From Neisseria sp. (GTDB taxonomy: Bacteria > Pseudomonadota > Gammaproteobacteria > Burkholderiales > Neisseriaceae): 43,140 nucleotides of DNA. The first letter of the stretch is position 1; every line of letters begins with the position of its first letter. Of this stretch, positions 1-43,140 are shown piece by piece. Location of the stretch: positions 1 through 43,140 of the forward strand of contig NZ_JAUNHL010000014.1 of NCBI RefSeq assembly GCF_030523955.1, written 5' to 3'. The notes beneath the pieces are model-generated. The model searched no databases and was not told the origin of the DNA. It was given only the letters and a program-made list of their open reading frames with translations. The position numbers were made by a program, and so were the translations under genes.

Positions 1-346
1 CGATTTCGGCCTGATACGGCGTGTAGGCGGTGTACCAGCCGGGGTTTTCCAGCACGTTGCGCAGAATCACGTTCGGCAGGCGGGTCGGATAATAGCCCAG
101 CCCGATGTAGCTTTTGTTCACTTTATTGTGCGCGGCCAGCGCTTTGATTTTCGCCAGCGCGTCGGCTTCGGTGAGCGCCTCGGGCAGATTCAGCGCCTCG
201 GGCATACGGATGCTTTGCGGCACGGTGTTGCCGATAAAGCCCGCCATATCTTTTTCGCCCAGCGCCGAGAGCAGCGCGGCTTCGTCGGCAAAATTAATAT
301 GGCGTGCTGCAAATTCGTTTCGATTGAATAAATCGTTGAAATTCAT
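1..346 (-). CDS. gcvP: Glycine dehydrogenase (decarboxylating), N-terminal part
   Basis: This is the P-protein of the glycine cleavage system, a cytoplasmic PLP enzyme that decarboxylates glycine and passes the aminomethyl group to the H-protein. Only the first 115 residues are in the window; the gene runs off the left edge. The translation starts MNFNDLFNRNEFAARHI and later reads IGLGYYPTRLPNVILRN followed by ENPGWYTAYTPYQAE, the highly conserved N-terminal block of GcvP. The start codon at 344-346 (minus strand) is preceded by AGAGGAAAAC, a good ribosome binding site. The catalytic PLP lysine lies further downstream and cannot be seen. Family identity is secure; intactness of the rest is unknown. 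Confidence 0.93.
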   Translation of the reverse strand, partial: MNFNDLFNRNEFAARHINFADEAALLSALGEKDMAGFIGNTVPQSIRMPEALNLPEALTEADALAKIKALAAHNKVNKSYIGLGYYPTRLPNVILRNVLENPGWYTAYTPYQAEI

Positions 347-473
347 GTTTTCCTCTGTATTTCTGCAAAATGGCAGCGCATGAAAACGCGCTGCCCGAAA
401 GCCGGAAATTTTACCCGATTTCCGAATAATTTTGAAGACAAGCAAAGCGGATTAATCTGATGGGAAAGAGAAA

Positions 474-504
474 GTTTTCAGACAGGTATGGCCTGTCTGA
501 AAAC
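474..504 (-). terminator. Inverted uptake-sequence pair, probable lpxH terminator
   Basis: Two copies of the GCCTGTCTGAAAAC uptake word face each other with a 4-5 base gap, forming a 13 bp stem. On the minus strand it lies downstream of lpxH, about 195 bases after its stop. Inverted uptake-sequence pairs acting as terminators are well known in Neisseriaceae. Termination itself is inferred. Confidence 0.7.
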
Positions 505-594
505 CATGTAGATATTTGATAAATAAAAGATAAGGATAAGATTGCCGATTGGACTTGGGATTGGTGTAAAACCGCTTCATATTAACCGCTCCGC

Positions 595-663
595 CATACC
601 CGGGCTTGACCCGAACATCTGGTTTTCGGCAACATTAAGATAGTCGGGCCAAGCCCGGGTATG
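595..663. repeat. Imperfect inverted repeat between lpxH and gcvP
   Basis: Positions 595-613 and 645-663 are inverted copies of a 19-base word containing CATACCCGGGCTTG, with 18 of 19 matches and a 31-base loop. It resembles small dispersed REP-like repeats rather than a simple terminator, because the arms are not followed by a T run. The rest of 347-699 holds the uptake-sequence pair at 474-504 and no gene I can see. Confidence 0.55.
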
Positions 664-699
664 ACGTGCGTAACTCCCTCAAACAGATTGGCGATACAT

Positions 700-1434
700 T
701 CAAGCCAATTCCAACATCAATATTTCCGCCCCTTGCGGCGATACTTTTAAATAACCGCCGCTTCTGCCATACCAATCGGGCAGCACGTAGCGTTTCACCG
801 TGCGGCCGTTGAAACCGTGTTCGTGCACCGCCGGCCGGTGGGTGTGGCCGTGGATAAGCGCCTCGGTTTGCGGGTGCTTGTTTAAGGCCGCTTGAACGCC
901 TGATTCGGTTACGTCGGAAACGGGCGTATGTCCCATCGCCTGTTTTTTCTGTTTGCTGGCGGCGCGGATTTTGGCGGCGATTTTGCGGCGGCGGCTTTGC
1001 GGCAGGGCGAGCAGCAGTTTTTGCAGCCACGGATTGCGGATAATGCGGCGGAAACGTTGGTAGGGCACATCGTCGGTGCACATTTCGTCGCCGTGGCTGA
1101 TCAAATAATGCGTGCCGTAAAGCTCGATTTCGCGGATGTCAGGCAAAAGCGTTATCCCAGCCCGTTCGGCATAATCTTGGCCGAGCAGAAAATCGCGGTT
1201 GCCGCAAATGAAATACACCGGCGCGGTGCGGCTGAATACTTTTAACGCGGCGGCGGCTTCAACGGCGATGTCGCTGAGAATATCGTCGCCCAACCATACC
1301 TCGAAAAAATCGCCGAGTATATACAAAGCATCAACCTTCCCTTGCCAGTTTTGCAAAGTTTGCAAAAACAGGCGGTTGAGTTTTGGCGTATCATCGGATA
1401 AATGCAAATCGGCGATAAAAACAGTTTGCGACAT
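700..1434 (-). CDS. lpxH: UDP-2,3-diacylglucosamine diphosphatase LpxH
   Basis: LpxH hydrolyses UDP-2,3-diacylglucosamine to lipid X in lipid A synthesis, as a peripheral inner-membrane metallophosphoesterase. The protein shows the family metal-binding motifs in order: DLHLSD at residues 9-14, GDFFEVWLGDD near 42-52, GNRDFL near 80, HGDE near 112, and HGHTHRP near 180. The length of 244 residues suits the family. I chose the start at 1432-1434 because MSQTVFIADLHLS matches the usual N-terminus; in-frame ATGs at 1449 and 1476 would add 5 or 14 residues, and none has a clear ribosome binding site. An uptake sequence lies just upstream at 1495-1509. Confidence 0.9.
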   Translation of the reverse strand: MSQTVFIADLHLSDDTPKLNRLFLQTLQNWQGKVDALYILGDFFEVWLGDDILSDIAVEAAAALKVFSRTAPVYFICGNRDFLLGQDYAERAGITLLPDIREIELYGTHYLISHGDEMCTDDVPYQRFRRIIRNPWLQKLLLALPQSRRRKIAAKIRAASKQKKQAMGHTPVSDVTESGVQAALNKHPQTEALIHGHTHRPAVHEHGFNGRTVKRYVLPDWYGRSGGYLKVSPQGAEILMLELA

Positions 1435-1551
1435 GGGCGAATCAGTCATTAAAAACGAGCCTGCATCATAACCCATTAAACGGCAGCATCCAACTTTTCA
1501 GACAGGCATAGATGCTTGGCAATATGCAACCGCCCTGCGGAAAACTTCAAA

Positions 1552-2706
1552 CTATTGCTCCATACCGAATTTGGCAATCAGAACCGCACACAGCTGCACC
1601 GCCAGCAGCAGCCATACCACCCCCGGCCAACCTGCTTGCGTATAAGCCAGCCCGCAAAACCAAGCGCCGAGGGTTCCGCCGCCATAGTAGCCCATATAAT
1701 AGAGGCCGGAAGCCAGCGAGCGCCCTTCCTGCACATTGGCGGCAATATAATTGATGGTCGCCGCCTGCGTGATAAACACGCCGGAAGACATCGCGGTGAG
1801 CGCCGCCACAATCACCGGCAACGGCGACCACAGCGTCGCCGCCACGCCCGCCATCGACAAGCCCACCGCCACCATCACCGCCCGCGTACTGCCGAACCGG
1901 CTGATCAGGCGCGCCGAAAGCGGAGTGATCACCATGCCGATCAAATAAACGCTGAAAATATTGGCCAGGCTGCCGCTGTCGAGCCGGTAAGGCGCTTCGG
2001 CCAGATGCAGATTGATATACGTAAAACAGCCTACCAGCGACCACAACACGCAGGCACCCAGCCCGCAAGCGGCCAGCAGGCGGCGGTTGCGCAGATGCGA
2101 TTTGAGGGTACGCAAAGCGTTGCCCATATCCGGCTTGGCGACAAAATGCTGCGAAGCTGGCAATTGCTTGGCGACAAACAGCGCACAGGCCGCGCACAAA
2201 GCCGCCATCACGAAACACGCCGTGCGCCAGCCGGTGATTTCGCTCAAATGGCCGAGGATAAAGCGGCCGAGAAAACCGCCCAGCACCGTACCGGCCACAT
2301 ACAGCGACATCAGTTTGGTCATCACGCGGCCGCCGAACTCTTCACCGATATAGGCAATCAGCACCACCGTAATCCCCGGAATCGCCACCCCCTGCAAAAA
2401 ACGGCAGATCAGCATCTGGCCGATGTCCGTTACGCCCGCCATCGTGGCAGTCGGCAGGCCGAGAAACAATAAAGAGCCGACAATCAAGCCCTTGCGCCCG
2501 ATTGCGTCCGATAGCATACCGATAAAAGGCGACATCAAGGCCACGCCCAATACCGTCGCGCCCACCGCCAGCCCGGCCTCCACCTCGCTGGCCTGCAAAT
2601 CGCGCATCAACAGGGGCAAAATCGCCTGCACGGAATACACTTGCAGGAAAGCGGCAAGGCCGGTAGCAAATACCGCTGCCTTGAGTAAAAAACGGATCGG
2701 TGTCAT
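1552..2706 (-). CDS. Major facilitator superfamily transporter
   Basis: This 384-residue protein is a 12-helix MFS permease of the inner membrane, of the sugar/drug efflux (YnfM/arabinose-efflux-like) type. The loop between helices 2 and 3 carries the MFS signature as GMLSDAIGRKGLIVG near residues 62-76, and helix 5 has a glycine-rich stretch (VLGGFLGRFILG near 141-152). Length and hydrophobic pattern fit a complete transporter. The substrate cannot be read from the sequence. It is monocistronic between lpxH and ilvE; a single uptake sequence lies just upstream of the start at 2710-2724. Confidence 0.85.
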   Translation of the reverse strand: MTPIRFLLKAAVFATGLAAFLQVYSVQAILPLLMRDLQASEVEAGLAVGATVLGVALMSPFIGMLSDAIGRKGLIVGSLLFLGLPTATMAGVTDIGQMLICRFLQGVAIPGITVVLIAYIGEEFGGRVMTKLMSLYVAGTVLGGFLGRFILGHLSEITGWRTACFVMAALCAACALFVAKQLPASQHFVAKPDMGNALRTLKSHLRNRRLLAACGLGACVLWSLVGCFTYINLHLAEAPYRLDSGSLANIFSVYLIGMVITPLSARLISRFGSTRAVMVAVGLSMAGVAATLWSPLPVIVAALTAMSSGVFITQAATINYIAANVQEGRSLASGLYYMGYYGGGTLGAWFCGLAYTQAGWPGVVWLLLAVQLCAVLIAKFGMEQ

Positions 2707-2946
2707 ATTTTTCAGACAGGCATTTTTAAAAAGCGGAAAAGCCGCATTCTACTCCGAGTGCCTACATCCTACTACACTCCGTTGCCCGCCGCCGCGCCCA
2801 CCCCGCGCTTGCCAGTGGAACACCCTGCCTGTTCATTCCCGGCGAATCGCGCCGATTCCCGCCGACAAGCTTGCCAAACACCCTTTTCCAAGCGTATCTT
2901 TATGCCTTTGCAAACCATTTAGTTTTTCATCAAGAGTAACCACATC
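2707..2946. other. Divergent intergenic region upstream of ilvE
   Basis: This 240-base gap separates the divergent MFS gene and ilvE. It holds one uptake sequence (2710-2724). I see no convincing gene. Promoters for both flanking genes must lie here, but no clear -35/-10 pair stands out. Confidence 0.5.
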
Positions 2947-3945
2947 ATGAGCAGACCCGTTCCCGCCGTATTCGGCAGCGTATTCCATTCAGAAATGCCC
3001 GTATTGGCTTACGAAAACGGCGCATGGCAGCCGCTTCGCTGGCAATCGGCACACGACCTCACCCTCCCCGCCGGCGCTCATGCGCTGCATTACGGCAGCG
3101 AATGTTTCGAAGGCCTCAAAGCCTTCCGCCAGCAAAACGGCAACATCGTCCTGTTCCGCCCCACCGCCAATATCGCCCGCATGCAGCAAAGCGCCAAACT
3201 GTTGCACTTGCCGGTTCCCGAAACCGATGCCTATCTGAACGCCTTGGTCGAATTGGTCAAACGCGCGGCCGACGAAGTGCCCGACGCACCGGCGGCGCTT
3301 TATCTGCGCCCCACCCTGATCGGTACCGACCCGGTCATCGGTAAAGCCGGCACCCCCACCGAAACCGCCCTGCTCTACATCCTCGCCTCGCCGGTGGGCG
3401 ATTATTTCAAAGTCGGCTCGCCGATGAAGATTTTGGTGGAAACCGAAAACATGCGCTGCGCCCCGCACATGGGTCGCGTAAAATGCGGCGGTAACTACGC
3501 CTCCGCCCTGCCTTGGGTGTTGAAAGCCAAAGAAGAATACGGCGCCAACCAAGTATTGTTCTGCCCCGGCGGCGACGTACAAGAAACCGGTGCCTCCAAC
3601 TTCGCGCTGATTAACGGCAACGAAATCATCACCAAACCGCTGACCGACGAATTCCTGCACGGCGTTACCCGCGATTCGGTGCTCACCGTCGCCAAAGACT
3701 TGGGCTATCAGGTCAACGAACGCAATTTCACCGTAGCCGAAATGAAAGCCGCCGTCAAAAACGGCGCCGAAGCCATTCTTACCGGCACCGCCGCCGTGAT
3801 TTCGCCGGTAACCTCGTTTGTGATCGACGGCCAAGAAATCGCCGTCCGAAGCACCGAGCGCGGCGAAGCCATCCGCAAAGCGGTAACCGATATCCAATAC
3901 GGTATTGCCGAAGACAAACACGGCTGGTTGGTAAAGGTGTGTTGA
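2947..3945 (+). CDS. ilvE: Branched-chain amino acid aminotransferase
   Basis: This 332-residue fold-type IV PLP enzyme transfers the amino group between glutamate and the branched-chain 2-oxo acids in the last step of Leu, Ile and Val synthesis, in the cytoplasm. The PLP lysine is K179 in the motif RVKCGGNYASAL; the substrate-lid region YGSECFEGLKAF near residues 50-61 and the phosphate-binding GTAAVI near 280 are typical. Length matches the longer, eukaryote-like bacterial BCAT type. The ATG at 2947 is preceded by AAGAG at 9 bases. It is followed at once by a strong uptake-sequence terminator. Confidence 0.94.
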   Translation: MSRPVPAVFGSVFHSEMPVLAYENGAWQPLRWQSAHDLTLPAGAHALHYGSECFEGLKAFRQQNGNIVLFRPTANIARMQQSAKLLHLPVPETDAYLNALVELVKRAADEVPDAPAALYLRPTLIGTDPVIGKAGTPTETALLYILASPVGDYFKVGSPMKILVETENMRCAPHMGRVKCGGNYASALPWVLKAKEEYGANQVLFCPGGDVQETGASNFALINGNEIITKPLTDEFLHGVTRDSVLTVAKDLGYQVNERNFTVAEMKAAVKNGAEAILTGTAAVISPVTSFVIDGQEIAVRSTERGEAIRKAVTDIQYGIAEDKHGWLVKVC

Positions 3946-3970
3946 TTAAGGTTTTACGATTTGATATTGA

Positions 3971-4010
3971 AAAATGCCTGTCTGAAAAAATATTTTCAGA
4001 CAGGCATTTT
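3971..4010. terminator. Bidirectional uptake-sequence terminator
   Basis: Two full copies of AAAATGCCTGTCTGAAAA face each other with a 4-base loop, giving an 18 bp stem with A/T tails on both sides. It lies between the convergent ilvE and tag genes and can serve both. The word is the TG-wad type uptake sequence. Confidence 0.85.
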
Positions 4011-4073
4011 GTTACAGAGGCTTCCGTTCAAGATTAAAACGGCTTTTTCCAAAGCGCTTAAACAACTTTCTCG

Positions 4074-4625
4074 TTAACGCGTTTCCGTCCATTTTGGCTT
4101 CGCCGCCAACACCTTGGCATAAACCGGGCAGCTTTCCACATGCGCACCCGGCAAATAACCGGTGCTCATCAAAAACTCGTTCACAATCTCGCCGCCGACA
4201 AATTTAAAATGCCGTTTAAACAGTTTCACCCATTGCGCCAATTCCAGCGGATGCTGCGCATCGAGCCAGTTTTTAAACGAGCCGTACTCCTGCTGCAACA
4301 GCAAAATCTGCTGTGCGTTGTAAATGGCCGCATTCACTTTCAAACGGTTGCGAATAATGCCCGCATCGGCAAGCAAGCGTTCGCGGTCTGTTTCGCCGTA
4401 AGCGGCTACCGCAGCGATGTCGAAGCCCGAATAAGCCGCCCGAAACGCCGCCTGTTTCCTGAGAATCGTCGTCCAGCTCAAGCCGGCCTGATTGATTTCC
4501 AGCAAAAGCCGCCCGAACAATTCATTATCGCCTTCAATCGGAAAACCGTATTCATGCGCATGGTAATGCCTGTTTGGATTATCCGTATCCTCCGGCAAAC
4601 CGTTGGCAAATTCGCAATAATTCAT
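4074..4625 (-). CDS. tag: DNA-3-methyladenine glycosylase I
   Basis: Tag excises 3-methyladenine from alkylated DNA and starts base excision repair. The 183-residue protein has the family hallmarks: Cys4 in MNYCEF, histidines in HYHAHEYG near 20-24, QAGLSWTTIL near 47-56, DAGIIRNRLK near 86-95, and the C-terminal HVESCPVY. In E. coli Tag the equivalent Cys and His residues hold a structural zinc, so the site looks complete. The stop-proximal end overlaps nothing, while the start overlaps the stop of the upstream permease by ATGA, so the two genes are translationally coupled. The RNRL block is the helix-hairpin region of the family. Confidence 0.92.
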   Translation of the reverse strand: MNYCEFANGLPEDTDNPNRHYHAHEYGFPIEGDNELFGRLLLEINQAGLSWTTILRKQAAFRAAYSGFDIAAVAAYGETDRERLLADAGIIRNRLKVNAAIYNAQQILLLQQEYGSFKNWLDAQHPLELAQWVKLFKRHFKFVGGEIVNEFLMSTGYLPGAHVESCPVYAKVLAAKPKWTETR

Positions 4626-5509
4626 CCTATTTTCTCCGGGTTAAACCATTTCAAACGGCCGCCGAACACCTGCACCAGCAAAGAGAACATCACCACCAGC
4701 ACACCCGCCCAATGCCAGCCGTTCATATATTCGTTTAAAAACAATTTGGCAACCAACAACGCAATCACCGGCACCAGCAACGAGAGCGGCGCGACCTTTC
4801 CCGATTCGTAACGCGACAACAGCGCTCCCCAACCGGCATAACCGAACAATCCGGCTACATAAGCCAAAAACGCCACTCCCGTTATGCCGAGCCAACTCAT
4901 GCCGCTGATTTGCCGCCACACTCCCTCTGCGCCATAAAGCCACCACGATGCCGCGCTAAACGCCAGCAGCGAAGAAATATTGCCCCACACCACCAAAGAC
5001 AAAGCGTTCACCTTGCCGATAAACTTCACCATGATATTGCCTGCCGCCCAAGCGGCCGCCGCGCCGAAAGAGGCGAACATCGCCGCCCAAGGCACCGCAC
5101 CCTGATGTTGGCCGATACCGATCAACATCAGCCCCGCCGCCGCCAACATCATGGCCGCCACATGGTTGCGCCGTATCGGCTCGTGCAGCAGCAAGGCCGC
5201 CAGCAATACGGTAAAAAACACTTGGCTCTGATGCAGCAAGGCCGCCAAACCGGTAGGCATCCCCAAATGCAGCGAGATAAACAGCAAGCTAAACTGACCG
5301 AAACTGATCGCCAGCCCGTAAGATACCAGCCAATACCAAGCCACTTGCGGCCGCGGCAGAATAAAAACAGCGGGGAACATCAGCAATAAAAAACGCAGCA
5401 TCCCCAATACCATAGGCGACACTTCGTTTAGAGACATCCGCATAAAAAGAAAAGTAACGCCCCACGCGATCAGCACAAAAGCGGCCAGCAAACTGTCTTT
5501 GGCGGTCAT
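4622..5509 (-). CDS. EamA/DMT family permease
   Basis: This 295-residue inner-membrane protein has about ten hydrophobic segments and two EamA repeats, the layout of drug/metabolite transporters such as the O-acetylserine/cysteine exporter EamA. Visible marks are LLAAFVLIAWGVTFLFMR at the N-terminus, LHEPIRRNH closing the first repeat near 112-120, and SLLVPVIALLVAKLFLNE near 248-265 in the second. I chose the ATG at 5507-5509; an ATG at 5578 would add 23 polar residues ahead of the first helix, which is unlikely. Its stop overlaps the start of tag by four bases. The substrate is not evident. Confidence 0.85.
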   Translation of the reverse strand: MTAKDSLLAAFVLIAWGVTFLFMRMSLNEVSPMVLGMLRFLLLMFPAVFILPRPQVAWYWLVSYGLAISFGQFSLLFISLHLGMPTGLAALLHQSQVFFTVLLAALLLHEPIRRNHVAAMMLAAAGLMLIGIGQHQGAVPWAAMFASFGAAAAWAAGNIMVKFIGKVNALSLVVWGNISSLLAFSAASWWLYGAEGVWRQISGMSWLGITGVAFLAYVAGLFGYAGWGALLSRYESGKVAPLSLLVPVIALLVAKLFLNEYMNGWHWAGVLVVMFSLLVQVFGGRLKWFNPEKIG

Positions 5510-5585
5510 GAAAAAATCCGTATTGAAAAATAGCTTATCAGCCGAAGTATGCCTGTTTTTGCGCATGGGAAACAGCATGATTGAA

Positions 5586-5618
5586 ATGCCTGTCTGAAAA
5601 TATTTTTCAGACAGGCAT
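5586..5618. terminator. Uptake-sequence inverted pair
   Basis: ATGCCTGTCTGAAAA at 5586-5600 faces its complement at 5604-5618 with a 3-base loop. On the minus strand it lies 23-56 bases downstream of the racemase stop and would end that transcript before the permease operon. Confidence 0.8.
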
Positions 5619-5641
5619 GGATCAACCGGCGCATATTACCC

Positions 5642-6331
5642 TTAACACAAAGCAAATTCCACCGCTGCCAACGCATGAATTTCCGCGCTGTCAAATACCG
5701 GCAGCGGACACTCTTGCGGCTTGAGCAGCAAGCCGATTTCGGTACAGCCGAAAATCACCCCCTGCGCCCCCTGCCGTTTCAAATCGGCGATTGCATCCAA
5801 ATAATACTGCTTGGCCGCCGCGCCAAAATGATTTCGGCACAACTCCTCAAAAATCACCCTGTGGATTTCCTCCTGCCACCGATCGTTTGGCACCAAGGTT
5901 TGCACACCGAAACTTTGCATACGCTCGCGGTAAAAACCGTCGCTCATGGTAAAGCGGGTACCCAGCAGCGCCACCTGCTGCAAACCCTGCTCCCGAATAG
6001 CATTTGCAGTGGCATCGACCACATGAATCAGCGGAATCTTGATGACCGCCTCAATCGCCGGCGCCACTTTGTGCATAGTATTGGTAGCCAATACAATCGC
6101 CTGCGCCCCCATCCGCTCCAGCTTCAGCGCACTCTGTGCCAACACCTCCCCCGCCTGCGCCCACTTACCTTCACGCTGCAACGCAGCGATGGTTTCAAAA
6201 TTCACACTGTGCATCAACATATCCGCACTACTGTTTCCGCCCAAACGGCGGTTTACCTCGCGGTTGATCATTTGGTAATACGAAACGGTACTCTCCGGGC
6301 TCATCCCGCCGATAATACCGAGCGTTTTCAT
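5642..6331 (-). CDS. YgeA-type aspartate/glutamate racemase family protein
   Basis: This 229-residue cytoplasmic protein belongs to the PLP-independent Asp/Glu racemase superfamily and reads along its length like E. coli YgeA, a broad-specificity amino acid racemase. The N-terminus is MKTLGIIGGMSPESTVSYY. The first catalytic position is threonine, in the motif LATNTMHK near residue 83, and the second is cysteine, in FGCTEIGLL near 197; the Thr/Cys pair is the YgeA arrangement, not the usual Cys/Cys pair. The start at 6329-6331 has TAAGGAT six bases upstream; the ATG at 6388 would add a polar 19-residue leader. The preferred amino acid is not known. Confidence 0.85.
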   Translation of the reverse strand: MKTLGIIGGMSPESTVSYYQMINREVNRRLGGNSSADMLMHSVNFETIAALQREGKWAQAGEVLAQSALKLERMGAQAIVLATNTMHKVAPAIEAVIKIPLIHVVDATANAIREQGLQQVALLGTRFTMSDGFYRERMQSFGVQTLVPNDRWQEEIHRVIFEELCRNHFGAAAKQYYLDAIADLKRQGAQGVIFGCTEIGLLLKPQECPLPVFDSAEIHALAAVEFALC

Positions 6332-6488
6332 TGTATCCTTACCATTCGCAGCCGATTCGCCGCTATCTTTACCCTGTTCCATTTTCAACCATCCTCACCT
6401 GTTTAACTCAAAATAGCCACGCCGTTGATGCTTTTTATGCCCAAAGCTTTTGGTTTTCGCTGCAACGATTATTGCATAAATTTTGAAT

Positions 6489-7213
6489 GCTCTAGACTAG
6501 CAGCTTTATATAAATTTACTTTAAAAGCCTCCAAAGTTTGTGACTCAGTTCATCAGAGTTTCGGTTCCATCGCCGTTCGCATTCCTTCAGGTGCAAATCA
6601 AAGTTTTTGATTACGCCGTTGAATTTGGTGAGCCTTAGTTTGGTAAAACTCCAGAAGCTTTCAATACCATTGATGTGCCTGGTACCATCTGCAAACTCAT
6701 TTTGTCCGTGATTAACGCGCAAATGTTTAGAGTAGCCGACATCGACCAAACCGCTATAACCGCGCCAGCTATTAGAATAAATAACACTCTCTAGAGAGAC
6801 CTTTCCCAATATAACAGCTTGAAGTGTTTGCTTTTTACAATCAGGAACGATTTCGGTATAAACCCTGCCGTCTCTTTCGAAAATACCAAAGACGGGTTGT
6901 TTAAGCGTTCCTCTGCCACGCTTTAACTTGCCATGGGAACCGCGCTGCCGTTTGGCACCAAAATAGCTTTCATCAACCTCTATGCTGCCGTATAACAGGT
7001 CTTTTTGCTCGCTTTGGTAGCGGTATATTTCGTGCCTGAAAATGCAATACCAGTGGTTGATGGTATTGCGGTTGAAGCCTGTCAGCAAAGCGGTTTTTGA
7101 GGCTTCTATATCGACACAAAAATACTTGATAATTTTTTTGAGCTGATAGTCACTTAACTTGGTGTTATATTTCATTTTTCTAGTCTAACAGAGCTATTCT
7201 GCTAGTCTAGTGC
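6489..7213 (-). mobile_element. IS1595-family insertion sequence (IS1016-like)
   Basis: The element has near-perfect terminal inverted repeats: GCTCTAGACTAGCAG at 6489-6503, and GCACTAGACTAGCAG read on the minus strand from 7213. It holds one transposase gene. TTGAAT occurs just outside the left end (6483-6488) and just outside the right end (7215-7220), but the alignment is off by one or two bases, so a clean 8 bp target duplication is not proven. It sits in chromosome between the racemase gene and the tRNA fragment. Confidence 0.8.
6516..7175 (-). CDS. IS1595-family transposase, catalytic Asp replaced by Asn
   Basis: This 219-residue DDE-type transposase resembles IS1016 and other IS1595-family enzymes: an N-terminal HTH, IEVDESYFGAKRQRGSHG near 65-82 with the first catalytic Asp at 68, GIFERDGRVYTEIVP near 97-111, and HINGIESFW near the C-terminus. 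The second catalytic position, normally Asp in a Y-S/T-D-x-x-R-x-Y motif, is Asn135 (VIYSNSWRGY; codon AAT at 6771-6773, one G-to-A change from GAT). The reading frame is intact, so the copy may be full length but inactive. Family assignment is firm; the effect of N135 is inference. Confidence 0.85.
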   Translation of the reverse strand: MKYNTKLSDYQLKKIIKYFCVDIEASKTALLTGFNRNTINHWYCIFRHEIYRYQSEQKDLLYGSIEVDESYFGAKRQRGSHGKLKRGRGTLKQPVFGIFERDGRVYTEIVPDCKKQTLQAVILGKVSLESVIYSNSWRGYSGLVDVGYSKHLRVNHGQNEFADGTRHINGIESFWSFTKLRLTKFNGVIKNFDLHLKECERRWNRNSDELSHKLWRLLK

Positions 7214-7354
7214 CTTGAATATTATGGATATTTAGATTTGGCTGGCGGGTAGCCGATGCAATATTTTGAACTTTTGGGATAAACTCAAACAGGGCGCTTA
7301 GTTAGCCCGTGAATTCAATGCAGTAGGCCTTGCAAATGCAAGGCCTTGTATATA
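7214..7354. other. Chromosomal gap with a short hairpin
   Basis: No gene is visible here. The stretch ends in a 10 bp perfect stem, AGGCCTTGCA at 7325-7334 and its complement at 7337-7346, immediately 3' of the tRNA fragment on the minus strand. It may have been the terminator of the original tRNA gene, although no T run follows it in that direction. Confidence 0.5.
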
Positions 7355-7402
7355 TGGTGGGTCCGGTGGGTTTCGAACCCACGACCAAGGGATTATGAGT
7401 CT
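7355..7402 (-). other. tRNA 3'-half fragment, probable attachment site of the element
   Basis: Read on the minus strand, this stretch is the 3' half of a tRNA: anticodon loop CTCATAA (CAU), the 3' side of the anticodon stem, variable loop, a perfect T arm GTGGG-TTCGAAA-CCCAC, the acceptor strand CGGACCC, A73 and an encoded CCA. The 5' half (D arm and GGGTCCG) is absent; the sequence beyond 7402 is AT-rich and unrelated. The CAU anticodon fits tRNA-Met or the lysidine-type tRNA-Ile. Integrating elements that use tRNA 3' ends leave exactly such a fragment at the end away from the restored tRNA. The geometry puts the element to the right, with the intact tRNA beyond the window. Confidence 0.8.
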
Positions 7403-7584
7403 AAAAAATTATTTATAAGTATTTGATTTTTAATAAATGTGAAGCCTGCAACTTCAGCCTAATACAGTATCTTTGTGTAAGATTCTGGCACAAATTAGAC
7501 ACACTCGAAAACGAAAACTTAATCCTGCCTCGACCTATTTGGTATGTTTAATTTTTCGTTTTTTTCATTTTTTGGGAGTAAAAA

Positions 7585-8082
7585 ATGTCATCCTTGAACA
7601 AAGTTTTCCTTATAGGCAACTTGGGGAGAGCCCCTGAAATACGCTATATGCCCAACGGTGAAGCAGTGGCCAATTTATCGATTGCCACCAGCGAGAGCTG
7701 GAATGACCGCCAAAGCGGCCAGCGGGTAGAGCGTACCGAATGGCACAACATCACGATGTACCGCCGCCTTGCCGAAATTGCCGGCCAGTATCTGAAAAAA
7801 GGCAGCCAAGTTTATATCGAAGGTCGTATCCAGAGCCGAAAATATACTGATAAAGACGGTATTGAGCGCACGGCTTATGACATTATCGCCAGCGAAATGA
7901 AAATGTTGGGTTCCCGAAACGCTTCCGCCGGAGGTGCACCTTTTGATGATGGCAATACTTATCAATCTGCACAACCTGCGCAATCTTATACCGCCGAGCC
8001 GCCTGCCGCACCGCGGCGTCAAGCACCGGCTGCCGCACCCGCGGCTCCGGTAGATGAAATTGACGACGATATTCCGTTCTGA
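7585..8082 (+). CDS. ssb: Single-stranded DNA-binding protein
   Basis: This 165-residue SSB has an N-terminal OB fold (about residues 1-110, with [19 protein letters not shown] and [18 protein letters not shown]), a proline/alanine-rich linker and the acidic tip DDDIPF that recruits partner proteins. It would coat the incoming single strand in the recipient or protect the element during replication. It is the first gene inside the tRNA fragment and starts at an ATG with GGGAG eight bases upstream. A hairpin terminator follows. A second, different ssb lies at 19464. Confidence 0.93.
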
Positions 8083-8125
8083 AATCCATATAAATTCTCT
8101 GTCTCTATGATGAGTTGAAATCAAT

Positions 8126-8157
8126 AAGACCGCCTGAAAAATTCAAGCGGTCTTTTT
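8126..8157 (+). terminator. Hairpin with T run upstream of virB1
   Basis: AAGACCGC and GCGGTCTT pair around a 13-base loop and are followed by a run of T. The AAAAGGA ribosome binding site of virB1 follows within 12 bases. It is the first of a series of such hairpins in the transfer region. Confidence 0.75.
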
Positions 8158-8174
8158 CTGTTTAAAAGGATTTA

Positions 8175-8795
8175 ATGTTGAAAACTAAAAATGTGTTGGG
8201 TTTCATTGCTGCCTTGGCATCAGGTATCTGTGTCTCTGCACCCTATCCACAGTATCAAAATTTAGTAGAAAAACATGCCGCTGCCCAAGGATTGGATCCA
8301 AACCTTGTGTGGGCTGTTATGGCTCGTGAAAGCGACGGTAATCGTTACGCTCGCTCTCATAAAAATGCCCAAGGTCTGTTGCAGGTCATTCCGGCGACCG
8401 CCGCCCGTATGGGAGTTAATCCCAAACACCTATACAACCCCGAGCACAACATCATTGCGGGCACTCGTTATTTGGCATTTTTGTCCAAGCGTTTCAATGG
8501 CAATCTCGATTACATTCTGGCCGGTTACAACGCCGGCGAAGGGGCGGTAGACAAATATAAAGGTATACCGCCGTATAAAGAAACTCAAAATTATGTGCGC
8601 TTTGTACGTAGTCGCTATGCTCAACTGAGTGGTAACCCTGCTTATGCTGCAAAGAGTGGCTTGGTTAAGGTGGCTACTTCACGTTCAAACAATAAAACCC
8701 CGCAAGCGGTTGCCCAAGCCGTCGCTTTAAAAGCATCAACCAACTCCCCACCGCCGAAACAATACGCAGCGTGGGATGTGTTCCAAGAATTTTAA
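8175..8795 (+). CDS. virB1: VirB1-like lytic transglycosylase
   Basis: This 206-residue periplasmic enzyme cuts peptidoglycan so that the secretion channel can cross the wall. It has a signal peptide (residues 1-22, MLKTKNVLGFIAALASGICV) and an SLT domain: the catalytic Glu is E52 in MARESDGNRYA, followed by AQGLLQVIPATA near 65-76, HNIIAGTRYL near 93-102 and LAGYNAGEGAV near 116-126. The last 50 residues are a low-complexity tail. AAAAGGA lies 6 bases before the ATG. It sits directly before virB2, its usual place in VirB operons. Confidence 0.9.
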   Translation: MLKTKNVLGFIAALASGICVSAPYPQYQNLVEKHAAAQGLDPNLVWAVMARESDGNRYARSHKNAQGLLQVIPATAARMGVNPKHLYNPEHNIIAGTRYLAFLSKRFNGNLDYILAGYNAGEGAVDKYKGIPPYKETQNYVRFVRSRYAQLSGNPAYAAKSGLVKVATSRSNNKTPQAVAQAVALKASTNSPPPKQYAAWDVFQEF

Positions 8796-8818
8796 TTTGC
8801 TACCCAGCAATATCGTAC

Positions 8819-8866
8819 CCGGCCTAGTGCCGGTTTTTTTATGTCTGCCGCCTTTGTGCGGCTTTT
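8819..8866 (+). terminator. Tandem hairpins between virB1 and virB2
   Basis: Two stem-loops follow each other: CCGGC/GCCGG (8819-8833) with seven T, then GCCGC/GCGGC (8847-8862) with five T. The virB2 ribosome binding site AAAAGGAAAC follows. Such strong signals inside an operon should reduce downstream expression unless they are read through. Confidence 0.7.
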
Positions 8867-8887
8867 TGTTTTTCAAAAGGAAACAGT

Positions 8888-9211
8888 ATGAATACATCAA
8901 ATGTAATTTCTCAAAAAGCATCATGGGCTAAAAATGCTCTGATCGCAACAGCTCTTGCCGTAGCGAGCCAAGGGGCGATGGCCGCCGGTTTTGATGATGT
9001 CAGCAATATGGCGACAACCATCCGTACCGGCATTTATGTATTCTGCGGCGTCGTCGCATCAATTATTGTCCTCTGGCAGTGTATTGAGGGCGCTCAACAC
9101 CGCAAGCAATGGGGTGATATTTTGATTACTTGTTTGTGGGTAGTCGGTGCTGCGGCCAGTATCGCGTTCGTGGGCTTCTTATGGACCAAAGGTGGCTCAA
9201 TGACCTTCTAA
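8888..9211 (+). CDS. virB2: VirB2-like conjugative pilin subunit
   Basis: This 107-residue protein is the major subunit of the transfer pilus. A long N-terminal leader ends in QGAMAAGFDD (probable cleavage after AMA), followed by two hydrophobic helices (IRTGIYVFCGVVASIIVLW and ILITCLWVVGAAASIAFVGF) joined by a short basic loop, the TrbC/VirB2 layout. It is followed after 13 bases by virB3. The ATG at 8888 has AAAAGGAAA upstream. Confidence 0.88.
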   Translation: MNTSNVISQKASWAKNALIATALAVASQGAMAAGFDDVSNMATTIRTGIYVFCGVVASIIVLWQCIEGAQHRKQWGDILITCLWVVGAAASIAFVGFLWTKGGSMTF

Positions 9212-9224
9212 TAAAGGATGCCAA

Positions 9225-9647
9225 ATGACCGAGAATATCGAAACAGAACAGCCAACCTTTAACGGTATGGCGCGGCAAGCAATGGTGATGGGTGTGCCTC
9301 TGCCCGCACTGGCTGTGTGTGGTTTTGTCGGTACGATGGCAGCTATGATGACTTTGCCGATCCTTGAAGGATCGGCATTGTTTTTCCTGGCCCTACCGAT
9401 ACCGTTCATTATGTTTTTCCGCACGATCTGTGCTAATGACGACCAAGCAATCCGTATTTATATGTATGAGTTTAAATGGTTTTTGAGAAAGAAAAACTCA
9501 AAAATGTTTGGTGGTACCAGCACCATACTTGCGACTAAATTTGGGAGACAGTTAAGTGATTATCAGCGATTTTTTGAGCAAGGCTCTAGAAAAACAACCG
9601 GCTCAATCAGATTTTCTACCGAAAATCTGCCAACACGTCACCAATAA
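9225..9647 (+). CDS. virB3: VirB3-like inner-membrane component
   Basis: VirB3 is a small inner-membrane partner of VirB4. The N-terminus GMARQAMVMGVPLPALAV and two adjacent hydrophobic segments (about residues 25-42 and 46-65) are typical of the family, followed by a cytoplasmic part with DDQAIRIYMYEFKWFLR. At 140 residues it is longer than the usual 90-110, because its frame overlaps the virB4 start by 92 bases; the last 30 residues are rich in basic and polar residues. AAAGGATG precedes the ATG. Confidence 0.85.
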   Translation: MTENIETEQPTFNGMARQAMVMGVPLPALAVCGFVGTMAAMMTLPILEGSALFFLALPIPFIMFFRTICANDDQAIRIYMYEFKWFLRKKNSKMFGGTSTILATKFGRQLSDYQRFFEQGSRKTTGSIRFSTENLPTRHQ

Positions 9648-11967
9648 CATTGTCCGCTATAAAGACGGGTATCTTGCTTTTGTGATTCGCATGAGCGGTA
9701 TCCCGTTTGACGGGGTGGATGATAAGCATTTATTTGCCCAATTTGTGTCACTCAGAACCCTGCTCGCCGGTATGGGGAAAACCTTGGGCAACCGGTTGGC
9801 TATCTGGGGGACTTTACAGCGCCAGAAAATCAATTTTGACCGCAAATATGAGTTTGATTCCGTTTTCTGCCAAAAATTTGCCGAAAAATATCTGAAACGC
9901 TTTCAAAACGAGGATTATTTTGAAAACGTGTATCACATTACGGTTTTGATTAAAACCGACAATATTGATGCTGGCATCAAAGAAGCGGAGGAGCAGATTC
10001 AGATCATGATGCGATCCCTCGATGCTTACGATCCGTATCTGTTGACCGCCTATCAAAACCAGAATGGTATTCCATTTTCCGAAGTCTATGAATTTTTCGG
10101 CAGCTTGATTAATGGGAAGAAAGAGCCGATTCCATTGTCTACCGTCGACGCTTATCAGATGATAGGCGGAGCAAACTTACACTTCGGTACCGATGTTAGC
10201 GAAGTTCGTTCTCAAGACGGCACCATTAAGTTTGCCCAGATGTTCGATCTGAAAGATTTTGGTTTGAGCAAACCCAAAATTTTCAGCGATGTTCTGACGC
10301 TGCCCTGCGAATTTACCCTGACTCAAAGCCTGATTTTTGTTAATCCGCATAAAATGAAGGAGAGCATCAAGAAGCAATTGAACAATCTCGAGTCTGCCGG
10401 AGACTTGGCTAAAGGCCAGATGGACGAATTACGCGACGGCTTAGGAAAGCTCGCCGCCGGTGAAATGATGTTCGGTGATTACCATTGTGCACTGGTGGTC
10501 TATGGCAAAACTGCCGAAGAAGCTTCGACTAACGGTGCCCGTGCGTATTCTACTTTTCTCAATGCGGGTGGTTATCGGTTTACTAAGGCCGGTTTATCAG
10601 CACCGGCTACCTTCTTCAGTCAGGTACCGGGCAGTAAAGAAAAACCACGGATGTTTCCGAAAACGACCACCAACTACGCCACGACGTTTGGTATTCACAA
10701 TTATTCGCATGGTAAGAAAACGGGTAATCCCATCGGTGACGGCTCTGCTGTTATGCCGCTGCAAACAATCTCGAAGACCATCTATGACTTCAATTTCCAC
10801 TTTTCCAACCCGAAAGAAGACAACTTAGGCGAAAAAATTGCCGGGAATACTTTGCTTTTAGGGGCAACAGGTACCGGTAAAACCACGACACAAACATCGC
10901 TCATGGCTTTTACCATGCGGTTCCAGCCAAACTTGTTTGTCATGGACTTGGATCGCGGCATGGAAATTTTCGTGCGTGCTATCGGCGGCAGTTATTTTTC
11001 ACTTCAGGCGGGTGAGCCGACGGGACTTAATCCTTTTCAGTTGAACGATACGCCTTCCAACCGGGAGTTTCTTTACTCTTTGGTGGGGATGTGTGGAGAG
11101 GACGAAAACGGCAAGCTGACGGCAGCTGAAGAAAAGGAAATTCAGTTTGCGGTAGACAGCGTATTAAGTCTGGATTTTGAGCACCGCAATTTCAGCCACT
11201 TGCTGCAAAACATTCCGGTTATAAGCGACCCCAATTCTTTGCGGGTTCGTTTGTCAAAATGGTGCCGCAGCGAAGGGGGGCGTTTTGCTTGGTGTCTGGA
11301 CAATCCGACTAATCGGTTTAACCCGGAAGACTTTACTCGCGTCGGCTTTGACTTGACTGATATTCTGAAAGACGGTTATCCGCCCACTGGTCCGGTGTTG
11401 GCCTATATGTTCCATCTGCGAAATATCATGATGCAAAATGTGGCGAAAAGCAGCGGTATTCTGGCAACGATTATCGAAGAGTTTTGGCACGCTGCCCGGT
11501 ACAAGGTTACTCAGGACATTATGCTTAAAATCCTGAAAACCGACCGTAAGTTGGGTGGCTGGTTGATTCTGGTTTCACAGTCACCGGAAGATGCCATCAA
11601 TTGCCCGATTTTTGCCGCCATCGTGCAGCAAACTCCGACCAAAATCTTTTTACCTAACCCTGACGCCGAGTTTGATGGCAGTTATGAACGGTGTGGTATT
11701 ACCCGCAAGGAGTACGATGAAATGGTTAAACTGCCGAAAGAAAGCCGTACCTTCCTGATCAAACAGTCGAAGCAGTCTGCCTTTGCTTTGCTTGACCTTT
11801 ATGGTTTTAAGGATGAAATGCCCTTTCTGTCCGGTTCGTCTGATAACGTAGAACTGCTTCATGAAGTGATGAACGAAGTCGGTAGTGAAAACGTCAATGA
11901 TTGGTATCAGCCATTCATCGGCGCTGTACGGCAACGTGATGCGGCAAAAGTCCGTAGAACTTTCTAA
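9556..11967 (+). CDS. virB4: VirB4-like ATPase of the type IV secretion system
   Basis: This 803-residue cytoplasmic/inner-membrane ATPase powers pilus assembly and substrate transfer. The C-terminal ATPase half has Walker A GATGTGKTTT (K442), a Walker B-like ATIIEEFWH near 640, and the later block LILVSQSPEDA near 675. The N-terminal half is the CagE/TrbE/VirB domain. I place the start at a GTG (9556) because GGGAGA lies seven bases upstream and the N-terminus is conserved-looking from there (IISDFLSKALE); this overlaps the end of virB3. The frame is uninterrupted. Confidence 0.92.
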   Translation: MIISDFLSKALEKQPAQSDFLPKICQHVTNNIVRYKDGYLAFVIRMSGIPFDGVDDKHLFAQFVSLRTLLAGMGKTLGNRLAIWGTLQRQKINFDRKYEFDSVFCQKFAEKYLKRFQNEDYFENVYHITVLIKTDNIDAGIKEAEEQIQIMMRSLDAYDPYLLTAYQNQNGIPFSEVYEFFGSLINGKKEPIPLSTVDAYQMIGGANLHFGTDVSEVRSQDGTIKFAQMFDLKDFGLSKPKIFSDVLTLPCEFTLTQSLIFVNPHKMKESIKKQLNNLESAGDLAKGQMDELRDGLGKLAAGEMMFGDYHCALVVYGKTAEEASTNGARAYSTFLNAGGYRFTKAGLSAPATFFSQVPGSKEKPRMFPKTTTNYATTFGIHNYSHGKKTGNPIGDGSAVMPLQTISKTIYDFNFHFSNPKEDNLGEKIAGNTLLLGATGTGKTTTQTSLMAFTMRFQPNLFVMDLDRGMEIFVRAIGGSYFSLQAGEPTGLNPFQLNDTPSNREFLYSLVGMCGEDENGKLTAAEEKEIQFAVDSVLSLDFEHRNFSHLLQNIPVISDPNSLRVRLSKWCRSEGGRFAWCLDNPTNRFNPEDFTRVGFDLTDILKDGYPPTGPVLAYMFHLRNIMMQNVAKSSGILATIIEEFWHAARYKVTQDIMLKILKTDRKLGGWLILVSQSPEDAINCPIFAAIVQQTPTKIFLPNPDAEFDGSYERCGITRKEYDEMVKLPKESRTFLIKQSKQSAFALLDLYGFKDEMPFLSGSSDNVELLHEVMNEVGSENVNDWYQPFIGAVRQRDAAKVRRTF

Positions 11968-12013
11968 CGGAGGTATACAACACAGCAAACGTAAATGAAT
12001 CAATCTGAAATTT

Positions 12014-12062
12014 GACCCGTGCACGGGTCTTTTTAATGGCCACCCTAGCGGGTGGCTTTTTT
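12014..12062 (+). terminator. Tandem hairpins between virB4 and virB5
   Basis: GACCCGTGCACGGGTC (12014-12029) is a perfect 16-base palindrome followed by five T, and GCCACCC/GGGTGGC (12039-12056) is a second stem followed by six T. The AAGGAG of virB5 begins 17 bases later. Confidence 0.75.
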
Positions 12063-12084
12063 CGTTCCTTGCAAGGAGTTTTAT

Positions 12085-12747
12085 ATGAAATTGAAACCTC
12101 TCAAAAAAACCATAGTGGCCACTATGGTTTCTGTCGGGCTAGTGTTTGGATCAGTAACGCCGGCTTCCGCCAGTGGTATTCCCACATTTGATGGCGCGGC
12201 AGCGGCGAATGCAATTCAAAGCTTAATACAGATGAAAACGCAGATTGAAAACCAGATTAAGCAGCTGACCGAGCTTAAAAGCCAGGTTCAGGCGATGACT
12301 GGTTCCCGCAATATGGGCAATTTGTTGAAAGATGCAGTGAAGTCCCAGATTCCTTCTGAATGGAGCTCTTTATACGATAGTGTCAAAAACACCGACTACA
12401 AGTCCGTGCTCAACGGCAAGTCGTATAAGCCGGAAACCGCATTGCAACTGTTGGCCAATAATGAAGCAATGTCAAAAGCCGCATATGAAGAATTATCTGA
12501 CCAGTTAGAAAAAATTGACCAATTGCGCGAAGAAATCAACAACACGCAAGACATTAAAGCGGCCACCGATTTGCAAAACCGCATTGCCACCGAGCAGGCC
12601 AAAATCAACAACACGCAGATTCAACTCGATATGATGGATCGGTTTTATGCCCAACAAGAAAAAATCGAGAAGAAGAAATATGCAATGCGTGAAGCCTGTA
12701 TGGCGCGTCATATGTACGACCGTAAGTTTGAAGAATGCAATAACTAA
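12085..12747 (+). CDS. virB5: VirB5-like minor pilin/adhesin
   Basis: VirB5 proteins sit at the pilus tip and are exported to the periplasm. The 220-residue product has a signal peptide (MKLKPLKKTIVATMVSVGLV through ASAS, probable cleavage near residue 29) and is otherwise helical and coiled-coil-like (MKTQIENQIKQLTELKSQVQ near 50), the P-type VirB5/TraC pattern, ending in a Cys-containing tail. The start at 12085 has a strong AAGGAG; an upstream TTG/ATG-like extension would spoil the signal peptide. Its position between virB4 and virB6 supports the call. Confidence 0.85.
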   Translation: MKLKPLKKTIVATMVSVGLVFGSVTPASASGIPTFDGAAAANAIQSLIQMKTQIENQIKQLTELKSQVQAMTGSRNMGNLLKDAVKSQIPSEWSSLYDSVKNTDYKSVLNGKSYKPETALQLLANNEAMSKAAYEELSDQLEKIDQLREEINNTQDIKAATDLQNRIATEQAKINNTQIQLDMMDRFYAQQEKIEKKKYAMREACMARHMYDRKFEECNN

Positions 12748-12761
12748 CCTCTTCCCGACCG

Positions 12762-12789
12762 ACACCCGGCTTAATGCCGGGTGTTTTTG
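12762..12789 (+). terminator. Hairpin between virB5 and virB6
   Basis: ACACCCGGC (12762-12770) pairs with GCCGGGTGT (12776-12784) and is followed by five T. The virB6 ribosome binding site AAAGGAAAG begins four bases later. Confidence 0.8.
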
Positions 12790-12803
12790 ATAAAGGAAAG
12801 TAT

Positions 12804-13730
12804 ATGGGACAGACCTTTTTTTCTGATATTGCCAACATGATCATGAACGGGATGGGCACCAACCTGTTCAGCAAGGCGGGCAGTCTGATTGCCGGTGTCG
12901 CACCGCTGTTTCAGGTGTGCTTTTCCATTTATGTACTGTTGTTGGCTTTTGATTATTACAAGAAGGGTTTTGATGAAAGCGTTGTCGATATTGGTAAAAG
13001 CTTGATCGGATGGGTCATTATCATCGCCTGTGCTTTTAACGCTTCCCAGTATGACAAAATTGCTAATATTCTATGGGAGTTGCCCGACCGCCTGAGTGGT
13101 TTTATTTCATCGCAGGAGTATACAGCCAGTGCGTTAGATACAAATGCCAGTAACGTGATGAACACCTTAACCAAAATCCCGGAGTACGCTGCAAGTCTAG
13201 ACTTTACTCAAGTATCAGATAAGTTGATGCTATATATTGGTTACTTTTTTGTTTTGGTATGTAGCTTTCTGTTTTTTGTAACAAGTTTTGCTTACTATGT
13301 TATAGCCAAGCTATCTTTGGCGATGGTGATTGTGATTGGTCCGATTTTTCTGGGTTCACTCTTGTTTCCCTCAACCCGGCAATGGGGCATGAACTGGATT
13401 GGTCAAGTTCTAAATTACTCGGTCACCATAATGTTTTTTACTATTCTGGGGTCTTTGCAGCAAGATTTCTTTACAACCCATCTGCAAAATGCTATCGTGG
13501 GTGAAATATCTTCCGTAGCACAAGTGCTTGGTCTGATTCCGCTTTTCTTCTTGTCCACCGTTTTCTTTATTTTGGTGGCATGGAATATCCCGTCAATTGC
13601 TTCCGCATTGACTGGCGGTGCTTCGGTAAACGGCTTCAGCCGAACATTAATGTCCGTTTATGCTTGGGGTAAGACTAAGAATTTACCTTCTTTCAATAGA
13701 AAAGGGGGTAACATCGGACAAAGCAAATAG
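12804..13730 (+). CDS. virB6: VirB6-like polytopic membrane protein
   Basis: VirB6/TrbL proteins form part of the inner-membrane channel. The 308-residue product has a short N-terminal amphipathic stretch, then about six hydrophobic helices, including LFQVCFSIYVLLLAFDYY near 45, a cluster at 150-195 with LAMVIVIGPIFLGSLLFPS, and VLGLIPLFFLSTVFFILVAW near 250. The start at 12804 is set by AAAGGAAAG; an in-frame start at 12774 falls inside the terminator. Placement after virB5 fits. Confidence 0.88.
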   Translation: MGQTFFSDIANMIMNGMGTNLFSKAGSLIAGVAPLFQVCFSIYVLLLAFDYYKKGFDESVVDIGKSLIGWVIIIACAFNASQYDKIANILWELPDRLSGFISSQEYTASALDTNASNVMNTLTKIPEYAASLDFTQVSDKLMLYIGYFFVLVCSFLFFVTSFAYYVIAKLSLAMVIVIGPIFLGSLLFPSTRQWGMNWIGQVLNYSVTIMFFTILGSLQQDFFTTHLQNAIVGEISSVAQVLGLIPLFFLSTVFFILVAWNIPSIASALTGGASVNGFSRTLMSVYAWGKTKNLPSFNRKGGNIGQSK

Positions 13731-13742
13731 TGGGGGTTCATT

Positions 13743-13943
13743 ATGTTAGGTAAATTGGCTAAATATTCTTTCTTGCTATGCCTTCTGGGTTGCACGGTTC
13801 AATTTATTATCGCCCCCCCATTGAACATGAAGGTTATGCTTTTCACAGTCATCTGCCTATTCATCAGCATGATGTCCTTTCTGGGTTGGTTTTTGGGCGG
13901 CCCGATTACCGTTGTGGTGAAAGAAGACCACAGCAACCGTTGA
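13743..13943 (+). CDS. Small membrane protein or lipoprotein after virB6
   Basis: This 66-residue product has two hydrophobic segments, LAKYSFLLCLLGCTVQFI (residues 5-22) and VMLFTVICLFISMMSFLGWF (31-50), and a polar C-terminus. LLGC at 14-17 resembles a lipobox, but the second helix makes a plain membrane protein as likely. GGGGG lies six bases before the ATG. In related VirB operons small proteins at this place include entry-exclusion proteins; that role is only a guess here. Confidence 0.65.
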   Translation: MLGKLAKYSFLLCLLGCTVQFIIAPPLNMKVMLFTVICLFISMMSFLGWFLGGPITVVVKEDHSNR

Positions 13944-13972
13944 GCTTTAGTAATTATCCACATATCATAAAA

Positions 13973-14000
13973 CCCGTACTAATTGAGTACGGGCTTTTTT
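13973..14000 (+). terminator. Hairpin upstream of the lipoprotein gene
   Basis: CCCGTACT (13973-13980) pairs with AGTACGGG (13986-13993), followed by six T and then the GAAGGAG of the next gene. Confidence 0.8.
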
Positions 14001-14017
14001 ATTTGAAGGAGTTTTTT

Positions 14018-14491
14018 ATGAAAATCCGTTTCCCCTTTGCTGTCCCGGCGCTAATCGCCGTTTCCGTCTTGACCGGCTGCGCCCAAATCAATGCCGGTCT
14101 GGAAGAATTAAATGGTGCCCTAGGCAAAGCCAATGCCGCCTTGTCCGGCTCAGGCCTTTCTAATGTCACCGGACAGTCCTATACCATCCCCGATAAAGTC
14201 ACAGCCCAGTATGAAATACGTAACCTTAAGCTTACCCTCAATAAAGTATCGGATAGCCGTACCGATGTTAAGTTTGACGGACAGGCTTTCAATAAAACCA
14301 ACAAACTTTTGAATGTCGCTATCGTTGTGCCGGTATATGACAAACAAAATTATTATGTAACTTCCGTTCGAGCTGAAGTGAATTTACCGCCTGGTGAGAA
14401 AAGCCGTGTTGATAAGATCGCCCCCTTTGCCCTTGAAGACGGCCATCACCTGAATACACAAAAAACCAAATTTACTGTTGCCACCTATTAA
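14018..14491 (+). CDS. Lipoprotein in the virB operon
   Basis: This 157-residue protein has a lipoprotein signal with lipobox LTGC (Cys23) after MKIRFPFAVPALIAVSV, then a short helical stretch rich in Ala/Gly and a beta-rich domain (DVKFDGQAFNKTNKLLNVAI and VPVYDKQNYYVTSVRAEVN). The fold looks like a small immunoglobulin-like or FxLYD-type domain. I do not recognise the family. It lies between virB6 and the virB7-like gene and may be a channel accessory or surface-exclusion lipoprotein. The ATG at 14018 has a strong GAAGGAG; longer in-frame starts run back through the terminator. Confidence 0.75.
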   Translation: MKIRFPFAVPALIAVSVLTGCAQINAGLEELNGALGKANAALSGSGLSNVTGQSYTIPDKVTAQYEIRNLKLTLNKVSDSRTDVKFDGQAFNKTNKLLNVAIVVPVYDKQNYYVTSVRAEVNLPPGEKSRVDKIAPFALEDGHHLNTQKTKFTVATY

Positions 14492-14518
14492 AACTACCTC
14501 AAACCCAAAACCGTACTA

Positions 14519-14543
14519 AGCGCCGATTGCCGGCGCTTTTTTT
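14519..14543 (+). terminator. Hairpin upstream of virB7
   Basis: AGCGCCG (14519-14525) pairs with CGGCGCT (14531-14537), followed by a run of seven T and then the GAAAGGA of the virB7-like gene. Confidence 0.8.
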
Positions 14544-14568
14544 ATTTCCGCACGAAAGGATCTGTGCC

Positions 14569-14691
14569 ATGAAAAACTGGATCATTGCCACGGTCGCCGC
14601 CGTGATGTTGTGCGCCTGTGCCGGTAAAAACCCGCCCAAGCCGCACGGTAAACCTTTTCCCATTAACAGTAGTGTGAACGGGGGTGTTTAA
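14569..14691 (+). CDS. virB7: VirB7-like lipoprotein, 40 residues
   Basis: VirB7 is a tiny outer-membrane lipoprotein that binds VirB9 and anchors the core complex. This short gene starts MKNWIIATVAAVMLCACAG; the probable lipidated residue is Cys15 or Cys17, and the mature part is proline-rich (NPPKPHGKPFPINSS). GAAAGGA lies upstream. Its TAA stop shares an A with the ATG of virB8 (TAATG), so the two are coupled, as in other VirB operons. Identity rests on size, lipobox and position. Confidence 0.75.
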   Translation: MKNWIIATVAAVMLCACAGKNPPKPHGKPFPINSSVNGGV

Positions 14692-15410
14692 TGGCAGCAC
14701 AATCTAACAAAACCCAAAAGGGCGGCAAACCCGAGCACCATAAAAAAGCCTTGGCCTTTATTGAAGGAGCCAAGGCTTTTGAGAAGTCTGAAATCGAAAT
14801 GGTGCGCCGTAACAGCAAAATAGCTTGGCGCATTTCCGGAGTTTGTCTTTTATTGGTCGGCTTGATGGCCGGTGCCATCGCAGGGCTGACACCGTTGAAA
14901 GAAGTAAAACCGTTTGTGGTGCGTGTCGATAATAACACTGGGATGACCGATATTGTGACCACGGTTAAGAAGAAAGAAGAAAGCTATGGAGAGGTGCTTG
15001 ATAAGTATTTCCTAGGCCAGTACATCCGTTATCGGGAAGGTTACGACTGGCAGACCATTCAGGACAGTTACGACGCTACCATGCTGCTGAGTTCTCCAGC
15101 GGTTCAGGGAGAGTTCTCTAAAATCTATCACAACAACCCCAACGCCCCGCACCTCAAGCTACGCGGTGAATACAAAGTGGTGGCCAAAATCAATGCCATC
15201 ACCTTTATTGGTAAAACCGCTCAAATCCGTTTTGAAAAACAAATGATCCCGGTGACCGGCGACTTGGATAAAGTCATTCCGCCACAAAAAATGATTGCCA
15301 CCATTGGTTTTGAATATACCGACAAGCCGTTTAGTGAGAAAGACCGTGCTGTTAATCCGCTGGGCTTTCAGGTGACCAGTTATCGAGTTGACCCGGAAAA
15401 CACCCCATAA
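14691..15410 (+). CDS. virB8: VirB8-like assembly factor
   Basis: VirB8 is a bitopic inner-membrane protein with a periplasmic NTF2-like domain that nucleates the channel. The 239-residue product has a cytoplasmic N-terminus, one helix at about 45-67 (IAWRISGVCLLLVGLMAGAI), and a periplasmic domain with EVKPFVVRVDNNTG, YIRYREGYDWQTIQDSY and the C-terminal NPLGFQVTSYRVDPE. All are typical of the family. It starts within the virB7 stop and is followed after nine bases by virB9. Confidence 0.92.
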   Translation: MAAQSNKTQKGGKPEHHKKALAFIEGAKAFEKSEIEMVRRNSKIAWRISGVCLLLVGLMAGAIAGLTPLKEVKPFVVRVDNNTGMTDIVTTVKKKEESYGEVLDKYFLGQYIRYREGYDWQTIQDSYDATMLLSSPAVQGEFSKIYHNNPNAPHLKLRGEYKVVAKINAITFIGKTAQIRFEKQMIPVTGDLDKVIPPQKMIATIGFEYTDKPFSEKDRAVNPLGFQVTSYRVDPENTP

Positions 15411-15419
15411 GGAAAGCGC

Positions 15420-16235
15420 ATGAAACTGAAAAACAATCTTTTGTCCCTGTTGTGCTTGTCTGCTCTTCCTCTGACGGCACAAGCGGTCACCGTTCCGAAA
15501 TGTGCCTCCCGTGATTGCTATATCCAACAGGCGGTTTACAACCCGAATGAGGTCATTCATATCCGAGGCAAAATTGGCAATGCTTCTTGGATCCAACTGG
15601 AACCCGACGAGCGTTTGGTTGGTGACTCTTCATTTTTGGGTTTGGGCGATAAAAAAGCTTGGAATTTGGGCATCAAGGGCAACAACATCGTATTTAAACC
15701 GACGGCCAAGCTGCCGGACACAAATCTGTTGATTCAGACCAATAAACGGTCATACGCATTTTCATTGTCACTTAAGCCGGTGAAAAACCAGAAACCCACC
15801 TACATTCTTCGTTTTATATATCCCGACTCAAAAGCCGCACAAAGCCGGGCGTTGGCTGATAAACAGGCAAAAGCACTGGATAAGCTGTATCGGGCGGGTA
15901 AGCTGAAAAATGCGGTGCACAATCAAAATTATTGGGCATTCGGCGATAAAGCACTGGCACCGACGGCGGCCTATGATAACGGCCGTTTCACCTATCTGAG
16001 CTTCGATAACGGCAAAGAGTTACCGATGGTATACAAGGTAATGGACGATGGTTCTGAGGCGCTGCTGAATACCCACATGGAAAACGATGTCATCGTGATT
16101 CATGAAACCGCCAAGAAATTTGTGTTGCGGCTGGGCAAGTCGGTGTTGGCTGTTGAGAACCGTGCCTTTAATGAGCAAGGGACGTTTAATCGAACCGGCA
16201 CGGACAGCAATGACAACGTGCGGGTTAACCGATAA
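15420..16235 (+). CDS. virB9: VirB9-like outer-membrane core protein
   Basis: VirB9 forms the outer layer of the core complex with VirB7 and VirB10. The 271-residue product has a signal peptide ending LPLTAQA (residues 16-22), an N-terminal beta domain, and a C-terminal domain with NYWAFGDKALAPTAAYDNGR and FTYLSFDNGKELPMVYKV followed by ETAKKFVLRLGKSVLAVEN. AAGGAAAGC precedes the ATG. Cys residues at 26 and 31 could pair with VirB7. Confidence 0.92.
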   Translation: MKLKNNLLSLLCLSALPLTAQAVTVPKCASRDCYIQQAVYNPNEVIHIRGKIGNASWIQLEPDERLVGDSSFLGLGDKKAWNLGIKGNNIVFKPTAKLPDTNLLIQTNKRSYAFSLSLKPVKNQKPTYILRFIYPDSKAAQSRALADKQAKALDKLYRAGKLKNAVHNQNYWAFGDKALAPTAAYDNGRFTYLSFDNGKELPMVYKVMDDGSEALLNTHMENDVIVIHETAKKFVLRLGKSVLAVENRAFNEQGTFNRTGTDSNDNVRVNR

Positions 16236-16252
16236 GAACGGAAAGGAATAAT

Positions 16253-17686
16253 ATGAATTTTCTTAAAAAAATCAATCCGCTGAAGAAGAAGCATGATAAT
16301 CCTCATGTCGACGATAATCAAGGCGATGCGGTGTCTCCCGATGACTACGCCGATGGTGACACTCAATATAACGGCATTGAACATGACGGAGCCGAAATAG
16401 AAGGCGACCATACCGGTGAGCGATTCGATGAGCAGCGTGATTTGTCTGAAATCGTTCAAAACGAACGGGTGGAGCCGGGTATTCCGCAAGATTTGTCTGC
16501 CGGCACAAACAAAAATATGCGTAAAGTCGCGTTTTTGGGCGTCGCTATTGTCGCTGCCGGTGCTGCTGTGGCTGGATTGATTGCATTTACCAGCGGTGAT
16601 CCTGAGCCGGCGGCAGATGCCCAACAGGCCCAACAGTCATCAGATGTTGCCGCTAACACACGCCCCAAAAACTTTAATCAAGATAAGGAAAAAATCTTAG
16701 CTGCCGAACGTGAAGAGGCTGCTGCATTGGCCGCATCGGCGGCTTCAGCAGCGGCAGCATCAGCACCTACTTCGGGGTCGGCTTCAGCGACGGCTACGCC
16801 CGCTGACACCGTAAACACGGCTGATACTTCTCAGGCAGCTGAAAAGACCAAAAGTCCTGCGGAATTAGTACGGGATCGCCGCTTGGAAGAAGGTATTTTT
16901 GTTGATGACGCTGCTGCCGGAGAAGTTACATTGTCACAGTCTGATTCAAGTGGTGGTAACGCGGGTGGCAGTAGTACTTCCGAGAGTCTGTTGGGTGGGG
17001 GTTCGGGTTCTGAGAAGTCCTCCGATAGCGGCTCTTCATTTGCTGCCAAGCTGACACCGTCCTCAACGGTGGCCGCCAACGCAGAACAGCGTGGTGATTT
17101 AAGTTATTTGTTGGCCAAAGGCACCAATATTCGTTGTGGTCTTGAAACCCGCATCGTCACCACCCAGCCGGGCTTTACTCGTTGCGTGGTGGTGAAAGAT
17201 GTGTATTCGGCCAACGGCAAAGTCCTGTTGGTTGAACGCGGCAGTAAAGTGGTGGGCGAACAAACATCGGCGCTGTTGCAAGGCCAAGCCCGGGTATTTG
17301 TGTTGTGGAATGAATTGGAAACGCCTTCCGGTGTAAAGGTGTCACTTCGCAGTCCCGGCAGTGGTGCTTTGGGTGAGTCGGGTCATGGTGCCCATGTCCG
17401 CTATCATTTCTTGCAGCGTTTTGGCGGTGCAATTATGATTAGTTTGATAAACGATATCGGCAACGGACTGACCACCAGCAATGAAAGCAGCGGAGGCAGC
17501 AATAACAATATCACTTACGAGAACACGAGCGAGTCTGCGCAAGAAATGGCGACGGAAGCCTTGAAAAACAGCATCAATATTCCGCCGACAGGTGTGATTA
17601 ATCAGGGTTCGCTGATTAATATCATGGTAGCGCGAGATGTGAATTTTGATAAGGTTTACGATATTGTGCCGAATCCGATGTATTAG
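16253..17686 (+). CDS. virB10: VirB10-like core scaffold protein
   Basis: VirB10 spans both membranes and senses ATP energy. The 477-residue product has an acidic cytoplasmic N-terminus, one helix at about 92-113 (VAFLGVAIVAAGAAVAGLIA), a long Ala/Ser/Pro-rich periplasmic linker (about 120-270), and a conserved C-terminal TrbI domain with LAKGTNIRCGLETRIVTT, ANGKVLLVERGSKVVGEQ and GVINQGSLINIMVARDVNF. GAAAGGAAT precedes the ATG. It closes the virB7-B10 core cluster. Confidence 0.93.
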   Translation: MNFLKKINPLKKKHDNPHVDDNQGDAVSPDDYADGDTQYNGIEHDGAEIEGDHTGERFDEQRDLSEIVQNERVEPGIPQDLSAGTNKNMRKVAFLGVAIVAAGAAVAGLIAFTSGDPEPAADAQQAQQSSDVAANTRPKNFNQDKEKILAAEREEAAALAASAASAAAASAPTSGSASATATPADTVNTADTSQAAEKTKSPAELVRDRRLEEGIFVDDAAAGEVTLSQSDSSGGNAGGSSTSESLLGGGSGSEKSSDSGSSFAAKLTPSSTVAANAEQRGDLSYLLAKGTNIRCGLETRIVTTQPGFTRCVVVKDVYSANGKVLLVERGSKVVGEQTSALLQGQARVFVLWNELETPSGVKVSLRSPGSGALGESGHGAHVRYHFLQRFGGAIMISLINDIGNGLTTSNESSGGSNNNITYENTSESAQEMATEALKNSINIPPTGVINQGSLINIMVARDVNFDKVYDIVPNPMY

Positions 17687-17701
17687 TTTTCTTCAACTGA
17701 A

Positions 17702-17730
17702 AGCGCCCGCATCATGCGGGTGCTTTTTCT
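17702..17730 (+). terminator. Hairpin between virB10 and virB11
   Basis: AGCGCCCGC (17702-17710) pairs with GCGGGTGCT (17716-17724), one mismatch, followed by five T and the CAGGAAC of virB11. Confidence 0.75.
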
Positions 17731-17743
17731 TTCAGGAACGTAA

Positions 17744-18865
17744 ATGTTTACTCAAACAGGCATTCCAAGCGGTACGATCCGCCCCGATACTACCGTGCGA
17801 AATATGCTCGACCGATTGGGCATTTCGGAATTGTTGAATCAGCCGGGTGTTACCGAGGTATTGATTAATCGTCCCGGGGAGTTATTTTTGGAAACTTCAG
17901 CCGGATTCGAGCGTATTGAAGACGGTAAACTGACGCTGACAGCGCTGACCCAACTGGCTACTGCTTTGTGTATTTTTAACAGTAAGCACCTATCTCACGA
18001 GTCACCTATTCACTCGGTAACACTGCCTGATGGTGAGCGCGGTCATATTATGATGCCGCCCTCTTGTGAAGACAAAACACTGGTTTTCGCGTTTCGCAAA
18101 CCTTCCAATACCCGCTTTAGTCTGGATGATTATCTGGGTTCTGGTCGTTTAAACCAATTTGCTGACGTTTCCACCTATGGCGTAGCGGAAAAGTGTCTGG
18201 AATCTGAAATTGAAATTGACGGGCGTTTTATGCGCGACGTTAGCGATAAGATGAAACTGCCCAATGATGTCAAGCTGGCTGATTGGCAATATCGAATGTT
18301 GAACGATAAAGCCAACAAAGACTTGAATGCGTTTTTTCAGGCGGCGATTGACCACCGCTTAAACATCTGTATGGTCGGTGGTACCGGCTCCGGTAAAACT
18401 ACCTTTACCAAAGCCTTGGTGGATATGATTCCGGCATCTGAGCGGCTGATTACCATTGAAGATACGCATGAATTGAGTACCCCTAACCATCCGAATCATG
18501 CCCATTTGTTTTACAAAGAACACATCACCGCGAAAATGATTGTAGCCGCGTGTATGCGTCTGAAGCCCGACCGTATTCTGTTGACTGAGTTGCGCGGTGA
18601 CGAGGCATGGGATTACTTGTCTGTGCTGAATACCGGCCACCCCGGCGGCCTGACATCCGTCCATGCTAACGATGCGCGTTCGGTGCATTACCGCATCGCC
18701 CAGTTGGCAAAAGAGTCGGCTACGGGACAAAACATGGATTACGACTATGTGTTGAACACCGTACGCTCTACCATCGATGTCATTTGCTTTTTTGAAAAAA
18801 CGCGCCTGACTGAACTGTATTACGACCCGGTGGAAAAATTCTACGCCATGAGTGGTCGATCATGA
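17744..18865 (+). CDS. virB11: VirB11-like traffic ATPase
   Basis: VirB11 is the hexameric cytoplasmic ATPase at the base of the channel. The 373-residue product has Walker A GGTGSGKTTFT (K218), the Asp box ITIEDTHELSTPNHPNH after it, Walker B-like RILLTELRGDEAWDYL near 270, and the His box GHPGGLTSVHAND near 295. These are the family motifs in the right order. Its last four bases (ATGA) overlap the start of the nuclease gene. Confidence 0.94.
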   Translation: MFTQTGIPSGTIRPDTTVRNMLDRLGISELLNQPGVTEVLINRPGELFLETSAGFERIEDGKLTLTALTQLATALCIFNSKHLSHESPIHSVTLPDGERGHIMMPPSCEDKTLVFAFRKPSNTRFSLDDYLGSGRLNQFADVSTYGVAEKCLESEIEIDGRFMRDVSDKMKLPNDVKLADWQYRMLNDKANKDLNAFFQAAIDHRLNICMVGGTGSGKTTFTKALVDMIPASERLITIEDTHELSTPNHPNHAHLFYKEHITAKMIVAACMRLKPDRILLTELRGDEAWDYLSVLNTGHPGGLTSVHANDARSVHYRIAQLAKESATGQNMDYDYVLNTVRSTIDVICFFEKTRLTELYYDPVEKFYAMSGRS

Positions 18866-19362
18866 CTCGGCTGTTTTCGGCAGGGAAAGTAATCACTTTA
18901 TTGCTTGCCGCCATTGGCGGCGTTTTCGGCTGGTTTCACAAAGATTCACCAAGTGAACGGGCATCGTTTCGCTGCGAAGTGGTCGGTGTGGCCGACGGCG
19001 ACACTTTTTCCTGCCTGTACGGTAAGCAAGCTACGACAGTACGGCTATACGGCATCGATGCCCCCGAAAAGAAGCAGGCTTTCGGCAAGGAATCCAAGCA
19101 GTATTTATCCTCGCTGATTTTCCGTAAAACCGTCACCGTTTCGTCTTACGGTCACGACCGCTATGGCCGCACTCTTGGTCTGGTCTATGTTGACGGGCAA
19201 GCGGTCAATCATGACATGGTGGCTGCCGGTTACGCATGGGTATACCGGCAGTACAGCCATGATCCGTCACTTGTACGGGCGGAAGAAACGGCCAGAGCCG
19301 GCAAAGCCGGCTTGTGGTCGGATCCCCACCCGATCAATCCGGCTGATTTTCGCCACCGGTAG
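18862..19362 (+). CDS. Thermonuclease (SNase-like) family protein
   Basis: This 166-residue protein has an N-terminal hydrophobic export/anchor segment (about 8-25), then a staphylococcal-nuclease-like domain: VGVADGDTFSCLYG, VRLYGIDAPEKKQAFGKES and GHDRYGRTLGLVYVDG carry the family Asp, Arg, Glu and second Arg. It is expected to act in the periplasm on DNA or RNA. Start and virB11 stop overlap by ATGA, so it is made with the secretion system. SNase genes occur in several conjugative plasmids and ICEs; the role there is unclear. Confidence 0.85.
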   Translation: MTRLFSAGKVITLLLAAIGGVFGWFHKDSPSERASFRCEVVGVADGDTFSCLYGKQATTVRLYGIDAPEKKQAFGKESKQYLSSLIFRKTVTVSSYGHDRYGRTLGLVYVDGQAVNHDMVAAGYAWVYRQYSHDPSLVRAEETARAGKAGLWSDPHPINPADFRHR

Positions 19363-19404
19363 CCAGTCGTTGTCGCCTATATACAGATAAACAAAATATC
19401 ATTT

Positions 19405-19440
19405 AAAGCTGTCCGGCATCAACCGAACGGCTTTACTTTT
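19405..19440 (+). terminator. Imperfect hairpin upstream of ssb2
   Basis: AAAGCTGTCCGG (19405-19416) pairs with CCGAACGGCTTT (19423-19434) with two mismatches, followed by a T-rich stretch. It is weaker than the other intergenic hairpins of the region but in the same place relative to the next ribosome binding site. Confidence 0.5.
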
Positions 19441-19463
19441 GCTAAAAATGGAAAGGATATAGC

Positions 19464-19856
19464 ATGCCGTATATCAACAAAGTAGAGTTTATGGGCAATC
19501 TAGCCAAAGACCCTGAGTTGCGGTATATGCCTGACGGCTCGCCCACCACTAAAATCACGATTGCAGTGGTCGATAAGTGGACAGACAAAAGCAACGGTGA
19601 AATGAAAGAGCATATCGAATGGATACCGGTTTTACTTTATAAGCGCCAAGCAGAAGTAGTTTGTCAGTACATGAAAAAAGGTGACACGATTTTGGTTTAC
19701 GGCAAACAACGTTCAAGGCGTTTTGTGGACGGTAACGGTATTGAACGCCAGATCACCGAGGTAATTGCCGCCGAAATGCAGATCATCCGCACCCGTGGTC
19801 AACAAGGTGAGCAGGCCGAGCAAAACCTTTCCAATGGCATCTACGGGATGATGTAA
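19464..19856 (+). CDS. Second single-stranded DNA-binding protein, no acidic tip
   Basis: This 130-residue SSB has the OB fold (NKVEFMGNLAKDPELRYMP; EHIEWIPVLLYKRQAEVV; GDTILVYGKQRSRRFVDG) but ends NLSNGIYGMM without the acidic DDDIPF-type tip, so it should bind ssDNA without recruiting the usual SSB partners. It lies between the nuclease and virD4, away from the first ssb at 7585, and differs from it clearly in sequence. GAAAGGAT precedes the ATG. An uptake-sequence core (19857-19868) begins at the stop. Confidence 0.9.
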   Translation: MPYINKVEFMGNLAKDPELRYMPDGSPTTKITIAVVDKWTDKSNGEMKEHIEWIPVLLYKRQAEVVCQYMKKGDTILVYGKQRSRRFVDGNGIERQITEVIAAEMQIIRTRGQQGEQAEQNLSNGIYGMM

Positions 19857-19879
19857 GCCTGTCTGAAATATAAAACGAT

Positions 19880-19906
19880 AGCCCGCGATTGATTGCGGGC
19901 TTTTTC
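19880..19906 (+). terminator. Hairpin between ssb2 and virD4
   Basis: AGCCCGC (19880-19886) pairs with GCGGGCT (19895-19901), followed by five T and the GGGGGTGAT before virD4. Confidence 0.8.
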
Positions 19907-19920
19907 TGTTTGGGGGTGAT

Positions 19921-21942
19921 ATGAAAAAGTTTATGACAATAGCAATTATCATCTGTTTGGTGATGGTGGTTGCGACCATAGGTGGGATGTATATTGGCTC
20001 CCTGATATTTAAACAATGGATGGGATTGGCGTCCGAACCGTCCATTACTATGCTCTATACCTTTTGGCATTATTCTGAAGGGTTGCCCGCCAAAATGATG
20101 TTTCCGCTACAAGCCTCAACAACGGTTGCGGCTTTTTTCCCGGTAGCAGCTTTGGTGCTGTGTTTGGCAGCCATATTTGGCAAGCCGAAGCGTGAACTGC
20201 ACGGTTCGGCACGCTTTGCTAATGGCAGCGAGATAAAGAAAGCGGGGCTGCTGCGAAAAGCGTTTGGCGAAAAAGATTCGCCAGATTTGTTAATTGGCAA
20301 ATATAAGCGCAAATACCTGCGGTGGTCGGATAACGGTTTTGTGTATCTGGCGGCTCGCACCCGTGGTGGTAAGGGCGTCGGCTTTGTGATACCGAATTGT
20401 CTTCATTTCCGGCACAGCATGGTGGTAAATGACGTCAAAAAAGAAAACTTTCTGATTACCGCAGGCTTTCGGGCGGCCCACGGACAAAAAGTTTTTCTGT
20501 TTAACCCCAGCGGCACGATGCCGTATCACGATCGCGATAAGAGCGCACCGCTGATTAGTCACCGCTGGAATCCCTTTACCTATGTGCGACGCGAGCCTAA
20601 ATTTACATACAAAGATGCTTTGTCCATAGCGGCTATTTTCTACCCATTACCGGCAGAGGATCGCGGCAGCGCGAAGTTCTTCCAGCAAGAGGCGCAAAAA
20701 CTGTTTACTGGCTTACTGCTGTACTTGATTGAAACGGAGGGCGAGCGGGATTTAAACCTGCCTGAAAACCGAACCACGCTTGCCAACCTGTTCCGCCTGA
20801 CCGCCCCGGCCAACGGCAAAACCCTGCAAGAATGGATCCGTGAGGAGATTGAGTTACGTGCACTTAATTCTGAATCCCAATTAAGCCGAAACTGCCAAAC
20901 CTTGCTGCTGGGCTTTGCTAATGGCAACGGTAAAACCGGCGGCGATATTCTCTCCACCATGTCCGCACCGTTGGCGATTTTTTTGGATCCGGCAGTAGAG
21001 GCAGCGACTAGCGGCGATGACTTCTTTCTGGATAACGTCCGCCGCGAACTGACCACAATTTACTTGGGCATTTCGCCGGAGGAAATCAAAGTCTACGGCA
21101 CGCTGCTGAACCTGTTCTTTTCCCAGCTGGCAGACGTCAACGTGAGGCAGGGATTACCACAGGATAACCACGAACTGAAATACCAATGTTTGTTGATGCT
21201 GGATGAATTCACCGCTTTGGGACGTATTCAGGCGATTGAGCAAGGGGTTGGCTTCTTGGCCGGTTACGGTATCCGACCGGCTATTGTGTTTCAAACACCG
21301 TCGCAGGTCGAAGGCGTGTATGGCAAAACGGGCAAGCAGAATTTCTTCTCAAACTTTGCCTGCCGCCTGATCTTCTCGCCGCGCGAGCAAGATGAAGCCG
21401 AGGAGTTGAGTAAGCTGATCGGTTACGAAACCTATAAGGCCAAATCCACCTCACGGTCACGTGGCAAAAGCAGTAGCAGCAGCAATAGCGTAAGTGACCA
21501 GAAGCGTGCGGTGATGAACCCCGACGAATTGAAAATCATGCCTGACAGCGACTGTGTCATCAGCATGACCGGTACCCGCCCGATTTACGCGAAGAAAATC
21601 ATCTACTGGAACGACCCGGTTTTGAGCAAACGCGCGAATTGGCCGGTTCCCCAAATTCCCGAATTGGTCATTACGCCTCAATCCAAACCAAAGCCCCAAG
21701 CGTTAAAGCCGGAATATGTTTCACCCGAAGAGATGGCCTCCTTCCGCTGGCAGGATGCGGTTAATGCGGAAGAAATTGCCCGTGTGCTGCTGGGTGCACT
21801 GGTGCCGCCGGGCAGTAAGCCCGAGTACGTGGCGGAACTGGTGCCGGCGATTGCCAAAAATTGGGGTGAAGGTAGCCTGCCTGTGATTGCAGAAATCCTG
21901 AAAACCTCATCAGGTATCACCGTGCCCCCAGATGCCGCATGA
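19921..21942 (+). CDS. virD4: VirD4-like type IV coupling protein
   Basis: The coupling protein links the relaxosome to the channel and selects secreted substrates. The 673-residue product has two N-terminal helices (about 5-25 and 55-85) and the TraG/VirD4 domain: LHGSARFANGSEI near 91-103, Walker A RTRGGKGVGFVIPN (K151), and Walker B QCLLMLDEFTALGR near 421-434. The C-terminal 90 residues after PQIPELVITPQ are variable. GGGGGTGAT precedes the ATG. Any cargo signal on the element's proteins would be read here. Confidence 0.94.
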   Translation: MKKFMTIAIIICLVMVVATIGGMYIGSLIFKQWMGLASEPSITMLYTFWHYSEGLPAKMMFPLQASTTVAAFFPVAALVLCLAAIFGKPKRELHGSARFANGSEIKKAGLLRKAFGEKDSPDLLIGKYKRKYLRWSDNGFVYLAARTRGGKGVGFVIPNCLHFRHSMVVNDVKKENFLITAGFRAAHGQKVFLFNPSGTMPYHDRDKSAPLISHRWNPFTYVRREPKFTYKDALSIAAIFYPLPAEDRGSAKFFQQEAQKLFTGLLLYLIETEGERDLNLPENRTTLANLFRLTAPANGKTLQEWIREEIELRALNSESQLSRNCQTLLLGFANGNGKTGGDILSTMSAPLAIFLDPAVEAATSGDDFFLDNVRRELTTIYLGISPEEIKVYGTLLNLFFSQLADVNVRQGLPQDNHELKYQCLLMLDEFTALGRIQAIEQGVGFLAGYGIRPAIVFQTPSQVEGVYGKTGKQNFFSNFACRLIFSPREQDEAEELSKLIGYETYKAKSTSRSRGKSSSSSNSVSDQKRAVMNPDELKIMPDSDCVISMTGTRPIYAKKIIYWNDPVLSKRANWPVPQIPELVITPQSKPKPQALKPEYVSPEEMASFRWQDAVNAEEIARVLLGALVPPGSKPEYVAELVPAIAKNWGEGSLPVIAEILKTSSGITVPPDAA

Positions 21943-21954
21943 TAACGAAAACCA

Positions 21955-21982
21955 GACGACCACTCTAGGCCGTCATTTTTTT
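21955..21982 (+). terminator. Hairpin between virD4 and primase
   Basis: GACGACC pairs with GGCCGTC (one mismatch) around CACTCTA-type loop bases, followed by seven T that run into the TTGGAG ribosome binding site of the primase gene. Confidence 0.65.
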
Positions 21983-21993
21983 GGAGTAATTAA

Positions 21994-24900
21994 ATGAGCA
22001 ATTACGATGAAATCCAAAAAGCACTAACTTATATCGATCCGCACGACCGCGATGTTTGGGTCAACACCGGGTACTCGATTAAAAACGAGATGGGAGACAA
22101 CGGCTTTGATATGTGGGACCAATGGTCGCAACAGGCCGATAACTACAATGCCCGCTCTGCCCGCAATGTGTGGAAAAGCATCAAAAACCCAACCCGTACA
22201 ATCGGATCGTTGTTCCTCGATGCACGCACAAACGGATACCGCCCAGACAAGCCCTATACTCCTCCGCCACCGGAAGAGCAGGCTCGGATAAAGGCCGAGC
22301 GAGAAGCAGCACGATTGGCTGAAGAAAAGGCGCAGGCCGAACGATACGGGCGGGTAAAAAATACCGCACAGCGTATTTGGTCGACGGCGGCACCGGCTGA
22401 TATGAATCATCCCTATCTGGCAGCCAAAGGCATCACCGACCCCGCCGCCGTCGCCGGATTGCGTCAGAACCATTATCAAGACGACCACAATCTGCTGGTA
22501 CCGGTGGTTTATGATCGCGAAATCGTCAATATGCAGTCGATCAACCAAGACGGCGGTAAGCGCTTTTTATCCGGCGGCCAGGTACACGGCGGATTTGCCG
22601 TGGTCGGTGATGCCGGCAAAACCGATCAGGGTGTCGTGATAGCCGAAGGTTATGCCACCGCCGCCAGTATTCATCAGGCGATAGGCAAGCCGGTGATTGT
22701 GGCGTTTAACGCGGGCAACATGGTGGCGGTATCCGAACGCTTGGCCAAAAACCTGCCGCACGACGTGCCGGTTGCGTTTGCGGTCGACAACGACGCGACT
22801 CAAACGGGCATGAAAAAAGCATTGCAAGCCGCCTCCTATTTTGAAGGGCGCGCCCAAGTGATTGAGCCTGATTTCACCATGAAACAAATTCAGCAATTTC
22901 AGATGGAAAACGGTGTGGATGATAAAGGCCGCCCTAAGTTGCCGAGCGACTTTAACGATCTGCACCGGCTGGCCGGTATCGATGCCGTGCGTGAAAAAAT
23001 GGAAGCAGCGTTTCACCGCCCGGAACCGGCATCCCGTCCTGAAGTCGCTGCGCCGTCGGTTGAGCCGGCTCCGGTGCCGTCGTCTGCCACCGCTGCTCCG
23101 GCACCGATGACCGAACAGGATTGGGCGCAAGTCATAGCCGAAGAAGCCCGGCTGTCCGGCACCGCCATCCCTGCCGCTAAAGTTGCTATGCCTCCAGCCG
23201 CCGCACCGGCGACACCTGCCATACAGGAAACCGAAATGAACAACCAAACCAAACCCGCAACGATGGTTGCCGATGAACCACCGAAAACCACCGACAACAG
23301 CATCGAATATGCCGGTCGCAGTCAAACGAAGACAGCTGAACCGTATCAAGCCGTCGACCCAGACCATCTTTACGGCAACGGCCGCGCCGCCGATTTCACC
23401 CCGGATCGTAAACGCTATGAAGCCGACTTCAAGCATTACGAAGTCTATGACCCGACCACCAACATCCAGTATCTGCGGCGCGATCCGAAACAGATTCAGG
23501 CCGATTTGGACAATGCCGGCGGTATCGGCGGTTATGACGGCATCACCCATGACGGCGAACGGGTTGCCTTCCGCAAAACCGAAGCCGGTTGGGAAGCACC
23601 GTTGCCGGGTAAGGCACCGGAGCCGCCCGCCCCGGAAAAAACGGCTGACCGTTCCGAAGCATCGGTCGGCGCAGACAAAAAAGCGGTAACCGACCTTAAT
23701 TACCGTATCCCGCCCGAAAGCATCGCCAGCCGTTATGTGGTGGCCGACGGCAAGTATCTCTCTGCCGCCAACATGACCACTGTGTTGTTTGTGGATAGCG
23801 GCAAAAAAATCAGCACCGCCAAAACCGACACGCAAACCATCAACGATATGTTGGAAGTGGCCAAAGAAAAAGGTTGGGACAGCATCAAGCTTTCCGGCAG
23901 TAAGGAATTTAAGGCCATGATGTATGTGGCGGCGGAGAGCCAAGGCATCCGTACCAGCGGCTACCGGCCAACCCCGGAGGATTTGGCTTTGGTGGAACGC
24001 CTGCGCCAAGACCGGTCGCTGAACAGTATCGAGGCTACGCCGAATCGCTCCCCCAGCGTTGCTGCCGAGCCGGAAAAGGTTCCGCCCGCCCCTTACCCGG
24101 GCGACAAGCGACCACGAGCGCCTGACACTCCCGCTTCGGCTGTTGCGCCTGCGGCCGAAAAGGATATAGGCGAGCGTATCGTCGAACTGGGTAACGCCCC
24201 GTACCGTCACAACCCGGAAAACCAGCACAGCCCGTATATCGTGTTGGAGCGGGAAGGTAAGGAACGCACGGTTTGGGGGGTAGACCTGTCCGACGCAATG
24301 GAGCGCAGCGGCGCAAAAGTGGGCGACCGTATCCGGCTGCAATCGCTGGGCAAGCAGCCGGTGGAGTTGGAGGTGCCGCAACGTAATGAAGCGGGCGAAG
24401 TAACCGGGATGAAAAAAGAGCAAGTCTCCCGTAACCTGTTTAAGATGGAGGTTGTCGGACACGAACGCGACGAACGCCGCGAGCACGGTACCCAGCCGGA
24501 TGTCGAGGCCATTTCCAAAGCCGATAAGATGATGGCGCAAAGCCGCGTGCCCACCAAGGCGGCCATCAACACTTCACCTCTTGCCGATACCCAAGCCGGC
24601 GTTCCGTTGCAGGCGATTGGTGACAAGGAGGTGCCCTCGGAAGTCTTGAATGATGCCAATCGGATGAAATCGGCTGCCTTGGATACCAACCTTGCCGCGT
24701 CCAAAGCAAACTATATGGACAAGGCGTCCAAGTTGTCCAAGCCTAATAAACAGCATCTGGAGTTTTATGAACGCAATGTTATGGATACCATTCGCGGGGT
24801 AAAAGGCGAAGCCCGTACTTTGGCACTGACCAACTATTACGAGCACACCGCCAAGATGATGTCCGGCACCAAGCTGACCCTGCCCAAACCGGCACAAATA

Positions 24901-24996
24901 CCTACCCCGGCTGTCGGGCAGAATCAGAGCCTTCAGGCCGCACGTTCGCCTTCTGTCACTCATGAGCGCGAACAGACGCCGGAAATAGAACGTTAA
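21994..24996 (+). CDS. Conjugative DNA primase with PriCT-2, TOPRIM and LPD7-like domains
   Basis: This 1000-residue protein resembles the TraC-type primases of conjugative elements, some of which are carried into the recipient. Visible parts: an N-terminal PriCT-2-like segment (ALTYIDPHDRDVWVNTGYSI, 10-29); a TOPRIM domain with VIAEGYATAASIHQ near 216 and VAFAVDNDATQTGMK near 260; low-complexity linkers; an LPD7-like block near 570-660 (RIPPESIASRYVVADG, GWDSIKLSGSKEFKAMM); a domain near 725-800 with RTVWGVDLSDAMERSGAKVG that also occurs in some relaxases; and a C-terminal tail ending EQTPEIER. Domain names are from memory of the families. TTGGAGTAATTA precedes the ATG. The tail resembles those of ArdC and zeta below. 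Confidence 0.85.
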   Translation: MSNYDEIQKALTYIDPHDRDVWVNTGYSIKNEMGDNGFDMWDQWSQQADNYNARSARNVWKSIKNPTRTIGSLFLDARTNGYRPDKPYTPPPPEEQARIKAEREAARLAEEKAQAERYGRVKNTAQRIWSTAAPADMNHPYLAAKGITDPAAVAGLRQNHYQDDHNLLVPVVYDREIVNMQSINQDGGKRFLSGGQVHGGFAVVGDAGKTDQGVVIAEGYATAASIHQAIGKPVIVAFNAGNMVAVSERLAKNLPHDVPVAFAVDNDATQTGMKKALQAASYFEGRAQVIEPDFTMKQIQQFQMENGVDDKGRPKLPSDFNDLHRLAGIDAVREKMEAAFHRPEPASRPEVAAPSVEPAPVPSSATAAPAPMTEQDWAQVIAEEARLSGTAIPAAKVAMPPAAAPATPAIQETEMNNQTKPATMVADEPPKTTDNSIEYAGRSQTKTAEPYQAVDPDHLYGNGRAADFTPDRKRYEADFKHYEVYDPTTNIQYLRRDPKQIQADLDNAGGIGGYDGITHDGERVAFRKTEAGWEAPLPGKAPEPPAPEKTADRSEASVGADKKAVTDLNYRIPPESIASRYVVADGKYLSAANMTTVLFVDSGKKISTAKTDTQTINDMLEVAKEKGWDSIKLSGSKEFKAMMYVAAESQGIRTSGYRPTPEDLALVERLRQDRSLNSIEATPNRSPSVAAEPEKVPPAPYPGDKRPRAPDTPASAVAPAAEKDIGERIVELGNAPYRHNPENQHSPYIVLEREGKERTVWGVDLSDAMERSGAKVGDRIRLQSLGKQPVELEVPQRNEAGEVTGMKKEQVSRNLFKMEVVGHERDERREHGTQPDVEAISKADKMMAQSRVPTKAAINTSPLADTQAGVPLQAIGDKEVPSEVLNDANRMKSAALDTNLAASKANYMDKASKLSKPNKQHLEFYERNVMDTIRGVKGEARTLALTNYYEHTAKMMSGTKLTLPKPAQIPTPAVGQNQSLQAARSPSVTHEREQTPEIER

Positions 24997-25002
24997 CTTA
25001 AT

Positions 25003-25035
25003 GCCTGTCTGAAAACTTTCAGACAGGCTTTTCTT
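25003..25035 (+). terminator. Uptake-sequence terminator after the primase
   Basis: GCCTGTCTGAAA (25003-25014) faces its complement (25017-25028), followed by a T-rich run that leads into the GGAGAC of the next gene. This TG-wad type pair lies inside the element. Confidence 0.8.
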
Positions 25036-25048
25036 TTTGGAGACAGCG

Positions 25049-25261
25049 ATGGAAGACGATTTAACGCTGATGGACAGCGCGGAGCCGACCGACAATTTTT
25101 TGCTGCAAGACGAAGCATGGGTGTTGGCCACCTTGACACCCGAGCAACAGGATCAATATCTGGCGGCCACCGAGTCGTATGAAAAGATGCGTGCTTATCT
25201 GCTGGATCCGACGGCACCGCAGGAGGCCAAAGACCTGCTGGATTTAGCAGCTTGGAAATAA
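25049..25261 (+). CDS. Small acidic protein of unknown function
   Basis: This 70-residue, strongly acidic, soluble protein (MEDDLTLMDSAEPTDNFLLQ at the N-terminus, ending LLDLAAWK) is probably helical. I do not recognise it. GGAGAC lies five bases upstream of the ATG; an in-frame TTG at 25037 is unlikely because the Shine-Dalgarno would be inside it. It lies alone between two terminator-like hairpins, ahead of ardC. Small acidic proteins next to antirestriction genes can be DNA mimics, but nothing in the sequence shows that. Confidence 0.65.
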   Translation: MEDDLTLMDSAEPTDNFLLQDEAWVLATLTPEQQDQYLAATESYEKMRAYLLDPTAPQEAKDLLDLAAWK

Positions 25262-25264
25262 CCA

Positions 25265-25297
25265 ATACCCCGTATCCCCGGATACGGGGTATTTCTT
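25265..25297 (+). terminator. Strong hairpin upstream of ardC
   Basis: ATACCCCGTATCC (25265-25277) pairs perfectly with GGATACGGGGTAT (25280-25292), a 13 bp stem with a 2-base loop, followed by T-rich bases that touch the first ATG of ardC. The stem could mask or delay translation of ardC. Confidence 0.8.
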
Positions 25298-25298
25298 T

Positions 25299-26492
25299 AT
25301 GGGCAATAACATGGACAAAAAGAACACCTTTCAAGAGTTTGCCGAAGCGGTGGCCAACGAACTGATCGATCAGTTACGGCGCGGCGTCGCCCCGATGCAG
25401 CAGCCGTGGAATCCGGCAACCGGTAGTGACTGGCCTTACAACCATGTCACCGGCAACCGCTATTCGGGCGGCAATGCTTTATTGCTGATGATGCATAAAA
25501 AATACCAAGACCCGCGTTGGATGACGTACCGGCAGGCACAAAGCGTCGGTGCCCAGGTACGCAAGGGCGAAAGCGGTGTCTCCTTGGTCAAGCTGATTAC
25601 CAACATCGAGCGAAACGCGCGCGACGAAAAAGGCAAGCCGATTCTGGACAGTAAGGGTGAGCCGGTGAAAGAACGGTTTCAGCTGGAAAACCCATATTTC
25701 AAACGATTCACCGTATTCAACGCCCAACAGATTGACGGGCTGCCTCCCTTGGAAAAGGCCCCGGTTTGGGAAGACCACGAGCGGGCGGAAAGGCTGTTAA
25801 GCCTCTCCGGTGCCGATATACGGCATGTTGCCGGTAACGATGCCTATTACCACTTTGTTCACGACCATATTGTGCTGCCCGAGAAGAAGCAGTTTCCGAG
25901 CGATGGTAATTACTACGCCGTCGCTTTGCACGAACTTGGTCACTGGACGGGGCATGAAAGCCGGTTAAACCGGGAAATGGTGGGTTTTAGGCAAGACCCT
26001 GCCAAATATGCCAAAGAAGAGCTTCGGGCGGAAATTGCCTCACTGATGCTTTCGCGGGAAATGGGGCTGCCGGTCGAGGTAGAACGCCATGCTCATTATG
26101 TCGGTTCTTACATCGAAATCCTGCAAAACGATCCGACCGAAATTTTACGGGCTGCCCGCGATGCGGAGCGCATCCAGCAATACGTTCTGGGTTTCGAGCG
26201 CAACATCGGGCCGGAACCGGAGCAGGCTGCCGAACCGGTCGCCACCCTTTCCCCGCTGGAAATCAAGCATGAGTTAGCCAAAGAGCGCTATTTGATGCAA
26301 ACCCCGTTACTGACGGCGACCGAGCGTCAAGAGCGGATGGTGATGGAGTATATGATGGAAAAAACGATTGCCGGTTTGTCTCCGTCTGCCCAAATGCAGG
26401 CCAGAACCAACTTCTACGAAGCGCAAATCGCATCTTCCGTCAAACAGGCGGAACGCGATATCGATCAACCGCAGCTGGAGTTCGACCGGTGA
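25299..26492 (+). CDS. ardC: ArdC-like antirestriction protein with a secretion-like C-terminal tail
   Basis: ArdC proteins bind ssDNA and protect incoming conjugated DNA from restriction. This 397-residue protein has the N-terminal ssDNA-binding domain (GVAPMQQPWNPATGSDWPYN near 29-48 and YSGGNALLLM near 54), and a zincin domain with HELGHWTGHESRLNR (H211, E212, H215), plus EELRAEIASLML near 240. The last 39 residues hold LSPSAQMQARTNFYEAQIA and end QLEFDR; the same motif ends the zeta toxin at 31243. The start is 25299 or the ATG at 25311; neither has a clear ribosome binding site. Confidence 0.9.
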   Translation: MGNNMDKKNTFQEFAEAVANELIDQLRRGVAPMQQPWNPATGSDWPYNHVTGNRYSGGNALLLMMHKKYQDPRWMTYRQAQSVGAQVRKGESGVSLVKLITNIERNARDEKGKPILDSKGEPVKERFQLENPYFKRFTVFNAQQIDGLPPLEKAPVWEDHERAERLLSLSGADIRHVAGNDAYYHFVHDHIVLPEKKQFPSDGNYYAVALHELGHWTGHESRLNREMVGFRQDPAKYAKEELRAEIASLMLSREMGLPVEVERHAHYVGSYIEILQNDPTEILRAARDAERIQQYVLGFERNIGPEPEQAAEPVATLSPLEIKHELAKERYLMQTPLLTATERQERMVMEYMMEKTIAGLSPSAQMQARTNFYEAQIASSVKQAERDIDQPQLEFDR

Positions 26493-26519
26493 CATGCCGA
26501 ATGACTGCTTGGAGTGATT

Positions 26520-27053
26520 ATGGATAACCAAACAAAAAGCCAGCCGATCCGTGTGTTTGGGCTGACTGTTACCGAACTGGAAGCCCTGCGCGAACTCGCG
26601 CAGAAACGGTACGGCAAACCCAGTGTGTCGTTGTTGGCCAAAAAGCTGTTACAGGCGCAGCTGGAGACGCCGGCGGAACCTGAAGCGGCCAAACTGCCGC
26701 CACCGAAGTGCCGCCGCCGCATCACCGTGCGCCTACCCGACAAAGACCGTGCCTATCTCGAGGCCGCCGCGGAACAGCGACGCGGTACCATCAATGATGT
26801 TGCCCGTGACATTATCCAGTCACATATCTATCAACACCCGATGATGTCCACGTATGAGGCCGATATGTTGTATCAGTCCAATTACCAGCTATTGCTGATC
26901 GGCCGCAACATCAACCAAATCGCCCGCCGTTTAAACGCGGGCGAAAACGTTTCTTTAAGCAGCCAGCAGATTACCGATCTGAAAAATTTTATTGATAACC
27001 ATATCGGCAAAGTCAACCATCTGCTGCAAATCCACCGCCGCCGTAAGCGTTGA
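26520..27053 (+). CDS. MobC-like relaxosome accessory protein
   Basis: This 177-residue protein is likely the DNA-binding helper of the relaxase at oriT. The middle part has a ribbon-helix-helix-like segment (RRRITVRLPDKDRAYLEAAA near 68-87) and the C-terminal half has the MobC-type block NYQLLLIGRNINQIARRLNA near 123-142, which is the most conserved part of the family. The ATG at 26520 has TTGGAG upstream; a GTG at 26514 is less likely. It ends 14 bases before the relaxase gene, its usual partner. Confidence 0.85.
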   Translation: MDNQTKSQPIRVFGLTVTELEALRELAQKRYGKPSVSLLAKKLLQAQLETPAEPEAAKLPPPKCRRRITVRLPDKDRAYLEAAAEQRRGTINDVARDIIQSHIYQHPMMSTYEADMLYQSNYQLLLIGRNINQIARRLNAGENVSLSSQQITDLKNFIDNHIGKVNHLLQIHRRRKR

Positions 27054-27067
27054 GAACCGGAGCGTAT

Positions 27068-28300
27068 ATGAAAAAGATTGATGATTGGTTTTTGGGCTAT
27101 AAAACCCGTTCGGTCAAGGGTAAACGGGACAGCGGTTTTTATTTGGGCGGTAATAGCCATAAATCATCCAAACCGCTGAAGCCCGGCAGCGGTTTGGCCA
27201 ACCTTCGCGCCGCCGCCCTCAAACATCCCGAAGTGATGGTTAAAATCCCGAGGCGGTTGAGCAGTAACTCAAAAGGCATGCGCGGTGTGCGCAATCATTT
27301 GGACTATGTCTCGCGCAATGGAGAGGTTCCGCTGGAAAACCAATCCGGTGAAAAGCTGCTCGGCAAGCGGGCGGTGAAAGAGTTTACCAACGACTGGCAG
27401 AAGCTGGGTATCCCAGAGGAAAGCAAGCATAAAGAGGCGTTGAATATCGTGCTGTCGATGCCCGAAGGCACACCGCCGGACGCGGTGCTGAACGCCGCCC
27501 GCAGCTTTGCCGCCGAACAGTTCGCCGGGCACCAGTATGTATTCGGCCTGCACCACGACAGCCATGATCCGAATGAGCCGAAACACCCGCATGTCCACCT
27601 GTGCGTATTGATGCGCGACGAGTACGGACAACGGCTTAATCCGCGTAAAAACGACCTGTTCGAGTGGCGTGTCCGCTTTGCCGAAAAACTGCGTGAAGAA
27701 GGCGTATTGTGCGCGGCCACCAAGCGCCAGCATCGCGGCAAAACGCTGAAGCCTGAAAACAGTTTTGTGCGTTCCATCCGTTCAAGGGGCGATCTGCCGG
27801 ATCGGTATAAGCAACAGGCGGAGGAACTGATAGATGCGCTGAAACATAACGACCGGCCAAAACATCCGTTTCTGCGCGAAGCCATGCAGACACGCGGGCT
27901 GGTATTGGAAGAGTACGGCAAGATTGCCAAAGAACTCTACAAGATGGGCAACAAAACCGAAGCCCGCATCATCAGTCAGTTGGCCAAAGAAGTTGCCGGT
28001 CAGGATTTCACGACCAAAGCGCAGAAGGAATATGATCAAGCCGTGCTACAAGGCACATCACCCGAGCAGTTGCGCGCAGCCTTATCGAATCAAGCCGACG
28101 GTATTGAAAAATCCCATGCGTTGATTAAGGGTTTAAGACAGGCCGGCTTCAAGTCGGAAGCGGAGCAATTGCAGACGATGTCGGCGCAGCTGGCCCGCCA
28201 GTCGTTCGTCGATATGGCCGGCAGTCAACAAAAAGGCATTCAAAAAGATATTCCCGCTCCATCCCGAGATATGAATCAGGGAAACGACTTAGACAGATAA
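27068..28300 (+). CDS. MOBP-type relaxase (MobA/VirD2 family)
   Basis: The relaxase nicks oriT, stays bound to the 5' end and pilots the strand through the secretion channel. The 410-residue product has the motifs of the family: the probable catalytic Tyr is Y80 in HLDYVSRNGE, and the metal-binding HxH is H175/H177 in KHPHVHLCVL, followed by DEYGQRLNPRKNDLFEWR. The C-terminal part after 230 is helical and ends MNQGNDLDR, a short acidic tail of a type often recognised by VirD4. GGAG precedes the ATG. No oriT hairpin or nic site was identified; it may lie in the short gaps nearby or outside the window. Confidence 0.92.
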   Translation: MKKIDDWFLGYKTRSVKGKRDSGFYLGGNSHKSSKPLKPGSGLANLRAAALKHPEVMVKIPRRLSSNSKGMRGVRNHLDYVSRNGEVPLENQSGEKLLGKRAVKEFTNDWQKLGIPEESKHKEALNIVLSMPEGTPPDAVLNAARSFAAEQFAGHQYVFGLHHDSHDPNEPKHPHVHLCVLMRDEYGQRLNPRKNDLFEWRVRFAEKLREEGVLCAATKRQHRGKTLKPENSFVRSIRSRGDLPDRYKQQAEELIDALKHNDRPKHPFLREAMQTRGLVLEEYGKIAKELYKMGNKTEARIISQLAKEVAGQDFTTKAQKEYDQAVLQGTSPEQLRAALSNQADGIEKSHALIKGLRQAGFKSEAEQLQTMSAQLARQSFVDMAGSQQKGIQKDIPAPSRDMNQGNDLDR

Positions 28301-28332
28301 AAAAGCCCTGTTTTTAGTAAACGGGCTTTTTA
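28301..28332 (+). terminator. Terminator after the relaxase
   Basis: AAAAGCCC followed by TGTTTTT pairs with AAA and CGGGCTTTT around an AGT-containing loop (28301-28330). It ends the transfer module and precedes the methyltransferase ribosome binding site CGGAGAAAC. Confidence 0.75.
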
Positions 28333-28346
28333 CCGGAGAAACTGAA

Positions 28347-29336
28347 ATGCTCAATACAGAAAAAGGCGGTTTGTTCACCGGTGATTGCCGCCTTATCCTA
28401 CCCGAACTGTCCGCCCAAGGCATGAAAGTGCAAACCTGCATCACCTCGCCACCGTATTACGGTCTGCGCGATTACGGCTGTGCCGGGCAAATCGGCTTGG
28501 AGCCGACCGTGGCCGAATATGTCGATAACTTGGTACAGGTATTCCGCCTGGTGCGCGACGTATTGGCGGACGACGGCACCTTATGGCTCAACCTCGGCGA
28601 CAGCTATGCGGGCAGCGGCAAAGGCCGCAATGCCGACGGCAGCCCGTTTGCCGGGCATCAGGATTCGTATCAGACCGCCACTCAATTGAAAGGCCGTCTG
28701 AAAACCACACCGCTTTCAGACGGCCTCAAAGCCAAAGACTTGATCGGTATCCCGTGGCGGGTGGCTTTGGCGTTACAGGCCGACGGCTGGTATCTGCGCC
28801 AAGACATCATTTGGCACAAAACCAACCCCATGCCCGAATCCGTAACCGACCGCTGCGTCCGTTCACACGAATATCTCTTCTTGTTATCCAAAAACAGCCG
28901 TTACTACTTCGATCACGAAGCCATCAGGGAGCCGTCGGACAGTTACCACCGCCCCGGTGCCGGCAGGCAGCACGACTTCTGCCGCACCAGCGGCAAATAC
29001 ACTCAAAAACCCAATCCCGGCCAAAGCATGACCCAGCACCGCAGCAACCGCGAGCACACCCCCGCGCGTCCGCAGCGGAACAAACGCAGCGTATGGCAGG
29101 TTTCTACCGTTGCCGCCCGCCACGACCATTTGGCGGCTTTCCCGCCGAAACTGATCGAGCCTTGTATTTTGGCCGGTTCACGCGCGGATGATTTGGTGCT
29201 CGACCCGTTTTCAGGGAGCGGCACGGTGGCGGAAACGGCCAACCGCTTGGGGCGGCGGTGGGTAGGTATTGAGTTAAACCCCGCCTTTACTGCCTTGCAT
29301 GAACAACGGACGGCACAGCAGGCAATCGGTTTTTAA
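28347..29336 (+). CDS. Site-specific DNA methyltransferase (beta class)
   Basis: This 329-residue enzyme would methylate cytosine-N4 or adenine-N6. The catalytic motif SPPYYGLRDYG lies at residues 34-44 and the AdoMet-binding FSGSGTVAE near 288-296, so the order is catalytic then AdoMet motif, the beta class. No matching restriction enzyme lies next to it, so it is probably an orphan that pre-marks the element against host restriction. Two classical-dialect uptake sequences (28691-28703 and 28714-28726) lie inside the gene as an inverted pair, encoding KGRLKTTPLSDGLK. CGGAGAAAC precedes the ATG. Confidence 0.88.
   Translation: MLNTEKGGLFTGDCRLILPELSAQGMKVQTCITSPPYYGLRDYGCAGQIGLEPTVAEYVDNLVQVFRLVRDVLADDGTLWLNLGDSYAGSGKGRNADGSPFAGHQDSYQTATQLKGRLKTTPLSDGLKAKDLIGIPWRVALALQADGWYLRQDIIWHKTNPMPESVTDRCVRSHEYLFLLSKNSRYYFDHEAIREPSDSYHRPGAGRQHDFCRTSGKYTQKPNPGQSMTQHRSNREHTPARPQRNKRSVWQVSTVAARHDHLAAFPPKLIEPCILAGSRADDLVLDPFSGSGTVAETANRLGRRWVGIELNPAFTALHEQRTAQQAIGF
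28691..28726. repeat. Classical uptake-sequence inverted pair inside a gene
   Basis: AGGCCGTCTGAAA at 28691-28703 faces its complement at 28714-28726 with a 10-base loop, within the methyltransferase coding region. The word is the AG-DUS dialect of N. meningitidis-like species, not the TG-wad word used elsewhere in the window. Confidence 0.8.
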
Positions 29337-29352
29337 TATTGGAAAATTTTTT

Positions 29353-30102
29353 ATGGCCAACAGCAATATCGAATGGACGGAACAGACATGGAACCCCGTA
29401 ACCGGCTGCACCAAAATTTCGCCCGGATGCAAAAACTGCTACGCCGAAACAATGGCAAAACGGCTTCAGTCAATGGGAGCGGCAGGTTATGAAAACGGTT
29501 TTGCCCTTACCCTGATGGAAGGCCGTCTGAAAGAACCCGCCGACAGAAAAAAGCCGGCAGTTTATTTTGTGAACTCCATGTCCGATACGTTTCACGAAGA
29601 CGTGCCGTTTACCTACATCGACCGCATTTTTGAAACTATCCGGCAAACACCGCAGCACACCTATCAGATTCTGACCAAACGGGCGGAGCGGATGGCCGAA
29701 TACTTCCACTCCCGTTCCGTACCGGAAAACGTATGGCTCGGTGTATCGGTGGAAGACCGCCGCTACGGGCTGCTGCGAATAGATGTGCTGCGGCATATCC
29801 CCGCCACCGTCCGTTTCATCTCCGCCGAACCGCTGCTGGAAGATTTGGGCAAGCTCAATCTGACGGGAATCGATTGGGTTATCGTAGGCGGGGAATCCGG
29901 CTCCAAAGCAAGACAGATGAAGGCCGTGTGGGTGGAAAACATTCTGCGGCAATGCGAGGCCGCCAGAACCGCATTCTTCTTCAAACAATGGGGCAGCTGG
30001 GGAGCGGACGGCATCAAACGCAGCAAACGTGCCAACGGTTTCCTCCTCAACGGAAGTGTCCGGCAGGAATTTCCCATGCCTTTACGCAGGAAGTCAAAAT
30101 GA
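29353..30102 (+). CDS. DUF5131 (phage Gp37/Gp68) family protein
   Basis: This 249-residue soluble protein belongs to the DUF5131 family, common in phages and mobile elements. The N-terminus IEWTEQTWNPVTGC and the cysteine set C19, C26 and C29 (CTKISPGCKNCYAE) resemble a radical-SAM-like metal site. Later blocks are VNSMSDTFHEDVPF, QILTKRAERM, WLGVSVED and WVIVGGESGSKARQM. The function is not established. The start at 29353 was chosen over the in-frame ATG at 29299, which lies inside the methyltransferase gene. Its stop overlaps the start of a 34-residue ORF (ATGA). An uptake sequence lies at 29520. Confidence 0.85.
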   Translation: MANSNIEWTEQTWNPVTGCTKISPGCKNCYAETMAKRLQSMGAAGYENGFALTLMEGRLKEPADRKKPAVYFVNSMSDTFHEDVPFTYIDRIFETIRQTPQHTYQILTKRAERMAEYFHSRSVPENVWLGVSVEDRRYGLLRIDVLRHIPATVRFISAEPLLEDLGKLNLTGIDWVIVGGESGSKARQMKAVWVENILRQCEAARTAFFFKQWGSWGADGIKRSKRANGFLLNGSVRQEFPMPLRRKSK

Positions 30103-30203
30103 CCAAACAATACACATTAGACTTTAGATACAAACAAATCGGCGACCTGTTCGCCGCCGATGGCCGCGCCGATACGCGCCAACTGGAAGCCCGAGCCGGC
30201 TGA
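30099..30203 (+). CDS. Short ORF coupled to the DUF5131 gene
   Basis: A 34-residue ORF (MTKQYTLDFRYKQIGDLFAA, then a basic tail ending EARAG) starts within the DUF5131 stop codon. It is too short for a named family. Coupling and position suggest a real peptide or a truncated partner gene, since in some elements a second protein follows DUF5131. A function cannot be given. Confidence 0.4.
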   Translation: MTKQYTLDFRYKQIGDLFAADGRADTRQLEARAG

Positions 30204-30254
30204 AATAGCCTGTGCCGCTTAGGTCGGATACCTACAAATATGGAAAGGAAAAAA

Positions 30255-30605
30255 ATGACAGGTAAAACAGATAACAAATCAGAAAGCAGGCGGAAACTGC
30301 CTGATTCTGCGCTGTGGCTGCTCATCGTCTTAAATGCTTTGTTATTTCTGCTGTTCCTGGTAATTGCCGCCTACACCTTTTACGCCGCTATTTTTTCGGA
30401 CAGGGCGGTTGATTCCCCCGCCTTTCAATCCGGATTGTTGGCTAATTTAATGATTGCATTGGTCGTATTTGGGTTTCCCGTTGCGCTGCTGAATGCCGTA
30501 GCAGAGCGGTGGCAGTACGGCCGTCTGAAGTTATCCACCATATTGCCTTTGGCAGCCAGTTCTCTGCTTTTGGTTGCTTATATCTGCTTGAGAATCGCCA
30601 ATTAA
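30255..30605 (+). CDS. Predicted inner-membrane protein, three helices
   Basis: This 116-residue protein has a basic, polar N-terminus, then three hydrophobic segments (LWLLIVLNALLFLLFLVIAA near 23; GLLANLMIALVVFGFPVALL near 63; STILPLAASSLLLVAYICL near 94). I do not recognise the family. AAAGGAAAAAA lies directly before the ATG at 30255; the ATG at 30240 would include the ribosome binding site. A classical uptake-sequence core (30520-30529) lies inside the gene. A strong terminator follows at 30622. Confidence 0.65.
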   Translation: MTGKTDNKSESRRKLPDSALWLLIVLNALLFLLFLVIAAYTFYAAIFSDRAVDSPAFQSGLLANLMIALVVFGFPVALLNAVAERWQYGRLKLSTILPLAASSLLLVAYICLRIAN

Positions 30606-30621
30606 GTTAATTTCATTTATT

Positions 30622-30665
30622 GCCCCGCCGCAGCACATAAACCTGTGCTGCGGCGGGGCTTTTAT
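30622..30665 (+). terminator. Strong terminator after the membrane-protein gene
   Basis: GCCCCGCCGCAGCACA (30622-30637) pairs perfectly with TGTGCTGCGGCGGGGC (30644-30659), a 16 bp GC-rich stem followed by T-rich bases. It is the strongest stem in the window. Confidence 0.88.
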
Positions 30666-30696
30666 TTGCCTGCTCGAAGTGTAACAAACCGTTCTC

Positions 30697-30905
30697 CCTT
30701 TTTTTTTGCGGGACGTCTTTTAGATTTCGATATTGAAGCCGCTGCTGCATATGCCCAAGTTCGCGCGAAAGCACGGACAGCCGGTTATGCGGTTGCCGCT
30801 GCTGACGGCTATATCGCCGCCATTGCCCGGGTATATGATTTTGCAGCCGCAACGCACGATACGGATGCCACCGGACATTTAGTCATCAATCCCTTTCAAG
30901 AATAA
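30697..30905 (+). pseudogene. VapC/FitB-like PIN-domain toxin, C-terminal remnant
   Basis: The last ~65 residues read like the C-terminal half of a FitB/VapC PIN ribonuclease: LDFDIEAAAAYAQVRAKA, then ADGYIAAIARVYDFAAATHD and a conserved VINPFQE ending. The N-terminal half with the first catalytic Asp and any antitoxin gene are missing, and the region that normally links the last strand is shortened. The sequence upstream is the terminator of the previous gene. It is a relic of a toxin-antitoxin locus that once lay here. Confidence 0.65.
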
Positions 30906-30912
30906 AATACAA

Positions 30913-30940
30913 GCCGTCCGAAAGACGATTTTCAGACGGC
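30913..30940 (+). terminator. Uptake-sequence-like terminator after the PIN remnant
   Basis: GCCGTCCGAAA (30913-30923) pairs with TTTCAGACGGC (30930-30940) with one mismatch. The right arm is a classical uptake sequence; the left arm is degenerate. Confidence 0.7.
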
Positions 30941-31002
30941 CAGTCCTACAACTATGGTATATAATTAAGTACCAGTAAAACTTCGCAACAGGAGAACAGG
31001 TT

Positions 31003-31242
31003 ATGTGCACCTTGATGCAAAAAGATGCGCTGATTGAACGAGTCGCTTCCGTGCAGGCTTTGATTGCCCGTAAAACCCCGCGCACCGGAAAACGTACCGC
31101 AGACCAAGACAGAATCGTTTCTCTGCGCCGTTTCCTTTATGCTTCGGCTCCCGAGAGCATTGACTTTAAAGCAGTGGCGGATGAGTGTAATGCTCTTCAC
31201 CAAAAATATGCGGCACTGCCAAAACTAGAGGCGACGGCATAA
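31003..31242 (+). CDS. Probable epsilon-like antitoxin
   Basis: This 79-residue, helical, mostly charged protein starts with a Cys-containing MCTLMQKDALIERVASVQAL and ends before zeta without a gap (TAA then ATG). AGGAG lies upstream. In epsilon/zeta pairs a small helical antitoxin precedes zeta and blocks its ATP site, and gonococcal conjugative plasmids carry such pairs. Size, position and spacing support the call; I cannot match the sequence directly. Confidence 0.7.
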   Translation: MCTLMQKDALIERVASVQALIARKTPRTGKRTADQDRIVSLRRFLYASAPESIDFKAVADECNALHQKYAALPKLEATA

Positions 31243-32142
31243 ATGATTCCCGCACGGGAAGCCGCCTCATTTGAACTGATTTGGGACGACCTGATTTCTG
31301 AAAGTCAGGTTCGCCCCTCTTCTTTGCCTAAGGGTTTCGTATTGGGCGGGCAGCCCGGCGCAGGAAAATCCAACCTTGTCCGTCAAATCAATGCGGAGCT
31401 TGGTGGTAATCTGTTAGTGGTAAACGGCGATGAGTTCCGTCGCTATCACCCTGAATTTGAGGAAATTCAAGCAAAATATGGGAAAGATGCTCCCAAGTAT
31501 ACCGCCTCATTTTCTGGAGAAATGACAGAGCGTGTAATTGCCAAAGCGTTGTCTGAAGGCTACAACATCAGTGTCGAAGGTACTTTCCGCACCACCGAAG
31601 TACCGATGAAAACTCTAGACCAGATGCGGAGTCACGGATATACAACAGCGGTATACATCCAAACCACCCCGGCTGAAGTTAGCTGGCAGAGTACTATTGA
31701 GCGCTACGAAGAAATGAAGGCTCTAGGGGAAATGCCTCGCTATACGGATAAGGCTCACCACGATTTAGTCGTGGATCTGCTACCGAAAAATGCCGATACC
31801 GTATATTTATCTGGCAAGGCCGACCATTTCCGAGTCTACAACCGTGACGGCTTAGTTTTTGACGACCGCATCCATGTTGGACAAATGCCAAGCACCGCCA
31901 TCGATTACGAGCTGCATCGCAACACCCGGCAGCTTAATGACATTCAAACGGACTTAAGGGCTAATGCCCATTTGCTATCCGTTACTCAGAAACTGGTAAT
32001 AAAGGCCGGTGAAGAAGTGATTAAAGAACTATCCCCCGCCGATCAAATACAGGCGAGAATTAATCTATATGGCAGCCAGTTGGCTCAAATAAAAGACAAA
32101 GAGATAAGTCAACCTTATGACTCTCCTGATATAGAGCGGTGA
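31243..32142 (+). CDS. Zeta toxin with a secretion-like C-terminal tail
   Basis: Zeta toxins phosphorylate UDP-sugar precursors and stop peptidoglycan synthesis. The 299-residue product has Walker A GGQPGAGKSN (K42), the catalytic region VNGDEFRRYHP (D63), SVEGTFRTTEVPM near 110-122 and the ERYEEMK block near 150. It resembles the zeta proteins of gonococcal plasmids. The last 38 residues are an extra module (LSPADQIQARINLYGSQLA, ending SPDIER) that matches the end of ArdC at identical positions (LSP, Q, QAR, N, Y, Q, A). This suggests a translocation signal. Its start touches the antitoxin stop. Confidence 0.88.
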   Translation: MIPAREAASFELIWDDLISESQVRPSSLPKGFVLGGQPGAGKSNLVRQINAELGGNLLVVNGDEFRRYHPEFEEIQAKYGKDAPKYTASFSGEMTERVIAKALSEGYNISVEGTFRTTEVPMKTLDQMRSHGYTTAVYIQTTPAEVSWQSTIERYEEMKALGEMPRYTDKAHHDLVVDLLPKNADTVYLSGKADHFRVYNRDGLVFDDRIHVGQMPSTAIDYELHRNTRQLNDIQTDLRANAHLLSVTQKLVIKAGEEVIKELSPADQIQARINLYGSQLAQIKDKEISQPYDSPDIER

Positions 32143-32164
32143 CTGTGGGATAATATTTTTACAC

Positions 32165-32199
32165 ATGACTGTCGGCATTCCTCCCGATGGTCATTTTAT
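32165..32199 (+). terminator. Hairpin after zeta
   Basis: ATGACTGTCGG (32165-32175) pairs imperfectly with CCCGATGGTCAT (32183-32194), followed by T-rich bases. The rest of 32200-32374 is AT-rich and shows no gene; a resolvase would have its res site here, but no clear repeat pattern stands out. Confidence 0.6.
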
Positions 32200-32374
32200 T
32201 TTTCCCATTGGACAATTAGGATGGATAATTTACAGTTGGTCAGTTTAAGTCCGATTTTTCTTTAATTATCCACAATTGATTGAGTGAATATTGTTGGTTA
32301 ATTAGAATATACCCAAAATAACCAGCGGGCACTTATGTCTCCCGCATTTCCGGCACTGACTATTGAGGCAAGCC

Positions 32375-32688
32375 ATGAAAGCAGCGAGAATCTACCAACG
32401 TGTCAGTACAGAAGAAAAAACCTTGAGCGGCAGAATGCCTTGGTTGAGAAAGCCAAGGCCGAAGGCTACTTATTGATTGCAGGTGTCTATAAAGAAAAGG
32501 CTTCTGGTACCCGCGCCGACCGTCCTTTGCTGAACCAACTGATTTCTGATCTACAACAGGGCGATGTAATTGTCGCTGAATATATCGATAGGATCACACG
32601 CTTACCATTGCCTAGAGCGGAAAAACTGGTACGCCGAATCAAAGAAAAAGTGCTTTTCTAGTTATTCCGAGCATCATCGATCTTGGCC
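32375..32688 (+). pseudogene. Serine resolvase, N-terminal fragment
   Basis: The start MKAARIYQRVSTEE carries the catalytic Ser of small serine recombinases (RVS). A single-base shift in the A run near 32415-32425 is needed to reach LERQNALVEKAKAEGYLLIA, GTRADRPLLNQLI, GDVIVAEYIDRITRLPLP and RAEKLVRRIKEK. A second shift at about 32650 avoids a TAG and gives AFLVIPSIIDLG, after which the sequence is interrupted. GAGGCAAGCC precedes the ATG. The matching C-terminal half lies 4.8 kb away. Confidence 0.85.
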
Positions 32689-32692
32689 TCAT

Positions 32693-40800: not shown

Positions 40801-43140
40801 TAGTAGCATCATTCAAAGCTGTACCATTAACTGTATCGTTGCCTGCTCCAGCTCTGATTACATCTACCAACGAAACTCCTTGAATTACATCATCCATGCT
40901 GGTACCTTGAACAGCAGCAATATTAATATTATTAATATCCCAGATGGTTCCGTCTGAAAACTCAATTCTATTGATATTACGACTCTCTCCTCTATACATA
41001 AAAAATTCGTTCTCTACTGTAATGGTATCCCCACTTCCCAGATGAGTAATTGTCATATCGTCGTTAACATTGCGAACAATGAAATCATCAGACGACTTAA
41101 AGTCCGTAAAACGTAAGGTATCAATTTCGGATACGTCATTAGACCAATTATCTTGAATAATGTCGTGCCCCCAATTTTTCTCAAAGACAAAAATATCATT
41201 ACCATAACCACCATTTAAAATATCATTGCCCGTACCTCCATTTAAGATATCATTGCCATTGTCACCAATTAATACATCATCACCTAAGTATCCATGTAGT
41301 ACATTATCTCTATCAGATATTCCTAATAACTTATCATTTTGATTAGTTCCTATTCCTATTTTTGATAATAAGAATTCAGTTGTCATCTGATGACTACTTT
41401 GCTCTCCAATTTTAATTATCTCTATTGAAAATCTCTTGTCTAAGAAAAAATTGTACAACGCAACTGAGGACTCTGTCGTCGGGTTTGATATAACCAAGTA
41501 ATCAGATTCTTTTCTAAATACAAGGTCATCAATCGAAGCAATACCATTGAACCATAGAGTATCAACTCCTGTAATTTCTCTAGAAATATCATAATCATAA
41601 ACCACATCATGGCCGTGCTTTAAATCAAAAATATAAACATCATTATTATTTTCAGATTTTGTAAAAGTTAATCCTGGAACAGCAACAGTAGGTTCTCCTA
41701 CCAATTGATCGGCATATTTAAGTCTAAATAAATTCGATTTTTCAGAATGCTGTGTAACATCATGCCAATAAAGGCCCAAATATCCACCAATCAAGATATC
41801 ATTACCAGCCCCCCCTTCTAACGTGTCATTTCCATTTCCACCTTGTATAATGTCATTTCCATCATCACCATATATATAATCATTTGTATCAAAACCACGA
41901 ATTACATCATCTTTTTTGGTATGAGAGTCATTTAATATTTTCTGCAACACTTCCTGCAAACTAAAAATCTTATCATTTTTAAAGATAAATCTAATTGCAT
42001 CTGATTTATCATTTATATTAGATAATACCGATTTCAGGCTGAGCTGACTCTCTGCGCCTAATTTCAAAATTAAATCATCATTTAAATCATCTCGCTTTTT
42101 AACAGTAAAAGTGTTGGAGCCATTAAAGGCTAAATACCATTTATCCTGCTTATCATAATATTTGAAAGGAGAATTAAAGTTATCCAGGTAATTCGAGTTG
42201 TTTAAAGAAATGGTATACAAAACCTCGTTGTCATATAAAATATTAGTATATTGATATACAATACGGGTAGTTAAAGCTTGGGTCGTATGAAAAGCTGATG
42301 CAAATAATATACTTAATTTGTTGCTTATTTTCCCATTAGGCTTACTTGTTATTACAACATTCCCATCAAATGTTGAATAATCGTCAGGCATCACAACTTC
42401 ATCATCAAAGTCTTTTCTCTCAAATGCCAAATCATTCAAGTCTAGGTTAGGCAACTTTATTGTAAAGTCTTTAAGAAGCCTCTCTTGGCCATCAAACAAG
42501 ATATTATCTTTTCCTGAAATTTCATCAGAAATTAAAACTGTATCATGGCTGGACACAATAAAAGTATCATCCCCCATGCCACCATCTAAAATATCTTTAC
42601 CACTTCCACCGTCTAGATAATCATCACCAGCACCTCCATGAACAATATCATCACCATCCTTACCAAAGATGCTATCATTTCCAGCGCTACCAAATATTTC
42701 ATCGTTTGCATCGGTACCATTCATTAACTGTACATATACATCGTTCGGCTTCAAAACGACTCCGTCAGCAAACTCCCAGTTGATAATAACTTGGCTATCA
42801 TATTTAACCTCTGAACTAAACTGTCCTTGAATACGAATTTGTTCGTCGGTACCTTTTTTTATGATCAGCAAATCCAAACCATCACGTTTGAATTCCACCG
42901 CACTAGAGGGTGTATCACGGAAATACATATGATCTTCACCATCGCTTCCAGTGACAATATCCTGCCCCCAGTTGCCTGTGAACACAAATGTATCCACGCC
43001 TGACCCACCATCTAATTGATCATTACCGGCTCCACCATTAATAATGTCATTTCCTTTTTCGCCATTAATAATGTCATTATCAGCCCCACCGACAATCACA
43101 TCATTGCCATCGGTACCATTCATTAACTGTACATATACAT
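37838..43140 (-). CDS. Giant RTX repeat protein, partial (right edge)
   Basis: At least 1766 residues of a calcium-binding RTX protein are in the window; the 5' end lies past 43140, so the ATG at 43123 is internal. It holds many nonapeptide arrays of the form GGxGNDxLx (e.g. LEGGDGNDYLDGGDGNDYLF), alternating with modules containing QYYYYAGSGQDIIDQTGGG, ILFTN, RVSFRKDGNDLLVL and VRVKGHFLGGEKAIAGVQP, the haemolysin-type calcium-binding related domain. The C-terminus ends NPSTNPLLAASSI, compatible with a type I secretion signal. It is secreted or surface-bound in related bacteria (FrpA/FrpC-like proteins). No type I exporter genes are in view. Confidence 0.9.
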   Translation of the reverse strand, partial: VYVQLMNGTDGNDVIVGGADNDIINGEKGNDIINGGAGNDQLDGGSGVDTFVFTGNWGQDIVTGSDGEDHMYFRDTPSSAVEFKRDGLDLLIIKKGTDEQIRIQGQFSSEVKYDSQVIINWEFADGVVLKPNDVYVQLMNGTDANDEIFGSAGNDSIFGKDGDDIVHGGAGDDYLDGGSGKDILDGGMGDDTFIVSSHDTVLISDEISGKDNILFDGQERLLKDFTIKLPNLDLNDLAFERKDFDDEVVMPDDYSTFDGNVVITSKPNGKISNKLSILFASAFHTTQALTTRIVYQYTNILYDNEVLYTISLNNSNYLDNFNSPFKYYDKQDKWYLAFNGSNTFTVKKRDDLNDDLILKLGAESQLSLKSVLSNINDKSDAIRFIFKNDKIFSLQEVLQKILNDSHTKKDDVIRGFDTNDYIYGDDGNDIIQGGNGNDTLEGGAGNDILIGGYLGLYWHDVTQHSEKSNLFRLKYADQLVGEPTVAVPGLTFTKSENNNDVYIFDLKHGHDVVYDYDISREITGVDTLWFNGIASIDDLVFRKESDYLVISNPTTESSVALYNFFLDKRFSIEIIKIGEQSSHQMTTEFLLSKIGIGTNQNDKLLGISDRDNVLHGYLGDDVLIGDNGNDILNGGTGNDILNGGYGNDIFVFEKNWGHDIIQDNWSNDVSEIDTLRFTDFKSSDDFIVRNVNDDMTITHLGSGDTITVENEFFMYRGESRNINRIEFSDGTIWDINNINIAAVQGTSMDDVIQGVSLVDVIRAGAGNDTVNGTALNDATNEIYGEAGNDTLSGIGLLDGGDGNDVLDGHGLLYGQNGDDTLSGSGELYGGEGNDKLFIKDVQSLTDTPLLAGGSGDDVLDAGDGVRIFTNNKTEQQIAEEKENILTHTLEGGEGNDILYGSFSNEIYVFEAGFGRDDLYERKQGQAYSNVADSYDIIRFGNGIAVDDISYVRRDLDLILQHRNGVDSINVHNYFQEPNNHFKINLVEFADGTKLTSAQIESKITYYGTDAADNLFGYRDSSETIDGGAGSDYIGAGNGNDRLLGGAGNDRLDGGIGNDILDGGAGDDQYYYYAGSGQDIIDQTGGGRDILFTNNVATERVSFRKEGNDLLVVIDNDINQSIRVKGHFFGGEKAIAGVQPNGGNTITAADIAAQIRAQETGGQYDRVIEGTAVADTNLIGSSGKDLILGLVGDDNLFGFAGDDRLEGGDGNDYLDGGDGNDYLFGGLGNDRLAGKAGNDTLDGGAGDDQYYYYAGSGQDIIDQTGGGRDILFTNDVPAERVSFRKDGNDLLVLVDNDLNQSVRVKGHFLGGEKAIAGVQPNGGNTITVAQIATKVGVTTTTPTPPINNPTPTVPSPSTGSYDKTVNGTSAADTNLVGSAGKDLILGLAGADNLFGFAGEDRLEGGDGNDYLDGGDGNDYLFGGLDNDRLAGKAGNDTLDGGAGDDQYYYYIGSGQDTIDQTGGGRDILFTNDAAASRVSFQKDGNDLLVLIDQDVNQSVRVKGHFLGGEKAITGVQPNGGSTITATEIAARIKAQETGGQYDRVTDGTALADTNLVGSAGKDLIYGLAGDDRLWGFAGDDRLDGGDGNDYLSGGNGKGSGSGNDILIGGDGNDTLYGEDGNDYLSGGVGKDSYLYYVDHGIDVIETGGGGDILFFNQIQASQLSYHRSQDDLIILVNGDANQQVRVLKHFLGDNYALGGIQPTGSSTLNVAAIAGKLTTLPESVAATAQATNAMINAMAAFGNQSSGGIAVVNNNPSTNPLLAASSI
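38186..39990 (-). repeat. Tandem RTX modules of 540-591 bp
   Basis: Four modules are marked by an AATATCTC-containing string at about 38186, 38741, 39332 and 39872, spaced 555, 591 and 540 bases apart. Long stretches between them are near-identical at DNA level, for example around 38585-38645, 39175-39235 and 39715-39775. The spacings are multiples of three, so gain or loss of a module keeps the frame. Confidence 0.8.
42711..43140 (-). repeat. 399 bp-spaced direct repeat at the right edge
   Basis: A 31-base string containing GGTACCATTCATTAACTG occurs exactly at 42711-42741 and 43110-43140. The spacing of 399 bases is 133 codons. The repeated protein segment is VQLMNGTD. The second copy touches the window edge, so the repeat continues outside. 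Confidence 0.8.

Follow-up and report, generated by a model that had tools for sequence, protein, structure and literature searches.

A C-terminal tail common to a zeta toxin and DNA-transfer proteins of a Neisseria conjugative element, a candidate VirD4 substrate signal

The window, by which we mean the whole 43,140-nucleotide stretch of DNA analysed, carries a conjugative element. It combines VirB1 to VirB11-like genes with VirD4, a primase, ArdC, a MobC-like gene, a relaxase, a methylase and a presumed antitoxin-zeta pair. The genes that matter for the argument are these:

8175..18865, + strand, VirB1 to VirB11-like mating-pair genes, ten frames by Pfam
19921..21942, + strand, VirD4 coupling protein (Pfam T4SS-DNA_transf, 1.6e-96), the presumed signal reader, without the tail
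21994..24996, + strand, primase, 1000 aa (Pfam PriCT_2, Toprim_3, LPD7)
25299..26492, + strand, ArdC, 397 aa (Pfam ArdcN and MPTase-PolyVal)
27050..28300, + strand, relaxase of MOBP type, 416 aa (Pfam Relaxase, 1.9e-9)
31003..31242, + strand, presumed antitoxin (epsilon) gene, 79 aa, assigned by position, without the tail
31243..32142, + strand, zeta toxin gene, 299 aa (Pfam Zeta_toxin, 1e-44, residues 24-206)

The mating-pair frames match the Pfam families SLT, TrbC (weakly), VirB3, CagE_TrbE_VirB, T4SS, TrbL, VirB8, CagX, TrbI and T2SSE. The relaxase matches the NCBIfam model MobP1 at 2e-29, a score under that model's cut-off. Zeta has the P-loop GGQPGAGKS at residues 35-43 and is encoded within an element that has VirD4, VirB genes and a relaxase. 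The stop codon of the presumed antitoxin abuts the zeta start, and its homologues adjoin zeta in relatives; the 79-aa protein has no match in Pfam or NCBIfam. Passages of PMC7371117 describe neisserial integrative elements that combine MPF-T virB genes with MOBP relaxases; the words 'zeta' and 'Fic' are absent from the main text of that paper. At the far end of the window (37838-43123) lies a gene for a 1761-aa protein which, by eye, has RTX-type glycine-aspartate-rich repeats at its start.

The original prediction held that zeta and ArdC end in one C-terminal module, with similar last residues on primase and relaxase, and that VirD4 reads this tail as a translocation signal. The elements of this tail are placed as follows:

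24682..24873, + strand, primase, divergent copy of the tail module, residues 897-960 (profiles, hhalign)
24979..24993, + strand, primase end PEIER (end-motif counts)
26244..26489, + strand, ArdC tail module and end LEFDR, residues 316-397 (profiles, hhalign)
28283..28297, + strand, relaxase end NDLDR, end motif only, without the module (end-motif counts, hhalign)
31888..32109, + strand, zeta helical tail module, residues 216-289 (AlphaFold2, profile match to ArdC and Fic tails)
32110..32139, + strand, zeta disordered terminal peptide QPYDSPDIER, the last 10 residues (pLDDT <50, end counts by family)

Zeta (31888-32139) and ArdC (26244-26489) have in common a helical module of about 75 residues followed by a short acidic-aliphatic-x-Arg end. 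The positions given for the last 38 residues of zeta (31243-32142; from 32026) and the last 39 of ArdC (from 26373) were correct, as were the four ends, zeta PDIER, ArdC LEFDR, primase PEIER and relaxase NDLDR. The primase motif ARTLALTNYYEHTA, which had been placed at 24796, starts at 24811.

That zeta and ArdC end in one module is borne out by profile searches in both directions, the target family being left out of the profile each time. The 3,004 targets comprised 154 window frames, a Fic protein described below and 2,849 frames from the chromosome of a relative. A profile from zeta tails alone found Fic at 7e-20 and ArdC at 8e-7 and missed the primase. A profile from ArdC and polyvalent tails alone found Fic (3e-7), zeta (2.5e-5) and the primase (3.9e-5), and neither profile returned a background frame at E<=10. 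Profile-profile comparison by hhalign joined the zeta/Fic tails to the ArdC/polyvalent tails with P 97.1 (E 7.5e-11) and the primase to the ArdC/polyvalent tails with P 96.7 (E 4e-10), while the primase aligned weakly with the zeta/Fic tails (P 1.9, E 0.025). Controls with VirD4, MobC, the methylase and a reversed alignment gave P <1.5. Among window frames, the primase domain scored E 8e-4 against a profile containing no primases, and its module copy stops 40 residues short of the primase C-terminus. The profile comparison of the zeta and ArdC tails had been set beforehand as a check that might speak against the signal idea; the tails are related, which favours it.

The module is present on zeta, ArdC and, in divergent form, the primase, but not on the relaxase, which shares the last residues only. 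A relaxase carrying the whole module was rejected at hhalign P 0.8-1.1, and its last residues recur in relaxases of sister elements. Within a 20-residue core, zeta and ArdC have 11 identical residues with the same codon at 3/11, so the likeness lies at the protein level and is not a DNA repeat.

In the AlphaFold2 model of zeta, the tail forms helices 216-224, 226-240, 247-260 and 265-289 outside the kinase core; averaged over ten residues at a time, pLDDT is 90-96 up to residue 280 and 74 for residues 281-290. Modelled alone, the module is predicted as a three-helix bundle (H2-25, H32-45, H50-73), three helices where the full model has four; a BID domain is a four-helix bundle with a hook. A fold search placed no relative of the module among solved structures at E<=0.001. 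Module and end together span about 84 residues and are not Gln-rich; the end QPYDSPDIER is acidic with a single Arg, unlike the positively charged C-terminal tail that characterises BID domains.

The end motif was counted with a strict pattern ([DE], 0-2 residues, [ILVMFW], any residue, Arg) and a looser one ([DE]R). As a frame end, [DE]R occurs in 34/355 frames of 20 element loci (including one that is unlikely to be a real gene) against 2/353 frames in 400 kb of a relative's chromosome (Fisher p 9e-9). Counts by family use distinct C-termini, with fragments and broken copies kept in the denominators. On this basis the strict end is found in 26/36 relaxases, 16/20 primases and 9/12 ArdC proteins, in three polyvalent families at 4/10, 4/4 and 0/2, and in 5/353 chromosomal background frames. 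It is absent from VirD4 (0/14), MobC (0/25), methylase (0/9), SSB (0/8) and antitoxin (0/11). Fic frames have it in 1/4 and zetas in 3/22; the zetas rise to 11/22 with the looser pattern because they mostly end PER. That looser pattern also marks 14/36 relaxases, 11/20 primases and 8/12 ArdC proteins and is missing from coupling protein (0/14), MobC (0/25), methylase (0/9) and antitoxin (0/11).

A zeta search in 83 genomes of the family exposed a different protein that matches in the tail only. Pfam assigns it to the Fic family (9e-12), and the 69-aa frame preceding it is presumably VbhA-like. The intact copy, in genome G016, lies 3 kb downstream of a relaxase and adjoins mobC, a tailed protein and a shortened primase. 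This locus is an element remnant that keeps some VirB genes, and the sole VirD4 of the genome is 330 kb away. The second tailed copy (G050) is split in two frames inside an element with VirD4. In several elements zeta and Fic sit 3 to 7 kb downstream of the relaxase. The Fic locus also has a 206-aa version of a serine-recombinase-like frame seen by eye after zeta in the window (32335-32661), so that the window copy looks shortened.

The tail profile matched in 27/83 genomes, of which 25 were kept, two weak matches (G053 and G019) having been discarded as chance before the tailed genomes were counted. The carriers are zeta, Fic, ArdC and three families grouped by sequence, whose tested members have no Pfam match. 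Distinct C-termini with the module number 10 for zeta, 9 for ArdC, 9 for the primase, 13 for the three families, 2 for Fic and 7 for unclassed proteins or fragments, by a profile built partly from those same C-termini. Loci L058-L077 have a variable slot between primase and mobC; in most of these 20 loci it holds ArdC or one to two of the three tailed families, and the flanking order is kept. Searches of viral contigs and of plasmids with the zeta and ArdC tails, and of phages with the Fic tail, gave no credible match, and a tail widespread in plasmids or present in phages was rejected accordingly. Among 369 genomes of the class, the tail search returned its own genome and one weak match in a 37-codon frame. 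For named genomes the tail alignment was insufficiently conserved to locate carriers, and zeta itself served as query.

Across the 83 genomes, tail and a close VirD4 clade occur together in 21, the tail alone in 4, that VirD4 alone in 3 and neither in 55. The tail tracks one coupling-protein clade in 21/25 tailed genomes, but the genomes are not independent because the co-occurrence falls within one element family. It is linkage inside that family, not independent evidence of recognition. One of the four tail-only genomes holds a zeta fragment and another a match with internal stops. Genomes with a distant VirD4 only gave a weak tail match in 1/12, on a zeta-like protein in G055 (E 2.7e-5).

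Tails far from any type IV secretion system (T4SS) would weaken the signal idea, and here the picture is divided. On one side, the distance to a VirD4 gene is 7 to 24 kb for 7/8 intact zetas with the tail; on the other stand a copy in N. dentiae, the Fic remnant and the four genomes without a close coupling protein. The N. dentiae copy is a second intact tailed zeta pair amid chromosomal genes (zeta L229 14037-14930), with no transfer genes seen on its 32-kb contig, in a genome that also carries a full element. In G029, a zeta that lacks its start is next to a primase-like frame and 1.5 Mb away from VirD4. G063 has two zetas ending IER and RER without the module, and no PF02534 coupling-protein match in its genome.

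T4SS read C-terminal signals, count relaxases and primases among their substrates and use VirD4 as receptor. Given these facts, a translocation signal is the most economical account, covering at once the marking of the toxin and not the antitoxin, the unrelated catalytic domains of the marked proteins and the unmarked proteins of the machine. We therefore take the tail to be a putative two-part C-terminal signal by which the element's own VirB/VirD4 conjugation system would recognise its substrates, with a probability of roughly 60%. A VirD4-read signal is the best reading because the end is found on relaxase, primase, ArdC, zeta and Fic and is missing from the T4SS components examined and from MobC, methylase, SSB and antitoxin, and because the tail follows one coupling-protein clade. 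The sequence evidence suggests that toxins of two unrelated kinds pass as proteins into the recipient during conjugation.

Such a signal would consist of a small helical module and a flexible peptide ending acidic-aliphatic-x-Arg. It would mark proteins that accompany the DNA, namely the relaxase (by the end only), the primase, ArdC and other polyvalent proteins, and also the toxin of the resident toxin-antitoxin pair, zeta in the window and Fic in sister elements. Donor cells would be protected by the antitoxin, which keeps the toxin silent. The toxin bears the tag and the antitoxin does not, and VirD4 would pass the toxin alone to the recipient. Where the element becomes established, antitoxin would be made from the incoming DNA and the cell would recover; where it does not, the arrest would last. 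The sequences show the common module and end, their absence from the machine and antitoxin proteins examined and the linkage to the element; that VirD4 recognises the tail, that the toxin crosses and what it does in the recipient are the steps that we infer.

Further points in favour are that the zeta C-terminal sequence is shared with substrate classes (the module through ArdC to the primase, the end with the relaxase), that other elements share other tails and that alphaproteobacterial zetas carry BID. Points against are the relaxase without a module, the primase copy only weakly like the zeta/Fic tails, the chromosomal tailed zeta of N. dentiae, the Fic remnant without VirD4 and the other Fic in two frames. 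To these are added the weak match in G055, the module-less zetas of G063, the extra helices of the pSM19035 zeta and the lack of matches among solved structures.

The main rival is that the tail serves for docking and brings element proteins together at the relaxosome or at another common partner, export not being required. Primase, ArdC and relaxase do process DNA, the small helical bundle as modelled would suit protein binding, and a relaxase without its own module is what a platform might look like. By family, however, zeta and Fic act on peptidoglycan precursors or modify proteins, and docking leaves the tag on them without reason; MobC, SSB and the methylase lack the end. For these reasons docking appears unlikely. 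The tail might instead govern the stability or activity of element proteins in the donor, for example as a degradation or antitoxin-responsive region. A peptide predicted to be disordered could serve as a protease recognition site, but this option is improbable given that the tail also sits on large enzymes having no antitoxin, that the combination of a terminal Arg and an aliphatic residue turns up in one family after another and that the tail tracks conjugation genes.

Two further alternatives would deny the tail a role on the toxin. Recombination might swap gene 3' ends within elements and leave the tail as a by-product with no selected role there, and zeta and a 366-aa protein of pMBUI6 do bear the same long tail, which resembles recent copying. 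In the window, by contrast, zeta and ArdC share residues and not codons, which indicates a likeness that is old and kept, and intact zetas of sister genomes retain module and ER end, so that 3'-end swapping has a slim chance. Least probable is that the tail is an ordinary zeta C-terminus and its likeness to ArdC a convergence of helix composition. The zeta of pSM19035 likewise has additional C-terminal helices, so some helical extension is normal for zetas; Foldseek aligns the Gram-positive zeta over 298 columns at rmsd 8.4. Yet the profile and profile-profile scores stand out against controls, and the plasmid search with the tail matched no zeta C-termini. Moreover, tail-less zetas occur in two relatives as 243-codon frames, one with an internal stop, and both genomes have no match to the coupling-protein family PF02534.

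The substrate-signal reading has precedents, contrary to the original prediction that no case had been described. Passages of PMC5675462 report demonstrated transfer by a conjugative T4SS of VbhT, a Fic toxin with a BID signal from the Bartonella schoenbuchensis plasmid pVbh. PezT/Zeta-BID toxins of alphaproteobacterial conjugative plasmids are proposed there and in parts of PMC6509941 as likely but unproven substrates. VbhT/VbhA parallels the present pair, with its putative signal, in two respects: the C-terminal signal domain of the toxin is also found on the relaxase of the plasmid that encodes it, and the pair lies downstream of the relaxase gene (passages of PMC5675462). It differs in that BID is another domain, the Neisseria relaxase shares last residues only and VbhT transfer is demonstrated, whereas transfer of the Neisseria zeta is a prediction. 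The PezT/Zeta-BID toxins likewise join a Zeta kinase to a T4SS signal domain as a proposed substrate (passages of PMC6509941 and PMC5675462), with the difference that the domain is BID and the hosts are alphaproteobacteria. At E<=0.01 the BID profile PF17841 matches none of the four proteins zeta, ArdC, primase and relaxase. The predicted helical bundle with a flexible end resembles the BID architecture described in parts of PMC6509941. According to the same passages, most of the T4SS signals that have been described carry positive charge or are hydrophobic, so the acidic Neisseria end counts against the signal reading.

Comparison can be extended to the XVIPCD of the Xanthomonadales X-T4SS, which is also a single C-terminal module on many unrelated toxins. 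These effectors are read by VirD4 and have cognate immunity proteins, and a figure legend lists a Zeta Toxin domain among their effector domains (passages of PMC6536674). The XVIPCD is set apart by description, not by profile, having about 120 residues, a Gln-rich end and a chromosomal killing system (same passages). ArdC and the primase have the make-up of polyvalent proteins (ArdC-N with MPTase, LPD domains), criteria that do not apply to zeta. Polyvalent proteins resemble the present case in their ArdC, MPTase-PolyVal and LPD domains and in predicted injection along with DNA, and differ in that passages of PMC5512222 describe no shared C-terminal signal; the phrase 'secretion signal' is absent from its text. 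Demonstrated protein substrates of conjugation systems include relaxases, a primase and FicT (passages of PMC8406263). Among the papers ranked highest in searches of the openly available literature, none dealt with this tail or with Neisseria zeta or Fic toxins as conjugation substrates.

Zetas of gonococcal plasmids offer a similar setting, a neisserial conjugative plasmid and an additional C-terminal domain (passages of PMC5923241 and PMC2848598), termed an OB fold without a stated function in parts of PMC5923241. Their C-terminal regions nevertheless resemble KfrB of the same plasmid and are unrelated to the Neisseria element tail. In the gonococcal plasmid record (L135 37608-40247 and 19095-19451), both zetas give C-terminal matches to Pfam KfrB, one of 7e-7 above the cut-off and one of 2e-4 below it. 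The KfrB-matching region is probably the OB-fold domain of the solved structure.

What appears new here is, first, a toxin tail unrelated to BID in Neisseria elements, and the finding supplies a testable, BID-independent tag in them. Why toxin-antitoxin pairs abound on mobile elements has long been asked, and the customary explanation is that cells of the donor lineage are killed when they lose the element. Should the toxin itself be a conjugation substrate, the pair would act in the recipient at entry, and failed matings too would have an effect. A simple rule may follow: comparing the C-termini of the unrelated proteins of one element could predict conjugation-delivered proteins where signals are hard to see.

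A second new point is that zetas of other elements, too, seem to have C-termini in common with further proteins encoded alongside them (7/18 elements against 1/18 for an N-terminal control). Each zeta's own element was ranked against 19 others, the elements being the window and 17 plasmid records, with a Xanthomonas citri stretch excluded. A first test put the own plasmid on top for 9/21 zetas and for 1/21 in each control; its E. faecium match was a zeta fragment, excluded from the repeat. In the repeat, the last 60 residues matched best in the own element for 8/20 zetas (7/18 elements), the first 60 for 1/20 (1/18 elements) and the middle for 0/20, where chance is 1 in 20. The binomial p of 3e-6 is merely a guide, as the plasmids were chosen for variety, most of them after the pattern appeared, and some are related.

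The best own-element partner of zeta is ArdC in the window, Moraxella bovis and Lactobacillus crispatus, KfrB in the gonococcal plasmid, a 289-aa protein (and ToxN/AbiQ) in Fusobacterium polymorphum, the 366-aa protein in pMBUI6 and, by a narrow margin (48 vs 43), a 265-aa protein in F. nucleatum. In the F. nucleatum element zeta, Fic, toprim and others all end ER. The own element was not on top for H. parainfluenzae, Pasteurella, Tatumella, Acinetobacter, Veillonella, Bacteroides, E. faecium, Ligilactobacillus salivarius, X. phaseoli, Agrobacterium and B. glumae. The L. salivarius zeta tail is also on the ArdC-N protein of its own plasmid, with a higher score for the related one of L. crispatus. 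Zetas of H. parainfluenzae and Pasteurella end KTKKFKR or KTKKLKR and their ArdC-primases SKIKR or TKIKR. In pVb1978 one tail ending ER is common to ArdC, primase and a phosphoribosyltransferase. As a positive control, BID scores above the Pfam cut-off in the TraA of L147 and in two alphaproteobacterial zetas, those of L210 and L222, and below it in the zetas of L147, L218 and L223. A wider survey covering 77 of 80 zeta loci deserves little weight, its contigs being short and several of its positives looking like chance: C-terminal sharing reached p<0.05 in 13/77 loci against 2/77 for the N-terminal control and a nominal expectation of about 4. Sharing there was not enriched near T4SS genes (3/23 with, 10/54 without, by a small T4SS reference set).

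Taken more broadly, conjugative elements of several phyla might tag the toxin and not the antitoxin of resident pairs with their own export module, the toxin then arriving as a protein and the antitoxin in the form of its gene; we regard this as a tentative proposal, somewhat doubtful on present signs. The tagged toxins, of unrelated families, would be zeta, Fic, ToxN/AbiQ and perhaps a DUF6036 nucleotidyltransferase. A recipient would then be hostage from contact until the element is established, and modules would vary by element, evolving alongside its export machinery.

Individual elements add some detail. In the Fusobacterium polymorphum plasmid (L145 20420-26672), a nearly alike C-terminal stretch is found on zeta, the ToxN/AbiQ toxin and the 289-aa protein. 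In pMBUI6 (L138 42113-43321, 10258-11358), the zeta frame continues beyond the point where the twin tail of the 366-aa protein ends ELER. In Ruminococcus (L165 9983-10984, 13472-14293), zeta and a DUF6036 nucleotidyltransferase have a common tail ending NKNKNDIE[HR].
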